Positions 1 through 64,000 of a stretch of 64,000 nucleotides of DNA are shown in pieces. The position numbers and the translations under genes are program-made. Within the stretch, counting starts at the first letter, position 1. Each line of letters opens with the position of its first letter. Origin of the DNA: an uncultured Methanobacteriaceae archaeon (GTDB lineage Archaea; Methanobacteriota; Methanobacteria; Methanobacteriales; Methanobacteriaceae); assembly GCA_902782945.1 (NCBI GenBank), contig CACZOU010000046.1, forward strand, positions 1-64,000. Reading direction: 5' to 3'. Under the pieces are notes generated by a model. The model had not been told where the DNA came from. It ran no database searches and worked only from the letters and a program-made list of their open reading frames with translations.

Positions 1-3000
1 AATAATTCTAACAATCAAAAAGTTTTAAATAATAATAAACAATTAACATCAAGCAATACTAAAACAATCAATTCAAATAAAACTTCAAAAAACCTAAAGA
101 AAAGCATAAATCTCACAGTAAACAACTATGACGAATTATATGATACAATGACTAACAGTAATTATACTGATGATGAGATGACAATCAACTTATCTGGAGA
201 TAGTATTTATAATATTACTAAAACAATAAATTGGAACAATACTTCAACAAAAAATCTAATAATAGAAGGAAACAACAGAACATTCACAGGAACAAATTAT
301 ACATTTCTTAATATCCATACAGGTAACATAACTCTAAATAATTTAACAATTAAGGATATTACTACTAATAAGGTAATTATAAAAAATCAAGGTACTTTAA
401 CAATATCTGATAGTACACTATCTGATAATGGTAATATTAGAAGAATAAGTGCTATAAATAATACAGGAATATTAACAATTATCAATACAACAATTATAAA
501 TAACACAGCCATATCTGGAGGAGTATTATATAACTTTGGAAATGCCACACTAATAAATAACATTTTTATAAATAATAGTGGAGTATCACAAGGTGGTTGT
601 ATATATAATACTAAAAATGGAACTATTACATTAATTGAAAATATATTCCAGTCTAATCATGCATATGATGGGGGAGTAATCTATACTTTAGGATTTACTA
701 ATGTAACCAATAATAAATTCCTAAATAACTATGGACCTTCTGGAGCTGTAATTGAAAGTAAGGGTAATAGTATTATTTGTAATAATTTATTTGATAGCAA
801 TATTGCATCTTTCGATGGTGGTGTAATTGTAAATAATGGTTATTCATTAGTAGAAAATAATACAATTCAAAATAACAGAGCAGAACATATTGCAGGATTC
901 CTAAATAATGGCGGAACAGTTGTTTTAAAATATAATACAATTAATAATAATACAGCACCCACTGGGGGCGTATTAGCTAACCATGGACGTATGGAAGTAA
1001 TCAATAATACAATATTTAATAACATTGCTACAAATATGGGTGGTTTAATATACAATTATGGTTATTATAGTAACATAACCGCTTTAATAGAAAATAACAC
1101 TATTATAAATAATACTGCTGCTAATTATGGTGGCGTAGTATATAATGATCATCTTGCAACTATCAATTTAACAAATAATATTATATTAAATAGTAACGCT
1201 ACACTAGGATCATTGGTCTGTGCAGCTGGAAACAGTACAGTATATATAGATAATAATACGATTGTAAATCAAACAGCATCCAATGCTGGATCAATATTCA
1301 ATACACACAATGCTACTGTAACATTAACAAATAATAACATATACAACAGTACAGCAGTACTAGGTGGTTTAGTATATACAAACAGTATACATAATGTTAC
1401 ATTAAATGGAAACAATATACAAAATACAACAGCTAATTATGGTGGAGTCATATATAATGTTGGAGTAGTAGTATTAAATAATAACACTATAAAAAATTCT
1501 GTAGCAAGAACTAATAGTGGTTTATTATATAATAGGGGAAATGCCTTATTAAATGGTAATGCCATATCAAATATTAGCTCAGAAAATGCAGGATTAATAT
1601 TGAATAATAAGATACTTGTACTAAATAACAATACAATAACTGATAATTATGTATTAAATGACACAAGATTTGTTATTGAAAACTATAACACAGCTAACAT
1701 TACAAATAACTTATTTGTAAATAATACAGATAATGTAAAAGACATGCTATTATATAGTAACAATACAGAAAACACATATGTATCAGATAATATCTACATA
1801 GACAACTTATTAAATGATACATTAATAGTACCAGTTAATGTAACAGCACATAACAATGAATTAAAATTCAATGTCACACTTAATCTTAGAGAAATATACA
1901 ATGATACTATAAGAAATGGTACAGTCACAGTATACATCAATGATACCCTAATTGATACTTTTGATGTTATAAATGGTACAAGCAACATAACACTTGATAC
2001 TACTGATTTCGACTATATAACACATCTAAAACTAGTATATACATCTTTAAGTAAACATTATCAAAATCAAATAGGCAATGTAACTGTTTATTCTATACGA
2101 AGTACTATTATTACAGTAGAACCAATAAATAGTGTGGTCGGTGAAGAAATCACTTTAATTGCACATATTACAGATAATAATAATAGAGCAATAACTGGTG
2201 GAAATCTTGTATTTAAGATAAATGGTAAAACATTAAGAACTGATGGAAAATTTAATAGTGAGGCCAGCCCACTTAAATTTAAAGTTGTTAATGGTAGTGT
2301 AGTTTATACAATACCTGCAGAGTTATATTTAAGAGGTGCTGTTAATGTTACAGCATCATACAGTGGAACTTATAGGTATATTCAAAATAGATCTAATGTA
2401 GCTAATGCAAGTGTAGCATTACGAAATGCAACAGTAACTGTAACTGTTAATCCTAATCAAGTTAATCAGGATACTGATATTAATTATACAGTAAAAGTAA
2501 CAGATACAAGTACTGATTGTAAAAATACAACAATAATAAATGACGGATATGTGATATTTAAACTCAATGGTATAACAATTAATGATACTGATAATAGTAC
2601 ATTACTTGTACCAGTTAATAATGGTACAGCCACATACACATATTACGTACCAAGAGGTACATCTGCTGTTGTAGGTAATGGAAATTTAACACTTAGAACA
2701 TATAATGTAACAGCTACATATATAAACAAAGCATTTAATCCATCAAATAATGCTAATACTACATATAATGTTCTTAAATCTAAAATCAATATAAATTTTG
2801 CAAATGTTACAATGAATAATTCAACAAAAACACTGTCTATTAAAGCAAACATAACTGATTACAATAATAACCTAGTAGTTGGAACAAATAAGATTTGTGT
2901 AAAAATTAATGGTAACACAGTAAGAGATTCAGAGGGTAATGTTATATATTATTATATTAACAATGGTAGTATTGATTTAAGTAATATTAATATAACTACT

Positions 3001-3093
3001 AAAAGTAAAATAAATAATATAACAATAGTAACAGGTGACCGTGAAGCTTATACTGATTGTAGAAGTACAACCTCAAAAATTAACATTATTTAA
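1..3093 (+). CDS. Adhesin-like Asn/Thr-rich surface protein, 5'-truncated
   Basis: The reading frame is already open at base 1, so the start and any signal peptide lie outside the window; the first ATG at 148 is internal. About 1030 residues are visible. Roughly residues 50-600 are short Asn-rich coils of the type NNTxxNNxAxxGGVIYN, repeated every 20-30 residues, as in right-handed parallel beta-helices. Residues from about 640 to the end are Ig-like beta-sandwich repeats (patterns such as VVFKINGxTI and YTIPAxL). N-x-S/T sequons are very dense. There is no C-terminal membrane segment or obvious cell-wall anchor. The family is the large Asn/Thr-rich surface proteins of gut Methanobacteriales; ligand and function are unknown. 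The gene ends in a hairpin plus T-tract. Confidence 0.85.
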   Translation, partial: NNSNNQKVLNNNKQLTSSNTKTINSNKTSKNLKKSINLTVNNYDELYDTMTNSNYTDDEMTINLSGDSIYNITKTINWNNTSTKNLIIEGNNRTFTGTNYTFLNIHTGNITLNNLTIKDITTNKVIIKNQGTLTISDSTLSDNGNIRRISAINNTGILTIINTTIINNTAISGGVLYNFGNATLINNIFINNSGVSQGGCIYNTKNGTITLIENIFQSNHAYDGGVIYTLGFTNVTNNKFLNNYGPSGAVIESKGNSIICNNLFDSNIASFDGGVIVNNGYSLVENNTIQNNRAEHIAGFLNNGGTVVLKYNTINNNTAPTGGVLANHGRMEVINNTIFNNIATNMGGLIYNYGYYSNITALIENNTIINNTAANYGGVVYNDHLATINLTNNIILNSNATLGSLVCAAGNSTVYIDNNTIVNQTASNAGSIFNTHNATVTLTNNNIYNSTAVLGGLVYTNSIHNVTLNGNNIQNTTANYGGVIYNVGVVVLNNNTIKNSVARTNSGLLYNRGNALLNGNAISNISSENAGLILNNKILVLNNNTITDNYVLNDTRFVIENYNTANITNNLFVNNTDNVKDMLLYSNNTENTYVSDNIYIDNLLNDTLIVPVNVTAHNNELKFNVTLNLREIYNDTIRNGTVTVYINDTLIDTFDVINGTSNITLDTTDFDYITHLKLVYTSLSKHYQNQIGNVTVYSIRSTIITVEPINSVVGEEITLIAHITDNNNRAITGGNLVFKINGKTLRTDGKFNSEASPLKFKVVNGSVVYTIPAELYLRGAVNVTASYSGTYRYIQNRSNVANASVALRNATVTVTVNPNQVNQDTDINYTVKVTDTSTDCKNTTIINDGYVIFKLNGITINDTDNSTLLVPVNNGTATYTYYVPRGTSAVVGNGNLTLRTYNVTATYINKAFNPSNNANTTYNVLKSKININFANVTMNNSTKTLSIKANITDYNNNLVVGTNKICVKINGNTVRDSEGNVIYYYINNGSIDLSNINITTKSKINNITIVTGDREAYTDCRSTTSKINII

Positions 3094-3134
3094 ATAATTA
3101 CTTTAAAAGTAATTATTACTTATTCTTTTTTTTT
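3093..3134 (+). terminator. Intrinsic-like terminator of the first adhesin gene
   Basis: A perfect 11-bp inverted repeat (3093-3103 with 3107-3117, 3-nt loop) begins at the last base of the stop codon and is followed by nine consecutive T at 3126-3134. Archaeal termination mainly needs the T-tract; the hairpin makes this a good candidate site. Confidence 0.6.
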
Positions 3135-3212
3135 AAACTGTTTTTTCTAATTTATTATATAATATTTTTAATCAATTAACTAATAATAAAAGAATATGAG
3201 CTATTTTATTTT

Positions 3213-3257
3213 AAAAAAAGTGAAGGGGGTAGATTAGGATAATTCGTTTATCCTAAT
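3213..3257 (-). terminator. hcp: Intrinsic-like terminator overlapping the hcp 3' end
   Basis: A perfect 10-bp inverted repeat (3233-3242 with 3248-3257, 5-nt loop) includes the hcp stop codon and last codons. On the minus strand it is followed by a C-rich spacer and seven T (A7 at 3213-3219 on the plus strand). Confidence 0.6.
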
Positions 3258-4546
3258 ATTTCTTTAATATCTTCTTCTGGTGTGGAAATTAATTTTAGGT
3301 CGAAGTTATCAACTAATACATTTAATATTGTTTCGTCTATCCAAGCAGGGAGTATAGGACCAATGTGTATGTTGGTTAATCCTAATGATAATAAACTCCA
3401 TAATATTGCAACTGCTTTTTGTTCCATCCAACTTAATACGAATGTTACTGGTAAGTCGTTTAATTCCATATCAAATACTTCAGTTAATGCTAATAATATT
3501 TCAGCTCCAACTATTGAATCATTACATTGTCCAAGGTCAATGAATCTTGGTATGCCATCAATATCACCGAGATCAATATCATTAAATCTGTATTTTCCGC
3601 ATCCTACACCTAATATAATTGTTTCTTTAGGTAATTTTTGTACAAATTCTCTGTAATATTCCATTTCTGGTTTATATGGTACATCACAACCTCCCATTAC
3701 GAAGAATTGTTTAATATTACCATTTAATACATTTTCTTTTATTTTATCTGCAAGGGAAAGAACTGTTGATTTACCGAATCCGGTGGTGTAAGTTGTTTTC
3801 TCTTCTTCTTCAAGTTCTGGTAATTCTAATGCTTGTTTAATTACATCTGAGAAATCATAATCATCGATGTGTGGTGCATTTGGTAATTGTGCTATTCCTG
3901 TTGTGTAAATTCTATCTGCATATGCTTCTTCAGGTTCTAATCCACAGTTTGTTGTTACAATTACTGGTATGTTGTATTTAGAGAATATTTCTTTTTGATC
4001 AAACCATGGTCCACCTAATTGTCCTTTAAGATGTTCATATTTTCTTAGTTCTGGGTAACCATGTGCTATTAACATTTCACTGTGTGTGTAAACGTTTATT
4101 CCTTTACCTTCAGTTTGTTTTAGTAATTCTTCTAGTACTTTAAGGTCATGTCCTGTAACTAATATTCCATGTCCTTTACTTGCACCTTTTTCAACTACTG
4201 CAGGTTCTGGTTCGCCATAGTTGTCGATATGTGCTTTTTTTAGTCCACTCATTGCTTTAATGTTAATTTGTCCACCCTCAATCGCTAAATCTATGCAACT
4301 TTGTATATCGAAGTTTACATTTGTTAGAGTGGTGTATAATCCTTTTTCTAGGAAAGCATCAATTTCATCATCTGTAACTCCAAATTCTCTCATTTGGTAT
4401 GCGTAAGCAGATATTCCCTTCATTATAAATATTAGATTATCTTGTAATCTTGCTAGTGTTTCAGTTTTTCCACATACTCCTCTTATTGTACATCCTTCAC
4501 CTTTTGCGGTTTGGGAACATTGATAACAAAACATTTTATCATTCAT
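3248..4546 (-). CDS. hcp: Hybrid-cluster protein (hydroxylamine reductase), short class III form
   Basis: A 432-residue cytoplasmic Fe-S enzyme. Hcp proteins carry a [4Fe-4S] cluster and a hybrid Fe-S-O cluster, reduce hydroxylamine in vitro, and are tied to nitric oxide and oxidative stress. The N-terminus shows Cys7, Cys10, Cys19 and Cys25 (CX2C-X8-C-X5C), the anaerobe-type proximal cluster motif. Later Cys residues ([27 protein letters not shown]) fit hybrid-cluster ligands. Classical Hcp is about 540 residues; the missing segment just after the N-terminal Cys motif marks the compact archaeal class III. AGGTGAT precedes the ATG. It is divergent from a TrmB-type regulator, a possible controller. 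Confidence 0.93.
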
Positions 4547-4611
4547 AATTAATCACCTAATTGTTAATATTTAATATATTCTACTTTATATAATATTTTG
4601 TAACTTTGTGA

Positions 4612-4633
4612 GTGAATAGAAAACTATTTCATG
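4612..4633. promoter_or_regulatory. Candidate operator between hcp and the TrmB-type gene
   Basis: An imperfect inverted repeat (GTGAATAG, AAAA, CTATTTCATG; one extra T in the right arm) lies in the 123-bp divergent intergenic region. On the hcp strand it sits just upstream of an AT-rich TATA-like element at about 4580-4597. The position fits a regulator site; binding is inference. Confidence 0.35.
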
Positions 4634-4669
4634 AACTAAATGTAAAGCATTATTTAATGAGTGAGGACA

Positions 4670-5434
4670 ATGGATGACACGTTACGTATATTAAAACAGA
4701 TGGGATTAACAGAATATGAATCTAAGGCATATCTTGCAATGGTATCACTGATATATGCAAAGGCAGACCAAATAAGTAAACAATCAGAGGTTCCACGTTC
4801 AAAGATATACATGGTACTGGAAAGTTTAAGTGAAAAAGGATTTATAGAAGTAATAAGTGGCAGACCATTACATTACAGAATAATTCCACCAGAAGATGCA
4901 TTTACAAAATATAAAACAAAATTATTAAGGGATTTAGATGAAATACAGGAACGAATAACCAGTTTATATGATAGTAAATTACCTAGTAATTATACACCAG
5001 TAACCACATTGGATAATCAAAATAAAATCATTCAAAAACAAGATATGCTGTTAGATAAGTCAACAAATACATTATATATTCGAATTGGATTTATATTACC
5101 TGAACAGGTAGAAAATATTAAAAAACTTTTAAAAAAAGTAGTAGCTAAGAATGTCACAGTGAAAATATTAGCAGTACCAAAATGCACAGTTGATAATCAG
5201 GAAATAGACGTTAAAAGTATATTAAATAATCTTCCTGTAGATGTTAAATATATGAATTTACCTGCAATTCAATTAATTATTAGGGATTATAAAGAGATGT
5301 TAATGGTCTTCACTGAAAATTCAGGTAAATCAGTATCAAATAAGAATATGGTCGGTTTATTAAATACTAATCCTATAATTATTTCAAATTTTATATTAGC
5401 ATTTAATAAACATTGGAAGAAGGAATTTGATTAA
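4670..5434 (+). CDS. TrmB-family transcriptional regulator
   Basis: About 254 residues. Residues 1-75 form a winged helix typical of TrmB proteins (LRILKQMGLTEYESKAYLA, then SEVPRSKIYMVLESLSEKGFIEV), followed by a short helical linker (KLLRDLDEIQERITSLY) and an alpha/beta C-terminal effector region. TrmB proteins usually sense sugars or other small molecules; no ligand can be named here, and the C-terminus is shorter than in sugar-binding TrmB. The ATG at 4670 follows a GAGG; an in-frame GTG at 4661 is the alternative but has no clear ribosome site. It is divergent from hcp and overlaps the convergent DUF89 gene by 4 bp. Confidence 0.85.
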   Translation: MDDTLRILKQMGLTEYESKAYLAMVSLIYAKADQISKQSEVPRSKIYMVLESLSEKGFIEVISGRPLHYRIIPPEDAFTKYKTKLLRDLDEIQERITSLYDSKLPSNYTPVTTLDNQNKIIQKQDMLLDKSTNTLYIRIGFILPEQVENIKKLLKKVVAKNVTVKILAVPKCTVDNQEIDVKSILNNLPVDVKYMNLPAIQLIIRDYKEMLMVFTENSGKSVSNKNMVGLLNTNPIIISNFILAFNKHWKKEFD

Positions 5435-6300
5435 TTAAGTTCTTTTTTCATTAAAATATTACTACCTAGAGGAACTCCTATTTCATCAGAGATAACATTA
5501 CATTTAGTATTTAATAAGAAGAATACTGGACTTTTAATATTCATTTCTGTTAATCCTTCAAAGTTTCCCATTCCTTTACTAATTACAAAGTCAACATTAT
5601 CTAATAATTCTTTTAATTCATCGGATATGTAATCTTCAACTACTCCAACAGAGGCAGCACCTGTTGTAATTAGTTTAGTGTATTTGTCTAATTCTAAGTT
5701 TTTAGCATCTTGTAATAGGGCATCATTTAGTATAGGACTTTCTTTTAATGCTAGAATTATATTAACATCATAATCTTCTTTTATTTTTTTAATCAGTAAT
5801 TTGTCAAATACTATTTCTCCACCATTATCTGCAAGATATAAGAGTGTATCGGCATTAGCTAATGCTTTTTTTAATTTATCTATATCATTAATCTCAAATT
5901 TCTTTTTCAATTGTTTTTTTATTAATTCTTCCATATCTGTTGATTTATCAAGTGCACCAAAGTCAATAATATTACCAACAACTGCTGCTTTAACGTATCT
6001 TTCTAAGGTAGGATTTTCATTAATCATAGCTTCAACTGTAGGAATTAATTTCTCTGCTACTTTATTTCCTTGTTCTCTTAGTAATTTGTAAGGATCATGA
6101 TTTCCTGTTTCATCCATAATTAAATGATGTAAATCGGTTCCTAATTTATTTGATTTTGTATTTTTCTTAAAATTCTTATTTAAGTATGATAGTACAGTTA
6201 ATGTGACATCCATACGTTCTTCATCATTATCTACAGCTTGTTCTATTGCTTCCTTTGTTTGTCTTAGCATACAAGGAGCACATTCATAATTTATTTTCAT
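5431..6300 (-). CDS. DUF89/ARMT1-family protein (metal-dependent damage-control phosphatase-like)
   Basis: 289 residues. The N-terminus has a CxxC pair (Cys7, Cys10) as in archaeal DUF89 proteins. The core shows GNIIDFGA, YLADNGGEIVFDKLLI and VISKGMGNFEGL, the conserved acidic and Asn residues that bind the catalytic metal in this family. DUF89 enzymes dephosphorylate sugar phosphates or related damaged metabolites; the archaeal substrate is not established. The ATG opens MKINYECAPC, as in homologues. It converges on the TrmB-type gene with a 4-bp stop-to-stop overlap. Confidence 0.85.
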   Translation of the reverse strand: MKINYECAPCMLRQTKEAIEQAVDNDEERMDVTLTVLSYLNKNFKKNTKSNKLGTDLHHLIMDETGNHDPYKLLREQGNKVAEKLIPTVEAMINENPTLERYVKAAVVGNIIDFGALDKSTDMEELIKKQLKKKFEINDIDKLKKALANADTLLYLADNGGEIVFDKLLIKKIKEDYDVNIILALKESPILNDALLQDAKNLELDKYTKLITTGAASVGVVEDYISDELKELLDNVDFVISKGMGNFEGLTEMNIKSPVFFLLNTKCNVISDEIGVPLGSNILMKKELN

Positions 6301-6485
6301 TTATTTTTTCCTCTTACCTAAATTTCATTCTATAACTATATTTGAACTTTAATCTTTAAGTAATATCTTTATACTACGTATGGTTATATCTAAAATTATA
6401 AGTATTGTAAAAATGAAAACTAATAGTATACTTAACTATTATTTAATCGATTTTATTATAATGTAAAAAATGGGGAGACGTAAAA

Positions 6486-7883
6486 GTGCAAAATGATTTG
6501 CAAGATAAATGTGGTATTGTAGGAGTTTATTCATATGATGAATCTTTAGATGTAGCATCATGGATTTATTCTGGATTATACACACTTCAACACAGAGGTC
6601 AAGAATCTGCTGGGATAAGTGTTTTGAAGGATGGAAGAATTAATACTCATGTTGGAATGGGATTAGTATCTGATGTATTTAATAATGACTTACTAGATAT
6701 ATTGAATGGTAATGTTGGAATAGGACATGTACGTTATTCAACTACTGGTGATTCATCTTATGAGAATTGCTCACCATTTGTAGAACATAAAGAGGATATT
6801 ATTATATCAATGGGACATAATGGAGATATAGTAAACTCAGAAATTCTACGTGAAGAATTAAAAGCATCAAATCATGAATTCAAATCAACCACGGATTCTG
6901 AGGTAATCTGTCATCTTATCATAGATGAATATAATAAAGATCATGACGTAATACGGTCTATAAAATCAGCATGCAGTAGATTAATAGGGTCATACTCATT
7001 AGTAATATTAATTAATGGTGTATTGTATGCAGTACGTGACCCATTAGGTATGAAACCATTAGCTCTGGGAACTAATGATGATTTCATAGTAGTTGCTTCT
7101 GAGTCTGTTGCATTTGATTCATTAGATATAGATTATGTTCGTTCTATTGAACCTGGAGAAATATTAGCTATTGATAATGGTGAAATGACCAGTTACTACC
7201 TACCACGTGAAGAGCATACAGCAAACTGTATGTTTGAATACTTATACTTTGCAAGACCAGATAGTATTATATTTGATAAAAAGGTCTATGATGTAAGATT
7301 AAATGTTGGAAAAAAATTAGCTGAGGAATACCCTATAGATGCAGATGTTGTAATTGCTGTACCAGATTCAGCTATACCTGCAACATTAGGTTATTCTCGT
7401 GCGACAGGAATTCCTTATGCTGAGGGATTAATTAAAAATAGATATGTAGGTAGAACATTTATCATGCCTACTCAAAAAGATAGGGATCTTGCAGTAAAAC
7501 TTAAAATGAATACTATTGAATCTGTTCTTAAAGATAAACGTGTAATTGTTATAGATGATAGTGTTGTAAGAGGAACCACTTCAACTACAATTATAAAAAT
7601 GATAAGGGAAGCAGGTGCTAAAGAAGTACATTTACTTGTAGGATGTCCTGAAATTATTTCCCCATGTTATTACGGAATTGCAATGGCTACAAAAGAGGAG
7701 TTATTAGCCGTTGATAGAACTAATGAGGAAATACGTGATATAATTGGTGTTGATTCTATTGGATATATTAGTATTGAGGGTCTTGTAGAATCTATTGGAA
7801 CACCTGCTGAGGATTTATGTTTAGGATGTATAACTGGTGATTATCCTACAGTTATACCACCAGAATTAGAAGACAAAGAATAA
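6486..7883 (+). CDS. purF: Amidophosphoribosyltransferase
   Basis: 465 residues; first step of de novo purine synthesis, PRPP plus glutamine to phosphoribosylamine. The N-terminal Ntn-hydrolase glutaminase domain begins at Cys9 (DKCGIVGVY), so an eight-residue propeptide must be removed. The C-terminal phosphoribosyltransferase domain has the PRPP loop VIVIDDSVVRGTTS near residue 350. Cys residues in NCMFEYLYFARPDS, GCPEIISPCYY and DLCLGC match the Bacillus-type form with a structural [4Fe-4S] cluster. The start is GTG with a GGGGAG site upstream. U32 and cfbC follow closely on the same strand. Confidence 0.96.
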   Translation: MQNDLQDKCGIVGVYSYDESLDVASWIYSGLYTLQHRGQESAGISVLKDGRINTHVGMGLVSDVFNNDLLDILNGNVGIGHVRYSTTGDSSYENCSPFVEHKEDIIISMGHNGDIVNSEILREELKASNHEFKSTTDSEVICHLIIDEYNKDHDVIRSIKSACSRLIGSYSLVILINGVLYAVRDPLGMKPLALGTNDDFIVVASESVAFDSLDIDYVRSIEPGEILAIDNGEMTSYYLPREEHTANCMFEYLYFARPDSIIFDKKVYDVRLNVGKKLAEEYPIDADVVIAVPDSAIPATLGYSRATGIPYAEGLIKNRYVGRTFIMPTQKDRDLAVKLKMNTIESVLKDKRVIVIDDSVVRGTTSTTIIKMIREAGAKEVHLLVGCPEIISPCYYGIAMATKEELLAVDRTNEEIRDIIGVDSIGYISIEGLVESIGTPAEDLCLGCITGDYPTVIPPELEDKE

Positions 7884-7937
7884 TGTCTTCAAAAACTATT
7901 TTTTTTATTAATTATATTTATTGAGGTGTTTATTACT

Positions 7938-9152
7938 ATGGTTGAATTATTAGCACCTGCAAGGGATAAACGCTCTGTTAGTGCAGCTATAAATAATGGT
8001 GCGGATGCTGTTTATGTTGGAATAACTGATTATAATATGAGAGCAAATGTTGCTAATATTGAACTTGATGATATAAAAGATATTGTAAAACAGTGTCATG
8101 ATAATAATAAAAAGTTATATGTATGTACTAACACTATTGTAACAGATAAACAGTTAATGAAGTATAAAAAGCAGTTAGATGCATTAGAACAGTATGATGT
8201 TGATGCATTAATAATCTCTGACATGGGTATGATTAATATTGCTAATAAATCATCAATACCATTGCATTTAAGTGTTCAAGCTAATATCACTAATTCTGAG
8301 GCACTGAAATTATATAGGGATTTAGGAGTTACACGTGCAGTATTATCCAGAGAGTTATCATTAGAACAGATTAAGGAAATTAAAAACAAATCTCCGATAG
8401 AAATAGAGACATTTGTTCATGGTGCTATGTGCGTAGCAATATCAGGCAGATGTTTTCTAAGTTCCTATTTCTATAACAGGAATGCTAACTGCGGTGAATG
8501 CTTACAACCATGTAGACAAGAATGGACAATACAATCAACTGAATCAAAAAAACTAGTATTAACACAGCCTGAAGATAATTCAATAGAAAAATCACGATTA
8601 TTAAGTCCCAAAGATATATGTATGATAGAACATATTCCAGATTTAATGGATGCGAAAATAGATGCATTTAAACTAGAAGGAAGAGCAAGAGCACCAGATT
8701 ATGTTGCAATGGTTACAAAATGTTATCATGACGCAATAACATTATATGAATCTAGAAAATGGGATGAAAATCTTCAACTAGTTCAAGATTGGAAAAAAGA
8801 ATTAGGCTCAGTATTTAACAGGGGATTTGACACAGGATTTTATTACAGAGTTCCAAAGGAAACCAGTTATGATAATAAAGCAACATATAGGAAGATAGAC
8901 ATAGGACAAGTAACAAATTTCTACAAAAAGATCGGCGTTGCAGAGATAAAATTATGGGCTGATTTAAAAATAGGTGATACAATAATTATACAAGGAAATA
9001 AGACAGGTAGTATTACTGAAGAAGTTAAATCTATGCAAGTTGATGGGAAAAATGTTACAAAGGTTTCTAGGGAAGCAGTAGGTGTAAAATTAGAACAAGT
9101 AGTACGTGAAAATGATCATGTATATAAAAAAGAACCAATAAGAGGTAATTAA
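7938..9152 (+). CDS. Peptidase U32-family (collagenase-like) protein
   Basis: About 404 residues. A TIM-barrel-like N-terminus ([21 protein letters not shown]) leads to the U32 signature near residue 160 ([19 protein letters not shown]), then [13 protein letters not shown]. The Cys set fits the [4Fe-4S]-type ligands of U32 proteins. Several bacterial members hydroxylate tRNA, rRNA or ubiquinone rather than cleave protein, so the peptidase name is historical; the substrate here is unknown. The ATG at 7938 is chosen because GAGGTG lies 9 nt upstream; a GTG at 7926 is within that site. It ends 1 nt before cfbC, so the two are probably co-transcribed. Confidence 0.88.
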
Positions 9153-9153
9153 G

Positions 9154-9945
9154 ATGACATTAAAGAAAATTGCTATTTATGGTAAGGGTGGTATAGGAAA
9201 ATCAACTACAGTAGCTAATATTGCTGCTAGCTATGATGATTCTACTTTTGTTATAGGATGTGATCCTAAGGCAGATACTACTAGAACATTAGTTGGTAAA
9301 CGTATACCAACAATATTAGATACAATACGTGGGAATACTCGGCCAACACTGGAAGATGTTGTCTATGAAGGTTATAATAACACATTATGTGTAGAATCAG
9401 GCGGACCAGAGCCAGGAGTTGGATGTGCAGGTAGAGGAGTTATAGTTGCAATGAAACTACTAGATAAGTTAGGGGCTTTTGATGATGATCCTCAACTTGT
9501 AATATATGATGTTCTAGGTGATGTTGTATGTGGAGGATTTAGTGTACCATTACGTGAAGAATATGCTGATGAAGTATATATAGTAACTAGTGGCGAATAC
9601 ATGTCTTTATATGCTGCTAATAACATAGCTAAGGGTATTGAAAGCTTAAATGGTAAATTAGGAGGTATTATTTGTAATTGTCGTAATGTTAAAAATGAAG
9701 TGGAAATAGTAACTGAATTTGCATCTTTAATCTCTAGTAATGTTATTGGTATTATTCCACGTAGTGATTTAGTGCAAACTAGTGAATTTAAGGCAAGTAC
9801 TGTTGTAGAGACATTTCCAGATTCTGACATGTCTAAAATCTATCATGATTTGATGGATTCAATCATGAATAATGATAATTATGCTACTCCTACACCTATG
9901 GAACCTGAGGAGTTTGAAAAATTCTTCTATTCTTATGTTAATTAA
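9154..9945 (+). CDS. cfbC: NifH-like reductase component CfbC of coenzyme F430 synthesis
   Basis: 263 residues of the NifH/BchL/CfbC family: a homodimeric ATPase with a [4Fe-4S] cluster that donates electrons. The P-loop is GKGGIGKST (residues 10-18); cluster ligands are Cys91 (GVGCAGRG) and Cys126 (DVVCGGFS). In methanogens this NifH lineage pairs with CfbD to reduce and cyclise Ni-sirohydrochlorin a,c-diamide toward F430, the nickel cofactor of methyl-CoM reductase. No nifD, nifK or cfbD is present here, and the short sequence and methanogen context favour CfbC over nitrogenase reductase. A GAGGT site lies in the end of the U32 gene. The 3' end overlaps the convergent DUF123 gene by 8 bp. 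Confidence 0.85.
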
Positions 9946-10381
9946 ACCATTTATATGGTTTATACCCTATTTTTTCATATGATTCAATACTACTTTTTAA
10001 TGCATCGTCATAATTGTTGAAATAATATAAATGTGATTCACAATTACAATCAGAACATCCGAAACTTTCAATATTATCTGAACTATCTTTATTTATATGA
10101 TGTGATATATCACATTCTATTTTTGTAGTACAATAAGTGTATATTACTTGGTTTATTTTGGTATTTTTGTTGAGTAATAAATAATCAACATGCCAGTGTT
10201 TTTTCTTATCATCAGATAAATGACGTTCAATTCTCTTTGAAAGAGTTCCTAAAGCTGAGCCAACATAAACATAATATCCCTTATTAAAATTAATATAGCC
10301 CTTAGCACCAATTTTTATGTTAATATCTTTTTTTACTTCTATAATTAAACAATAATTTCCTTTATCTGGCAATTCAGTCAT
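9938..10381 (-). CDS. GIY-YIG / DUF123 domain protein
   Basis: 147 residues. The opening ([39 protein letters not shown]) is the DUF123 version of the GIY-YIG nuclease fold: YVYVGSA stands for the second half of the motif and Arg residues follow in [16 protein letters not shown] and a Cys-rich segment ([15 protein letters not shown]) are typical of the archaeal family. DUF123 also occurs fused to endonuclease III; here it stands alone. A nuclease role is plausible but unproven. It overlaps cfbC tail-to-tail by 8 bp. Confidence 0.8.
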
Positions 10382-10482
10382 AGTATATCATCGTGTTATT
10401 CTTAATATAATTTAATTTGTATGAATTGATATAATAGTATATAAGAAATAGTTTAATTATTTTTTTTATAGGAGGAATAATA

Positions 10483-10893
10483 GTGGAATATACTTTTTTT
10501 GCTAAGGGACATGAGAATGTTAGATCATTACATAAATCTACCTTTGAAATTACAACAGATGATTATCTTACGCCAAGAGGGGACTGTATTATTGGTATAA
10601 ATTCAAATATTACAATGAAAGATTTTCCAGAAGAAATAAGAAATGCATTGATGACTGATGATTCTAAAATAGAATTGTTACTAGAAACTGATAATGGATC
10701 AGATATTATAACTGGTTATGGTTCATCTAATTTAACATTAAGTCATCCATCGGATATGGTTTGTAGAAAAAGTTCATTCACATGTAATCGTACTTTAATG
10801 ATTCATGCTGATAAAGCAGCAATTGATTTAAATAGAACTTTAATTGATGATTTAAAAAAAGGTTCTGATTTAAAAGTTACTATTAGAATCTAA
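10483..10893 (+). CDS. DUF371 family protein
   Basis: 136 residues, matching the size and pattern of archaeal DUF371 (FFAKGHENVRSLHKSTFEITTD, LTPRGDCIIGI, HPSDMVCRKSSF). Function is unknown. The start is a GTG placed 7 nt after a perfect GGAGG (10471-10475). It stands alone between the DUF123 gene and the tRNA, followed by a T8 tract at about 10910. Confidence 0.8.
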   Translation: MEYTFFAKGHENVRSLHKSTFEITTDDYLTPRGDCIIGINSNITMKDFPEEIRNALMTDDSKIELLLETDNGSDIITGYGSSNLTLSHPSDMVCRKSSFTCNRTLMIHADKAAIDLNRTLIDDLKKGSDLKVTIRI

Positions 10894-10946
10894 AATATCT
10901 AAAATACTATTTTTTTTTATTTAAAATTAGAATTAATATTATTAAG

Positions 10947-11030
10947 TGCGGGAGACGGGAATCGAGCCCGCGAAGAGACTACCTCAATAGGCCCTCAACC
11001 TATCGCCTTTGACCGCTCGACCACCCCCGC
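10947..11030 (-). tRNA. tRNA-Leu (anticodon GAG)
   Basis: 84 nt on the minus strand, running from 11030 to 10947. The acceptor GCGGGGG pairs with CTCCCGC (one G-T), the anticodon stem ATAGG/CCTAT holds loop TTGAGGG, giving GAG (plus-strand 10994-10996), and the T arm is GCGGG-TTCGATT-CCCGT. The long variable arm marks a class II tRNA, in keeping with Leu. Discriminator base is A; CCA is not encoded. No intron is needed to fold it. A TATA-like stretch (minus strand, 11071-11081) lies about 40 nt upstream. Confidence 0.95.
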
Positions 11031-11185
11031 ATATAAAAAAAGTTTTTTTCACTTTAATTTCGGATGGTTTTTAAAATATATTCAACCTTATAAAAGCTAC
11101 TACTATTTATTTAAATCTTAATATATAAATTTTTTGTTTTTCAAAGGGAAAATTAAATAAAAAATAAATAATGAATAGCAGTTAA

Positions 11186-12046
11186 TTACTCATTTTCTGC
11201 CATTCTATGTAATGATTCGGAACAAGTTTCCATTCTCATACCTAATTCTTTTTCAACCTTATGTACATTTAATGATGAATTCATAGGTCTAGGTGCTTTT
11301 TGTACAAATTCAGTACTATTAGTTGGATGAATTAATTCCTTATTTAAGTCAAATTCCTCTGCAATCTTCATTGTAAAATCATATCTACTAATCTCATCAT
11401 TTCCTGCTGTATGATATATTCCATTTTTATCTTGTAAAGCTATTTCATATATTGCCTCGGCAGCATTATCTGCAAATGTAGGAGAATTAATTTGATCAGT
11501 TACAATATTTATATCATTGTCCTGTCTTAGTTGGTTAATAACCCATGTTGTGAAGTTTTGTCGTTTATGCCATCCATATAAGACACTTACTCTTGCAATA
11601 GCCCAATTTGTAGAATATTTCTTAAGCTGTACTTCTCCGTCATACTTTGATTTAGCATAATATCCAAGAGGATTAACCTCGTCATCTTCACTATAATTTC
11701 CTTTTTTTCCATCAAATACAAAGTCTGTGGACACATATATTACCTTTGCTCCAACTTTTTCACCTGCACGGGCAATATTTCCAGTTCCATTTCCATTAAT
11801 ATCATATGCTTTATCTATCTCATCTTCACATAAATCAACATTAGTCATGGCCGCACAATGAATAATAACATCTGGGCTATTATTTAATATTACTTTCTCA
11901 ACTTCTTGTTCATTTGTTATATCACATTTAATAGTATTACCTGTAGGATTAGAATTATGTGATAACGTTATATCATAATTATCATTTGCTATAGCAGATA
12001 GTCTTTCACCCAATAAACCACTGCCGCCGGTTATAAAGAATTTCAT
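11186..12046 (-). CDS. rmlD: dTDP-4-dehydrorhamnose reductase (RmlD)-like
   Basis: 286 residues of the short-chain dehydrogenase superfamily. The N-terminal FITGGSGLLGERL is the dinucleotide-binding loop, and STDFVFDGKKGNYSE followed by YYAKSKYDGE gives the catalytic Tyr-x3-Lys. These, with HCAAMTNVDLCE, are the usual RmlD signatures. The enzyme makes dTDP-L-rhamnose from the RmlC product for surface glycans. It is divergent from rmlB with about 160 bp between them, so the promoter region may be shared. rmlC is not in the window. Confidence 0.9.
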   Translation of the reverse strand: MKFFITGGSGLLGERLSAIANDNYDITLSHNSNPTGNTIKCDITNEQEVEKVILNNSPDVIIHCAAMTNVDLCEDEIDKAYDINGNGTGNIARAGEKVGAKVIYVSTDFVFDGKKGNYSEDDEVNPLGYYAKSKYDGEVQLKKYSTNWAIARVSVLYGWHKRQNFTTWVINQLRQDNDINIVTDQINSPTFADNAAEAIYEIALQDKNGIYHTAGNDEISRYDFTMKIAEEFDLNKELIHPTNSTEFVQKAPRPMNSSLNVHKVEKELGMRMETCSESLHRMAENE

Positions 12047-12207
12047 AATAAACTATTACTAAATCAAACTATAAAATATTTAGGATTAAATCAATCAAGG
12101 AAAAAATCCCACTTCCAAAATTATTAATAGACTAATTTATAAAGATTTAAATAATAATAAAGAATTACAAAAAAAAGTAATTTCTTAAACAGGTAAGGGT
12201 GACTACT

Positions 12208-13158
12208 TTGAAAATAATGATAACAGGTGGAGCAGGATTTATAGGTTCAAATTTTGTTCACTACATAGCAGATAAATATGAAGACTATGAAATAACAGTG
12301 TTAGACAAGTTAACATATGCTGGAGATATGGAGAATCTAAAAGGATTAGATGTAAACTTCATTAAAGGAGATATAGCCAGCCAAACAGATGCATCAAAGG
12401 CAATGAAAGATGCAAATTATGTTGTAAATTTTGCAGCAGAAACTCATGTAGACAAATCAATCACGGACCCAGCATCCTTTGTAAAATCAGATGTATTAGG
12501 TACACAGAACCTACTAGAACTAGTAAGAAAATATGATGTAGAGAAATATATACAAATATCAACCGATGAAGTATATGGTAGTATATTAGAAGGTTCATTC
12601 AAAGAAACAGACAACATAGACCCATCAAGCCCATACTCAGCAAGTAAAGCTGGAGGAGATTTACTAGTAAATGCATACTATAAAACGTATGGAATACCGG
12701 TAATGATAACAAGAAGTAGTAATAACTTTGGACCACGTCAATTCCCTGAAAAATTAATACCATTATTCATATTAAAAGCAATTCATAACGAACAGCTACC
12801 CGTATATGGGGATGGAAAAAATGTTCGTGATTGGATATATGTAGAGGATAACTGTGCAGGTATAGATACAGTGCTACATAAAGGAAAAATTGGAGAAGTA
12901 TATAATATAGGTGGAGGAAATGAAAGAAATAATCTAGAAATCACAAAAATGATACTAGAAAAACTAGGAAAACCTGAAAGCCTAATAAAACATGTAGATG
13001 ACCGTTTAGGTCATGATAGAAGATACTCCTTAGATGCATCAAAAACTAAAAAATTAGGATGGGAACCTAAATGGACATTTGAAGATGCAATGGAAAAAAC
13101 AGTTAATTGGTATAAAAACAATTCTGATAGATTATATAAACATGTACAAACATTATAA
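12208..13158 (+). CDS. rmlB: dTDP-glucose 4,6-dehydratase
   Basis: About 316 residues. ITGGAGFIGSNF binds NAD; ISTDEVYGS carries the Thr-Asp-Glu triad of dTDP-glucose dehydratases and SPYSASKAGGD the Tyr-x3-Lys pair. RSSNNFGPRQFPEKLIP and YGDGKNVRDWIYVEDN are typical RmlB blocks. It converts dTDP-glucose to the 4-keto-6-deoxy sugar. The TTG at 12208 is preferred: GGGTGA ends 5 nt upstream and homologues begin MKI-ITGG; an in-frame GTG at 12199 lies inside that site. Confidence 0.93.
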   Translation: MKIMITGGAGFIGSNFVHYIADKYEDYEITVLDKLTYAGDMENLKGLDVNFIKGDIASQTDASKAMKDANYVVNFAAETHVDKSITDPASFVKSDVLGTQNLLELVRKYDVEKYIQISTDEVYGSILEGSFKETDNIDPSSPYSASKAGGDLLVNAYYKTYGIPVMITRSSNNFGPRQFPEKLIPLFILKAIHNEQLPVYGDGKNVRDWIYVEDNCAGIDTVLHKGKIGEVYNIGGGNERNNLEITKMILEKLGKPESLIKHVDDRLGHDRRYSLDASKTKKLGWEPKWTFEDAMEKTVNWYKNNSDRLYKHVQTL

Positions 13159-13322
13159 TCTATAATTTAATTTTTTTTTTAAATTGTTAAAAAAGCTATT
13201 TTTCTTAAATTAATAAAATGAAATTTCTTTTTCTACTAAAATTAGAATCTATTTTTTATAAAAAAATAAAAGAAAGAAAGGGGGTTTTTTTGTTATTATA
13301 TAATTTTATTATATATGATACA

Positions 13323-16300
13323 TTACTCTTGACGCGCTGATTTTCTTGTAAATCCGGTAAAGAAGAATACTGCAATTAAAACAATTGCTAAAATGTATCC
13401 TAGAGATATTTCAGCTTGTGAAGATGCTGCTTGTCCTCCACTTTTTGAGGATACAGCATAAACTGCAGCAGTAGCACTTGTAGCTCCACTACTTGATGCT
13501 GAACTACTTGATGCTGAACTAGCTGAGGATACGGATCCTCCGTTAGCTCCTTGACCTACATCAGAATTACCTGATTCAGTATTATTTCCACTTCCAGAGC
13601 TTGAACCGGAATTAGATGAACCTTGACTATTTCCTGAACCATTATCAGTTCCATTAGCGTTACCATTTTGGCCATTACCTGAATTAGCACCATTATTGTC
13701 TGATGATCCATTTCCAGAATTTTGTCCATTATTGTTTCCACTATTTCCTGAATCTGATCCAGTACTAGATCCACTCATTTGACTTGCTGCATTACCATTG
13801 CTTGAACCAGCATAACTTGCAGCTCCGGCGTAAGCTCCTGATCCTGAAGATACTCCAGCGTCACCATATCCTTTGAAGCTGTCTCCTCCAACATTGGTTC
13901 CACCGTTTTCACCGCCAGTATCACTACCGGTTCCACTACCTGATCCTGCACCAGTTCCAGAATCACCGGTACCTAGTACAGTTCCAGTATTTGTTGCTGA
14001 GTAGTATTGTTGTGAATATCTTTCTAAACCTTTAACACCTAATGCAGATCCTCGTTTCAGTATCCATTCATGGAGATTTACATTACCACATGTGTGGTGA
14101 CAACATGCTACTCCCCATTTATTTGCGTTATCAACGTATTTTTGAATAAGGTCTTTCATTAATTTGTTATCAGTTGTTTTCCAATAGTTGTTCATAGCTA
14201 ATGTCATACCCCAACCCATCATTGATTGAAGGGCATAGGATTTATAGTTAGCATCACCTATTAAATATTCACTGTAAACTATAACTTTCACGGTTTTTGT
14301 GAATAATTCTTGGCTAATTGCACCTGTTGAGTTTCCACTTGTTGTTCTATGGATTGCTTTTCCGTTTTTGTCTTCCTCATATCCTTGTGTTGTGAATATT
14401 GTTTTTACTAAGTTTTCATAGTTTTGTGATAATTGATTCCATCCACCAACGGAGGAAGTCATTGCTTGTAACCATTGTGGATTTGTGATTGTTGTCATTA
14501 CTTCTTTACTTACTTCTTTGGAAATTGTGCTTGAAACTATATTGTTTCTGTTACGTATATCTATCAACATAGTGTTTGGAATTGCTCCATGTACATTAGC
14601 TGCATTCAGGAGTCCTCCAAACCAGTCGGTGTAATCATCTGAATCTATGTATCTCCATGTACTATCCATATCTTGCATTATCAGGTTAACTTTGGATAAT
14701 AGATATACAAAGAGGTCTCTTTGTCCTGGAATTACTACTATTTTTCCCTCAGAATTCACTGTCCATGCATTACATAATCTTGATTCGTATACACTTGCTT
14801 GTTCGTAAGCTACACCTTCAGTTGAATTTTGCCATGATGCAATGTTGTTAAGTAAATCTGATACACCAGTACCTTCTAATTTAGCTCCATTAAGACCAAA
14901 TAATCTATATGTGGAATTAAATTGGGCATAATGTTTTTTAACATAATTGTCTTCAATACTTTCATTTAGATTATTCACTTGGTTTACTGCATTGTATAAT
15001 AAGCTTAACCAGTATGGGTTATTGGATACAATAGTAGCAAAGATATCAATTCTTGGACGTTGATATATTTTACCATCAATTGTTATAGTAAGGTTTTGAA
15101 GTGGTATTACCTCAGTACCATTTACTTTTCCACTTTGATCCCATGTTGGTTTAACTCCTAGTAAATATAGATATTGAGCTAGACTAATTCCTTCTGTACG
15201 AAGTACTTCAGTACCCCATATTACTTCCCCAACTAATTCTGGGTATGTATCTTCTCCGAGGTCCTGCATGTATTGTGTTAGTATTTGATCTACTGATTTA
15301 ACAGCAGTGGACCATGCAGCTCTACTAGGCATTTTTGTAGTATCACTAGAATACATTGATCTACCTGTAGGTAATACATCAGATAATGCTGGGTCTCCAG
15401 ATAATCCTGGTTCTACATATCCACCACTAAGAGCGTTCATAATAGATGCCCATTCTTTGTTGTCACGAACTTCATTTATGAAAGTTACTATTTGTAAGAG
15501 ATCTTTATAGAAACTACTGTTTTCGTTTTGGTTTTGTTCTCTAGCCATTAATTTAGCATTTCTAACAGTTGCATTATCAACTAATCTCATTACAATACTT
15601 TCAAGTGTTGAAGTAATAGCTGCCTGTTGTTCTGTAAAATCAACGGATTTTATTTTATCATAATAATTTCCATCAATATTATAGTAAATATTCATTATAT
15701 CTTGCAGTATACTTGTTCGTGATGATGCAATGCTAGTTATTCCTTGAACCATTTCAGTATCATTCCAGACATATCCCAATGTATGTACACCATAATTTAT
15801 AGTATCTCCACTTAAACTCTCTATAGTTTGATGTATTGTGGATAGCCAGTCTTCGAAAGCTTCATCACTAGTTGTGTAATTATACATTTTTTCTAAGTAT
15901 TCATCAAAGGTCATGTTACCTTTTAAGGTATAATTGTAGTAACCGTTCATTGATTTATTAAGACTTTGGGATAGGTTAAGTATTGCACTTTTACATATAC
16001 CCATTATTTCTTGGTCACCAATTTCCTTTACTTCATTGTATAGTGTGATGTTTTCACTCATTCTTAAGAAGTCAGGTGATTTAAAACCACCAGTGGATGT
16101 AAGGTTTAATATTAATTCTTTATAATATTCAACGTTACTTAAATCACCAGTTTTTTTGTTACTATCGTAATTTGATATAGCATCACTTAAGTCTGCATAT
16201 TCATCATATAGTTTTGAAGCTGTTGTTACTGGTGTCATATGTGTAATAACTTGTGCAAAACTTCTTTCTTTTGCAGTCATACCTTCTCCAGGGTTTGATA

Positions 16301-18887
16301 CAATATAAGGATATATGATTGGAGCTTCAGTTAATTGGAATGGCCAGTCTGATGCTTGTAATCCTAATGTACGCCCTGGTAACCATTCAAGGGTTCCGTG
16401 TGTACCCATACTTATCATTGCATCTACACTATTACCTGTTTTTCCTTTATAATATTTATATAAATATTTATAGAATGCAACATATTGTTGTGGTGGTGCT
16501 AATGCATCACTATGATAATCGGTTACGGAATCCCATCCTCTTGCTGGTTGTATACTTATAAAGATATTACCAAAGTAAATACCAGGTATAACTAGGTAAC
16601 TGTTGTTGTATATCATTGAACCATTACCTAATCCTTTTCCCCAACATGCAACTAACTGGTTTTGAAGATTTTCAGGTAATTCATTATACATTTTTTGGAA
16701 ATCACTTTTACTTATCAACTGATGATTTTTAGTTAGGTTTGCATAATGCTCTTTAACATATGTATTAAGGAGACCTTTTGCCCAGTTTCCTTTGTTACCT
16801 ATGTCAATGAGTTGTGTAGTTAATTCCTCAGTAGTTGGAATTTCACTTTTTTTCATTCCAATATTATAACCTTCATCAGCCATTTTAACTAGTAAATCAT
16901 GGACACTGGTATATACATCAAGATATGATGCACCTATGTTTGCTCTACCTGGTGGGTAGTCATATAGAATTATAGCTATTTTTTTATCATAGTTCTTTTT
17001 CTCTTTAAGTTGTGCCCATTTAAGTACTAATTGAACGTGTTTTTTCACACCTTCCTTGATAATTACCGTTGTTCCATTATCTTCAACGTATGAAATTGGC
17101 AGTGCACCAATAACTCCTTCAAACTGAGGAATTGTTACCTTATATGTCCATTCAGATTGTGGTCCATATTCACTTTTATAACTATATTTACTAATACCAC
17201 TTAAAGCATTTAGAATTGTTATGTTTGTGTGTTTATAAGTTTCTACAGTTATGTTTGTTGACATTTGTGAATATGATGTGGACCATGAATATAATGAACT
17301 GGCAGCACTAATTCCACGGGATAAACCGCTTTTATTGGTTACTGCAATGTCTAGTAATTCTGTCATGGTTGGACTTGTTGTTGCATATTGGTATAGACAA
17401 AATGCTGCTCTACCGTTTCTTTCATATTCTTTTATTAGAGCTTCTACTTCTGGTGTTGTTTGGTAGTAGCTTATAATTGCAATGAAAGGTCCTTTGTATT
17501 TAACGTGTTTATCGTACCATTGTTCAAAGTTGTGTAGTATGTCTACTGGATTTTGATGTTCTAGAATCCATGGATTGTAGTAGTTTGTCATCCAGTTTAA
17601 ACTTCCAGATCCATCATCATCATATCCAGGATCCATTTGTATCCATTGATTTATTTGTTTACTTGTTGGAATTGGTACAGACATTTTGTATCCCGGATAA
17701 TAAATACCCCATTGTGGTCCAGCTAATACTGGTGTGTTTCCATTTAGGGTTGGATTTACTTTACTTTCTCCTAGTAAGTAGAATATATAGTTTAACATGT
17801 TTTTCATATTGGTTTTAATGACAGTTTCATCTTTAATAGGTTCTGCTTGCCAGTATGAACCAATATATGTGTTTTCAATGGAGTATGGACTGTTACCTAG
17901 GAATCCCCAGCCTAACTGGTTAACTAATGAACCATATATACCAAAGGTATATGCAACCTTATTGTTTTGTGATGCTGGTGATTCTTTGATGAGGTTAGTC
18001 TCTACTCCGAATCCTTCTCCTAAAGCATACATATCTACTAGTATAAAGTTAGTATGGCTTAACATCCATTCAGCAGATACATCATATGAACTATTTAAAT
18101 TATAACCTTCAAGGAAATATACTCTATCTGATAGTTTTCTCAAGGCTTCGAATTTATTATATTGTCCATCGCTCGAGCTTCCTGAGTATGATATAATTGC
18201 TATATCTGGTATGAAAGTATAATTTAAACTTTCAGTAGTATTTATGATATGAACTTCTTCTTCACCTGCTTTATATGTTCCATATTCGAATTTTACTATG
18301 TAGTAATTTGGAGTTAATCCTGTTATTACATAATTACCAGATGAATCGGATTTCGTTTTTGTAACTATTTTACTTGTATTTTCATTGTATACAGTAATAA
18401 CTGCTCCTCCTACTCCAATAGCGTCTTTTTCCTCTCCGACGTAAGTCATTGAGGTTTTATTATATACACAGGTAACTTTTCCATTCAAACTATAAGTTTT
18501 TGCTTGTTTGATATATTTAGGTCCTGTTTTAAACGATGATTTCTCAGAGGCTACAGTTTTTATTTCTGATATTGCATGTTCCTCTTTTGATGTTATAGTT
18601 GCTGTATCTTTTTTCGTTGTTTTACTTGTTGTATCTGTTGATTTTTTCTTCGATGTTGTAGTAGTATCTATTTTCTTATTGGTTTTTGTTGTTGTTAATG
18701 ATACTTCATTAACATGTGTTTCACTTGTTAGTTCAGATATTGTTGATTCTGTATTAATTGTATTTATCTCATTCATTGTTGGTGTTGCTGCTGTACTATT
18801 AACATCTACTGGATTAGTTGCAGTTACTGTAGTACAAATTAAGAGTACGAAAAGTATCATACATAATGAAAAGATCTTATTTTTCAT
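13323..18887 (-). CDS. Exported, membrane-anchored CobN-like (cobaltochelatase large subunit family) surface protein
   Basis: About 1854 residues. A signal peptide (KNKIFSLCMILFVLLICTTV) is followed by a Thr/Ser/Lys-rich stretch to about residue 125, then a CnaB/carboxypeptidase-regulatory-like domain (VGGAVITVYN, SDSSGNYVITGLTP) and a full CobN/BchH-type chelatase region from about 230 to 1600. Visible CobN blocks: IAIILYDYPPGRANIG, ISMGTHGTLEWLPG near 830, PYIVSNPGEGMTAKERS, GEVIWGTEVLRTEGIS, RPRIDIFATIVSNNP, RLFGLNGAKLEGTGV. Then comes a 200-residue Gly/Ser/Asn linker and a C-terminal helix (GYILAIVLIAVFFFTGF) with a basic tail. Cytoplasmic CobN inserts cobalt into corrin using ATP and CobS/CobT; outside the membrane that is unlikely, so the role is open. 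AAGGAG precedes the ATG; a GTG at 18890 is also possible. Confidence 0.88.
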   Translation of the reverse strand: MKNKIFSLCMILFVLLICTTVTATNPVDVNSTAATPTMNEINTINTESTISELTSETHVNEVSLTTTKTNKKIDTTTTSKKKSTDTTSKTTKKDTATITSKEEHAISEIKTVASEKSSFKTGPKYIKQAKTYSLNGKVTCVYNKTSMTYVGEEKDAIGVGGAVITVYNENTSKIVTKTKSDSSGNYVITGLTPNYYIVKFEYGTYKAGEEEVHIINTTESLNYTFIPDIAIISYSGSSSDGQYNKFEALRKLSDRVYFLEGYNLNSSYDVSAEWMLSHTNFILVDMYALGEGFGVETNLIKESPASQNNKVAYTFGIYGSLVNQLGWGFLGNSPYSIENTYIGSYWQAEPIKDETVIKTNMKNMLNYIFYLLGESKVNPTLNGNTPVLAGPQWGIYYPGYKMSVPIPTSKQINQWIQMDPGYDDDGSGSLNWMTNYYNPWILEHQNPVDILHNFEQWYDKHVKYKGPFIAIISYYQTTPEVEALIKEYERNGRAAFCLYQYATTSPTMTELLDIAVTNKSGLSRGISAASSLYSWSTSYSQMSTNITVETYKHTNITILNALSGISKYSYKSEYGPQSEWTYKVTIPQFEGVIGALPISYVEDNGTTVIIKEGVKKHVQLVLKWAQLKEKKNYDKKIAIILYDYPPGRANIGASYLDVYTSVHDLLVKMADEGYNIGMKKSEIPTTEELTTQLIDIGNKGNWAKGLLNTYVKEHYANLTKNHQLISKSDFQKMYNELPENLQNQLVACWGKGLGNGSMIYNNSYLVIPGIYFGNIFISIQPARGWDSVTDYHSDALAPPQQYVAFYKYLYKYYKGKTGNSVDAMISMGTHGTLEWLPGRTLGLQASDWPFQLTEAPIIYPYIVSNPGEGMTAKERSFAQVITHMTPVTTASKLYDEYADLSDAISNYDSNKKTGDLSNVEYYKELILNLTSTGGFKSPDFLRMSENITLYNEVKEIGDQEIMGICKSAILNLSQSLNKSMNGYYNYTLKGNMTFDEYLEKMYNYTTSDEAFEDWLSTIHQTIESLSGDTINYGVHTLGYVWNDTEMVQGITSIASSRTSILQDIMNIYYNIDGNYYDKIKSVDFTEQQAAITSTLESIVMRLVDNATVRNAKLMAREQNQNENSSFYKDLLQIVTFINEVRDNKEWASIMNALSGGYVEPGLSGDPALSDVLPTGRSMYSSDTTKMPSRAAWSTAVKSVDQILTQYMQDLGEDTYPELVGEVIWGTEVLRTEGISLAQYLYLLGVKPTWDQSGKVNGTEVIPLQNLTITIDGKIYQRPRIDIFATIVSNNPYWLSLLYNAVNQVNNLNESIEDNYVKKHYAQFNSTYRLFGLNGAKLEGTGVSDLLNNIASWQNSTEGVAYEQASVYESRLCNAWTVNSEGKIVVIPGQRDLFVYLLSKVNLIMQDMDSTWRYIDSDDYTDWFGGLLNAANVHGAIPNTMLIDIRNRNNIVSSTISKEVSKEVMTTITNPQWLQAMTSSVGGWNQLSQNYENLVKTIFTTQGYEEDKNGKAIHRTTSGNSTGAISQELFTKTVKVIVYSEYLIGDANYKSYALQSMMGWGMTLAMNNYWKTTDNKLMKDLIQKYVDNANKWGVACCHHTCGNVNLHEWILKRGSALGVKGLERYSQQYYSATNTGTVLGTGDSGTGAGSGSGTGSDTGGENGGTNVGGDSFKGYGDAGVSSGSGAYAGAASYAGSSNGNAASQMSGSSTGSDSGNSGNNNGQNSGNGSSDNNGANSGNGQNGNANGTDNGSGNSQGSSNSGSSSGSGNNTESGNSDVGQGANGGSVSSASSASSSSASSSGATSATAAVYAVSSKSGGQAASSQAEISLGYILAIVLIAVFFFTGFTRKSARQE

Positions 18888-19122
18888 CACATATAACTCC
18901 TTTTTAGTGTATTCAACAATTTTTATTTATCTTAACTATTCAAGTATAAATGAATAAGAATACACTAATACTATTTTAGTTCAGTTTATTTAATATATTT
19001 ATGTATTATTAATAAAAATTCAAGTAAATTAGTCTTAATTTTTCTATTAAAGTTTAAATATTTTGAATTTAATTATAAAATGAGTAATTTAAAGAAAAAA
19101 AATAAAAAAGTTAAAAAACGTT

Positions 19123-21675
19123 TTAGGTTTTTATTGTTAAGACTGGTGCAGTATATTTACCGGAATTAACGTGATTATTACCAGAGTATACAACTGTTAC
19201 ATTATATAGACCATCATCCCAGAAGATATTTACATATGTACTTAGCATAGCAGTTCCATTAGTAATTGACTGAACAGTAGTTTCTGTCATTGTTTCTGGA
19301 TCAACATTACTTATAGTTCCACCATTAACTTTAAATACATATTTTCCATTAGCAACTGGCAATTTTGTTACACTTGTAGTGACATGTGCTACAAGAGTTA
19401 TGAATTCTCCAGATTTAGCAGTTAACTTTTCAATAGAAATAACTGGATCCTCTTTAAGAATAACTAATTTAGATGTAGTAGTCATACTATAATATCTATT
19501 ATTATCTCCTAGTACTATAGTGAAATTATTATCACCTGCACGTAATCCTGATGGTAAAGTAATATTTGTAAGTAGAAGACCATTAACAATATTCATATGA
19601 GCAATAGTTTTTCCATTTACTTTCACAGCTGCTTTTGTAGTACCTTTTAACTGGTTACCGTTTTGGTCAAGAATAGTTTCATTAAGTAATATATTTTGAC
19701 CAGCATATGCTGTTATTTCTTTTTGTATGAAAGAAACATTAACTTTTTGTATAGTCATATTAGTAGTATATTCTATTCTATTATATGAATCGTTACCATA
19801 TACTGCTGTTACCCTATATGTTTTACCACCAAAACCACTTAATGTGTAATTTAAAGTAGCTACACCATTAGTCATTTTAATTTTTATAGGATTACCATTA
19901 TTATCTTTTAAAGTTACACCATTAAACTTAAAGACTACTGTACCATTCAGTGGGACTGATGTTTTAGCATCAGTTGCTGTTGCTACAAGTGTTATATTAG
20001 TATTTGTTTGTGGATTTGTAGGAACGACTACATTTATTATAGCATCGTTTTTGAGTACTGGTTTAATATTGTCTGATATAGTAATATTGGTTAAATTTCC
20101 TGTAATCGTTACAGCTTCATCACCAGTAACATCATTGGATAATAATGTATTATTTAGTATAGTTACATTATTAGTTCCATTAATTGATACTGCTTTGGAA
20201 TTATTACCTACATCTATTGTGTAGACTGTGTTATTAATGATTTTTGCATTATCTGAGTTTTGTTGAATTTGGATTCCAGTATTTCCAGGTCTTACTTCTT
20301 CAACAATCTCATTAATATGTATATTACTGTTTCCAGTAGTGTTCACGTAGTTGCCTGTGATTGTAGCATTGGTAGAGTGTGCAAGTTCAATACCCATCGT
20401 ATAATTACCGACACCAGTAATATTATTATTACTTATAGTAGAATTTTGTGTTTGATAGATTTCCATACTGTATACGATTGGAGCATTTAATTTAATATTA
20501 TTATCGCTTACGTTCATATTTATTGTCGGACCTACACCACCCATGGTAGATGTGATTATACCAAATGCTAAAGCTTCATTATCTGCTGTGTAAATGGTTG
20601 TATTATAACAACGTCCTGTAACATTGTTTCCTGTGATTGTACAATTTGTAGCATAATTACCAATTTGTACTCCATCAACGTATCTGTCACCAGTCATATG
20701 TAGATTGTTATTGGTGATGTTGATGTTACTTATAGTATCTAATGCATTTATTGCATATAAAAATCTTGCTCCACTTACGGTTACTGTGTTATTATTGATG
20801 GTTATATTATCACCGTTTTTGATTTCAATACCATCTATAGTACCGTAATATGTTCCATCACATTCGTCAGCTTTTCCAACGTCAGCAATATTATTCTCTA
20901 TCAGAATATTATTACCTCCCCAATTAAATATACCGAATGTATTAGCTAAGCCTGCACGATCACCATTTACCCAATCAATATCCATTGCATGACCTCTTAC
21001 AGTCACATTATTGTTTGAAATAGTTACATTGTCAACGTTATTATATATTCCCTGTGTCACATAATCAACGTCTGAATCGCCGTTGTCATCATTGTTAGTT
21101 ATGTTTATGGTGTTATGGGTAATTTTAGCGCCAATTGCTTCATTATGAATAGCATCCTGATAACCTGTTGTAACAATTTTTAAATTCGTCACTGTTGAAT
21201 TTATTGCATCTTCAGTAAGGAATACTTGACCATTGTTAATTGTTGCATCAGAACCTGTAAGAACTAATCCTTGTTTATCAAGATAGAATGTTTTGTTGTA
21301 AAATGAACCTGTTAGTATAATAGTACTATTTGCTGTTATTGTATTTTTTGTACCTGAATCTCCACTGAAATAACGGTTATAATTTCCGTCGGTTACTGTG
21401 ATATTTTCTGCTGTTTTCAATGATTTTTTTGAATCATGTTTTATAGCAGAAGTTGTATTTATTTTCTTAGATGTAGTTGGTTGGGATTTTACTGCATAAT
21501 CAACGTTATTATTTTCAATTGTTTGTATGTCCTGTGTGCTGGTAGTAATAGTATTAGTATCTTGGGCAGTTGTTGTTACTGATTGGTCTGTACTGTTAGC
21601 TGCTGATACTGCACTTATTCCTATAAATAATAGGATTAATGTTGCTATTAGTAAAAACACTTTCTTATTATTCAT
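19123..21675 (-). CDS. Adhesin-like surface protein: beta-helix then Ig-like repeats
   Basis: 850 residues. The signal peptide (NNKKVFLLIATLILLFIGI then SAVSAA) is followed by a Thr/Gln/Asn-rich linker and the conserved beta-helix entry YNRYFSGDSGTKNT near 105. Residues 110-560 form a right-handed beta-helix with NITISNNNVT and TITGNYVNTT coils. Residues 570-850 are three Ig-like repeats (VVFKFNGVTL, AAVKVNGKTI, YVFKVNGGTI). There is no C-terminal membrane helix. The ATG follows GGGGTGA. It shares the minus strand with its neighbours; the 232-bp gap to the CobN-like gene suggests separate promoters. Confidence 0.88.
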   Translation of the reverse strand: MNNKKVFLLIATLILLFIGISAVSAANSTDQSVTTTAQDTNTITTSTQDIQTIENNNVDYAVKSQPTTSKKINTTSAIKHDSKKSLKTAENITVTDGNYNRYFSGDSGTKNTITANSTIILTGSFYNKTFYLDKQGLVLTGSDATINNGQVFLTEDAINSTVTNLKIVTTGYQDAIHNEAIGAKITHNTINITNNDDNGDSDVDYVTQGIYNNVDNVTISNNNVTVRGHAMDIDWVNGDRAGLANTFGIFNWGGNNILIENNIADVGKADECDGTYYGTIDGIEIKNGDNITINNNTVTVSGARFLYAINALDTISNINITNNNLHMTGDRYVDGVQIGNYATNCTITGNNVTGRCYNTTIYTADNEALAFGIITSTMGGVGPTINMNVSDNNIKLNAPIVYSMEIYQTQNSTISNNNITGVGNYTMGIELAHSTNATITGNYVNTTGNSNIHINEIVEEVRPGNTGIQIQQNSDNAKIINNTVYTIDVGNNSKAVSINGTNNVTILNNTLLSNDVTGDEAVTITGNLTNITISDNIKPVLKNDAIINVVVPTNPQTNTNITLVATATDAKTSVPLNGTVVFKFNGVTLKDNNGNPIKIKMTNGVATLNYTLSGFGGKTYRVTAVYGNDSYNRIEYTTNMTIQKVNVSFIQKEITAYAGQNILLNETILDQNGNQLKGTTKAAVKVNGKTIAHMNIVNGLLLTNITLPSGLRAGDNNFTIVLGDNNRYYSMTTTSKLVILKEDPVISIEKLTAKSGEFITLVAHVTTSVTKLPVANGKYVFKVNGGTISNVDPETMTETTVQSITNGTAMLSTYVNIFWDDGLYNVTVVYSGNNHVNSGKYTAPVLTIKT

Positions 21676-21984
21676 TATTCACCCCTTCTATTTTTAATTA
21701 TATAATCATACTTTAAAAATTAAACAATGTAATTTTAATTAAGTTTAATATTAATTGATTATATGGTTTATTATATAAACTTTATGAATAATATAATTTT
21801 TCATTATAAAATTAGAATTAGAGCTAATAATAAACTTTAATAGATTTTTTGGGAGTAATAATGTGAAAAATTAGTATTTTTTGAAAATTAGGAAAAAAAG
21901 GACTGGTAATTTCATAAAAAAAATTAGGGTGAAAGTGTATATTTAATTTTTTTATAGTTAACACTTCCACTCTTTTATTTTTTC
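21676..21984. other. Intergenic, AT-rich, 309 bp
   Basis: Holds the ribosome site and AT-rich promoter region of the 850-residue adhesin (TATA-like stretch near 21765-21780) and the terminator of the 1858-residue adhesin. No ORF or RNA gene was recognised. Confidence 0.6.
21916..21973 (-). terminator. Intrinsic-like terminator of the 1858-residue adhesin gene
   Basis: A 13-bp stem (21926-21938 with 21961-21973; one mismatch and one G-T) lies 12 nt past the stop codon in the minus direction, followed by T8 (A8 at 21916-21923 on the plus strand). Confidence 0.55.
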
Positions 21985-24900
21985 CTAGTATACTTCTTCA
22001 TGTCCATTCTTTGTTGGATTATTTTTTATTGTGTTATGATTTATTGTTGTTGTAGCATGTTTCATGTCGAAGATTGCTCCTCCACTGTTTGCAGTATTAC
22101 TTGTTATTTTGTTACCTGTGATTGTAGTGTTTGTTGCACGGGTGTATATTGCCCCACCATAGCTTGCATTGTTACTTGTTAGATTGTTATTGGTTATTTT
22201 CGTGTTTACTGCGTTATAGTTGTTTATTGCTCCACCATAACTTTTTGCATCGTTATTCTTGATAGTGTTTTCGGTTATAGTATTGTTGGTTCCTATGTTG
22301 TAGATTGCTCCTCCACTTGATGTTGCTTTATTGTTGTATATGTTATTGGATTGTACTGTTATATTTGTTCCTCTAAGATATATTGCACCATATTGTGCTT
22401 GGTTGTGGTGTATTCTGTTACCTGTTATTATTATATATTTTGCATTCCAGTTACTGATTGCTCCACCTAATGAAGTTGCAGTGTTATATTGCATAATGTT
22501 TGATTTTATGTTTATGTTTGTTCCTAAATTATTTATTACTGCTCCAGTTTTTGCTTTGTTTTGTGTGAAATTGTTGTTTGTTATATTGTTATTTTGACCT
22601 ATTACAAATACTGCTCCACCACTTACTATTGCAGTGTTACTTGTCATGTTGTTTTTATCGAGTTTTAATGTTGATCCTCTGTAGTATATTGATCCACCAT
22701 AGTTAGCTTTGTTACCGTTGAATTTATTATCAATTATTACTGTGTTTTTGGTATCCCAGTTATTTATTGCTCCACCAAGAGTTTTAGCTGTGTTATTTGT
22801 GAATTGGTTGTTTGTTACTTTGGTGTTTGCTCCTAGGTTGTATATTGCTCCTGAGGAAATAGTTGCATTGTTTTTAGTGAATTGGTTATTTGTTATTATG
22901 GTGTTGTTTCCTCTGTTGTATATTGCTCCTCCATATGAAGCTGTGTTGTTTTGGAATACATTGCCTGTTATTAAAGCATTGTTTGCATTATAGTTGCTTA
23001 TTGCTCCACCATTACTTCCTTTATTGTTTATGAATGTGTTTCCACTTATTGTTGTCTTTGGTGCTCTGTTTATGATAGGTGTGTTTTTAAATCCTGTGAA
23101 TGTTATATCTTCTATGGATATTAATCCATTTTGTATGTTAAAGTTGCTAATTTTCTTATTGTTTCCATCAAATACTACATTGTCGTAGCCTATTATTTTA
23201 AGATTTACGTTGGTGTTAAATGTAACAGTTTTATTTATTTTGTATACTCCGTTTAGGATGTAAAGTGTTGAATTGTTGTATTTACTATTTTTTATTGTGT
23301 CAAATGCGTATGTGTAGTTCCATGGTGTTTCTGGTGTTCTTCCATCATTTTTGCTTGTACCATTAGTTGCTACATAATATACTTGTCCGGTATAGATTAC
23401 AAGACCATTTTTGTATGTAGAGGTACTGCTATTTAGCTGGTTATTACCATAGTATTTTATTGTTATATTGTTTTTTCCTAGTAATGTGCTTGGAGCTGTA
23501 AATTTGAATCTTGCTGTTCCATTTTTGTTTACAGTTGCACTGATCACTGTTCCATTTGTATATTTTAGGTCTTTACCATTTATCATTAAAGTTACTCTAC
23601 CACTATTTCCATTGAATGTTTTTGCTTTATCTGATATTATTATGTTTAATGTTGTTGGTTCGCCAACTCTGACATGGGTTGATGTATAACTTATTGTACT
23701 TGCTGCTTTATTTACTGTGATGTTATTATGTGCTGTGGATTTTGTTAAGAGATTAGTTCCATCAAATGTTACATTTAACGGATATTTTCCTGCAACTAAT
23801 GTTGATGGTATTGTGTATTTATATGTTGCTACTCCATTGGATATTTTTGCAGTTCCAACTAGTGAATTGTTAACATATATTGTAACAGTTCCAGAAGTTA
23901 TTGCTTTTCCATTTGCAGTAAATCTAGATGTAATTGTTACCTGATTACCAATTATTCCAGTTACACTGCTTACAGTTGCTACACTTTTAGTTTGAACATA
24001 TAATTTAGCAGTACCATTAGATGCAAAGTAATCATCATTTCCACTGTATACAACGGTTATATTATATGCCTTACTTTCTGCATTTGCTGGTATTCTATAT
24101 GTGTATGATGCTTTTCCTAAAGTTACATTAGTAGTTCCTAATGTTTTTCCATCTAATATAAATGTAGCATTTCCAGTTAATTGAGCGTCATAATTATCTT
24201 TTATTTCTGCATTGATTGTAACTGTTGATCCAGGTAATCCTGGTACATTATTTACATTAACTATACTGCTTGTTTTAGTCTTGTTTAAATTTAATGAATT
24301 TGTATTAGTTGCATTTTGGAAATTTGTTCCTGATACTGATGCAATTATTGTGTATATTGTAGGTTTTAATAGATTTGTATCATTAAATCTAATAGTTGCT
24401 ACACCATTTGTTACATTTGATGAACCTATTATAGTAGTACCTATTCTAAATACAACTGTTAAATTTTTTAAATCATCAGTTGTTGAATTGATATTTGCTG
24501 TGAAAGTAACTGGATGGCCTACTGTGCCTTTTACATGTGTTACTGTGATATTTGTGAAGTATAGGAAATTATGAGATACATTGTTTGATTTATGATCATT
24601 TAATACTGCATTATCTCCAATATATTGTGATGACCTTATTGAATTTTCAGTTATTGTGTTATTAACAGTATCTGAGGTTAAGTTCACTGCATATGGACTT
24701 GCATTATTATCTATTGTGTTATTAATTACTGTGTTACTGAAACTTCTTGTCATAAACATTATTCCATTTTTACCGAAAGGAATAGCATCACTGTGTAATG
24801 CACTGGATGTATTTCCATAATCAGCACCTCTCATAGTAATATTATTACCGATAATTCTATTAAATGATGATTCATATCCAGCAACTCCGTATGGATTTGT

Positions 24901-27561
24901 TGCTTCTCCATAGAATGTATTATTGATTATTTTGTTATTGTCAGTATCAAATAATTCAATAGTGTATAATGATGCTGCACTTGCATTCATTTTGTTATTT
25001 ATGAATGTTGTGTTAAGACAATGTTCTAATGTTAATCCATAAGCATAATCTCCTCTGACTGTGGAGTTATGTAATGCATTTACGTTGAATGTATTGTTTT
25101 CTACTATTGTGTTAACACTATTTAATCCTGCTATAAATCCAGTAGCAAAGTATCCACCATTAACTACTACATTATTATTTCTAAATGTGTTATTAGTTGC
25201 ATTTAATGAACTAATTGAACTTCCCCATGGTGCTCCTAAGACTCCCATACCATATTCATATGGTCCATAACTATTTACTGTTATTTTATTGTTTGTTATA
25301 AAGTTATAATTACTATCATAATAAACATCTATACCTACAACACTGTTTTTACAAGTGTCCACCGGGAATTGGTACTTATCAAATTGTGATGTTACATTTA
25401 CATCGTTTTTGTTAATTGTGTTGTATGAGGAATATAATAAAATAATTCCATAATTATGTAATACCTCTTGAACAGCGCCGATTCTATCATCAAACATGAT
25501 TTCAGAATCATATTCTATAGGTATATTACTTTGGTTTAGTCTTACTATATTATTTGTTATATTGTTAAGATCTGATGCATATACAAATATTGCGTAGTTT
25601 ACGTAATCACCAGATGTGAATATTGTATTATGTGTTACAGTGTTACCACTTGATGAATATAAAAATATTCCAAAACTTTCCCATTTATCGTAGTTATTGA
25701 TTTTTACGTTTGTGATGTTACAGTTATTTACTTCTACTACTTCAATAGCATGTACATTGATAACTGATGAGTCATGTCTGTTGTTAATAATGGTTACGTT
25801 AGTTATTGAGGATGCGTGAGCATCTCCTGTGAATAATACTGTACCATTATAGATTGTACAATTTTGTCCTATTATATGTACTTTTATTGGGAATGTAAAG
25901 TTTTTGTTTGTGAATGTACCTTGTAGGATGAGTGTATCATTTTTTAATACTTTATTGGTATTAACAGTATATTCATCAGTAAAGTATGTGTAATAGTTGT
26001 CTTCTGTAATTATATATGTTTTATTTGAATCTGGTAAGTTTTCAGATGTACCTGATGATGGAGGTAGGTAAGCTAAGTCTAATCCTTGTCCAGAGGTACA
26101 ATTTAATACATTTGATTCTGCTACATATACATGTGCATCTTCTTCATTTCTTGCACCTGCTTCTGAGAAGTCTATGGCATATTCATCATATGATTGAATT
26201 CTGTTGTTTGTAACATTTACATAATTTATTTTTTTACTACTTGATTGTTTTTTGAATACTATACCAATCTTTCCACTAGTAATATTATTATTACTAATTG
26301 TGATATTTTTGTATGCACCTTTAGCGTATATTCCGTTTCCTAATGTAGACCATAAAGTATTATTTGTTATTATAGCTTTACCTGCCATAATTCTAATACA
26401 TGATCCACTATTTGAAGTTACGGTATTATTGTTAAGGAGTACTCCTTCACCACCAATAGTGATACCTACTGTTGTTGTGTTCACATGAACTATGTTATTA
26501 GAAACAATAGCTCCTTCACATGCATAGATACCTTCTGCTGTAGCATTTACTTCATTTCCTATGATATAGTTATTTGTGAAATCCTGAGTAGATATTCCTC
26601 TATATCCTTCTTTCACATAGTTATTACGTATTGTGTTCTCAGTACCCATTATCTGAATAGTATAACTCCAAGAGGTATCTCCACCTGTAACATAGTTTCC
26701 AGTTACATTATTATAATCACAGTAACCTCCCTGGAATAGTCCTGATCCATATACACTGAAATATATACCGTTTGCTTGGTCACTTACAACTGTGTTATTG
26801 TCAATGTTATTGTAGTAACATAATCCAAATGCTGCTGCTGTATGGGTACGATTCATATCTTCACGACAGGATGTCTGGAAGTAATTGTCATAAACACGAC
26901 TATTATTCATTTGATCTGCCGCTAATGCAAATGCAAATGGACCCCATACGTGTATATGGTTATTTGTGATTGTAATGTTCTTTGTTTTGTTAACATAGAT
27001 TCCACTACCATAGTAGTTGTTGTTAGTAATTGTTAAATTCTTGATTACTGCACCTGTTGAGTTTAAACCTTCAACGTTTACGGTACAGTTGTATAATTTA
27101 GCATTTTTGTTTGTACTGGTAAGTGTAATGTTTGATTTATCTATACTGAAATTCATGTTTGTGAATGTACCTTGTAAGTCTATTGTGTCACCTGCCTGTA
27201 CTAAGTTTGTACTTTTTGTTTTGTTTTGTGTTTTGTTGTATTTGAAGTATAAGTTGTAATTATCGCTAGTTATTGTATAAGATGATTTTTTCAACGTTTT
27301 ATTAGTTGATTTTTTCGTTATTTTATTATTACTTGTTTTTATATTCTCTTTTTTATTTACGGATGTTTTAATATTATGAGTATTACTAATAGTGTTATTA
27401 CTATTACTAGTACTTTGTATTGTATATGTGCTTTGACTTGTATCTTTTTGAATTGTATGACTTGTTCCATTATTATCTGAAACATCTGCCGCCGATACAC
27501 AGCCTAAGCCAACCATAAATAAAATCATTGTAACTAACAAGAATTTACTCATAGTTTTCAT
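21985..27561 (-). CDS. Giant adhesin-like surface protein: helix - helix - Ig-like - helix
   Basis: 1858 residues. A signal peptide (KFLLVTMILFMVGLGCVSAA) and Asn/Lys/Thr linker lead to a beta-helix opened by YNLYFKYNKTQNKT near residue 100. A second beta-helix opens with YYTYFTDEYTVNTN near 525. About residues 1010-1420 are Ig-like repeats (FILDGKTLGTTNVTLG, VTIYVNNSLVG). A third, very regular helix starts after YYVATNGTSKNDGRTPETP near 1400, with about 13 coils of the NNxAxxGGAIYN type. The third domain runs to the C-terminus with no anchor. The ATG follows GGTGA. A typical Methanobacteriales surface protein; binding partner unknown. Confidence 0.88.
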   Translation of the reverse strand: MKTMSKFLLVTMILFMVGLGCVSAADVSDNNGTSHTIQKDTSQSTYTIQSTSNSNNTISNTHNIKTSVNKKENIKTSNNKITKKSTNKTLKKSSYTITSDNYNLYFKYNKTQNKTKSTNLVQAGDTIDLQGTFTNMNFSIDKSNITLTSTNKNAKLYNCTVNVEGLNSTGAVIKNLTITNNNYYGSGIYVNKTKNITITNNHIHVWGPFAFALAADQMNNSRVYDNYFQTSCREDMNRTHTAAAFGLCYYNNIDNNTVVSDQANGIYFSVYGSGLFQGGYCDYNNVTGNYVTGGDTSWSYTIQIMGTENTIRNNYVKEGYRGISTQDFTNNYIIGNEVNATAEGIYACEGAIVSNNIVHVNTTTVGITIGGEGVLLNNNTVTSNSGSCIRIMAGKAIITNNTLWSTLGNGIYAKGAYKNITISNNNITSGKIGIVFKKQSSSKKINYVNVTNNRIQSYDEYAIDFSEAGARNEEDAHVYVAESNVLNCTSGQGLDLAYLPPSSGTSENLPDSNKTYIITEDNYYTYFTDEYTVNTNKVLKNDTLILQGTFTNKNFTFPIKVHIIGQNCTIYNGTVLFTGDAHASSITNVTIINNRHDSSVINVHAIEVVEVNNCNITNVKINNYDKWESFGIFLYSSSGNTVTHNTIFTSGDYVNYAIFVYASDLNNITNNIVRLNQSNIPIEYDSEIMFDDRIGAVQEVLHNYGIILLYSSYNTINKNDVNVTSQFDKYQFPVDTCKNSVVGIDVYYDSNYNFITNNKITVNSYGPYEYGMGVLGAPWGSSISSLNATNNTFRNNNVVVNGGYFATGFIAGLNSVNTIVENNTFNVNALHNSTVRGDYAYGLTLEHCLNTTFINNKMNASAASLYTIELFDTDNNKIINNTFYGEATNPYGVAGYESSFNRIIGNNITMRGADYGNTSSALHSDAIPFGKNGIMFMTRSFSNTVINNTIDNNASPYAVNLTSDTVNNTITENSIRSSQYIGDNAVLNDHKSNNVSHNFLYFTNITVTHVKGTVGHPVTFTANINSTTDDLKNLTVVFRIGTTIIGSSNVTNGVATIRFNDTNLLKPTIYTIIASVSGTNFQNATNTNSLNLNKTKTSSIVNVNNVPGLPGSTVTINAEIKDNYDAQLTGNATFILDGKTLGTTNVTLGKASYTYRIPANAESKAYNITVVYSGNDDYFASNGTAKLYVQTKSVATVSSVTGIIGNQVTITSRFTANGKAITSGTVTIYVNNSLVGTAKISNGVATYKYTIPSTLVAGKYPLNVTFDGTNLLTKSTAHNNITVNKAASTISYTSTHVRVGEPTTLNIIISDKAKTFNGNSGRVTLMINGKDLKYTNGTVISATVNKNGTARFKFTAPSTLLGKNNITIKYYGNNQLNSSTSTYKNGLVIYTGQVYYVATNGTSKNDGRTPETPWNYTYAFDTIKNSKYNNSTLYILNGVYKINKTVTFNTNVNLKIIGYDNVVFDGNNKKISNFNIQNGLISIEDITFTGFKNTPIINRAPKTTISGNTFINNKGSNGGAISNYNANNALITGNVFQNNTASYGGAIYNRGNNTIITNNQFTKNNATISSGAIYNLGANTKVTNNQFTNNTAKTLGGAINNWDTKNTVIIDNKFNGNKANYGGSIYYRGSTLKLDKNNMTSNTAIVSGGAVFVIGQNNNITNNNFTQNKAKTGAVINNLGTNINIKSNIMQYNTATSLGGAISNWNAKYIIITGNRIHHNQAQYGAIYLRGTNITVQSNNIYNNKATSSGGAIYNIGTNNTITENTIKNNDAKSYGGAINNYNAVNTKITNNNLTSNNASYGGAIYTRATNTTITGNKITSNTANSGGAIFDMKHATTTINHNTIKNNPTKNGHEEVY
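22070..23030 (-). repeat. Coding tandem repeat, about 75-83 bp period
   Basis: About 13 copies of ATTGCTCCACC or one-to-three-base variants recur every 75-83 bp (near 22074, 22152, 22228, 22311, 22384, 22466, 22540, 22612, 22692, 22770, 22846, 22924 and 23000). Each encodes the GGAIYN-like turn of one beta-helix coil. The conserved core could support slippage or recombination within or between adhesin genes. Confidence 0.75.
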
Positions 27562-27801
27562 TTTTTCACCGTTTTTTTATTCATAATTGTCATAAATATA
27601 AAAATTAATGATTATTTATGATAATATTATATTTCTTTTACACGAATTAATTAATTTTTCTATATAATTATTAAAATTAAATTTAATATAATCTAATAAT
27701 CAAAATTAATTAAAATAAATAATATTAATAAAAATTAGGATATGTAATTTAAAAAAAAATAGTAAATAATTCTAAAGTATAAAAGTTAATTCTCACAAAA
27801 T

Positions 27802-27831
27802 AAAAAGGTGGTGAATATAGGATTTATCCTA
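27802..27831 (-). terminator. Terminator-like hairpin after the ExbD-like gene
   Basis: A perfect 6-bp inverted repeat with a 2-nt loop (27818-27831) starts 5 nt past the stop codon, followed in the minus direction by T5 (A5 at 27802-27806). It would end the DUF2162 - ExbB - ExbD transcript. Confidence 0.4.
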
Positions 27832-27835
27832 CTTT

Positions 27836-28186
27836 TTATGAACTCACCATAACCATTTTACCAGTACTAGGATCTTGATAAACTTTTCCCATTTCCTGGT
27901 ATCCTGAACCTGATTTAGTTACATTTTCAGGCGTTTCATTTAATTGTTGTGTTTGATTATTATCTAATTCGGTAGTTTGAGCCTGCTGCTGTTGCATTGA
28001 CTGTTGTTGCTGTTGCATTGACTGCTGTTGAGACATTGCTTGGTTCATATTTTGAGCTCCTGTAGACATCACAGCAAATATTAGAAAACCCACAGCTAAC
28101 ACTAACATGATATCAGTCATGTTTACTGCTGATGACATAGGATCTAAATCTTCACCAGAGCGTAGTTTTCCTCTTCTTAATGACAT
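27836..28186 (-). CDS. DUF2149 protein, ExbD/TolR-like stator subunit
   Basis: 116 residues. One membrane helix at about 23-41 (NMTDIMLVLAVGFLIFAVM) carries Asp25 at its start, closely resembling the ExbD/TolR helix in which this Asp carries protons. A basic N-terminus (SLRRGKLRSGEDLD) should be cytoplasmic. Outside the membrane is a Gln/Met-rich stretch (about 48-75) and a short tail (MGKVYQDPSTGKMVMVSS), not the folded domain of bacterial ExbD. The start codon shares one base with the stop of the ExbB-like gene (TAATG) with GAGGTGAT just upstream, so translation is probably coupled. Confidence 0.82.
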   Translation of the reverse strand: MSLRRGKLRSGEDLDPMSSAVNMTDIMLVLAVGFLIFAVMSTGAQNMNQAMSQQQSMQQQQQSMQQQQAQTTELDNNQTQQLNETPENVTKSGSGYQEMGKVYQDPSTGKMVMVSS

Positions 28187-28830
28187 TACATCACCTCAAG
28201 AATAGCTTCTCCGATATCATATAATGCTGTTAAATCCTCTTCGTACCATCTTCTACGAATTCTTGCAATAACGAAACATAATGTACCTGCAGCTAATCCT
28301 GCAGTAGTTGTGTTAAATGCTGTTGTTAAGTTAGTTGTTAATGTCATCATATCTCCAGCACCTAGAGCTGCTAGTCCTGGACCCATAGGTATAATAGTAC
28401 CTAGTAATCCACAACCTGAACCTACTTTAGCAACTATTTCATCTTTTTCTAATGTTTTCATTATTTTGAATTCTTGGTCTTCAATAAGATTTCTTGCTAA
28501 CACTTCTCGGGTTTCTTTATTATATTGTTCTTTATCAAGAGATGCTATTTCACATAACATTTTTTTATCTTTTTTGATTAGTCTTGTTTTATTAATAGTG
28601 TCGCATATCTCTTCTTGTGTATTACACTTTGCTATGTCTTTAATTATATTACTTCTTTCTTCTGCAGTTATTTTCTTACGTCCAGTATATTCTGCAATTA
28701 TAGCTCCTAATTCTATTATTGCAAATATTATAAATATTATAAGTAAGACTAATACTGGAAGTAACAGACTTTGTGCGACAACATTCAATATTCCTGTTAG
28801 AATATCTCCTCCAGGTATAGTACTGGCCAT
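28186..28830 (-). CDS. MotA/TolQ/ExbB proton-channel family protein
   Basis: 214 residues. A first membrane helix at about 20-45 (LLLPVLVLLIIFIIFAIIELGA) is followed by a cytoplasmic helical region and then the hallmark TolQ/ExbB block VGSGCGLLGTIIPMGPGLAALG, with a last helix in FNTTTAGLAAGTLCFVIARI. These proteins form the pentameric stator around an ExbD/TolR dimer and turn proton flow into mechanical work. GGAGG lies 6 nt before the ATG. It sits between DUF2162 (28 bp away) and DUF2149 (1-nt overlap) in one operon. The driven partner is unknown; TonB-like proteins are not expected in a single-membrane archaeon. Confidence 0.88.
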   Translation of the reverse strand: MASTIPGGDILTGILNVVAQSLLLPVLVLLIIFIIFAIIELGAIIAEYTGRKKITAEERSNIIKDIAKCNTQEEICDTINKTRLIKKDKKMLCEIASLDKEQYNKETREVLARNLIEDQEFKIMKTLEKDEIVAKVGSGCGLLGTIIPMGPGLAALGAGDMMTLTTNLTTAFNTTTAGLAAGTLCFVIARIRRRWYEEDLTALYDIGEAILEVM

Positions 28831-28858
28831 GTAATTCCTCCTATTTTCTTAGTTATTA

Positions 28859-29560
28859 TTAGAATTCTATTAAATCGCTTTTTCTTTTAGTATATATAAT
28901 GCCGAGTATTACTAATCCAATCACTGCAATTAGCATATAACCTATATCAGTTAATGATTGAATTTGTACTGCTGATCCTGATGTTAATGATGAAATATTA
29001 GGTAGTATTAATAAGCATAGACAGAAGTATAAACCAATAAAAATCATGAAATTTCCTAATACAATAGGATATGGTTTATTAATTTTTTTCACAATTTTAG
29101 TTGACAATGCATAGGTTATTCCCATCACAGCTACTAATGCAACTGAGGACAATAATCCTAGAGATACTGATGATACACCAGCCATTGGAGATACTAGTAA
29201 TATTGAAGTTAATATTGCACCAAAACAACATGGACATGGCGCAACTACTGCCATACATGTACTGCTTCCAACGTCTTTACCTGTTACTTTCCAGTCATAT
29301 ACAGTTTTAAATCCAGTTATAAGAATTACTGCTGCAATTACTGCGAAGATGTAACTGGTATAATTATATACAAAATTATATAGTTCTTTGGTGTATGGTT
29401 GTACTATGTATGATAGTACTACAAGTCCTACGAAGTACCCAACTAATATTAAGTATACATTTCTTTTTTTAATACCTGAAAATCCTAGAGCTAATCCTAT
29501 TTTCAAACCAAATATTAGAACTGCTGCTAATATTCCATATTGCCAGAATTGTTCTAGCAT
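28859..29560 (-). CDS. DUF2162 polytopic membrane protein
   Basis: 233 residues with about six hydrophobic helices (IAGL-type segments near 5-25, 36-53, 68-84, 104-128, 130-150, 165-188, 205-222). A Cys cluster lies in a membrane segment: Cys102, Cys109, Cys111 and Cys112 in TCMAVVAPCPCCFG. Families with this domain are annotated only as predicted transporters. It is the first gene of the operon with the ExbB- and ExbD-like genes; GGAGG lies 8 nt before the ATG. A role in moving a metal or thiol-linked substrate is a guess from the Cys cluster. Confidence 0.8.
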   Translation of the reverse strand: MLEQFWQYGILAAVLIFGLKIGLALGFSGIKKRNVYLILVGYFVGLVVLSYIVQPYTKELYNFVYNYTSYIFAVIAAVILITGFKTVYDWKVTGKDVGSSTCMAVVAPCPCCFGAILTSILLVSPMAGVSSVSLGLLSSVALVAVMGITYALSTKIVKKINKPYPIVLGNFMIFIGLYFCLCLLILPNISSLTSGSAVQIQSLTDIGYMLIAVIGLVILGIIYTKRKSDLIEF

Positions 29561-29971
29561 TTATATTTCCCTCCTTTTTCATTGTTAATAAAAAAAGATG
29601 TAAAATATATCATAGAATATATTCATTTTATGATAGTATTTTTTTTAATTTTCATAAAGTTATATTTATTTGTTTTTTAATATTAATATTATTCTTATTA
29701 TTTTAATGAAATTAATATAAATTTTATTTATTCGTGTATTATTGAATAATCGATTCAAATATATTTTAATTTTAAAAATACGGGATATTAATTTACTATT
29801 TTCTTAGTTCTGCTTTTAATTTTTATATTTTTAAATTAATCAATATAAAATGAATATAAATATATAATTCTTAAATTATATTATGTAATATGAAGAATAA
29901 TTATCAGAACTTACTTGAGTTTCATTAAATGTTTTAATATTCTTCTATATAACTAAAAAGGAGGTTAAAGT
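29561..29971. other. Intergenic, very AT-rich, 411 bp
   Basis: Separates the divergent DUF2162 operon and the next adhesin. It is over 80% A+T with many TATA-like stretches, so no single promoter can be picked. An 8-bp inverted repeat (29892-29899 with 29938-29945) lies in the likely 5' leader just before the ribosome site. No ORF or RNA gene seen. Confidence 0.6.
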
Positions 29972-29974
29972 ATT
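29957..29974 (+). promoter_or_regulatory. Ribosome-binding site deciding a non-canonical ATT start
   Basis: AAGGAGG with its GGAGG core at 29960-29964 is followed by 7 nt and an ATT codon (29972-29974) that opens the signal-peptide frame. A TAA in the same frame at 29966-29968 excludes any start further upstream, and no ATG, GTG or TTG occurs before the hydrophobic core. Confidence 0.65.
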
Positions 29975-32900
29975 TCTATTAAGAGAAGTCATATTATTTT
30001 AACTTCCCTAACAATATTATTCATATTAATATCTATAACTGCAATATCTGCAGCTGATTCAAGTAGTACTAATACTACAAATATCGAATCTTCAAATGAT
30101 AATAATATAAATTCAAATATTGGAATTAGTGAAGTTAATAATAATTATAACATCACTTCAAATGATAACAAGATAGCACATGTATCAAACAAGCAGAATA
30201 CTAGTAAAGACAATCTTAAAAGTAAATCAAGTATATATGATTCTAGAAATGCAAGTAATTTAGAGAGTAAATCTATTAAAACAAATGATTCATCAAATGA
30301 AACAAGAATTGACCCAGACATTCGTTTAAGTGATAATCCTATGGAACCTGGTACTAACACTACATTTGTAGCTATAGTTCCATCAGATGCTACAGGAACA
30401 GTTGTATTTAAGATAAATAATGAAATAATATCTAATAATATAACAATTAACTCAACATTACTAACTTACACTTACGAGGTACCTGAATATTATAATGATC
30501 CAACATATAATTTAACATTATCTTATTCTGGTGATTCTAAATATAAACCAGTAAATGTAAGTACACTCATTGCATTAACAAGTGAAGAAACTAATGTAGA
30601 CCCACAGATAACTGTAGATAATATAACAGTAAAATACTTATCACAAACACAAATAGTAGCACACATGGCACCAGATGTTAAAGGTGTAGTTGAATTTAGA
30701 TTAAATAAAACAAAACTTGCCACTATAGAAATAGTAAATGGAACAGCAACATATAATTTTAACGCCAATGCTACAAGACTGCCAGGAGTGTATAGGTTAC
30801 AAGTGATATATGCTGGTAACTATAAGTATTCAAATAGTACAGTAAGATCAAGATTAACCATTCTCAAGTTAAATGCTAATTTAACTACAGAAAATATAAT
30901 TTCTAAAGCAGGTTCTAATACAACATTCACTTCAAGGGTAATTGATGAACTAGGAAGACCAGTAAGTAATGCATTAGTTGTATATAAAATTAATCAAAAC
31001 ACGATTGGTAATATCACAACTAACGAAACAGGATATGCAGTATATCATTATGTACTACCATATCAATTTGATGATCAAGAATATAGTGTTCAAGCAGTAC
31101 TTCGAGAAACAAATATTATTAATTCAACAAGAACTAATGCTACATTAAAACTAACACAATTATCTACAAGAGTAGAAGTTCCAAAGATATCCGCTAAAAT
31201 AAATGATACAGTAACAATAACAGCAACAGTCATTGATGAAAATGGTAATAATGTATTAAAAGGAGTTGTATTATTCAAAATCAATGGAGTTACCACAGTT
31301 AGAAAAAATGTGTCTATAGGACATGCATTATATACATATGTACCTAAAGTAAACAGTGCAAAAATATATAATATAACCTGTATTTATCAGGGATACTGGA
31401 AATATGCTGACTCTCAGAATAATGGTAAATTAACCATCAATAAGATTGGTACAGTAACAACTGCAAGATACGTTGATGCAAAAATTGGTAAAAAGGTAGT
31501 TCTTTCTGCTAGTGTAAAAGATAAAAATCAATTAAATGTAAATGGTGGATATGTACGATTTACATTAAATGGAAAAGATGTTGGAAAAGTAGCTGTTAAA
31601 AATGGTGCAGCAAACTTAACATACTATGTTGGAATCATGAAACAAGGAGCATACAGACTTAATGCAACATACCTTGGAAGTAATGCATATTATTCCAGTT
31701 ATAATTTGAATTATATGAATGTAACAAGATTAAATGCTAGAATGGTCTCCGATGCAGTATATGTAACTATAGGTAAAACTGCTAAAATTACAGTAACAAT
31801 ACTTGATGAAACAAATCATCATGCAGAGAATGGTACTGTAACATTTACATTAAACGGTACTACTATTGGTAAAGCAACAGTTAAAAAGGGTGTAGCCAGT
31901 ATATCCTACAGGCCACCAAATAAGTACAACGGTTTAACATTAAAATATCTAGCAAAACTTCAGGCTAACCAATACTACTCATCAGCTTACACAATAAATA
32001 ACCTTACTGTTTCAAGTTTAAGCACGGTATTTGTCAGTCCTAAGGGCAGTGACTCTAACATAGGTGATAAATATCATCCATTCAGAACAGTATCCTATGC
32101 AGTAGGACATGTAAGCACATATGGTTCTGTTATCTTAACTAATGGTACCTATTCAGCTTCCAATATATACTTAAATAAAACTATTAAGATTATTGGAAGT
32201 GGAACTAAGACATTTATAACAGGTAATGGCAAGGGTCCTATATTTACAGTAACTACAAACAATACACATATTACAATAAAAAGTTTAACTATTAAGAATG
32301 GTAAATCATCAGCAAATAGAAGTGCTGGTGCAATAGTCTCATATGGTAAATTAAATATTACAGGTGTAAAGTTTATAAATAACACAGCTACTGGAGCATA
32401 TTCTGGTGGAGCAATATATTCATTAGGTATTCTAAACCTGACTGGTGTAACATTTACAAATAATGCAGTATCAAATAGTAATGGTGAAGGTGGAGCTTTA
32501 CGTTTAATAAACAACACAACAAATATTAATAGAGCATGGTTCACAGGCAATACAGCTAAAGGTACTAATTCAACTGGTGGTGGAGCTATATATATGCAGG
32601 ATGGAGATTTAGTAATTAATTCAGCATCCTTTAACAACAATAGAGCCACTGGTAAAATGGTATTAGGTGGAGCAATAAAAGCTGCCTATGGTGATATTGT
32701 AATTACATCATCTACATTCCTAAATAATTATGTGAGTGGTACTAATATTGGAATAGGTGGAGCAATAAATAGTTTAGGTGCTGGTTTATATATCAACAAA
32801 ACTAAGTTCCAATCAAACAAGGCATATGGAAACACAGTTGCAGGTGCAGGTGCAATGTACATACAATATGCAGCATCTGATATATATAATACAAACTTCA

Positions 32901-33415
32901 CATCTAACCTAGCAAAATCTAAATCAGTTATAGGTGGTGCTATAGAAGAATACTATGCATATTCAAAATTTGTAAATTGTATATTTAATTCAAATACACT
33001 TACCGCAACACAAAAAACATCCTTCGGTGGAGCTATATACTTTGAAACTGGTAACTTAACAGTACTTAAATGTAAATTCAATAAAAACACAGTGACTTCA
33101 AAAAATACATCTATTGGTGGAGCAATATACACAAGCTCTAATGCCACTATAACAAACTGTGACTTCACATCAAATAAAGTAACAGGTAAATATATTGGTG
33201 GTGGAGCAATAGCAAACATGAATAAAATAACCATTTCAAGAACAAACTTCATATCAAATAATGCTACTGGTGTAGGTAATAGTATTACAGCTATATCAGG
33301 TTCTAGAAACAGTATTCAAAATAATTACTGGGGATCAAAGAAACCTACATGGAGTAAAGAATTAAGAGGAGTTACCAAACCATCTAAATTTGCGACTACC
33401 AAATTTTCACATTAG
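29972..33415 (+). CDS. Adhesin-like surface protein: Ig-like repeats then beta-helix, apparent ATT start
   Basis: About 1147 residues if read from ATT 29972. The first ATG in frame (30341) would remove the signal peptide (xSIKRSHIILTSLTILFILI then SITAISAA) and is rejected. After an Asn/Ser linker come about six to seven Ig-like repeats (residues 125-685; VVFKINNEII, VVYKINQNTI, VLFKINGVTT, VRFTLNGKDV). Then VFVSPKGSDSNIGDKYHPF opens a C-terminal beta-helix with GGAIY-type coils, ending in the NYWGSKKPTW motif found at the ends of such helices. The module order is the reverse of the neighbouring adhesins. No membrane anchor is visible. The frame is intact throughout, which argues against a decayed gene. 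Confidence 0.82.
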   Translation: MSIKRSHIILTSLTILFILISITAISAADSSSTNTTNIESSNDNNINSNIGISEVNNNYNITSNDNKIAHVSNKQNTSKDNLKSKSSIYDSRNASNLESKSIKTNDSSNETRIDPDIRLSDNPMEPGTNTTFVAIVPSDATGTVVFKINNEIISNNITINSTLLTYTYEVPEYYNDPTYNLTLSYSGDSKYKPVNVSTLIALTSEETNVDPQITVDNITVKYLSQTQIVAHMAPDVKGVVEFRLNKTKLATIEIVNGTATYNFNANATRLPGVYRLQVIYAGNYKYSNSTVRSRLTILKLNANLTTENIISKAGSNTTFTSRVIDELGRPVSNALVVYKINQNTIGNITTNETGYAVYHYVLPYQFDDQEYSVQAVLRETNIINSTRTNATLKLTQLSTRVEVPKISAKINDTVTITATVIDENGNNVLKGVVLFKINGVTTVRKNVSIGHALYTYVPKVNSAKIYNITCIYQGYWKYADSQNNGKLTINKIGTVTTARYVDAKIGKKVVLSASVKDKNQLNVNGGYVRFTLNGKDVGKVAVKNGAANLTYYVGIMKQGAYRLNATYLGSNAYYSSYNLNYMNVTRLNARMVSDAVYVTIGKTAKITVTILDETNHHAENGTVTFTLNGTTIGKATVKKGVASISYRPPNKYNGLTLKYLAKLQANQYYSSAYTINNLTVSSLSTVFVSPKGSDSNIGDKYHPFRTVSYAVGHVSTYGSVILTNGTYSASNIYLNKTIKIIGSGTKTFITGNGKGPIFTVTTNNTHITIKSLTIKNGKSSANRSAGAIVSYGKLNITGVKFINNTATGAYSGGAIYSLGILNLTGVTFTNNAVSNSNGEGGALRLINNTTNINRAWFTGNTAKGTNSTGGGAIYMQDGDLVINSASFNNNRATGKMVLGGAIKAAYGDIVITSSTFLNNYVSGTNIGIGGAINSLGAGLYINKTKFQSNKAYGNTVAGAGAMYIQYAASDIYNTNFTSNLAKSKSVIGGAIEEYYAYSKFVNCIFNSNTLTATQKTSFGGAIYFETGNLTVLKCKFNKNTVTSKNTSIGGAIYTSSNATITNCDFTSNKVTGKYIGGGAIANMNKITISRTNFISNNATGVGNSITAISGSRNSIQNNYWGSKKPTWSKELRGVTKPSKFATTKFSH

Positions 33416-33582
33416 AATATAAAAAATAATATTATATTCTAATACTTTTTTTTATTAAGACATATATCCTAAAATACTTATTTTTCACAAAAAGAGATAA
33501 CTTATTTTAATTAAAAATAGAAATATTTTTTTTAAAAAAGAATAAAAAAAGAAAGGTTTTTTATTAACTACTTTAACAATAC

Positions 33583-36123
33583 CTAACTAATTACAATAGG
33601 AATACGAATAGTCATCGCATTATATTTTTTATTTGCTCCCATTCTAATTGTTAATGTTTGTTTTAATGTCTGACCACTTTTTACAGCAGGTGTTACATAT
33701 TCAAATGTAAATACACCATCAGTTAAAGTAATATTAGTTTTTATAGTTTTACCATTAATCTTATAACATATTTTTCCCTGTGAAACATAGTTATTATGTG
33801 AATCAAGAACACCCATAGTGATGCTGACACCACTATCACTCATTAAATACAATGTACTGTTAGGAGTTACATGTGCATTTTGTTTTGAAATTGTCATAAT
33901 AGTCTTGTTATTACATGAATATTTGTTATTATCTCCACCATAAACAATGCTGACATTATATTGTTTAGGATTGAAATTTTGAGGAATAGTATAATTTATT
34001 ATAGCTTTACCATTAACTATTCTAACATTAGATGCAATAGTTTTACCATTAATTTTAAAGGAAACTTTTCCGTTAGTTACCTTTTTATTTCCACAGGTTA
34101 CATCAGCTATCATTTGAATTGTGTCTCCTGTTCTAATAGCAGTGGTATTTTTTATGGTAATTTTAGCTGTTACACTACGTTTAGGAATAGTTATTGTAAT
34201 ATTCTTGGATAATTTCTTATCATTAATTGTATTTAATACAATTGTTGCAGTATAATTTTTATTGCCCCATGATGTAGGTATAGCATATTTTACTGATGCT
34301 TTACCATTAACTACTTTTACTTTATTAATTATGGTTTTACCATTAATTTTAATAGAAGCTTTACCATTAATATTGTTAGGTAGATTTATATTAAACTGTA
34401 TTGTCTGATTATTATCTAATAGAATATATGTTATATTAGCTTCCAATGGCGTCAATGTTAATAATTGATCATCAATTAATACACTAATATTCTCATATTC
34501 TGGTTTACATGTATTTATTGTTTGATTATTAATATTCTGAAAATTCTCTGTAAAAACTGTGTTATTAGCAATATATACAACTTCTCTTATAGGAATGTTT
34601 GAACTTAATTTATCACCGTTATTTAATGAATTAATTGTTACTAATAATGTTGTATCTAATTTTTCAATTAGTGGTGTGGTATTAGTAAATGTCATAACAA
34701 CCCAATGATCAGGGATTACTCCTATTTTATCCCATTTTGGATTATTGTTACCCCACCAATTATTTTCTATTGATTTAATTAATGAACTATTACTATATAT
34801 TGTGTTATTAGTTTCAGCTTCATTACCTATAAATGCATTGTATTCTAAATTAATATATTGTTCATTCCATATAGCTCCACCTTTTTCTCCAGCAGTATTT
34901 AATCTAAACACTGAGTTTCTAGCAGTGATAGTACCATAATTTCCTTCAACAGGTGTTGTGTTAAGATTAGCTATTGCTCCACCATTAACAGTTGCACTAT
35001 TTTCTGTAAAATTACAGTTAATCAAGGTTAAATTTCCATTTTCAGTAGCAGTCCATGCAATATTTTCTATAGCTCCACCACTTTCTCCAGCACTATTTGA
35101 TTCAAATGTACAATTTATTGCAGTGAAATTATTAGTGTTCGTGATTGCTCCACCATTATATGTACCATGATTATATAGGAATTGGCTGTTTGTTATTCTT
35201 ACAATACCTGTACTATATAAGGCACCACCATAAAAGGATGCAGCCTGGTTTTTTAAGAATAACGTGTTGTTAATTGTCACATTTCCAAATGCATTATAAA
35301 CTGCTCCACCACTTACAGCTGAATTGTTTTTGAAATTTGAATTTAGTATTAAGAGATTTCCACGTATGCTATACACAGATCCTCCAACATTATACGTATT
35401 ATCTTTCGTGAAATTTGAGTTTCTAATTGTAGTTCTTCCACGATTATTGTATATTGAAGCTCCCCATGAAGCGGTATTACTTGAAAAGTCCGTGTTTTCT
35501 ACATATAATATGCCAGTATTATATATGCTTCCGCCTTTAGATGTTCTTTCTAAACCAGTATTATTTAGGAAACATGAATCTCTAACAGTTAAATTTCCAT
35601 TATTAGTGATTGCTGCCTGAGTGCTGGATTCATAATCTTTCAGTGTTATATTAATAAGGGTTAATTGATTATTATCTGATATGGTGAATATACTACTAGT
35701 ATCATTTGCTATGAATATAGTACTATTTCTATTTTGACCAATTATTGTTGTGTTTTTTGTGATATTCATTGATTTTAAATAATATGTGCCCGTGTTAACA
35801 TGTAATTTACTGTTATTTGTTATTATTGTTTCTGTTATTGTTTTATATGGATTATCAATTGTACCATCTTCAACTTGATTAGTGGATGATGAATCAATAT
35901 AAATATCGTTACTTTCTTCTTTTTTCAGGTTTTTAGTATTATTTTGGACATATTTCGTGTTTTGAATTTGTGTAGTATTACTTTGCTGTGTGACTGGTTG
36001 TATATGATGATTATTATCTTGTAGTGTATTAGTATCATTAGTATTCTCTGCAGATATTGATGTTATGGATAATAAAACAGTTGTTAATAGAATTAAGAAT
36101 AACAATGTTTTTCTTGTTTTGAT
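33583..36123 (-). CDS. Adhesin-like surface protein: beta-helix then Ig-like repeats, apparent ATC start
   Basis: About 846 residues if read from ATC at 36123. The next candidate, TTG at 36105, is 25 nt from the ribosome site and drops the basic KTRK segment of the signal peptide (xKTRKTLLFLILLTTVLL then SITSISAE). A Thr/Asn/Gln linker follows, then the helix-entry motif IYIDSSSTNQVEDGTIDNPY near residue 78 and a beta-helix to about 430 with GGAIYN coils, closed by NNWWGNNNPKWDKIG. Residues 560-846 are Ig-like repeats (ASIKINGKTI, VSFKINGKTI, ICYKINGKTI). No membrane anchor is present. Confidence 0.82.
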   Translation of the reverse strand: MKTRKTLLFLILLTTVLLSITSISAENTNDTNTLQDNNHHIQPVTQQSNTTQIQNTKYVQNNTKNLKKEESNDIYIDSSSTNQVEDGTIDNPYKTITETIITNNSKLHVNTGTYYLKSMNITKNTTIIGQNRNSTIFIANDTSSIFTISDNNQLTLINITLKDYESSTQAAITNNGNLTVRDSCFLNNTGLERTSKGGSIYNTGILYVENTDFSSNTASWGASIYNNRGRTTIRNSNFTKDNTYNVGGSVYSIRGNLLILNSNFKNNSAVSGGAVYNAFGNVTINNTLFLKNQAASFYGGALYSTGIVRITNSQFLYNHGTYNGGAITNTNNFTAINCTFESNSAGESGGAIENIAWTATENGNLTLINCNFTENSATVNGGAIANLNTTPVEGNYGTITARNSVFRLNTAGEKGGAIWNEQYINLEYNAFIGNEAETNNTIYSNSSLIKSIENNWWGNNNPKWDKIGVIPDHWVVMTFTNTTPLIEKLDTTLLVTINSLNNGDKLSSNIPIREVVYIANNTVFTENFQNINNQTINTCKPEYENISVLIDDQLLTLTPLEANITYILLDNNQTIQFNINLPNNINGKASIKINGKTIINKVKVVNGKASVKYAIPTSWGNKNYTATIVLNTINDKKLSKNITITIPKRSVTAKITIKNTTAIRTGDTIQMIADVTCGNKKVTNGKVSFKINGKTIASNVRIVNGKAIINYTIPQNFNPKQYNVSIVYGGDNNKYSCNNKTIMTISKQNAHVTPNSTLYLMSDSGVSITMGVLDSHNNYVSQGKICYKINGKTIKTNITLTDGVFTFEYVTPAVKSGQTLKQTLTIRMGANKKYNAMTIRIPIVIS

Positions 36124-36138
36124 ATTTTTACCTCCTTT
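36121..36138 (-). promoter_or_regulatory. Ribosome-binding site deciding a non-canonical ATC start
   Basis: On the minus strand AAAGGAGG (GGAGG at 36135-36131) is followed by 7 nt and ATC (36123-36121), which opens the signal-peptide frame. The motif and spacing match those before the ATT-start adhesin at 29972. Confidence 0.65.
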
Positions 36139-36364
36139 TGTTTTATTGATAATATAATTTATAATATAAGAATTATTATAGTTTATTTTATTTTATATAA
36201 AAAATATTTAAATAGTTAACTTATTTATATAGAAAATTAAAAATTATTCTCTTAAAATGGAGATTTTAAAAAGATATAATAATATTGAATTAAAAATATA
36301 TATTATATAACTAAATAAATTTCTCAAAAGAATTTTTTTTTAAGAATATTAGGAGATATTAGAA

Positions 36365-37432
36365 ATGAAGGGAGTTATTTTATCTGGTGGACATGGAACT
36401 AGACTAAGACCATTAACACATACAGGTCCAAAACAATTAATTCCAATAGCAAATAAGCCAGTAATTTATTATGCAATAGAAGATTTAAGAGATGCTGGAA
36501 TAACTGATATTGGAATAATCCTAGGAACCAACATGCCTAATAAAATAAAAGATGCCTTAGGTGATGGGTCTAAATTTGGAGTAAAAATCACATATATCAT
36601 GCAGGGAGAACCAAAAGGACTAGCTCATGCAGCAGCAACAGCTAAAGACTTTGTTGATGGGGATTCTTTTGTCATGTATCTAGGTGATAATATACTAAAA
36701 TCAGGAATTGAGGAATTTGTAAAAGGATTTGATGAATCAAAATTTGCATCAAGATTATTATTACAGGAAGTTCCTGATCCAAGACAATTTGGTGTAGCAG
36801 AACTAAATGATAATGGTGAAATAATTAATTTAGTTGAAAAACCAGAGCATCCGAAGAGTAACTTAGCATTAGTCGGAATATACTTATTCAAAAACGAGAT
36901 ATTTGATGCTATAGATAAAATTAAACCTTCTTGGAGAAATGAGTTAGAAATTACTGACGCTATCCAGAAACTAATCGATGAAGGCTATGATGTTGATTCC
37001 TTCGTAGTTGAAGGATGGTGGAAAGACACAGGAAAACCAGAAGATGTACTTGATGCTAACCAGTTAATTCTAGAATCAATACAAACAGATATCAAAGGAA
37101 CAATAGAAGATGATGTAAAAATCAAAGGAAGAGTAATCATTGGTGAAGATACAATAATAAAATCTGGTTCTGTAATAAAAGGACCTGCAATCATAGGAAA
37201 AAACTGTGAAATAAAAGGTTATGTTGGCCCATATACATCTATAGGTGATAATACAAAACTAATAGAATCAGAGATAGATTCATCAATCATTATTGGAAAC
37301 TCAATAATACAATCAGATAAGAGAATAACTGAAAGTCTTCTAGGACAAAATTCAAAAATAATTTCAGATAAAACAACCTATCCAAAAGGACGTAGTTTTG
37401 TAATAGGTGAAAATTCAATAATTAATTTATGA
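36365..37432 (+). CDS. rmlA: Glucose-1-phosphate thymidylyltransferase, long form
   Basis: 355 residues. The nucleotidyltransferase domain starts MKGVILSGGHGTRLRPLT, then PKQLIPIANKPVIYYAIEDL and YLGDNIL (metal-binding Asp). After about residue 240 a left-handed beta-helix of hexapeptide repeats (DDVKIKGRVIIGEDTIIKSG, IIGKNCEIKGYV) is added, giving the long form rather than the 290-residue RmlA of enteric bacteria. The reaction is dTTP plus glucose-1-phosphate to dTDP-glucose, feeding RmlB. A related sugar specificity cannot be ruled out. The stop codon lies within 12 nt of the galU start, so the two genes form an operon. Confidence 0.85.
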   Translation: MKGVILSGGHGTRLRPLTHTGPKQLIPIANKPVIYYAIEDLRDAGITDIGIILGTNMPNKIKDALGDGSKFGVKITYIMQGEPKGLAHAAATAKDFVDGDSFVMYLGDNILKSGIEEFVKGFDESKFASRLLLQEVPDPRQFGVAELNDNGEIINLVEKPEHPKSNLALVGIYLFKNEIFDAIDKIKPSWRNELEITDAIQKLIDEGYDVDSFVVEGWWKDTGKPEDVLDANQLILESIQTDIKGTIEDDVKIKGRVIIGEDTIIKSGSVIKGPAIIGKNCEIKGYVGPYTSIGDNTKLIESEIDSSIIIGNSIIQSDKRITESLLGQNSKIISDKTTYPKGRSFVIGENSIINL

Positions 37433-37443
37433 GGAAAGAAAAT

Positions 37444-38298
37444 ATGAAAGCAGTAATACCAGCAGCAGGTTTAGGTACAAGATTTTTACCAGCTACAAAA
37501 GCACAACCAAAAGAAATGTTACCTGTATTTAATAAACCAACAATACAGTACGTGGTAGAAGAAGCAGTAAATTCAGGTATAGATGATATACTAATAATTA
37601 CAGGTAAAGGTAAACGTTCAATAGAAGACCACTTTGACAGGTCTTTTGAATTAGAATATCATTTAAATGAAAAAGGAAAATATCAATACCTAGAAGAAGT
37701 ACAATCAATCACAGACATGGCAGATATATATTATGTAAGACAAAAAAGACAAAAAGGTTTAGGGGACGCTGTTTCATGTGCAAAAAAACATATAGGTGAT
37801 GAACCATTCGCAGTACTTCTTGGAGATACAATTACATACTCACAAACACCTTGTATTAAACAATTGTTAAACGTATATAATAAATATGGTGGATCTACAA
37901 TAGCAATTGAAGAACTACCTGAACATAAAATTGAAAGATACGGTATTGTAGATGGAAGTTGTATAGAGAATAATATTTATAAGGTAGATAATCTGGTGGA
38001 AAAACCAAAACTTGAAGATGCACCTTCAAATCTTGGTATAACTGGTAGATACATATTAACTCCAGATATATTTGATCAATTAGATGAAATTGATGCTGGT
38101 GTTGGTGGAGAAATACAGTTAACTGATGCAATTAATAATCAGGAGAATGTATACGCTACAACATTCGAGGGAACAATATATGATATTGGTAACACTATTG
38201 AATGGCTAAAAAGTTCCATTGACATGGCATTAACTCATGATGATGTACGTGAAGATATCATTAATCATATGAAACAAAAAATCAAGGAATATCAATAA
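37444..38298 (+). CDS. galU: UTP-glucose-1-phosphate uridylyltransferase
   Basis: About 284 residues. MKAVIPAAGLGTRFLPATKAQPKEMLP is the GalU nucleotide-binding loop (first 20 residues quoted as far as PATK), with QYVVEEAVNSGIDDILIITG, VLLGDTITY and LVEKPKLEDAPSNLGITGRY as further family blocks. It makes UDP-glucose, which the GalE homologue at 51953 can convert to UDP-galactose. The ATG at 37444 is preferred to the one at 37429 because GAGG lies 9 nt upstream and homologues start MKAVIPA. It is co-directional with rmlA and probably co-transcribed. Confidence 0.93.
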   Translation: MKAVIPAAGLGTRFLPATKAQPKEMLPVFNKPTIQYVVEEAVNSGIDDILIITGKGKRSIEDHFDRSFELEYHLNEKGKYQYLEEVQSITDMADIYYVRQKRQKGLGDAVSCAKKHIGDEPFAVLLGDTITYSQTPCIKQLLNVYNKYGGSTIAIEELPEHKIERYGIVDGSCIENNIYKVDNLVEKPKLEDAPSNLGITGRYILTPDIFDQLDEIDAGVGGEIQLTDAINNQENVYATTFEGTIYDIGNTIEWLKSSIDMALTHDDVREDIINHMKQKIKEYQ

Positions 38299-38425
38299 GA
38301 TTAAAAATACATCAATAAACTTCCATTCATTTTCTCTTTTTTAAGGAGTTTACTAATGATTTAATATAATATTAAGAACTAATTTTCAATAAAAAAAATT
38401 TTAAAAAAAGTAATAAAAAAACTAT

Positions 38426-39673
38426 TTATAAGTTTTTAGGGTCTGTGATTTCACCAGTAATTGATGAAGCTGCAACTACTGCTGGATTTGATAGATATAC
38501 ATATGATTTAGCACTACCCATTCTACCAAGGAAGTTCCTGTTAGTGGTAGATATACAGGTCATGTCATCATACATTACACCCATGTGAGCACCAAGACAT
38601 GGTCCACATCCAGGGTTACATATTATTGCATTTGATTCTAGAAGTGTTTGAATAATACCTGTTTCAATGGCTTGTTGATATATTTTACGTGATGCTGGGA
38701 ATACTAGTAGTTGTACGTCTCCGTGAACTTTATGTCCTTTAAGAACGTCAGCTGCCTGTGCAAGGTCTTCATATCGGCCATTGGTACATGAACCTAGTAC
38801 TGCTTGATCAATATGAGTACCTTCTACTTTGTCTATATCTTCTACATTATCAACATTATGCGGACATGCAATTTGTGGTTGTAAATCATCCACTTCAAAG
38901 TCATACTCTTTTTCATATTGTGCGTCTTTATCGGGGGTTGTGATTTTATAATCGGTTATACCCCTTTGAGCAAGGTATTCCTTTGTTTGCTTGTTAGGTA
39001 TCATGATTCCATTTTTAGCACCACATTCTATTACCATGTTTGTCATTGTTAATCTTCCATCAACTGACATATTATCTATGGTATCTCCATGGAATTCTAG
39101 ACTTTTATATGTAGCACCATAAGAACCAATTTCTTTTATTATTCTTAGTATTAAATCCTTTGAGTACACGTTTTCTTGTAATGTACCATTTACATTTATT
39201 TTATAGGATTCTGGTACTTTAAACCAGGTTTTTCCTGTTGCATATACCATTGCTAGGTCTGTTGCTCCAAGTCCTGTGGAAAAAGCTCCAAAGGCACCAT
39301 ATGTACATGTGTGTGAGTCAGCACCCACCATTACTGTAGAAGGTTTTACATGTCCCATTTCTGGAAGTACCTGGTGACATATACCTTCACCTTGTATATA
39401 CATGTTAGGTATGCCCTGTTTTTTACCAAATTCTCGTACTACTTCCTGGAATTCAGCAGATCCTATGGTGTTTGCTGGTACATTATGGTCAAATACAAGT
39501 ACTATCTTCTCAGGATCCCATACTTTATCAGCTATTTTTTCAAATACCTTGATTGTTGGTGGACTAGTACCATCATGACTCATTGCTACATCAATGTTAC
39601 AATTTATTGTATCTCCAGGAGTAACTTCATCGTTTCCTGAATGTTGTGCTAATATCTTTTCGGTTATGTTCAT
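38426..39673 (-). CDS. aksD: Homoaconitase large subunit (AksD/LeuC family)
   Basis: About 415 residues of the aconitase superfamily. GADSHTCTYGAFGAFSTG and SCTNGRYEDL, with the CNPGCGPCLG motif near residue 355, supply substrate contacts and the three Cys of the catalytic [4Fe-4S] cluster. Methanogens have two such large subunits: LeuC for leucine and AksD for 2-oxosuberate in coenzyme B synthesis. Adjacency to the AksA-like gene favours AksD. The small subunit is not in the window. The ATG at 39673 has GAGG 6 nt upstream; an ATG at 39685 lies in the aksA stop region. Confidence 0.8.
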   Translation of the reverse strand: MNITEKILAQHSGNDEVTPGDTINCNIDVAMSHDGTSPPTIKVFEKIADKVWDPEKIVLVFDHNVPANTIGSAEFQEVVREFGKKQGIPNMYIQGEGICHQVLPEMGHVKPSTVMVGADSHTCTYGAFGAFSTGLGATDLAMVYATGKTWFKVPESYKINVNGTLQENVYSKDLILRIIKEIGSYGATYKSLEFHGDTIDNMSVDGRLTMTNMVIECGAKNGIMIPNKQTKEYLAQRGITDYKITTPDKDAQYEKEYDFEVDDLQPQIACPHNVDNVEDIDKVEGTHIDQAVLGSCTNGRYEDLAQAADVLKGHKVHGDVQLLVFPASRKIYQQAIETGIIQTLLESNAIICNPGCGPCLGAHMGVMYDDMTCISTTNRNFLGRMGSAKSYVYLSNPAVVAASSITGEITDPKNL

Positions 39674-39681
39674 ATTAATCC

Positions 39682-40851
39682 TCATCTTTGAATATTTGCT
39701 TTTAATAATATTTCATCAAATTTATCATTAGTTATATCTTCACCTTTTTCTCGTTCCTGTTTTACAAGGTTTACTATTTCTAATAATTTTCCGTTATCTA
39801 CTTCAATATTCAAAGTATTAAGTTTCTCAGCTACTGCTGCTTTACCAGAGTGTTTTCCTAAAACAATTTGTCTTTTAGTTCCTATCATTTCTGGAAGGTA
39901 TGGTTCATAGCTAAGTGGATCCTGTAGGATTGCATCAACATGTATTCCAGATTCATGTCTAAATACATTATTTCCTACAATAGCCTTACTGTCAGGTATA
40001 GGTATTTCACTATATTTAGATACAAGCTGTGATAGTTCATGAATTACTTCTGTATTAAATCCTAAATCCTTGTTGTATAAAAGTTTTAAGTTCATTATTA
40101 GTTCTTCAAGAGATGCATTACCTGCTCTTTCACCTATACCATTTACTGTGGTGGATATTGATGTTGCACCTTCCATTAATCCGGCAATGGAGTTTGCTAC
40201 GGCCATTCCAAAGTCATTATGACAGTGTAATGCTATCTCAATATCGATTGCTTCTCTAATATTTTTTACTAGATATCGCATTGCAAATGGATTTATAGAA
40301 CCTGTCGTGTCTGCAATATGTATTCTATCTGCATGGTGTTCTTCTGCTTGTTTATATATGTCTATTAATTTAGGTAATTCTGTTCTTGTTGCATCTTCAG
40401 CAGAGAAAGCTACATATAATCCATGATCTTTTGCATAATCTACAGCATTCATACATATCTGATTAACTTCTTCCCGGGATTTTTTCATCTTAACTTTTAA
40501 ATGTAAATCAGATAATCCCATGAATGTTATTATTCCATCTACATCCGCATCTAATGCAGCATTTATATCTTCCTTTTTTGTTCTTGTTAGACAAATAATG
40601 CTTGCATCAAGTCCCTCGTTTGCTATTCTCTTAACTGCTTCTTTTTCATTTTCAGATACTCTTGGAAAACCAGCTTCAATTTGAGGTATTCCCAATTCAT
40701 CTAGTTTATGTGCTATTTCTATTTTTTCATCAATTGAGAAGAAAACGCCTGGTGTTTGTTCTCCATCTCTAAGTGTTGTATCATATATATTTATATTGTC
40801 GGGTAAATCGTACTCCACTTTATCATTATATATACTTACAAATCTATCCAT
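39682..40851 (-). CDS. aksA: Homocitrate synthase AksA (isopropylmalate synthase family)
   Basis: 389 residues of the DRE-TIM metallolyase family. IYDTTLRDGEQTPGVFFS carries the metal and catalytic residues; EIALHCHNDFGMAVANS gives the HxH metal ligands, and NGIGERAGNASLEELIM is the second family signature. At under 400 residues it lacks the C-terminal regulatory domain of LeuA and CimA, as methanogen AksA does. It condenses acetyl-CoA with 2-oxoglutarate and longer 2-oxoacids to build the coenzyme B chain. GAGG precedes the ATG. aksD follows 8 nt after the stop. Confidence 0.85.
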   Translation of the reverse strand: MDRFVSIYNDKVEYDLPDNINIYDTTLRDGEQTPGVFFSIDEKIEIAHKLDELGIPQIEAGFPRVSENEKEAVKRIANEGLDASIICLTRTKKEDINAALDADVDGIITFMGLSDLHLKVKMKKSREEVNQICMNAVDYAKDHGLYVAFSAEDATRTELPKLIDIYKQAEEHHADRIHIADTTGSINPFAMRYLVKNIREAIDIEIALHCHNDFGMAVANSIAGLMEGATSISTTVNGIGERAGNASLEELIMNLKLLYNKDLGFNTEVIHELSQLVSKYSEIPIPDSKAIVGNNVFRHESGIHVDAILQDPLSYEPYLPEMIGTKRQIVLGKHSGKAAVAEKLNTLNIEVDNGKLLEIVNLVKQEREKGEDITNDKFDEILLKANIQR

Positions 40852-41001
40852 GTAATAATTGCCTCCTCTTATGCAATTTAGATTTTTTTTGGAGTGATTG
40901 TAAAAAAAATAATAATTGTTATATTCCTATCAAAAAAAATTAATTAATATTTTATTTAACCAAGTTATATGTTTTATATTTGTTTTTTCTATTAATAGTA
41001 T

Positions 41002-41544
41002 TTATTCTAATTGTTCGAGTAAGCCAAGATAGGAAGTTCTTTCAAAGCCTGACGTTATTCCTAACTTTTCAAAGACGTTATATATATTATTTCTAATCTC
41101 TTCTATATCACTACCCTCTTTAGCTACATATTCAATCTCCATATAATATCCTAATTTATCTAGTTTATCTAATGTAACAGTATACTCATTATAAATAAAT
41201 ATTCTACGTACTTTATTAACAATTGCTGCAGGCTTATATCCTAAATTAACAAGAATATCCACCATATTATCTGTATCAGCTATTTCAACTTCTATCTCTT
41301 TTCTTGTTTTACTTTTAGGATCAATTTTAGGACCTTTATATGTTAATATACGTTTAAAATCATCATCTTCTGGAATTTCTCTAATACGTAGGGCTTCATC
41401 AGTTTCTTTAAAATTCTTGTCTGGAGCATTAAAATAGATATCATGCTGTTTTTCGGTATGAGAATAAGTTCCGCCTATTTCTTTAATTTTTTCTAGAGTT
41501 TTTACTTTATCATTAATTTTAGCTTTCATCTCAACTTCTATCAT
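41002..41544 (-). CDS. CYTH-domain protein, class IV adenylate cyclase (CyaB)-like
   Basis: 180 residues. The N-terminal MIEVEMKAKI is the ExExK motif of the triphosphate-tunnel CYTH fold; DEALRIRE, LTYKGPKID and KTRKEIEVEI give the later charged strands, and GYYMEIEYVA the last acidic pair. Class IV cyclases of this form make cAMP in vitro, but many CYTH proteins are tripolyphosphatases or act on thiamine triphosphate, so the activity is uncertain. GTGAT precedes the ATG. It stands alone, divergent from TBP. Confidence 0.85.
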   Translation of the reverse strand: MIEVEMKAKINDKVKTLEKIKEIGGTYSHTEKQHDIYFNAPDKNFKETDEALRIREIPEDDDFKRILTYKGPKIDPKSKTRKEIEVEIADTDNMVDILVNLGYKPAAIVNKVRRIFIYNEYTVTLDKLDKLGYYMEIEYVAKEGSDIEEIRNNIYNVFEKLGITSGFERTSYLGLLEQLE

Positions 41545-41703
41545 CTTATCACTAATAATATATTTATTCTATAAAATTATTTATTATACTTTTTAATAGT
41601 TATATTTATAAAGTAAAAAAGTACATATATAAATACATAATATGTGATTTTAGTATTATTTTTTTTAAACATGATAAAATAGAAAAAAAGAGTGATTATA
41701 TAG

Positions 41704-41746
41704 TTTCTTAAACCCCTTATTAATAGAATTAATAATTTCTAAGAAA
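41704..41746. promoter_or_regulatory. Nested inverted repeat upstream of the TBP promoter
   Basis: Perfect outer arms (41704-41710 with 41740-41746) enclose a perfect 8-bp inner palindrome (41717-41724 with 41728-41735, centre AGA). It lies about 40 bp before the TBP TATA box, in the 311-bp divergent region (41545-41855) that holds no other gene. It could be an operator or a terminator relic. Confidence 0.35.
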
Positions 41747-41784
41747 TAATTTTTATAAATATTATATAACTTTTAATTTTAACT

Positions 41785-41795
41785 ATTTATAAAAG
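41785..41795 (+). promoter_or_regulatory. TATA box of the TBP gene
   Basis: ATTTATAAAAG is a good archaeal TATA box, about 60 bp before the ATG, giving a predicted start of transcription near 41815 and a short leader with GGAGGAG before the ATG. Confidence 0.5.
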
Positions 41796-41855
41796 AGTAA
41801 TCCTTCTTTAATATAGAATAATACTAAAATATATACTAAAAATGGAGGAGAAATA

Positions 41856-42407
41856 ATGGCAGATGTAGAAATTAAAGTAGAAAACATTGTAGCATCAGCA
41901 ACATTAGGGAAATCATTAGAATTACCTAGAATTGCACCAGCTTTAGAGAATGTTGAATACAATTTAGAACAATTCCCTGGATTGGTATTCAAACTTAAGA
42001 ATCCTAAAACTGCTGCTTTAATCTTTGGATCTGGTAAACTAGTTTGCACTGGTGCAAAATGTATAGAAGACTCAAAAAAAGCAATCCACATAACTGTAGA
42101 TAAAATAAGAGAATTAGATACAGAAATACCTGAAGATTTTGAAATAAAAATCCAGAATATTGTAGCATCAGCAAACCTAGGAAAAGTATTAAACCTAGAA
42201 GCAGTAGCTTTAGATTTAGAAAATACTGAATATGAACCAGAACAATTCCCTGGTTTAGTATATCGTCTTTCTGATCCTAAAGTAGTATTATTATTATTTG
42301 GTTCTGGAAAAGTTGTATGCACTGGTGCAAAAACAGCAGACCAAGCATTATTAGGTGTACAAAAAACCAAAGAACGTTTAACAGAATTATACCTAATAGA
42401 AGAATAG
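41856..42407 (+). CDS. tbp: TATA-box-binding protein
   Basis: 183 residues made of the two direct repeats of the TBP saddle. IKVENIVASATLGKSLELPR and IKIQNIVASANLGKVLNLEA start the halves; YNLEQFPGLVFKL/YEPEQFPGLVYRL and IFGSGKLVCTGAK/LFGSGKVVCTGAK repeat further on. It recruits TFB and RNA polymerase to archaeal promoters. The TIEE-like acidic C-terminus (YLIEE) is usual. A strong GGAGGAG site precedes the ATG. Length is normal for the family. Confidence 0.97.
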   Translation: MADVEIKVENIVASATLGKSLELPRIAPALENVEYNLEQFPGLVFKLKNPKTAALIFGSGKLVCTGAKCIEDSKKAIHITVDKIRELDTEIPEDFEIKIQNIVASANLGKVLNLEAVALDLENTEYEPEQFPGLVYRLSDPKVVLLLFGSGKVVCTGAKTADQALLGVQKTKERLTELYLIEE

Positions 42408-42662
42408 ATTCTGAGAAAAATCTAAATTTAAAAGATAATTTACTTATCTTCTAAAATAAATAACCACCAAAATAAACTCCATAATAAATAACAGAAGAAA
42501 ATGAGGCTGATAAAAAAAGGGAAAAATAAAATTATTAGAATAAATATAAATAACTATGAATATAATTTTAAATTAAATTCTAAGAAAAATAAGGATATTA
42601 ATAATTTTATGCCCTTTAATGTAATCATTCTTATTTAATTTATATTAAAAATCGGTGATTTT

Positions 42663-44297
42663 TTGATTAAATTGGTAGTATTTGATCTAGATAATGTCTT
42701 AATAGATACAGAGACAATAGATGAAATAGCAAAACTAAAATGTATTGAAGACGAAATAAGTGACATAACACTACAAGCAATGCAAGGAAAAATTCCTTTT
42801 GAAACATCCATAAGGGAAAGAGTAAAAAAACTAAAAGGTATAAGCATTGATGAGATTGATGAGGTAATGGAAAAAGTACCCCTAAACAAAGGTGCTGTAG
42901 AAACTGCAACAGAACTAAAAAAACAGGGATATAAAATAGCAATTATCACAGGAAGCTTTGATGTAATAGCTCTAAAAATAAAAGAAAAAATCAATGCTGA
43001 TTATGCATTTTATAATACACTCGGAGTCGAGGATGGAAAACTTAATGGAGAAGTTTCAGGACCACTAATAACACAAAATAAAATTGATGTTTTAAGACAA
43101 CTAGTAGACGATTTAAACATCACACTAGATGAATGTGTAGCCATAGGTGATGGTGCAAACGATCTTGAAATGATAAAAAATGTGAAGGTGGGAATAGCCT
43201 TCAATGCAAAACCAATCTTAAAAGAAAACGCTGATTATTTAATTAACGAAAAAGACCTAAGGAAGGTACTGGATATAATGGCAGATGAAGAAAAAATTAC
43301 TAAAGAAGAAGTAGTAGAGGAAACAACAGAACAACCAGAAGAGCTTACTACTGAAGAAAACAAAACAACAGAAGAAAACAAGGAAGAAGTAGAAGAATCA
43401 GACGAAGTTAATGAAACAGAATCTGATGAAACAGAAGAGGCAGCTGAAGAAAAAGAAACAATCGACTACTCAAAACTAAACTTCCAACAATTATTACAAT
43501 GTAAAAGAACACTAGAATCAGAACTCACTGAACTCAAAAACACAAGAGATCACATGAATGAACAAACAAAAGAATACAGAAAAGAAAGAGATGAACTAAA
43601 CCAAGAACTCAAAGACACTCTAAAAATAGCATTAGATAAAAGAAATACCAGAGACGAAATAAACAAACAAGTACATGAAAACAAAGTTCTAAGAAACCAA
43701 TGCAATGAAGAGCTCAAAAAAATAGGATGGAATTCAAGCAAAAAAGAAAAAGCAAACATCCAAGCAGAAATAAACAAAATTGATAAAACAATACAAACAA
43801 AAGTATTAGATATCAGAAAAGAAAACGAACTCGTAAAAAGAGTATCTGACCTAACAAAAGAACTCAAACAAATTCAAAGTGATGAAGAAGACGAGAAAAC
43901 TGCAGCTGACTTAAAAGAAAAATCAGAACATTACCACCAACAAGTAGTAGAATTATCTGATAAAGCACAAGCAGTTCACGAAGAAATGATTGAATACTTT
44001 AACAAAATTGATGGAATTAGAGAGAAAGCTGATGGTAAACACCAAGACTTCATAAACTCAAGAAATGCAGCAACAGCTAAACACGAAGAAGTAAAAGCAA
44101 AACTCAATGAAATCAGAAAAGTAAACAAATACATGGATCAAGCAAAATCCAAATCCAGAGGAAGAAAATCTGAGGATAAATCAGAGAACAATCTAAGAGA
44201 AAAAGAAGAAGCAGAAGAAATATTCCAAAAATTCAAAGACGGTAAAAAATTAACCACTGATGAATTCTTATTACTTCAAAAATACAATATAATGTAA
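42663..44297 (+). CDS. SerB-like HAD phosphatase fused to a long coiled-coil domain
   Basis: 544 residues. Residues 1-210 are a phosphoserine-phosphatase-type HAD domain: FDLDNVLID holds the nucleophile and acid Asp (8 and 10 or thereabouts), ITGSFD is motif II, and VAIGDGANDLEMI is motif IV. An acidic Glu/Thr-rich linker covers about 212-262. The remainder is an almost continuous charged coiled coil (KRTLESELTELKNTRD onward), resembling the COG1340 archaeal coiled-coil family, ending FKDGKKLTTDEFLLLQKYNI. The phosphatase could make serine or act on another phosphate. The start is TTG with GGTGAT 3 nt upstream, as for galE. Fusion, not misreading: the frame is continuous. Confidence 0.82.
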   Translation: MIKLVVFDLDNVLIDTETIDEIAKLKCIEDEISDITLQAMQGKIPFETSIRERVKKLKGISIDEIDEVMEKVPLNKGAVETATELKKQGYKIAIITGSFDVIALKIKEKINADYAFYNTLGVEDGKLNGEVSGPLITQNKIDVLRQLVDDLNITLDECVAIGDGANDLEMIKNVKVGIAFNAKPILKENADYLINEKDLRKVLDIMADEEKITKEEVVEETTEQPEELTTEENKTTEENKEEVEESDEVNETESDETEEAAEEKETIDYSKLNFQQLLQCKRTLESELTELKNTRDHMNEQTKEYRKERDELNQELKDTLKIALDKRNTRDEINKQVHENKVLRNQCNEELKKIGWNSSKKEKANIQAEINKIDKTIQTKVLDIRKENELVKRVSDLTKELKQIQSDEEDEKTAADLKEKSEHYHQQVVELSDKAQAVHEEMIEYFNKIDGIREKADGKHQDFINSRNAATAKHEEVKAKLNEIRKVNKYMDQAKSKSRGRKSEDKSENNLREKEEAEEIFQKFKDGKKLTTDEFLLLQKYNIM

Positions 44298-44342
44298 ATT
44301 GTTTCTCTTAATCTCCTTTTTTAGTAGATTAAAGTATAAGAT

Positions 44343-44407
44343 ATTAGTGTAATATGTAAAGGGGTTACCATTGAATAAGGGATTCATTGGTGTAATATTA
44401 TACTAAT
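44343..44407. other. Strongly folded intergenic element between convergent genes
   Basis: A 13-bp outer stem (44343-44355 with 44395-44407, one G-T pair) encloses an 11-bp hairpin (44366-44376 with 44382-44392, one mismatch, loop AAGGG). A GGGG run sits in the internal bulge. It lies in the 248 bp between the SerB fusion (stop 44297) and the end of rad50 (44546), followed on the plus strand by T8. It may be a bidirectional terminator or a small RNA. Confidence 0.45.
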
Positions 44408-44545
44408 TAATTAATTTTTTTTATGAATAACATAATAACCCTAAATAAAAATTTTTTTTAAGGTTTATTTTAAAAATCAACTAATTTTATAAAACCACTT
44501 TAAATAATCAAAAAAAAAGATAAAAAAATAGTAAATAATATATTT

Positions 44546-47257
44546 TTAATTTATTTCACAATTAGATATTCCATCTATTTTGCTAATTTTGATAATGTTA
44601 TTAGATAATGCTTCCATTTCATCATCATGAGTAACAACTAGCATTTGGGGTACAATGTTAATACTACGGATAATTTCAATTAAATCGCTTCTTCTTTCAG
44701 CATCAAGATGTATTGTAGGTTCGTCAAGTATTAATAGTTCTGTTTTATTTTGTGATATGACCTTTGCAATACCTAATCTTAAGGCTAATGCCATTACGAT
44801 TTTTTCTCCACCACTAAGCATATTTAAGTCTAATATTTCATTTTTAGTTTTCACGGTCATATTATAATCTTCATCCAAGTTTATTTCAGAGTAGTTAAAT
44901 CCAAATTCTGCGAAGATGTCCATGGTATTCTTTTCAATTTGAGGTCTTACAGCACTTCTTAAATCTCTTTGAACTCCATCTTTACTGTATGTGTCCCGTA
45001 TTTCATTTAATAGTTTTATATAATCTGTAAGATATTCTTGTTCTTTTTTTATTTTATCTAATTCTTCTAGTTCTTCAGAGTATTTTTTTTCTTGTTCTTG
45101 GTCTTTTGTTAATGATGTTGATTCTTGTATTATTATTTGAGTATATTCTTTGATATTTTCATCACATGATCTATATTTGTTATTTATTAAATCATATTTT
45201 TCTTGACTGAATGATAAATCTGATAATTCCTGTTTAATATTATTAAGGTTATAGTTTTCATTATTAATTTGCTTGGTGATTTCTTCTTTTTGTTTAATCT
45301 TATTGTCTTTGTCCTGAACTTTACCCCTTAATTGATTACACATGTTTTCTTGTTTTTCTAAATATTGGATTCTTCTATTTAAATCATCACCTGCATGTAC
45401 CATTGTCATGATTTGGCGTGATTTATTTATTAAATTTTTATGTTGACTCTCAATTTCTTCTTGTTTTCTTGTTTCTTCATCTAAAGATGGTAATTTGTTA
45501 ACTAGATTAAGTGCAAATTGATGTTTTTCATAATCTTCTTTTAAAGAGTTAATTTGTGATTTAGTTTCTTCCAATTCCCTATTTTTTATTGTTAATTCAT
45601 TTTTTATTTTTTCAATGAATGGTATCTGTGTTTTTAATTCTTTTATCTCTTTATCTATCTTTTTGAAGTTTTCGTATTGGTCTTTTAATAAGGGAATGTT
45701 GATTTTATCTAATTGTTTTTCATATTCTTTTAATTCTAATAATTTCTCTTCCTGATTTTTATTTGCTTCTTCCAGTTCTTCAATTCTTAGTTCATATGAT
45801 ACTATGTCATCATTATATTTTTGTGATAGTTCCATGTGTTTTTCATGAGGTATATCTGACTGACAGATAGGACATTTATCCTCTGTTTTTTCTAGTTCTT
45901 CAAGTGATTTTCTCGTATTTCTAAGGGATGTTTGGAATGAACTTAATTGTTCCTTATTTTTAGTAATGCTTCTGTCGATGATATCTATTGAATTATCTGT
46001 TTTTGTTTTTTCATTTCTAGTTTTTTCTTGTATTTCCTCAGGATCAGTTGAACGTTCATTAAATAAGGAATATGCATAATTTGATGTATTGCCTATTTCA
46101 TTCGTTAATCTTGCTTTCTCTTCCTCTTTACTTTCTATTTTACTTGTTATAGTAGTGTTTTCATTATCTTTGTTTCTTAATTCTTCTAATTGTTTAGTGA
46201 TTGTTTCTTTTTCTTCTTCTAATTGGTGGTATTTGTTGTAATCTTCTTGGGTGTTCTGGATTGTCTGTTGATTTTCTTTTATTTTTGTTATATTTTGTCT
46301 GATTTGTTCTAAATCTTTTTCATAGGAAACTATGTCTTGTTTTAGATCTTTTAACTCTTTTAATTGAGGTAATGGTTTTATTTCTTTTTCCAATTTTTGT
46401 ATTTCTTTTTCGGATTCTATTATATTTTCTAAATCTTGTTCATAATTATCTTTAATTCGATTTAATTGAGTGATTGAATTAGTTTTTTCAGTTAGATTGT
46501 TGTTTAATTTTTCGTATTTATTTTTAGTATCTTCTATTTCTTTAACTTGAATTTCAAGTTCCTCTAATTTTTTTCCTAGTATTTCTTTTTGATTTTTATT
46601 TTTTGCAATTTGTGCTTGGTTTTCTTTGATATTTAGTGCTAATTCTTCCCTATATTTTGTTATTTCATCATATCTTGATAATTTCCCTTCATTAATGTTT
46701 TTTTGTTCCTCATATATGCTTATTATTTTTTTTATTTCATCCCATGCTTTTTCTAGTGCATCAATGTTTAATAGTTTGGTGATAAATTCTTTTCTTTCAG
46801 ATGCTGTTTTTTCTATTAAATCTGTTATTTCACCTTGTCTTATGTATATTGCATTTAAGAATGATTTAGAATCCATTTCTAGAATGTTTTCTATGTCTTT
46901 TGTTACGTTACGATCTCCCTTACATTTCAATACGAATTTATTATTTTCTTCGTATCTGAGTTCAGCAATAGATGAGCTTTTTCTTTTTCCTCGTTTAATT
47001 TGGTAGTTTATACCATTGTGTCTAAATTCTATAGTAACTAGCATTTTGTCTATTACGTCATTATCATCTTGAGGTTTACGTATTAAATCATCTATTTTAC
47101 TATTTGTATCTTTGAATAATGTGTAGCTAATAGCTTCGAGAATACTTGATTTTCCTGCACCATTTTCTCCGAGTATTAATGAAATTCCTTGATTAAAATC
47201 TATTTCAGTATTTTTGTGGGATCTGAAGTTTTCTAATCGTATATTGTTTATTATCAT
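44546..47257 (-). CDS. rad50: DNA double-strand break repair ATPase Rad50
   Basis: 903 residues of the SMC/Rad50 family. Walker A is at about 30-37 (GENGAGKSS). Long coiled coils flank a zinc hook near residue 460 (DKCPICQSDIPH). The C-terminal lobe has the ABC signature LSGGEKIVMALALRLG and Walker B LLILDEPTIHLD. With Mre11 it binds, tethers and opens DNA ends. It is the last gene of the nurA-herA-mre11-rad50 run, 9 nt after mre11. Poly-T follows the stop on the minus strand. Confidence 0.97.
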   Translation of the reverse strand: MIINNIRLENFRSHKNTEIDFNQGISLILGENGAGKSSILEAISYTLFKDTNSKIDDLIRKPQDDNDVIDKMLVTIEFRHNGINYQIKRGKRKSSSIAELRYEENNKFVLKCKGDRNVTKDIENILEMDSKSFLNAIYIRQGEITDLIEKTASERKEFITKLLNIDALEKAWDEIKKIISIYEEQKNINEGKLSRYDEITKYREELALNIKENQAQIAKNKNQKEILGKKLEELEIQVKEIEDTKNKYEKLNNNLTEKTNSITQLNRIKDNYEQDLENIIESEKEIQKLEKEIKPLPQLKELKDLKQDIVSYEKDLEQIRQNITKIKENQQTIQNTQEDYNKYHQLEEEKETITKQLEELRNKDNENTTITSKIESKEEEKARLTNEIGNTSNYAYSLFNERSTDPEEIQEKTRNEKTKTDNSIDIIDRSITKNKEQLSSFQTSLRNTRKSLEELEKTEDKCPICQSDIPHEKHMELSQKYNDDIVSYELRIEELEEANKNQEEKLLELKEYEKQLDKINIPLLKDQYENFKKIDKEIKELKTQIPFIEKIKNELTIKNRELEETKSQINSLKEDYEKHQFALNLVNKLPSLDEETRKQEEIESQHKNLINKSRQIMTMVHAGDDLNRRIQYLEKQENMCNQLRGKVQDKDNKIKQKEEITKQINNENYNLNNIKQELSDLSFSQEKYDLINNKYRSCDENIKEYTQIIIQESTSLTKDQEQEKKYSEELEELDKIKKEQEYLTDYIKLLNEIRDTYSKDGVQRDLRSAVRPQIEKNTMDIFAEFGFNYSEINLDEDYNMTVKTKNEILDLNMLSGGEKIVMALALRLGIAKVISQNKTELLILDEPTIHLDAERRSDLIEIIRSINIVPQMLVVTHDDEMEALSNNIIKISKIDGISNCEIN

Positions 47258-47266
47258 AATATTCTC

Positions 47267-48439
47267 CTAATTGTTATTTTCATGATAGTTTTTTTCATAG
47301 TATTCTTCTGCAATATCCTGTGCTTTTTCAATATTTTGTGTTGATAAGTTTTTATATAGTTCAAGTCCTAATGTTGATATTGCTTCATTGTTAAATTCTT
47401 CTGTTAATCTATCTTTTATAGCATTTTCTGGTGTTAATAAATTATCTTCAATATTTTCATTTAATTTAACACTATTTTCCAGGGATTCATAGCTAATTCT
47501 TATTGTTAATGTTATATCCTCTAATGCAGCGTATATTTTATCCACTACGTCTGACCTATCAAAGTTTCCATGATAGATTTTAAGGTCTACCACAGGTTTT
47601 TTTGTTGTTTTTTCTAATATGGTTGTTATTTCTTTTTGTATACTTTCTAGCTCTTCATCTAGCTTAGGATATTGAATATTTCTCACGATAAATTTTCGTT
47701 CCAGTTCCATGTTGATAAATTCATGTTTCATTGTGTCATCAATTGTTATTAATGTATAACCCTTACCTTTTTTATGATAATTATCTAGTTCATCTTTGGT
47801 TCGTATTTCTGTTGACCCCGGATATACTAGTGTTCCTTCTTTGAATTTATCATCTATTCTCTTGTGTAGATGACCCATAGCGTAGTAATCATATCCTTCG
47901 GGTATAGTATCTAATTCGAATTCTGGTTCAAAATCGAAGTATTTACGTACTGATCCATGTAGCATAAGTATCTTCCAGGGATAATTTCTTGATTTCTCGG
48001 TTATTTCTTTTAGTAGTTCTTTCACAGCGTTTTCATTATTTTTAGAAATATATGGTAATCCTCCAAGAAAGATGTTATTGTCTAGTATGTAGTTATTTGC
48101 TTTGCTTGTTAATATATGAAAATTTTCATTTTTATATAATTCTTGGGGGAGGGATGTTTTACGTCTTTGCATGATGTCATGGTTTCCTGCTATTACATAT
48201 ACTTGTATGTTATGTGCTCTTAATTTTTCAAATCCTTCCTGTGCTACAAGTAATGCTTTTATAGGTGGTTTTGGTGTTTCGAATAGGTCACCTGCATGAA
48301 TTACGTAGTCTACATCTTTTTCTATAATATCATCTATTATTTTATTGAATGCATCATAGAAATCTTCCTCTCTTTCTAGTAGGCCATATTGTCTGTAGCC
48401 TAGATGTGTATCTGCTAAATGTGCAATTTTTGTTGTCAT
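47267..48439 (-). CDS. mre11: DNA double-strand break repair nuclease Mre11
   Basis: 390 residues. The calcineurin-like phosphoesterase motifs are clear: Asp10 and His12 (LADTHLG), Asp51 (HAGDLFE), Asn86-His87 (IAGNHD), MLHGSV and MGHLHKR. These bind two Mn ions. A C-terminal Rad50-binding helix region follows (NEAISTLGLELYKNLS). It trims and incises DNA ends within the Mre11-Rad50 complex. It starts 2 nt after the herA stop and ends 9 nt before rad50, so the genes are surely one operon. Confidence 0.97.
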   Translation of the reverse strand: MTTKIAHLADTHLGYRQYGLLEREEDFYDAFNKIIDDIIEKDVDYVIHAGDLFETPKPPIKALLVAQEGFEKLRAHNIQVYVIAGNHDIMQRRKTSLPQELYKNENFHILTSKANNYILDNNIFLGGLPYISKNNENAVKELLKEITEKSRNYPWKILMLHGSVRKYFDFEPEFELDTIPEGYDYYAMGHLHKRIDDKFKEGTLVYPGSTEIRTKDELDNYHKKGKGYTLITIDDTMKHEFINMELERKFIVRNIQYPKLDEELESIQKEITTILEKTTKKPVVDLKIYHGNFDRSDVVDKIYAALEDITLTIRISYESLENSVKLNENIEDNLLTPENAIKDRLTEEFNNEAISTLGLELYKNLSTQNIEKAQDIAEEYYEKNYHENNN

Positions 48440-48441
48440 GT

Positions 48442-49956
48442 TTATATTCCTAATTCGTCTATGTCATTTATTCCTTTTTTAATACTTTCTTCTCTTTCTC
48501 TTTTACTTTTCATCCAAAGATCTGTAATATTTAGGTCGTTACCGACAGTTTTACCTTTGAATTCATCTACTTTAACCATGGTTGGTAGTTTGGTCATTTG
48601 TCCTAGTACTACTGCTTCTCCAATATTTAGTGCTGGCAGTTGGTTTAGGAGGTCTTCGCTTAGGCTTTCACTGCTTTCTTGTACGTGTCTTTGGTCACCT
48701 GGTTCTATGAGTCTTAGGATTATCATATTGTTGACTTGTGATAATATTTCACTGTCTAGTGATTTAGGACTTTGGCTTACTAAACACAATCCTACTCCGA
48801 ATTTACGTCCTTCTCTTGCTATTTTTCCAATAACTGATTTGGATCTGGTGCCTCTCCTTGATGATGCTAGCATGTGTGCTTCTTCTATTATACAGAATAC
48901 GGGGAAATCTAGTGTTTCTGCGTTAGGATTGTTTATTGCATTTTTTCTTCTGTATAGTATTTTGCTTAGCACGTGTTTTACTATTATGTCTGTAGCTCTT
49001 TCATCAATGGAACCTAATCTTATGATGTTAGCTTTTCCGGGTTCTAATATGCTTACAATATCTGCTACATCTGTTGAATTTAGTATTTTTTTGTATTTTC
49101 GTTTAAGGTCATTTAATTTGTACAGTACTTGTTTAACAGTGTTTTTTTCACTTTGAGTACCTTCATTTTCAAGTTCTAATTCTATACTATTTAACTTACT
49201 TTCCATAGTTTCAATGAAATTAGTTGATTCTCCCTCAGTTGTTAAATCATCAGCATATTCATATGCATCTCTTAGATAACGTTCTTGATTTACTGCATTA
49301 TCGTTTATAACTGCTAGTTCTTTGAATTCATTGAAGTCAAGGTCTCTTGGATTTAATTGTGGTGCTATTTCTTTTATTTCTCCATTAGGGAATTTTGCAT
49401 TTCCATATTCAGAGTGCATATCAAATACAACCATTGTACCACCTATTGCTAGTAATTGGTCTATGATTATGGATGTTGTATTTGATTTTCCTGAACCAGT
49501 CATAGCAAGTATTGCAAGATGACGTGATACCATTTTATTAACATCTAACATTACAGGGACTTCTGGTTCTGTTAATATGGAACCTATTCTTATACCATTT
49601 GATCTTCCAAATACCTCTTTTAGTAGTTCAACATCTGCTTTTATTACTTCTGTACCTGGTGGTGCCGGTGTTTTAGGAATCTGTAATTTATCTTTGTCAC
49701 CAAGTATTGTTACTGAACCTCTAACGTAGTGGTCAATGTTTCCTTCTATTTTTAATATTTTTTCTATTGTCTCAGGATTTAATATATCATTACTCAGAGT
49801 TGTACTTCCCCTAAATAATGAGTCAATCATTCCCAGTACTATTTGATTGTTATATTTTAGGTATACATATTCGCCTACTGTTGGTGTTTTCTTAGATACA
49901 AAGTCTACCTTCATTGGACTTGTTTCGCCTAAGCATCTTCCTATTGTTTCTACCAT
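48442..49956 (-). CDS. herA: DNA double-strand break repair helicase/translocase HerA
   Basis: 504 residues. An N-terminal HAS beta-barrel is followed by the RecA-like motor: Walker A MTGSGKSNT at 152-160, VFDMHSEYG, Walker B CIIEEAHML near 345, and an arginine-rich segment in KIAREGRKFGVGLCLVSQSP. HerA is a hexameric translocase that drives the NurA nuclease to resect DNA ends after Mre11-Rad50 action. GTGAT precedes the ATG. It follows nurA by 25 bp and overlaps no gene. Confidence 0.96.
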   Translation of the reverse strand: MVETIGRCLGETSPMKVDFVSKKTPTVGEYVYLKYNNQIVLGMIDSLFRGSTTLSNDILNPETIEKILKIEGNIDHYVRGSVTILGDKDKLQIPKTPAPPGTEVIKADVELLKEVFGRSNGIRIGSILTEPEVPVMLDVNKMVSRHLAILAMTGSGKSNTTSIIIDQLLAIGGTMVVFDMHSEYGNAKFPNGEIKEIAPQLNPRDLDFNEFKELAVINDNAVNQERYLRDAYEYADDLTTEGESTNFIETMESKLNSIELELENEGTQSEKNTVKQVLYKLNDLKRKYKKILNSTDVADIVSILEPGKANIIRLGSIDERATDIIVKHVLSKILYRRKNAINNPNAETLDFPVFCIIEEAHMLASSRRGTRSKSVIGKIAREGRKFGVGLCLVSQSPKSLDSEILSQVNNMIILRLIEPGDQRHVQESSESLSEDLLNQLPALNIGEAVVLGQMTKLPTMVKVDEFKGKTVGNDLNITDLWMKSKREREESIKKGINDIDELGI

Positions 49957-49981
49957 ATTATCACTTTTTTATATTAATATA

Positions 49982-51145
49982 TTATTTTAGCATGTCTCGT
50001 CCTGTTTTTTCAAATACTTCTAGTTTATTTATGATATTGTTCATGTCAGTATTTTTAATTATTACTTCATCATGTGCCTTTTTAAGAATGTAGGGATATC
50101 CATTTATACATGTACTGTGTAAATCATTCAATATTTCTTCTATTTTCTCTGTATCATTCTTATCTATTTTATTAGGTATTTCTATTTTTAAAACATTTGC
50201 TCGTTTATCTAAACGTGTGAAGAATATTGTAAATGTATTGTCACTTAGTTCAGGATATATTGGATAGTTTGTTCTTCGTATAATTTCATTTTCTGAATCA
50301 TATCGTACTAGTCTGTTGTCTTCTTTATGATCTAAATAAGTGTATCCCGGATTTTCACATGTGTATTCAAGTACTGCTGCATCAGGTATGTTTTCATTAA
50401 AAAAGTCCTTTGTACTGCTTGTTTTAGAGATACATATTATTTTTTCTTTGTAATGTTCTAAAAGATAGTTTATACATGTTAATTGTTCTAGTCCTTCAAA
50501 GTATCGTAGTACTTCAGAGCGTATTTCATTTATATCTATTTCAGGATTATTCTTTTCTAATGATAGCCGTACTTCATATAATATTTCCTCTGTTAATGTA
50601 TTTGTCGTTACTTCTATTGGAAAACTACCTTTTTCTAATATTGGCACGATTTCTTTAATTTTTGAGTTGAGATATCTTGTTACAAGAGAGGGTAACTCAA
50701 AGTTAGTGGAGTAATTCATTAGTGTTCCACGTATAGATCCATCCATTAACATATAATCTATTTCAGGATATTTCTGTAGGGTGTCTATTGTACTTTTTAG
50801 CTCGAGAATGTTCATGTGCTGGGATAGGATGCTATCTATTGTTCTGCTTCTGATTGTGGAAACCATGTCGATATCTCCTGATGGCGATTCTTTCTTTATT
50901 CCTTCATCAGGTATTGAGATTATGGTTTGACTTTCTATAGCATATATGAAGCATGCCATGAATTTTGTTTTATTAAAACTTCCGTCTATAGCGGCAAATA
51001 TTTTATCCTGATTTTCTTTGGTAAATTCCTGTTCGTGGTATGATTTTTTTACTTTTTCTATGTCAATATTATCTTGAATATTATCAAAGTATTTCTTGAT
51101 TGATTTCTTTTTTTGTATTGTTTTCTCATATAATGGCTCTAACAT
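49982..51145 (-). CDS. nurA: 5'-3' nuclease NurA
   Basis: 387 residues. IFAAIDGSFNKTKFMACFIY and DYMLMDGSIRGTLMNY supply the acidic catalytic residues of the NurA RNase H-like fold. DERLVRYD-like and FFTRLDKRANVLKIEIP segments, and CINGYPYILKKAHDEVII near the end, match the archaeal family (last Asp/His-containing motif). NurA forms a dimer that sits on the HerA hexamer and digests DNA during resection. It is the first gene of the operon, with a GGGGGT ribosome site and a poly-T-rich promoter region upstream, divergent from a winged-helix gene. Confidence 0.92.
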   Translation of the reverse strand: MLEPLYEKTIQKKKSIKKYFDNIQDNIDIEKVKKSYHEQEFTKENQDKIFAAIDGSFNKTKFMACFIYAIESQTIISIPDEGIKKESPSGDIDMVSTIRSRTIDSILSQHMNILELKSTIDTLQKYPEIDYMLMDGSIRGTLMNYSTNFELPSLVTRYLNSKIKEIVPILEKGSFPIEVTTNTLTEEILYEVRLSLEKNNPEIDINEIRSEVLRYFEGLEQLTCINYLLEHYKEKIICISKTSSTKDFFNENIPDAAVLEYTCENPGYTYLDHKEDNRLVRYDSENEIIRRTNYPIYPELSDNTFTIFFTRLDKRANVLKIEIPNKIDKNDTEKIEEILNDLHSTCINGYPYILKKAHDEVIIKNTDMNNIINKLEVFEKTGRDMLK

Positions 51146-51399
51146 GTTTCTATTACCCCCTATTCCTTTTTATATTTATAATTTATCATGATTCTATTTC
51201 TCATTTTTTTAAGATATATATTTAATTATTTTATTTCGTATTTTGTTTATTTTATTGATTTATATTTTTTATTATAGTAAAGAGGGAGACTAGTTTATTT
51301 TATTGAAGATTATTTTTTTTCTTTTTTGAATAAAATTATTAATTATAAATTAGATAACTAATAAGTAATTACTATTTATAATATAGTTAGGTGTATTAA

Positions 51400-51870
51400 T
51401 TGCAAATTATTACTAAACAAGAGAATCGTATATTGATGTTTATTAAAAATAATCTTGATAAATATCCTGAAAGCCTTTCATATGATACTATTAGGGATGT
51501 TTTAGATTTATCTGAAACCAAAGTTGTTGATTTATTAAATTCACTTCAAAAGAAGAATTTTATATTTGTTGACCAGGATACTAAGATGGTCACATATAAT
51601 GACCTTGACGTTGAAGTTAAAATTGTTGAAGATAAATCTGCTTTGAAGACTTATATGCTGAATAAAACTGAAGAGGAAGCTTATGTTATTATTCAGGATG
51701 TCATTTCTCAATATGATGGATATGCACCTAGATATATTTTAGAGGGAGCATTGCTGTATGGTGAATTAGGATTGTCAACTAAGAGAACATATAATATTAC
51801 AGTAGCTCTGGAAAATAAACAATTATTAAAACGTGTGAAAAGAGCTGATGGTGAGTATTACACTATTTAA
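51400..51870 (+). CDS. Small winged-helix-like protein of unknown function
   Basis: 156 residues, not assigned to a named family. Residues 1-60 look like a winged helix (ENRILMFIKNNLDKYPESLS, YDTIRDVLDLSETKVVDLLN, KKNFIFVDQDTKMVTY). The second half (EAYVIIQDVISQYDGYAPRY, STKRTYNITVALENKQLLKR) looks like another helical DNA-binding unit. A regulator or DNA-processing accessory is plausible. The start is TTG with AGGTG 6 nt upstream. It is divergent from nurA and 82 bp before galE. Confidence 0.6.
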   Translation: MQIITKQENRILMFIKNNLDKYPESLSYDTIRDVLDLSETKVVDLLNSLQKKNFIFVDQDTKMVTYNDLDVEVKIVEDKSALKTYMLNKTEEEAYVIIQDVISQYDGYAPRYILEGALLYGELGLSTKRTYNITVALENKQLLKRVKRADGEYYTI

Positions 51871-51952
51871 GCTTAATTTATGCGTAGAATATTCTTTATA
51901 ATTTTTTTATAATATTTATTTGATTAATTAAAATTTTTTTCTTGGTGATATT

Positions 51953-52927
51953 TTGATATTAATTGTTGGTGGAGCCGGTTACATAGGTTCACATGTAAAT
52001 AAAGCTTTAAACGAAGAAGGATATGAGACAGTAATCTTAGATAACCTAAGTTATGGACATGAAGAATCAATTAAATGGGGTACATTTTGTAATTGTGATT
52101 TAAATAATATTGATGATGTAGATGAGGTATTTAATAAATATGATATTACAGCTGTAATGCATTTCTCATCATTTATAGATGTGGGGGAATCAGTGAGAAA
52201 TCCCGAGAAATACTATCATAACAATGTATTAAACACAATGAACTTAATACATGTCATGTTAAAACATGATGTTAAGAAATTTATCTTCTCATCAACATGT
52301 GCTACTTACGGAGTACCACAAAAAATACCACTAGTGGAAGACCATCCACAAAATCCAATAAATCCATATGGATGGACAAAACTAATGGTAGAAAGAATAT
52401 TAAAAGATTATGATAAAGCATATGGATTAAAATCAGTAATATTAAGATACTTCAATGCATCTGGAGCAGATAAATCTGGTGAAATAGGAGAATGGCATAA
52501 TCCAGAAACACATTTAATACCATTAATACTGGATGCAGCGATGGGAAAAAGAGAAGATATAAAAATCTTTGGAACAGATTATGATACACCTGATGGAACA
52601 TGTATAAGAGATTACATACATGTAACTGACCTGGCAGATGCTCATATACTATCACTAAAATACTTAGAACAAAACAACAAAAGCAACCAATTTAACCTAG
52701 GAAACGGCCAGGGATTCTCAGTAAGAGAAGTAATAGAATCAGTAAAAAGAGTAACAGGAAAAGATTTCAAAGTAACTGCATCAGAAAGAAGAGAAGGGGA
52801 TCCTGCAATATTAATAGGAAGCTCAAAAAAGGCAAAAGAAGTATTAGGATGGAATCCTCAATACACGGACATAGATCAAATAGTAGAAACAGCATGGAAT
52901 TGGCATCAAAAACTAAATAAGGAATAA
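51953..52927 (+). CDS. galE: UDP-glucose 4-epimerase
   Basis: 324 residues. ILIVGGAGYIGSHVNKAL is the NAD loop; SSTCATYGVPQ and NPYGWTKLMVE hold the Ser/Thr and Tyr-x3-Lys catalytic residues; LRYFNASGAD and DGTCIRDYIHVTDLADAH are classic GalE blocks. It interconverts UDP-glucose and UDP-galactose. The TTG start has GGTGAT 3 nt upstream. The GT2 gene begins 5 nt after the stop, so its product probably uses the sugar made here or a derivative. Confidence 0.94.
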   Translation: MILIVGGAGYIGSHVNKALNEEGYETVILDNLSYGHEESIKWGTFCNCDLNNIDDVDEVFNKYDITAVMHFSSFIDVGESVRNPEKYYHNNVLNTMNLIHVMLKHDVKKFIFSSTCATYGVPQKIPLVEDHPQNPINPYGWTKLMVERILKDYDKAYGLKSVILRYFNASGADKSGEIGEWHNPETHLIPLILDAAMGKREDIKIFGTDYDTPDGTCIRDYIHVTDLADAHILSLKYLEQNNKSNQFNLGNGQGFSVREVIESVKRVTGKDFKVTASERREGDPAILIGSSKKAKEVLGWNPQYTDIDQIVETAWNWHQKLNKE

Positions 52928-52932
52928 AGAAA

Positions 52933-53943
52933 ATGGAAAACACTGTATGTACAGTAGTAGTAACATATAATAGAAAGGATTTGCTCATAAAATGCATAGA
53001 ATCACTAGTAAATCAAACACTAAAACCACAGGCAATATACATAGTAGATAATAATTCAACAGATAACACTCCTGAACTATTAATAAAACATAACTATCTA
53101 AAAACAACACCGCAACTAGAAAATAATATATGGACATCATCAACGGAATATGAACAAATAACCATCAAATACATTCATCTACCTGAAAATATTGGGGGAG
53201 CAGGAGGATTCTACTACGGAGTAAAACAAGCATATGAGGATAATTATGACTGGGTATGGATAATGGATGATGATGCATTTCCAACACCAGCATGCCTAGA
53301 AAATTTAGAACCTTACTATGACTTAGAGGATACTGTTGCATTAGCAAGCTTAAAAGTAGATTTGAATAATAATATCCTATATCATCACAGAGGATATTTT
53401 AATTTCAATCATGGACTGCCTATACAGGAACATATAACTTCAGAGGATACAAAAGTACCGGTAAAAGACATAGACATGGCATCATTTGTAGGATTATTAG
53501 TTAAGAAAGATGCAATAAAAAAAATAGGTTATCCCAAAAAAGAATTCTTCATACATACAGATGACCTAGAATACTGTATTCGGTTAAGAACAACTGGAAA
53601 GATTAAACTAATAAATAAAAGCATAATTAAACATGCAGAAGGAAGTGTGCAAGGAACATACAAAAAAACAGTACTAGGCGTTACAGCAAACCGCAGGCCC
53701 TACGATAAATTATGGATAAACTACTATATGCAAAGAAATTTAATATGGATAGGACGAAAATATTCAACAAATAAACTATCACTATATACAACAATAATAA
53801 AAAACTATATAATGACCCTAATAGGAATCATTGTTTTTGATGACCATAAATACAGAAGAATAAAATTCTTTACAAATGCATATTATGATGGTTTAACATC
53901 TAAATTTGACAATAAAAAACCAAAACAAATATTATATGATTAA
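52933..53943 (+). CDS. GT2-family glycosyltransferase
   Basis: 336 residues. VCTVVVTYNRKDLLIKCIES opens a GT-A fold; VDNNSTDNT binds the nucleotide, and VWIMDDDAFPTP contains the DxD-type metal motif. The acceptor side has FFIHTDDLEYCIRLRTTGKI. The DDDA form and overall pattern recall galactofuranosyl- or rhamnosyl-type GT2 enzymes, but the donor is not fixed by sequence. No membrane segments are obvious beyond a hydrophobic stretch near the C-terminus (IIKNYIMTLIGIIVF). It sits in an operon with galE and fen. Confidence 0.85.
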   Translation: MENTVCTVVVTYNRKDLLIKCIESLVNQTLKPQAIYIVDNNSTDNTPELLIKHNYLKTTPQLENNIWTSSTEYEQITIKYIHLPENIGGAGGFYYGVKQAYEDNYDWVWIMDDDAFPTPACLENLEPYYDLEDTVALASLKVDLNNNILYHHRGYFNFNHGLPIQEHITSEDTKVPVKDIDMASFVGLLVKKDAIKKIGYPKKEFFIHTDDLEYCIRLRTTGKIKLINKSIIKHAEGSVQGTYKKTVLGVTANRRPYDKLWINYYMQRNLIWIGRKYSTNKLSLYTTIIKNYIMTLIGIIVFDDHKYRRIKFFTNAYYDGLTSKFDNKKPKQILYD

Positions 53944-53963
53944 AGATAATATGGGATGAAAGT

Positions 53964-54950
53964 ATGGGAGTAAAATTTAAAGATATCACAGATCCAGAAC
54001 CAATAGAAATGAACGACCTCAAAGGAAAAATATTAACAGTTGATGCATCAAATGTAATTTATAAATTTTTATCAGGTATGAGACAAGGAGATGGAACACC
54101 ACTAAAAGATATGAATGGAAATATAACATCACACCTAAATGGAATAATGTTCCAAACATCCTCATTAATAGAAAAAGAAATAAAACCAGTATACGTTTTT
54201 GATGGAAAAGCACCGGAACTCAAAAAGAAAACACAGGAAAAAAGAATCAGTATCAAAAAAGAATCAAAACAGAAATACCTAGAAGCAAAACAATCAGGCG
54301 ATAATGAAAAAGCAAGAAAATATGCTGCAAGAACTGCAGAACTAAACCATGAAATAATAGAATCATCAAAGAAATTACTAAAATTAATGGGAGTACCATA
54401 CGTACAATCAAAAACAGAAGGAGAAGCACAAGCATCATACATGGTGTCAAAAGGGGATGCATGGGCAGTAGTATCACAAGATTATGATTGTCTACAATTT
54501 GGAGCAACAAGAATGTTAAAAAACTTCAAATTATCAAGAAGTCAATCTAAGAATCTGGAAATAATATCATTAGAAAAAACATTAAAAGACTTAGATTTAA
54601 CAAGAGAACAACTAGTCGACGTAGCAATGTTAGTAGGAACAGACTTCAACAAGGGAGTATATGGAATAGGAGCAAAAAAAGGAATCAAACTAATTCATAA
54701 ATATGGAACATTAGAAAAATCATTAGAAGCATTAGATGAAACAATGGAAGTAGACCCTAATGAAATACGTGAAATATTCTTAAACCCTGATGTAGTAACA
54801 GATTATGATCTAAAGTTCAGAAGACCTAAAAAAGAAAAATTACTGGATTATCTATGTGGGGAACATGATTTTGATGAACATAGAACAAACAATGCAATAC
54901 AAAAACTACAACTAAAAACAGCACAAACAAGCTTAGAAAGTTGGTTCTAG
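53964..54950 (+). CDS. fen: Flap endonuclease 1
   Basis: 328 residues. XPG-N (MGVKFKDI..., VDASNVIYKFLSGMRQ, YVFDGKAPELKKKT) and XPG-I (GVPYVQSKTEGEAQASYMVS, SQDYDCLQFGA) regions carry the acidic residues that bind two metals; LVGTDFNKGVYGIGAKK is the helix-hairpin-helix. The final residues (QTSLESWF) are a PCNA-interacting box. It removes 5' flaps at Okazaki fragments and in repair. It starts 20 nt after the GT2 gene, an odd operon partner for surface-sugar genes. Confidence 0.96.
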   Translation: MGVKFKDITDPEPIEMNDLKGKILTVDASNVIYKFLSGMRQGDGTPLKDMNGNITSHLNGIMFQTSSLIEKEIKPVYVFDGKAPELKKKTQEKRISIKKESKQKYLEAKQSGDNEKARKYAARTAELNHEIIESSKKLLKLMGVPYVQSKTEGEAQASYMVSKGDAWAVVSQDYDCLQFGATRMLKNFKLSRSQSKNLEIISLEKTLKDLDLTREQLVDVAMLVGTDFNKGVYGIGAKKGIKLIHKYGTLEKSLEALDETMEVDPNEIREIFLNPDVVTDYDLKFRRPKKEKLLDYLCGEHDFDEHRTNNAIQKLQLKTAQTSLESWF

Positions 54951-55070
54951 AAAGGATATATTTTCTAACTAAACTACTTTTTTTCATTATAATTATTTGT
55001 ATTAATTTAAAAAATAGGATTTAAAAAAAAGATTTTTTGGGAGATTAAGTGTTCTATATATTAGGTAGAT

Positions 55071-56324
55071 TTATGTTCCTACATCCCAACTGTTCATGTA
55101 AACTTTCTGATCATCACTTAGTTGGTCTATTTCAACACCCATAGTTTTAAGTTTAAGTTTAGCAATTTCTATATCAGTTTCATCTCTAGTTTTGTATACT
55201 CCAGGTTCCATGTCTTCATTAAGTAATCTTTTTGCTGATAATGCTTGCATTGCAAAACTTAAATCCATAATTTCAGCAGGATGTCCTTGTCCATATTGTC
55301 CTGCTAGGTTTACAAGTCTTCCACCAGCTAATAAATAAATACTACGTCCGTCAGGCATTTCATAACTTTCAATATCTGGTTTTAAGGATTCATGACTAAC
55401 AGCTTGTGCTAATAAATCATTTTCATTAATTTCTACATTGAAGTGTCCAGAGTTTGCTAACATACATCCATCTTTAACATGTTTAAAGTCATCTCCAGAG
55501 ATAATATCTTTGTTACCTGTTGCTGTTATTGCAATATCTGCTTCTTCTAATGCTTTTTGTACAGTCATTACTCGGTAACCATCCATTTTTGCTTCTAGTG
55601 CTCTTATTGGATCTACTTCTGTTACAATGACATTTGCTCCAAGACCATCTGCTCTCATAGCAATACCTCTTCCACACCATCCGTACCCACAGACTACTAC
55701 AGTTTGTCCTGCGATTACAGAGTTTGTTGAACCCATTATTGAGTCAAAAGTGGATTGTCCAGTACCATATCTGTTATCAAATAGATATTTCATGTATGAA
55801 TCATTTACAGCCATTACTGGTATTTTAAGTGCTTTGTCTTTGTGCATTGCTTTTAATCTATGAATACCTGTTGTTGTTTCTTCACATCCTCCCCGGAGTT
55901 TTTTAAGTAGTTCTGGTCTTTCTTTATGAATCATAAATATTAGATCTGCTCCATCATCAATTACTATGTCTGGTTCGTAGTCTAATACATTGTTAAGTTG
56001 TTCATAGTATTCTTCGTTTGTTTCACCAGTCCATCCATACATATTTAATCCTAACTTAGCACCTGCTGCTGTTGCATCGTCCTGTGTGGATAAAGGGTTA
56101 CATCCTGTCATAACTACTTCTGCTCCACCTGCTTGTAATGTTAGACCTAAGTTTATTGTTTTAGGTTCTAAGTGTAGGCATGAACCAATAGTTATTCCTT
56201 CAAATGGTTTTTCTTCTTTGAATTGTTTTTTGATTGTTTCTAGTACAGGCATATGTCTTTGTACCCATTTGATTTTCTTTTCTCCTTCTGGAGCTAAATT
56301 AATATCTTTTATATCATATGTCAT
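55071..56324 (-). CDS. ahcY: S-adenosylhomocysteine / S-inosylhomocysteine hydrolase
   Basis: About 417 residues. GSCLHLEPKTINLGLTLQAG, MTGCNPLSTQDD, NDSYMKYLFDNRYGTGQS and the NAD loop VVCGYGWCGRGIAMRA (near 210) identify the AhcY family. It keeps methyl-transfer going by removing the product of SAM-dependent methylases. In some methanogens the homologue prefers S-inosylhomocysteine, made by a deaminase, so either substrate is possible. The sequence lacks the C-terminal Lys-Tyr tail of bacterial AhcY. The ATG at 56324 is chosen because GAGG is 9 nt upstream but touches the alternative ATG at 56333. Confidence 0.93.
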   Translation of the reverse strand: MTYDIKDINLAPEGEKKIKWVQRHMPVLETIKKQFKEEKPFEGITIGSCLHLEPKTINLGLTLQAGGAEVVMTGCNPLSTQDDATAAGAKLGLNMYGWTGETNEEYYEQLNNVLDYEPDIVIDDGADLIFMIHKERPELLKKLRGGCEETTTGIHRLKAMHKDKALKIPVMAVNDSYMKYLFDNRYGTGQSTFDSIMGSTNSVIAGQTVVVCGYGWCGRGIAMRADGLGANVIVTEVDPIRALEAKMDGYRVMTVQKALEEADIAITATGNKDIISGDDFKHVKDGCMLANSGHFNVEINENDLLAQAVSHESLKPDIESYEMPDGRSIYLLAGGRLVNLAGQYGQGHPAEIMDLSFAMQALSAKRLLNEDMEPGVYKTRDETDIEIAKLKLKTMGVEIDQLSDDQKVYMNSWDVGT

Positions 56325-56481
56325 TAATTTCATCCTCTTTCAACAAATATTTCTTAATAATATATATCTATTTGATTCTTATTATTAGTTTATATTTTAT
56401 TTATGGTTGAAAAATAGTTGATATTTGTTAAAAAAAATAGAATATTACTTTATTTATAAAAATTAGTTAAATGGAGAAATC

Positions 56482-56510
56482 AGGAATGTAGATAGGAATT
56501 CTACATTCCT
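56482..56510 (-). terminator. Terminator-like hairpin after cdc48
   Basis: A perfect 10-bp inverted repeat (56482-56491 with 56501-56510, 9-nt loop) starts 16 nt past the cdc48 stop in the minus direction, followed by a T-rich stretch. It is the most GC-rich intergenic spot nearby. Confidence 0.5.
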
Positions 56511-56525
56511 ATTTTAGTATTATAC

Positions 56526-58715
56526 TTAGTTGTATGATACTAGTTCAGTTTCTTTTTTAGGTTTTACTTTTTTCATTGCTTTTTCGAATTCTGACATGTA
56601 TACTTCTTCAGATTCGAGGTCTTCTCTTAATGTTAACATTACTGCTTCACGGCATACTGCTTCAATATCTGCTCCTACGAATCCTTCACTTTTTCTTGCT
56701 AATTCTTCTATGTCTACATCGTCTGCTAATGGCATGTCTTTGGTGTGTACTTTGAAGATTGCTTCTCTTGATTTTTGATCAGGTAAACCTACTTCTACAT
56801 GTCTGTCGAATCTTCCAGGTCTAAGTAATGCTGGGTCTAATATATCTGGTCTGTTTGTTGCTGCAATTACTGATATATCATGTAATTCTTCCATTCCATC
56901 CATTTCAGTAAGGAGTTGGTTTACTACTCTTTCTGTTACACCACTATCGTTTCCTTGTCCTCTTGTTGATGCAATTGCATCTATTTCATCGAAGAATATT
57001 ACTGTTGGTGCTGTTTGTTTTGCTTTTCTGAATATTTCTCGTATTCCTTTTTCAGAGTCTCCTACCCATTTGGATAATAGTTCTGGTCCTTTTACTGATA
57101 TGAAGTTTGCATCACTTTCGTTTGCAACTGCTTTTGCTAGTAAGGTTTTACCAGTTCCTGGAACACCTGTTAGTAGTACTCCTTTTGGTGGAGTAATTCC
57201 GAATTTTTTGAATTTTTCAGGATTTTTAAGTGGCCATTCTACTGCTTCTTTTAATTCTTGTTTTGCATCTTCTAGTCCACCTACATCTTCCCATTTTACG
57301 TCTGGTATTTGTACTAGTACTTCACGTAGTGCTGATGGTTGTATTTCTTTTAATGCTTCTTTGAAGTCGTCTTTGTGTAGTACCATTTTTTGAAGTATTT
57401 CTGGTGGTACTTCTTTATCTGTCTGTATTTCTGGTAGTACTCTTCTTAGTACTCTCATTGCGGCTTCTTTACATAGTGCTTCGAGGTCTGCTCCTACGAA
57501 TCCATGGGTTACTTCGGTTATTTCATCGAGATTTACGTCCTCTGCTAGTGGCATACGTCTTGTGTGTACTTCAAGAATTTCTTTTCTTTCGTCTTTGTCT
57601 GGTACACCAATCTCTATTTCTCTGTCGAATCTTCCTGGTCTTCTTAGTGCTTCGTCGATTGCATCAGGTCGATTAGTTGCACCAATTACTACTACTTCTC
57701 CTCTGCTTTTAAGTCCATCCATTAATGTTAGTAATTGTGCTACGGTTCTTCTTTCAACGTCACCAGTTACTTCTTCTCTTTTTGGTGCTATTGCATCGAG
57801 TTCGTCTATGAATATAATTGATGGGGCATTGTCTTCTGCTTCTTCGAATAGTTCTCGTAGTTGTTCTTCTGATCCACCAACGTATTTACTCATGATTTCT
57901 GGTCCGTTGATTAGTATGAAGTGTGCGTTTGTTTCGTTTGCAACGGCTTTAGCAAGGAGTGTTTTTCCTGTACCTGGTGGGCCGTGTAATAGTACTCCTT
58001 TTGGAGCAGATATTCCTAATTGTTTAAAGAGTTCTGGTCTTTTTAATGGAATTTCTACCATTTCTCTTATTTTTTTAACTTCATTCTGAAGTCCACCTAT
58101 ATCTTCATAGGATACATCTATTAGGTTTTCTACTCCTTCGAATTTACTTGGATCCACTGGTTTTGTTTCCATTTCTATTTGAGTGTTATCTGTTATTTTT
58201 ACTGGGCCTAAAGGTTTGGTGTTAATTACTGCTAATTTTATTTCACCGATTGATGCCATGTTAGACATCATTTGGTTGAATAGGTCGTCGAACATCATGC
58301 TTGAGGTTCTTGGTTGTTGTTTTCGGATTCCTGTAACTATGATGTCTCCTTTGTTTACGGTTCTGTTTAGGAAGACACTATTTAAATTTCCTTGGATTGC
58401 TATTTCCTGGTCTACTGGTGCTAGTTTTACTTTTTTTGCTTCTTTTACTTGTGCTGGTCTGATTGTTACTTCTTCCCCTATTGATGTTCCTGCGTTCTTT
58501 CTGAGGTAACTGTCTATTCTTAGTATTCCTAGACTTACATCTGATTGTGATGCTACTACTGTTGCTGTGGTGATTCTGTTTCCTTCGATTTCTATTACAT
58601 CACCATCGTGTAGTTTTAGCTCATCCATACATTTTGGATCGATTCTAGCTAAAGATTTTCCAATATCTGATTGTGAGAATGCTTCGGCTACTTTTAATTT
58701 TAATTCGTCAGCCAT
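56526..58715 (-). CDS. cdc48: CDC48/VAT-family AAA ATPase
   Basis: 729 residues. The N-terminal double-psi barrel ([20 protein letters not shown]) is followed by two AAA modules: Walker [19 protein letters not shown] near 240 and [18 protein letters not shown] near 515, Walker [15 protein letters not shown] and [14 protein letters not shown], and second-region-of-homology blocks [20 protein letters not shown] and [20 protein letters not shown]. The hexamer unfolds proteins, often for the proteasome. GGAGATGAT precedes the ATG. Twin palindromes flank its TATA box (58808-58816), suggesting stress control. Confidence 0.97.
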
Positions 58716-58773
58716 AATATCATCTCCTAATATTTATTTTGTATGATTTGATAATTTTAATTATTTTTTTTAT

Positions 58774-58792
58774 TTACTTTTTGTAATTATAA
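58774..58792. promoter_or_regulatory. Candidate operator, proximal copy, cdc48 promoter
   Basis: TTACTTTTTGTAATTATAA contains the 13-bp palindrome TTAC-N5-GTAA (58774-58786). It lies 16-34 bp downstream of the TATA box (58808-58816, minus strand), over the predicted start of transcription. Confidence 0.5.
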
Positions 58793-58851
58793 GTCTATAT
58801 CTTTTAGTATATAAAGGTTATTAAATTATTTATTTTTTAATCATCTTTTAG

Positions 58852-58870
58852 TTACTTTTTGTAATTATAA
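58852..58870. promoter_or_regulatory. Candidate operator, distal copy, cdc48 promoter
   Basis: An exact 19-bp copy of the proximal site, 78 bp away, containing the same TTAC-N5-GTAA palindrome (58852-58864). It lies about 36 bp upstream of the cdc48 TATA box. Confidence 0.5.
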
Positions 58871-59074
58871 ATATAATCATAATATTATATAAAGCTTTCG
58901 GTTCAGTTATCAAAAATATAAAATAAAAATCGATTACAATAGTTTAAAATAAAAAATAAGATAAATAAATCTGTTATAAATTTAAATAAATTTTAATAAC
59001 TAGTATTAATTAAATTAAGAACTAATTTTAAAAAGATATATAAGAAGAATGAATAATAAATTGCTATAAATTAT

Positions 59075-60421
59075 TTAGCGTATTGTACCACCGATTCCCT
59101 CAAGATACTTTTCAACAACTTTCCTGTCTTCTTTATTAAATGTTGTATATGTAAATGTTATACTAATATATCCATCTTCAATCTGTTCTCCAGTATATAC
59201 TTCTTTTACTTTAACATCAATTACAGGGTCAATATTTTTAAACATATGTACGAGAATATTTGTATCACATGTTTCAGGTAGTATAACGGAAACATCAAAC
59301 CTATGTATTTGAAGGTTATTCTTCTTCCAACTATACACTTCTTCACGTGGTAATATATTTACATTAGAAATTTTTAATGTAACATCATTACCTCTTAAAT
59401 CAGTTATTGTTACTTCATCTGATGTCACAGATTTCACAATACCTACATGTATATTCTTTGAATATTGATGCTCTAATCCTATTTCTTTACCAATAGATGC
59501 TTTCAATGTATTTAAATCCTGAGTAAGTAAACTGATTGCTTTATCAGATCTACCTAATGCTTCTTCAAATTCATCAAGATGTTTTGCTGATTCACTCATT
59601 TCATATACAAATTCTTCTTCTTTTCCTTCATCAATAAGTTTTGCTAGCCTATTACTTTCTTCAATCAGAGTCTTTCTTGATATTGCAGTTTGTTTGTTTG
59701 ATTTTTGTATTGAATAGTAGAGGTATGGGTTTTGGGAGACTATACGACTAATCATATCTAACATTAAACTGTATACTGGACTTGCAAATTCCCGTGATTT
59801 TTTCACACTTATTCCCAGTTTTCTAATTGTATTAGCTATACTAATATATGAAAAATGAGTTAATCCCTGGACTACACTCATTGTTTTATCATGTTCTTCA
59901 GGGGTAGTTATAACAACATTTGCATCATGTTTCTTTAGATATTTAACTATTTTATCATACCAAGAATTACATCTATTTTCTATAGGTGTTAATATAACAA
60001 CCTGTCCTTCTAATGAGGGTACTCTTGGTCCAAACATTGGGTGACATGGTAATATTTCAGTATTTTTTGGAGCATAGTCCTCCAATGCTTTTGCTGGTTC
60101 TGTCTTTACTGATGTGATATCCATTAATAATGCTTTTTCGGGTGCGTGAGGTGCAACTTCTTTAATAGTATCTAACATGTATTCTATAGGTACACTAAAT
60201 ATTATCACATCTGCATTTTTTATGGAATCTATATTGTTATTATTGTAGTTTACTCCCATTTTTTGTGCAATCTTTTCTCCGGAAGATTTGTTACGACTTG
60301 TGATTGTCACGTTATAATTGTCTTTTTTTAGTTCTTGGGCAATCCAGTTTCCTAGTCCTCTTGAACCTCCAATTATTGTTATATTTATTTTTTCTTCACA
60401 AGTCATAAGTAATCCATCCAT
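59075..60421 (-). CDS. tyrA: Prephenate dehydrogenase with C-terminal regulatory region
   Basis: 448 residues. INITIIGGSRGLGNWIAQEL is the Rossmann loop; ITSVKTEPAKALEDYAP, LPCHPMFGPRVPSLEGQVVI and VVQGLTHFSYI are prephenate dehydrogenase blocks with the catalytic His. Residues from about 300 look like a helical linker plus an ACT-like domain (FDVSVILPETCDTNILVHMF), as in methanogen homologues. It converts prephenate to 4-hydroxyphenylpyruvate for tyrosine. The start is uncertain: ATG at 60421 or 60406, neither with a strong ribosome site. The small unknown gene lies 39 bp upstream on the same strand. Confidence 0.88.
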   Translation of the reverse strand: MDGLLMTCEEKINITIIGGSRGLGNWIAQELKKDNYNVTITSRNKSSGEKIAQKMGVNYNNNNIDSIKNADVIIFSVPIEYMLDTIKEVAPHAPEKALLMDITSVKTEPAKALEDYAPKNTEILPCHPMFGPRVPSLEGQVVILTPIENRCNSWYDKIVKYLKKHDANVVITTPEEHDKTMSVVQGLTHFSYISIANTIRKLGISVKKSREFASPVYSLMLDMISRIVSQNPYLYYSIQKSNKQTAISRKTLIEESNRLAKLIDEGKEEEFVYEMSESAKHLDEFEEALGRSDKAISLLTQDLNTLKASIGKEIGLEHQYSKNIHVGIVKSVTSDEVTITDLRGNDVTLKISNVNILPREEVYSWKKNNLQIHRFDVSVILPETCDTNILVHMFKNIDPVIDVKVKEVYTGEQIEDGYISITFTYTTFNKEDRKVVEKYLEGIGGTIR

Positions 60422-60459
60422 TTTTATTATTAGTTGTATTTCTTTTTGTTTTTATTAGT

Positions 60460-60768
60460 TTATATTTCTATTCTAGTTACACTCTGTCTACTGTAGTACT
60501 GAGTTATTGTATCTAGTAATTCGTGTATTTTGGGGTTGTTGATAATTTCCTGGAATGCTTCTAGTTCATTAATATTTTTTAGATATACTCCTCTCTTTTT
60601 TATGGGCTGTCCTTTTATTGAAGGATTTAATTCTACAAATATGGTTTGTATATTATTGTGTTCTGGTGTTTTAACTACAAACACGCCTTCTATGCTTGTA
60701 GGTATTCTTTCCCAGGGACTTGTTTGTTCGATTGCTTTTACTAATATCTTTTTTTGTTCGCTATTCAT
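60460..60768 (-). CDS. Small conserved-looking protein of unknown function
   Basis: About 102 residues; no family recognised. It is a compact alpha/beta-like sequence (VKAIEQTSPWERIPTSIEGV, QTIFVELNPSIKGQPIKKRG, YLKNINELEAFQEIINNPKI) without membrane segments. The ATG at 60768 is chosen; GGTGA lies 13 nt upstream, rather far. A GTG at 60825 gives 121 residues but has no ribosome site. It precedes tyrA in the same direction and may share its transcript. Confidence 0.6.
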   Translation of the reverse strand: MNSEQKKILVKAIEQTSPWERIPTSIEGVFVVKTPEHNNIQTIFVELNPSIKGQPIKKRGVYLKNINELEAFQEIINNPKIHELLDTITQYYSRQSVTRIEI

Positions 60769-60938
60769 GATATTGTTTTTTTCACCTTGTATTTTTTTTG
60801 TATTATAATGTTTTATTATTTCCACTATAAAAAAGTATTACTTTTTATATTAATATGTAATACTATGTTTTAATTAAATAATTATGCTAATCAAATATTA
60901 ATATATAATTATTAAAGTAGAACAACAAGGAAAGAAAT

Positions 60939-61994
60939 ATGCAAATAAAAAATCAAGACAAAAAAATAGGATTAATTGAAGTAATACCTGAAACAATTGA
61001 TGACTTATGGCATCTATCACACATAGTGGAAGAAGGAGACTATGTTTCAACATTAACAACAAGAAGAATACAAGATAAAACTAGTGGAAAAACAAGGGCA
61101 GACAGGGGAGTTAAAAAAACATTCTTCCTAGGGATACGAGTAGAAAAAATTAATTTTCATAAATACACTGGAATGTTAAGATTTACAGGAATAATCGAAT
61201 CAGGCCCAGAGGATTTAGTACCACTAGGTTCACATCATACTATAAATGTACAAATAAATAACAGTATTAAAATACAAAAAACATGGAATAAATGGTCATT
61301 GGAACGATTAAATACAGCAGTAAAAGCATCAAAAAGACCCACTGAAATAATCGTAGCAATGGAAGATAATACAACTGATTTAGGAATAATAAAACAATAT
61401 GGAATTGAATACATAGGCCCTATAATGGGAGATATATCAGGTAAACGTCAAATACAAAAAAATCGAAAAGAAAAAATAAACCAATACTATGAGGAAGTAA
61501 CAAAAACAGTTCAGCAACATGAAAACATTAATAAATTAATAATAATAGGTCCAGGATTTACAAAAAATGATTATTATAATTTCTTAGAAGATAAATATCC
61601 TAATTTAGCAAAAAAATCCATACTGGAAAATACAGGTTCAGGGGGACATGCAGGAATACAGGAAGTGCTTAAAAATGGTCTAATTGAATCATTATCTAAA
61701 GATGCAAAAGTTGCTACTGAAACAGCCTCTGTAAATAAGCTATTAGAACAGATAGGTAAATCATCAAATACTGTAATATATGGACCAAAACAGGTAGCTG
61801 ATGCTGCTAATATGGGTGCTATTGAAAAACTATTAGTACTTGATGAATTAGTACGTAATAAAAATACACAGAAAACAATGAATACTGTTGAGAATATGGG
61901 TGGAAAGGTAGAAATAATTAGTAGTGAACATGATGCAGGTAAACAACTTCAAGCTCTAGGTTCCATAGCAGCATTTTTAAGATTTCCTATATAA
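60939..61994 (+). CDS. pelA: Pelota, mRNA surveillance / ribosome rescue factor
   Basis: 351 residues, the usual archaeal length. The N-terminal Sm-like domain (LIEVIPETIDDLWHLSHIVE, VSTLTTRRIQDKTSGKTRAD) replaces the stop-codon-reading domain of aRF1; central (LIIIGPGFTKNDYYNFLEDK) and C-terminal (KLLVLDELVR, AFLRF at the end) domains resemble release factors but lack GGQ. With the ABCE1 or aEF1A partner it splits stalled ribosomes. AAGGAAAG precedes the ATG. It is divergent from the small unknown gene. Confidence 0.95.
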   Translation: MQIKNQDKKIGLIEVIPETIDDLWHLSHIVEEGDYVSTLTTRRIQDKTSGKTRADRGVKKTFFLGIRVEKINFHKYTGMLRFTGIIESGPEDLVPLGSHHTINVQINNSIKIQKTWNKWSLERLNTAVKASKRPTEIIVAMEDNTTDLGIIKQYGIEYIGPIMGDISGKRQIQKNRKEKINQYYEEVTKTVQQHENINKLIIIGPGFTKNDYYNFLEDKYPNLAKKSILENTGSGGHAGIQEVLKNGLIESLSKDAKVATETASVNKLLEQIGKSSNTVIYGPKQVADAANMGAIEKLLVLDELVRNKNTQKTMNTVENMGGKVEIISSEHDAGKQLQALGSIAAFLRFPI

Positions 61995-62042
61995 TTAATT
62001 ATGCTAATTATTTTATACTTACGTCAATAAACTATTAATATA

Positions 62043-62064
62043 AGATATTTTTTTTCAAATATCT
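62043..62064. promoter_or_regulatory. Palindrome between pelA and the MraY-like gene
   Basis: A perfect 8-bp inverted repeat (62043-62050 with 62057-62064, T-rich 6-nt loop) lies 49 bp after the pelA stop and 28 bp before the next ATG. It could end the pelA transcript or be an operator. Confidence 0.3.
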
Positions 62065-62091
62065 GTAAAATCAATAGATTTAGGTGAATAT

Positions 62092-63066
62092 ATGGAAATT
62101 TATCAAATGTGGATAGCTGCATTTATTCTTTCACTGATTTTAACAATAATATTCACAGTATTATTTACTAAAATCAAAGGAAATCTATTTGAAGACATAC
62201 GTGGTGGAATACCTAGAGGTGTTGGTATAGCACCATTTATTGTAATGGTGTTATTTTTCCCAGTGCCCTATAATTATCTTATAGCTGTCATAGGTATAAC
62301 TGCATTTATTGATGATATTATTGGACGCAGGAAATTAGGTCCATATATGGAAATTGGTCAATTCTTTAGGGGAATAGGTATTCTTGTAGTTATGATATAC
62401 GGTTACTTTGTAATGGGACCTGTAGCAATTCTAGTGGCATTAATGGTACAAATATTTAATATTGCAGATATGCAACCAGGAACTGCTTGTTTAACTGTTG
62501 TAATAATGTCAGTGATATCATTTGCAATACTAGCAATTCTACGTTCACCAGCATATTATTTGCCTGTGCTTCTGTTATTTATTTGTTTAGGTTATATTTC
62601 ACAGGATTATTCAGGATATATTATGATGGGAGAAATAGGAAATCATTCTTTCGGAGTAGCTTTAGGTATATGTCTTGCATTAGTTTCAGCAGCATTAGCT
62701 AAAACAGTGACAGCAACTGCTTTCTATCCTGTAGAATTCTTAATAATGATTGTATTATTCTTAATCACAACAATGATTATTGCTAAATTAAGAGAGGAAA
62801 CGTTACATTATTATTTAGAAAACTACCTACACATAGAAAATCCAACATATGGTGACTATGTGATGGATGTTCTAACAGGTGGAGGATTAGGAGATTTATT
62901 TAGAAGATTAATCTTAGAAAACAAGCAATATGCTGTTAACAATACATTAGCAATAAAATTAGGTGGTAGAAGATTAGCCTATAATCCCCACGCAAGAAAT
63001 TCAAATAAAAAAGAATCATTAGAAAAACATCCACACCTACGAGAAGATGAAGAAGGATTACTATAA
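62092..63066 (+). CDS. MraY/WecA-like polytopic glycosyltransferase (GT4 type), probably cell wall
   Basis: 324 residues with about eight to nine membrane helices. RGGIPRGVGIAPFIVMVLFF and AFIDDIIGRRKLGPYMEIGQ resemble the phospho-sugar transferase family: the DD pair in the loop after helix 4 or so binds Mg, and FNIADMQPGTACLTV corresponds to the FNLLDGLDGLA-like motif. These enzymes attach a sugar phosphate to a polyprenyl phosphate on the cytoplasmic side. With a MurG-like gene nearby a part in pseudomurein precursor synthesis is likely. Its C-terminal tail of about 60 residues (LRRLILENKQ, RNSNKKESLEKHP) is soluble and long. AGGTGA precedes the ATG. Confidence 0.75.
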   Translation: MEIYQMWIAAFILSLILTIIFTVLFTKIKGNLFEDIRGGIPRGVGIAPFIVMVLFFPVPYNYLIAVIGITAFIDDIIGRRKLGPYMEIGQFFRGIGILVVMIYGYFVMGPVAILVALMVQIFNIADMQPGTACLTVVIMSVISFAILAILRSPAYYLPVLLLFICLGYISQDYSGYIMMGEIGNHSFGVALGICLALVSAALAKTVTATAFYPVEFLIMIVLFLITTMIIAKLREETLHYYLENYLHIENPTYGDYVMDVLTGGGLGDLFRRLILENKQYAVNNTLAIKLGGRRLAYNPHARNSNKKESLEKHPHLREDEEGLL

Positions 63067-63150
63067 TCCTAAACAAAACTCTTTTTTTTATTTTTTTTTA
63101 AAAATACTCAATATTTATAAATTCTTATTATACTAATCTCATAAAAAAAC

Positions 63151-63166
63151 AAAACATTTATATATG
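63151..63166 (+). promoter_or_regulatory. Promoter of the ferredoxin gene (BRE + TATA)
   Basis: AAAACA then TTTATATATG form a good archaeal BRE/TATA pair; transcription should start near 63186, giving a leader of about 36 nt with GGGAGAT before the ATG at 63222. Confidence 0.5.
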
Positions 63167-63221
63167 CAACGTACTAACATTATTTTAGAATATATATATT
63201 TTTTCATGGGAGATTAAAAAA

Positions 63222-63455
63222 ATGTATGAAGTAATATTAGTTAGAGACGATTGTACAATGTGTGGACACTGTATAGACGTTGATGATACACTATTTGAAT
63301 TTGACGATGACGACCGAGCTACAATAATAGGGTCAACACGGGACGATGAAATCGACGAATATGAAGTAGACGACATTGAAATATATAAGGAAGCAGCAGA
63401 TAACTGCTTAGGTGAATGTATAGAAGTATACGATGATGAAGGAAATCCAGTATAA
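63222..63455 (+). CDS. Acidic single-cluster [4Fe-4S] ferredoxin
   Basis: 77 residues. Cys11, Cys14 and Cys17 (CTMCGHC) with Cys62 (ADNCLGEC) fit one [4Fe-4S] cluster; Cys66 is extra. About 30% of residues are Asp or Glu (DDTLFEFDDDD, DDEIDEYEVDD), giving a strongly negative protein. The second cluster motif of 2x[4Fe-4S] ferredoxins is absent. It is a small cytoplasmic electron carrier; its partner is unknown. It has its own promoter and lies between the MraY-like and MurG-like genes. Confidence 0.9.
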   Translation: MYEVILVRDDCTMCGHCIDVDDTLFEFDDDDRATIIGSTRDDEIDEYEVDDIEIYKEAADNCLGECIEVYDDEGNPV

Positions 63456-63646
63456 ATAACTTAAGGTTATGGGAAATAATCACTGCTTTTTTTACATTTC
63501 CCTTTTTCACACCAATTCAAGATAACCTCCCTTCCTTTTTCTATCAGTGGATTTTATTAATAAATTACAATATAACATAATATTAACTAAAAAAAATATT
63601 ATAAGGGATATTATTTTTTCTCATATAAACTAGAGTAGGTTATATA

Positions 63647-64000
63647 ATGAAGTATTTAATTTTTGTAACAGGTAGAGGAATTGGGGGAGATGCTGTAACA
63701 GCCTACAATATATCAAAAGAATTAGAAGAAGTAGGTATAGATACTAAAATAGTATTAGATCCCTCAGCTCCAGGATACTACTTAAAAAAACGTGATATAA
63801 CATGGTTACAATCACCAATACCTGCTGCAGGTGGACATGCAGCATCAAAAACAAAATTATTCAAAGCAGCTTTAAAATCTATACGAGCAGCAATATCTGG
63901 GGCACGTTTAATTAAGAAAGAAAAAGCTGATGGTGTAGTAGGTGTTATTGGTGGTGGTGTTGTAATAGGATGTTTATCTGCTAAACTAGCTAGAGTACCA
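63647..64000 (+). CDS. MurG-like glycosyltransferase (GT28), 3'-truncated by the window
   Basis: 118 residues are visible from an ATG at 63647, and the frame is still open at 64000. MKYLIFVTGRGIGGDAVTAY resembles the MurG opening Gly-rich loop, and GVVGVIGGGVVIGCLSAKLA followed by RVP resembles the MurG segment in which the Gly-rich motif precedes the (G/R)-(I/V)-P turn. MurG adds GlcNAc to the lipid-linked precursor. Near the MraY-like gene it probably acts in pseudomurein or another envelope glycan. The nucleotide-binding C-terminal half is not visible, so the family call is moderate. Confidence 0.6.
   Translation, partial: MKYLIFVTGRGIGGDAVTAYNISKELEEVGIDTKIVLDPSAPGYYLKKRDITWLQSPIPAAGGHAASKTKLFKAALKSIRAAISGARLIKKEKADGVVGVIGGGVVIGCLSAKLARVP

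Follow-up and report, generated by a model that had tools for sequence, protein, structure and literature searches.

An exported CobN-type protein with ExbB-type partner genes in a Methanobacteriaceae archaeon: a putative surface chelatase of metal-tetrapyrroles

The window analysed here, 64,000 nucleotides from an uncultured Methanobacteriaceae archaeon (GCA_902782945.1, contig CACZOU010000046.1, positions 1 to 64,000), encodes an exported CobN-type protein. We propose, with a probability of about one half, that it is a membrane-tethered metal-tetrapyrrole chelatase at the cell surface, most likely stripping metal as HmuS does, energised by an ExbB/DUF2149 pair and linked to uptake through DUF2162. 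HmuS of Bacteroides is a periplasmic membrane-anchored CobN-type protein and a proven haem de-chelatase (PMC12583661). Our analysis suggests that gut methanogens strip metals from surrounding haem-like or B12-like molecules, as some gut bacteria do. The protein (1855 residues) has a GTG start; position 18887, from which an earlier note read the gene, is an ATG one codon further on. Its parts are as follows.

13323..18890, minus strand: exported CobN-type chelatase, 1855 aa (ORF, Pfam, structure model, predicted membrane segments)
18816..18890, minus strand: signal peptide, residues 1-25 (hydrophobic segment 1-19; MMKNK start; TVTA near the expected cleavage)
18204..18500, minus strand: CnaB/transthyretin-like domain, residues ~131-229 (Pfam and structure model)
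17151..18209, minus strand: ChlH-like head and neck (model pLDDT 84; ChlH Z 11, two domains rotated otherwise)
14121..17150, minus strand: chelatase body, domains III-VI, residues ~581-1590 (Pfam and structure model)
16398..16400, minus strand: H831, equivalent of HmuS catalytic H538 (alignment)
16284..16286, minus strand: E869, equivalent of HmuS E577, which forms a dyad with H538 (alignment)
14634..14639, minus strand: D1418-D1419, facing side of the cavity, HmuS D1208-H1209 (alignment)
13992..14111, minus strand: C-terminal module 1594-1633, CCHHTC at 1596-1601 (alignment and structure)
13425..13973, minus strand: Ser/Gly/Asn-rich linker, 1640-1822 (composition)
13353..13409, minus strand: C-terminal membrane helix 1828-1846, basic tail after it (predicted membrane segment)

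The earlier note, made from the letters alone, had described a complete CobN-like fold, exported and tethered to the membrane, and this description has held. Pfam CobN-Mg_chel (PF02514) spans residues 359-1495 (E 4.3e-181), and the CobN blocks HGTLEWLPG and WGTEVLRTEG start at residues 831 and 1225. The Gly/Ser/Asn linker, put at about 200 residues, measures 183 (S 49, G 48, N 24). Hydrophobic segments are predicted at the N-terminus (1-19) and as a C-terminal helix (1828-1846) followed by the basic tail RKSARQE, consistent with export and tethering. The database names the protein CobN, and in one review the CobN genes found in a related methanogen are listed with B12 synthesis (PMC3087415), which would fit a standard cobaltochelatase of the cytosol whose signal was mispredicted. 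The membrane segments at either end, the linker and 29 glycosylation sequons (21 in shuffled sequences, 0-4 in cytosolic relatives) render this extremely improbable. Further, a search for the ATP motor (CobS/CobT or ChlI/ChlD; TIGR02442), which gave a match in 12-13 of 14 control genomes, found none in the 18 genomes of the window's genus, all 18 of which carry CbiX-type small chelatases.

Residues 448-1645 were modelled with AlphaFold2 (pLDDT 86, pTM 0.86); one row from a plasmid record was left out of the modelling input. By Z, the solved structure closest to this model is CobN (PDB 7C6O; Z 34.2, 963 residues, rmsd 3.1 Å). ChlH of magnesium chelatase (PDB 4ZHJ, 6YSG) follows with Z 30-31, and HmuS of B. 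thetaiotaomicron (PDB 9D26) with Z 30-31 over 1017-1020 residues (rmsd 3.8-3.9 Å). A profile search of the PDB placed HmuS on top (1283 bits; ChlH 739, CobN 728), a ranking biased towards HmuS by the HmuS rows in the profile. The model of residues 120-580 (pLDDT 84) begins with the CnaB-like domain of the earlier note, for which known CnaB/transthyretin-like domains score Z values of 10-12, with an rmsd that is mostly 1.3-2.5 Å; Pfam places CarboxypepD_reg at 159-216 (E 2.6e-6, under its cut-off). The head and neck that follow resemble those of ChlH at Z 11 with an rmsd of 15 Å, so these domains are turned differently. With its PF02514 domain, fold and GxHG histidine (H831), the protein is a member of the CobN/ChlH superfamily (class I chelatase large subunit). 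Unlike it, CobN is cytosolic, has CobS/CobT as partners and lacks both the C-terminal module and the membrane segments, and ChlH is a non-exported protein of a photosynthetic pathway with ChlI/ChlD as its ATP motor.

Active-site positions were taken from the HmuS structure and followed through an alignment of 46 chelatases. HmuS residues H538 (H831), E577 (E869), H506 (the loop histidine, H793), D1208 (D1418) and W1202 (W1412) are retained; the metal and tetrapyrrole residues, whose complete loss the earlier note had named as fatal to its idea, are therefore not all lost. Mutation H538A abolishes the activity of HmuS (PMC12583661), and equivalents of H831, E869, H793 and D1418 are present in all 11 members sampled from the protein's own clade. 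H1209, the second catalytic histidine of HmuS, aligns with D1419, an aspartate as in CobN, so that the facing histidine pair H538/H1209 is reduced to H831. HmuS E1212 is replaced by Asp, S1014 by Gly and S1067 by Val. The haem ligands M79 and H254 correspond to Y288 and S535, in a head and neck region whose alignment is less certain than that of the body, and the Met-rich insertion of domain IV is absent (the region has 87 residues and 3 Met here, whereas HmuS of the Bacteroides type has 191-234 residues and 15-23 Met). As read from this alignment, the catalytic side of the cavity is intact and the features that mark HmuS for haem are missing. Because M79, H254, H1209 and the Met-rich insertion have no counterpart, haem is not indicated as the substrate, and we do not class the protein as HmuS. 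The earlier proposal of binding, scavenging or stripping outside the cell stands in part; the HmuS precedent (PMC12583661) and the catalytic residues speak for it.

The same residues bear on whether the protein is an enzyme at all. As a binding receptor, it would capture a corrinoid or other tetrapyrrole in its fold, the ExbB pair would drive release and DUF2162 would import the intact molecule. The loss of the opposing histidine would suit a receptor, as would the similarity of the head and neck to periplasmic binding proteins (PMC12583661), and a haem-transfer role for HmuS was also considered by the authors of the P. gingivalis work (PMC13227078). Two exported relatives, L013 and L020, carry Phe and Met in place of the catalytic histidine; judged by these substitutions they are probably non-catalytic paralogues, so such versions would exist. 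We nevertheless regard a receptor as unlikely, since the equivalents of H831, E869, H793 and D1418 are kept throughout the sampled clade and DUF2162 would be small for a tetrapyrrole transporter. D1419, which matches CobN and not HmuS, and the closeness to CobN by Z would also fit a chelatase that inserts metal outside the cell, for example in metal detoxification or corrinoid remodelling. Such a forward reaction is very unlikely: the genus has no ATP motor, an extracellular supply of metal-free rings is not evident, and stripping is the activity of the closest exported homologue that has been tested (PMC12583661).

A stripping chelatase that probably works like HmuS is also consistent with what the two proteins share beyond the catalytic His/Glu, namely export, membrane segments at both ends and the six-domain CobN fold predicted here, to which the archaeal protein adds the CnaB domain and the long linker. 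They have a C-terminal module in common as well. Counterparts of CCHHTC occur in nearly all sampled exported archaeal proteins (CCHHTC, CCDCSC and similar) and in Bacteroides HmuS (CSGFVC), one Porphyromonas HmuS lacking both module cysteines; none was present in any sampled cytosolic CobN, ChlH or short archaeal CobN. In the structural alignment HmuS reaches the end of the module, whereas CobN and ChlH end before it. We guess at a disulphide, or at a site where metal is handed off. When all columns are used, a tree of 45 proteins separates the exported archaeal proteins, HmuS and the Runella protein from CobN, BchH and the short archaeal CobN (SH-aLRT 99). On the catalytic core alone HmuS shifts position; leaving out BchH with its long branches restores the split at 85, and a grouping of HmuS with short archaeal CobN is unrejected (AU p 0.33). 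Because support is 99 with all columns and 85 or lost in the core, a common ancestor for HmuS and the exported type of archaea is likely but short of proof.

New relative to the earlier note are the genes for DUF2162, an ExbB-type protein and DUF2149 (27836-29560), which lie upstream of cobN on its strand, ∼ 9 kb away, with two adhesin genes in between.

28859..29560, minus strand: DUF2162 membrane protein, predicted transporter (Pfam PF09930, E 3e-64)
28186..28830, minus strand: MotA/TolQ/ExbB-type channel protein, HmuU homologue (Pfam PF01618, 34.9 bits against a cut-off of 22.9; Bacteroidota HmuU E 1.6e-27 in a single-sequence search)
27836..28186, minus strand: DUF2149 single-helix protein, HmuV homologue (Pfam PF09919; HmuV E 3e-7 in a single-sequence search; acidic residue in the membrane helix)
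21985..27561, minus strand: adhesin-like beta-helix/Ig surface protein, between motor genes and cobN (synteny retained in relatives; membership of the system uncertain)
19123..21675, minus strand: second adhesin-like surface protein, same syntenic block (synteny; membership of the system uncertain)

The genome of the window has one match each for CobN, DUF2162 and DUF2149. Its arrangement, with the motor genes upstream of cobN and adhesin genes between, recurs in a genome of the same species and in three congeners. One congener (L070) retains the order cobN-DUF2162-exbB-DUF2149, which is tightly packed in many Methanobacteria and is the order of hmuS-T-U-V. Linkage was counted from the best-scoring matches listed for 130 genomes. 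Among these matches, all 38 DUF2162 genes closer than 3 kb to CobN are found downstream of a long CobN (1417-2123 aa) and share its strand; ChlID lies within 4.1 kb of 10 of the 11 short CobN genes and of no long one, and there is no cross-over between the long/DUF2162 and short/ChlID types. Membrane segments are present in the sampled long CobN and absent from the sampled short CobN. Since cytosolic CobN stands beside ChlID in related methanogens, the exported protein represents a type of its own, found across the class, and not a CobN relocated in one species. DUF2149 occurs in 100 of 104 CobN-bearing genomes (DUF2149 and DUF2162 both in 100), compared with 16 of the 26 that have no CobN (Fisher p 1e-5); of the four exceptions, three have a completeness of 72-85% and one is split into 490 contigs. 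An ATP-motor match is missing from 78 of the 104. The adhesin-like neighbours, with which the protein has its signal-peptide and Ig-like style in common, might suggest a surface adhesin that recycles a chelatase fold and performs no metal chemistry, which we think quite unlikely given the conserved catalytic residues and CCHHTC and the class-wide linkage to the motor.

DUF2149 proteins have, in the alignment, an acidic residue in their sole membrane helix (Asp; Glu in Runella). ExbD and TolR carry an essential Asp in the membrane helix, and on our own reading of the sequences the DUF2149 residue would sit where that Asp lies. Against the tolR profile the window copy reaches E 2e-4, far below the cut-off, and most other copies give no match. 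The locus resembles the ion-driven motors ExbB/ExbD, TolQ/TolR and MotA/MotB in that an ExbB-type channel adjoins a single-helix protein with an acidic helix residue, and differs from them in its exported chelatase partner, in the weak likeness of DUF2149 to TolR and in having neither TonB nor an outer membrane. With the hmuYRSTUV operon it shares the HmuU- and HmuV-type partners; here DUF2162 stands in place of HmuT, and neither hmuY nor the TonB receptor gene hmuR was seen among the ORFs of the window. We dropped the equation of HmuT with DUF2162, as no homology was detected by Pfam or profile comparison (probability 0.1%). On a Runella plasmid (order: TonB receptor, other membrane protein, ExbB, DUF2149, CobN) the protein in this slot differs again, with weak DsbD/NicO matches. 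Since HmuT and DUF2162 show no detectable relationship and Runella has yet another protein in this slot, what varies is the multi-helix membrane protein, around a constant core of CobN, ExbB and DUF2149. The Runella genes and TonB receptor (L061, 1-11664) directly precede the hydrogenase maturation genes hypCDE, an adjacency hinting at nickel.

Further ExbB/DUF2149 pairs, including those of genomes without CobN, mostly stand directly after other large exported proteins, several of which bear a C-terminal membrane helix. The motor is therefore not CobN-specific and may serve anchored surface proteins in general. In L131 (6127-12501) the motor cassette has a different client: an exported protein with an FmdE domain, a small exported protein, DUF2162, ExbB and DUF2149 are consecutive genes, and a CbiM-like gene of probable Co/Ni uptake function, as judged from its sequence, runs away from them. 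In L128 (2357-5803), L129 (1472-4903) and L130 (1731-6082) the pair comes after large exported proteins that belong to no known family and terminate in a membrane helix plus GYKRQKD; these may be a family of surface proteins driven by the motor.

From the computed fold, export features, catalytic residues, motor genes with their linkage and ATP-motor absence we infer an energy coupling, a direction and a role for DUF2162. The central cavity around H831 would hold a metallo-tetrapyrrole from the surroundings and the reaction would run in the stripping direction, as in HmuS. Ions would flow in through ExbB/DUF2149, their energy passing to the chelatase through the C-terminal helix and linker, so that the pair outside would be the counterpart of the CobST/ChlID motor in the cytoplasm. 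DUF2162 would import the freed metal or, less probably, the ring. No outer membrane that TonB could serve is known in these archaea, so the ExbB pair cannot power TonB import and its likely client is the chelatase; that the motor genes track exported and not cytosolic CobN, and that the ATP motor is absent, point the same way. The earlier note had argued that a protein with no access to cytosolic ATP may bind, scavenge or strip metals, which is incomplete, because the ion channel pair at the locus makes another energy source likely. HmuUV perhaps energises HmuS likewise. Purified HmuS strips haem with NADH in the absence of HmuUV (PMC12583661), which shows that the reaction can proceed in vitro without a motor. 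Also counting against our proposal are the lack of detectable homology between HmuT and DUF2162, the weak likeness of DUF2149 to ExbD/TolR, the ExbB/DUF2149 pairs beside other exported proteins, the distance between motor genes and cobN in this species, and the lower or lost support for the HmuS grouping in the catalytic core. More broadly, and more tentatively, the exported chelatases may form a class of ion-gradient-driven tetrapyrrole machines in Archaea and Bacteroidota, in which a CobN-type enzyme is coupled to ExbB and DUF2149, the latter two replacing the ATP motor.

The function of the archaeal proteins has been called unclear and complete hmu operons absent from archaea (PMC12583661, EMBO J 2025); the cob cluster (cobN-DUF2162-exbB-DUF2149) offers a concrete, testable answer on how archaea use HmuS-type proteins. 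The argument from the ExbB pair also touches a gap in the Bacteroides work, where HmuUV is drawn as powering the TonB receptor (PMC12583661) and HmuTUV are left as presumed haem transporters (PMC13227078). If our reading is correct, HmuU/HmuV would power HmuS itself, chelatases would have a new mode of energisation, and methanogens would have an extracellular route to tetrapyrrole-held metals by which those of the gut could rival Bacteroides for metals in dietary or host tetrapyrroles. In Bacteroides fragilis a double mutant of BtuS1/BtuS2 grows poorly with haem as the iron source (PMC6460266); unlike the archaeal system these proteins are bacterial and belong to a TonB system, and the authors doubted that BtuS1/BtuS2 are themselves the de-chelatase. 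A literature search, with preprints and most subscription papers outside its scope, found no paper tying archaeal CobN to ExbB, DUF2149 or DUF2162, and the main text of a proteomic study of extracellular vesicles from gut archaea leaves CobN unmentioned.

One further element lies directly before the cobN ribosome site.

18906..18966, minus strand: inverted repeat AGTGTATT...AATACACT (= AGTGTATTC...GAATACACT), sole copy in the genome

It is conserved in several congeners, its middle being variable, and species that have it carry one site per genome, at cobN; it could be either an operator or an RNA stem. With a single site per genome we rejected a regulon; a lone hit in G047 looks like coding sequence. 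An Rfam scan of the window returned a tRNA only. Palindromes of the form TTATTACT occur upstream of DUF2162 in some relatives; we rejected them as a NikR-type operator, since in several genomes a shorter version turns up just as often in the reversed control. GTATTAC-N14-GTAATAC sites are enriched over the control yet stand beside unrelated genes, and were dropped, so that neither motif assigns a metal. Five large adhesin-like beta-helix/Ig surface proteins are encoded within 36 kb of the window (148-3093 and 19123-36105). Finally, genomes G001-G009, G012, G015 and G019 have 7-11 PF02514 matches each in 1.2-1.8 Mb, a large expansion of chelatase-like proteins within the same order or class.

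Follow-up and report, generated by a model that had tools for sequence, protein, structure and literature searches.

Exported proteins with the fold of the CobN and ChlH chelatases (S) are encoded beside a predicted permease (T) and a pair of stator-like subunits (U and V) in many Methanobacteria, and by sequence comparison S, U and V are homologous to HmuS, HmuU and HmuV of Bacteroidota. We propose, at a probability of about 0.58, that these genes specify a module of HmuSTUV type, in which S, an ion-driven stator formed by U and V, and the permease T would together extract metal from a chelate at the cell surface. Both nickel and cobalt are needed by methanogens, and to our knowledge their acquisition from bound forms is poorly known. 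The linkage of S, U and V across Methanobacteria, together with a T of another family and with cobalt/nickel genes nearby in relatives, offers a testable case of extracellular chelatase-fold enzymes powered by a membrane stator, and proposes a job for HmuU and HmuV, so far uncharacterised, in Bacteroides of the human gut. A literature search found no paper describing an archaeal S-T-U-V module, nor any biochemical work on its proteins.

Organization of the locus

The window is a 64,000-nucleotide stretch of contig CACZOU010000046.1 from an uncultured Methanobacteriaceae archaeon, a gut-type methanogen that composition and relatives suggest to be a Methanosphaera. Its relevant features, in the direction of transcription, are:

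28859..29560, minus strand: T, DUF2162 predicted permease, 233 aa (PF09930, 3.4e-64)
28186..28830, minus strand: U, MotA/TolQ/ExbB-family stator subunit, 214 aa, HmuU homologue (PF01618, 1.5e-8)
27836..28186, minus strand: V, DUF2149/ExbD-like single-TM subunit, 116 aa, HmuV homologue (PF09919, 6.6e-19)
21985..27561, minus strand: adhesin-like surface protein, 1858 aa, with beta-helix, Big_3_5 and NosD-like regions (Pfam, synteny in the genus)
19123..21675, minus strand: second adhesin-like surface protein, 850 aa (synteny in the genus)
18905..18967, minus strand: inverted repeat TAGTGTATTC...GAATACACTA, just 5' of the ribosome-binding site of S (pattern search, folding)
13323..18890, minus strand: S, exported, C-terminally anchored CobN/ChlH/HmuS-fold chelatase homologue, 1855 aa (PF02514, 4.3e-181)

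All six genes lie on the minus strand where a first-pass annotation of the sequence had placed them. That annotation described a tight operon of DUF2162, ExbB-like and ExbD-like genes, with a CobN-like gene on the same strand beyond two adhesin genes, and coordinates and Pfam matches bear this out: 28 bp separate T from U, and U and V overlap by one nucleotide (28186). In the window, 232 bp lie between the second adhesin gene and the start of S, and 8.9 kb between V and S, a spacing that leaves a single transcript for S and T-U-V as only a candidate. The genome (92% complete) holds one PF02514 gene, S itself, and one gene each for DUF2162 and DUF2149. Other species of the genus have the same order, T-U-V, two adhesins, S, with full-length orthologues of both adhesins at the corresponding place (46-55% identity for the product of 21985-27561, about 37-51% for that of 19123-21675). 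The arrangement is therefore not a matter of chance.

U and V resemble an ion-driven stator

U scored above the cut-off of the MotA_ExbB model PF01618 (34.9 bits versus 22.9), whereas V fell below the gathering score of the ExbD model PF02472 (18.8 versus 25.4; E-value 0.0018) and was assigned instead to DUF2149, whose model, PF09919, is matched by both window V and Bacteroidota HmuV. Each subunit forms one alignable family spanning archaea and Bacteroidota. For U, the near-invariant signature GLMGTLIPMGP...AFxTT is common to the archaeal proteins and HmuU, its residues being mostly 94-100% conserved among 85 sequences. For V, the Asp25 that the first-pass annotation had singled out in the ExbD-like helix was found in NMTDIMLVLAVGF; of 82 DUF2149 homologues, 99% have Asp at the aligned position.

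Like ExbB/ExbD, TolQ/TolR and MotA/MotB, the U/V pair combines a MotA_ExbB domain and conserved helix threonines (GTLIP, AFxTT) with a transmembrane Asp in the partner subunit. It departs from them in that V is a DUF2149 protein below the ExbD cut-off, and a TonB, TolA or flagellar partner was not seen at the window locus. These features suggest that U and V form an ion-driven stator that would work on a partner protein. A single plasmid cluster of Trichlorobacter lovleyi (pGLOV01) carries S-T-U-V together with a canonical ExbB-ExbD-TonB set and two TonB-dependent receptors; since a separate canonical set is present, U and V are probably not the TonB energiser there.

S belongs to an exported clade distinct from CobN and ChlH

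By sequence, S matches HmuS and CobN over its full length, and its predicted fold (model pLDDT 84) matched 7c6o (4e-55), 9d26, which is HmuS (4e-52), and 4zhj (2e-48). It keeps the catalytic-type His in GTHG (motif start at residue 829), a CobN-like SDDY from residue 1417, and CCHHTC at residues 1596-1601. Hydrophobic segments lie at both termini, the calls of export and anchoring being hydropathy estimates rather than the output of a trained predictor. A C-terminal membrane segment is found in the exported S proteins, and a C-terminal Cys motif, present in 74 of 86, is absent from clearly cytosolic CobN and ChlH.

In the tree, a branch with 98/98 support splits the exported S proteins (HmuS, bacterial U/V-linked and archaeal) from CobN, ChlH and archaeal cytosolic forms. 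Within the exported group, window S is a deep branch that we call type B, and HmuS groups with type A. Type A genes are tightly linked to T-U-V; type B genes are often unlinked in other genera. S thus shares its full-length fold with cobaltochelatase CobN and magnesium chelatase ChlH/BchH, and SDDY with CobN, but differs from them in being exported and anchored, in its extra C-terminal Cys region, in its separate clade and in having neither cob neighbours nor an evident dedicated AAA+ partner.

Class I chelatases normally require AAA+ ATPases. A search of the window's 92%-complete genome with PF01078, which is unspecific, gave three weak matches, all recurring in relatives and none near S; by length and pattern they look like generic AAA+ proteins of Lon or MCM type. 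Indirectly, this points to an exported chelatase homologue with no plausible AAA+ partner in this genome, which makes the stator a reasonable source of energy. Cytosolic ATP is not directly usable by an extracellular chelatase, so ion flow through U and V would be a natural alternative.

Relationship to HmuSTUV of Bacteroidota

The closest known relative of the archaeal genes, which the first-pass annotation left out, is hmuSTUV, part of the hmuYRSTUV operon of Bacteroidota (order HmuY, HmuR, S, T, U, V), for which a structure of HmuS is available (PDB 9D26; PMC12583661, PMC13227078). HmuS has been shown experimentally to be a heme de-chelatase, removing metal rather than inserting it, with His538 essential (PMC12583661).

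The window locus likewise encodes an exported, membrane-anchored CobN-fold S and clear homologues of U (ExbB) and V (DUF2149), and many archaea retain the S-T-U-V order. The His aligned with His538, which in HmuS lies in HFG(T/A)HG, is kept in window S as SMGTHG, as is the C-terminal Cys motif. Other residues differ. His1209 and Glu1212 of HmuS (LSLDHxxEFMGG) are both Asp in window S, in IDSDDYTDWFGG, with Asp in place of His1209 as in CobN; the heme ligands Met79 and His254 correspond to a Tyr and an SWST stretch, in an N-terminal region where the alignment is weak. The Met-rich insertion of HmuS domain IV is missing: window S reaches at most 7 Met per 120 residues, versus 15-30 in three Bacteroidota HmuS proteins, although an HmuS-like protein of Aureibacter, also without the insert, has 9. 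The archaeal module further differs in lacking HmuY and HmuR, no outer membrane being expected; in a T that is DUF2162 rather than HmuT; in the cobalt/nickel-type neighbours of relatives of the window locus; and, in the window's genus, in the inserted adhesins.

Since Met79, His254, His1209 and the Met-rich insert define the published HmuS, we did not assign window S to HmuS proper; the working analogy stands. The 2025 HmuS paper describes the function of archaeal HmuS homologues as unclear and complete hmu operons as lacking in archaea (PMC12583661), and S-T-U-V as found here therefore appears to be a new archaeal form, probably a branch of the HmuSTUV-type kind.

S is linked to the stator genes beyond chance

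S, T, U and V are contiguous on one strand in many Methanobacteria, which represent several genera and orders (loci L079, L084, L088, L090, L093, L095, L101, L109, L201, L202 and others). Among single-contig genomes, a CobN homologue lay within 15 kb of the DUF2149 gene in 14 of 31 cases against 1.2 expected, the maximum in 2000 random placements being 6; the genomes are related, and the events are not independent. Bacterial examples come mostly from plasmid records, in which 10 of 11 DUF2149 matches stood beside an exported CobN-like gene in taxa far apart: Bacteroides, Prevotella, Aureibacter, Trichlorobacter, Runella, two Pseudoalteromonas (for one, strain NC201, the neighbour was inferred from a near-identical relative), Diaphorobacter, Comamonadaceae and Azospirillum. 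The eleventh match, in Paracoccus, was weak and without CobN. No U or V was seen with ordinary CobN genes in cob operons. The neighbourhood that the first-pass annotation gave for other methanogens is thus real, and it extends to bacteria. HisA-like, SNZ, TFIIS and CLC channel genes, conserved downstream in other genera, were dropped as partners and regarded as housekeeping.

The pairing is not exclusive. For 19 of 50 DUF2149 genes (26 genomes), both a CobN homologue within 35 kb and CbiM within 8 kb were missing, and U-V pairs and some T-U-V sets had no S nearby, some of them in genomes without a detected CobN, which in drafts may reflect incompleteness. The first-pass interpretation, with the stator energising S and DUF2162 moving the product, therefore gains from the co-neighbourhood and from an apparently dedicated DUF2162 partner (see below), but the outcome that it named as refuting, stator genes regularly lacking the exported CobN family or standing beside an unrelated conserved partner, is in part observed: as U-V also occurs without S, the stator is best seen as a shared module with S as one of its partners. 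At five loci (L156, L158, L160, L161, L165), ExbB-DUF2149 directly follows an exported, C-terminally anchored protein of about 700 aa, with CobN undetected; the one such protein scanned, from L161, had no Pfam match.

T is a candidate membrane partner of S

The AF2 model of T (pLDDT 80) has six to seven helices with an APCPCC motif inside the membrane. Foldseek returned no significant match among solved folds; a weak, low-ranking resemblance to metal transporters was given no weight. Across loci, the DUF2162 alignment shows APCPCC(F) kept in T of nearly all S-bearing genomes, whereas it becomes APCPCY or APSPCC or is lost in several genomes without detected CobN and in most FmdE/CbiM-linked T. 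The exceptions, T of L094 and L103, retain APCPCC with CobN undetected. This pattern supports DUF2162 as a probable dedicated membrane partner of S, and the pairing of APCPCC with an exofacial CCxxxC in S suggests a hand-over of metal or thiol. Homology of DUF2162 to HmuT was ruled out (profile-profile probability 4%), and the domain scan gave no DUF2162 match in HmuT. Our literature search found no paper on DUF2162.

Gene neighbors suggest cobalt or nickel as the metal

Four species of the window's genus have an additional T-U-V set, located after genes for an exported FmdE-domain protein and a CbiM-type cobalt/nickel transporter. Elsewhere these genes stand next to S: one locus (L177) runs FmdE, CbiM, S, S, T, U, with V following in the overlapping L098; another (L178) has CbiM and then S; and in L088 an FmdE-domain gene precedes S-T-U-V. 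Linkage of CbiM to V among the single-contig genomes showed a modest excess (4 of 31 versus 0.7 expected). CbiM-type genes thus share a cluster with the module in relatives; the CbiMNQO/NikMNQO ECF importers to which they belong are ATP-driven and absent from the window, whereas the S-T-U-V module has no ATPase.

The exported FmdE-domain surface protein (about 860-1025 aa) itself forms a conserved cluster beside DUF2162-ExbB-DUF2149 or ExbB-DUF2149, in the window's genus (L167, L168, L169, L170) and elsewhere in the family (L173-L176, L190, L094), and is frequently accompanied by a CbiM-type gene and by small exported proteins. Among bacteria, Azospirillum brasilense (L143) has CobN-ExbB-DUF2149 next to NikR and to a TonB-dependent receptor of siderophore type, and Runella slithyformis (L139) has it inside a hyp hydrogenase-maturation cluster; both sets are candidate nickel uptake systems.

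Because FmdE/CbiM, NikR and hyp genes neighbor the module in relatives, the metal handled in methanogens is most likely cobalt or nickel and not the iron of heme. The window's genome (92% complete) yielded no FmdE-domain gene and three CbiM matches, none on the window contig, so for the window itself cobalt or nickel is inferred from these relatives.

Proposed mechanism and competing explanations

We envisage S outside the membrane, binding a tetrapyrrole, or a chelate of similar type, that carries a metal. Proton or sodium flow through U and V would perform mechanical work on S, opening it or releasing its product, and would replace the AAA+ ATPase of cytosolic chelatases. The freed metal would pass to T for uptake, where the intramembrane CPCC may have the exofacial CCxxxC of S as its partner. 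Counted in favor of this module was the CobN-like SDDY of S, as cobalt/nickel context; counted against it were the U-V and T-U-V sets lacking S, the 8.9 kb between window S and V, the type B branch, the modest size of the CbiM excess, the missing FmdE-domain gene of this genome and a DUF2162 that is not HmuT-like. A wider version, an extracellular de-chelation engine run by the ion-motive force, in which the U-V stator drives interchangeable surface metal-extraction proteins (S, the exported FmdE-domain protein and others) in methanogens and diverse bacteria, with cobalt or nickel captured in methanogens from tetrapyrroles or other chelates outside the cell, is tentative and less likely than not.

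The stator could instead be a general one for adhesins or other surface proteins, its nearness to S being secondary. The 19 of 50 V genes with neither S nor CbiM nearby fit such a role, as do the two adhesins conserved between V and S in the genus and the U-V pairs that follow anchored proteins of about 700 aa or beta-helix proteins in genomes without detected CobN. We nevertheless consider it unlikely, as S-V proximity is far above chance, bacterial loci keep the S-U-V link without such an annotated adhesin, and the DUF2162 motif varies with whether S is present. Uptake of heme iron precisely in the manner of Bacteroidota, with S an archaeal HmuS that de-chelates heme for import of the iron, seems to us quite unlikely as well. 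S, U and V are of the same families as the Hmu proteins, S matches the HmuS fold (9d26, 4e-52) and shares its C-terminal Cys motif, and a gut habitat makes heme plausible; against this stand the missing Met79, His254, His1209 and Met-rich insert, a T other than HmuT, the cobalt/nickel-type genes linked in archaea, and a survey that lists no heme-b proteins but KatG for Methanobacteriales (PMC8351635).

That T is a DsbD/CcdA-like transmembrane thiol redox conduit, feeding the Cys motif of S with electrons so that metal is released reductively, and not a metal permease, strikes us as very improbable. It would account for the tracking of S by APCPCC, for the exofacial CCxxxC and for the reductant that HmuS activity needs (NADH in vitro, PMC12583661), and the T-position gene of Runella weakly matches DsbD_2; but that gene also matches NicO, equally below cut-off, as would suit a metal permease, T has no fold match, the second conserved Cys that DsbD/CcdA need in another helix was not found in T, and metal binding explains the same cysteines. 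Least credible is a biosynthetic role for S, as a cobaltochelatase or nickel chelatase of the B12 or F430 pathway whose export is incidental. S carries a CobN annotation, and Methanothermobacter CobN-like proteins have been suggested as B12 or nickel chelatases (PMC3087415). S nonetheless scores far below the CobN equivalog cut-offs (TIGR02257, 388 versus 822; NF004645, 399 versus 1619) and that of BchH, falls outside the CobN/ChlH clade, has a hydrophobic N-terminus and a C-terminal anchor, and has no evident dedicated ChlI/D-like partner in the genome; moreover, the B12 and F430 steps are served in methanogens by CbiX/CfbA-type chelatases (PMC3087415, PMC11301274).

An inverted repeat in the leader of S

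No operator or promoter element shared by the T and S promoters was seen by eye in the genus, and between 13 and 30 kb only two weak Rfam matches appeared, both below the gathering score. Under the pattern searched, the inverted repeat upstream of S has no second copy in the genome; it folds with z = -2.4. Several species of the window's genus have related arms in their leaders, and the repeat is possibly an operator or a leader hairpin.
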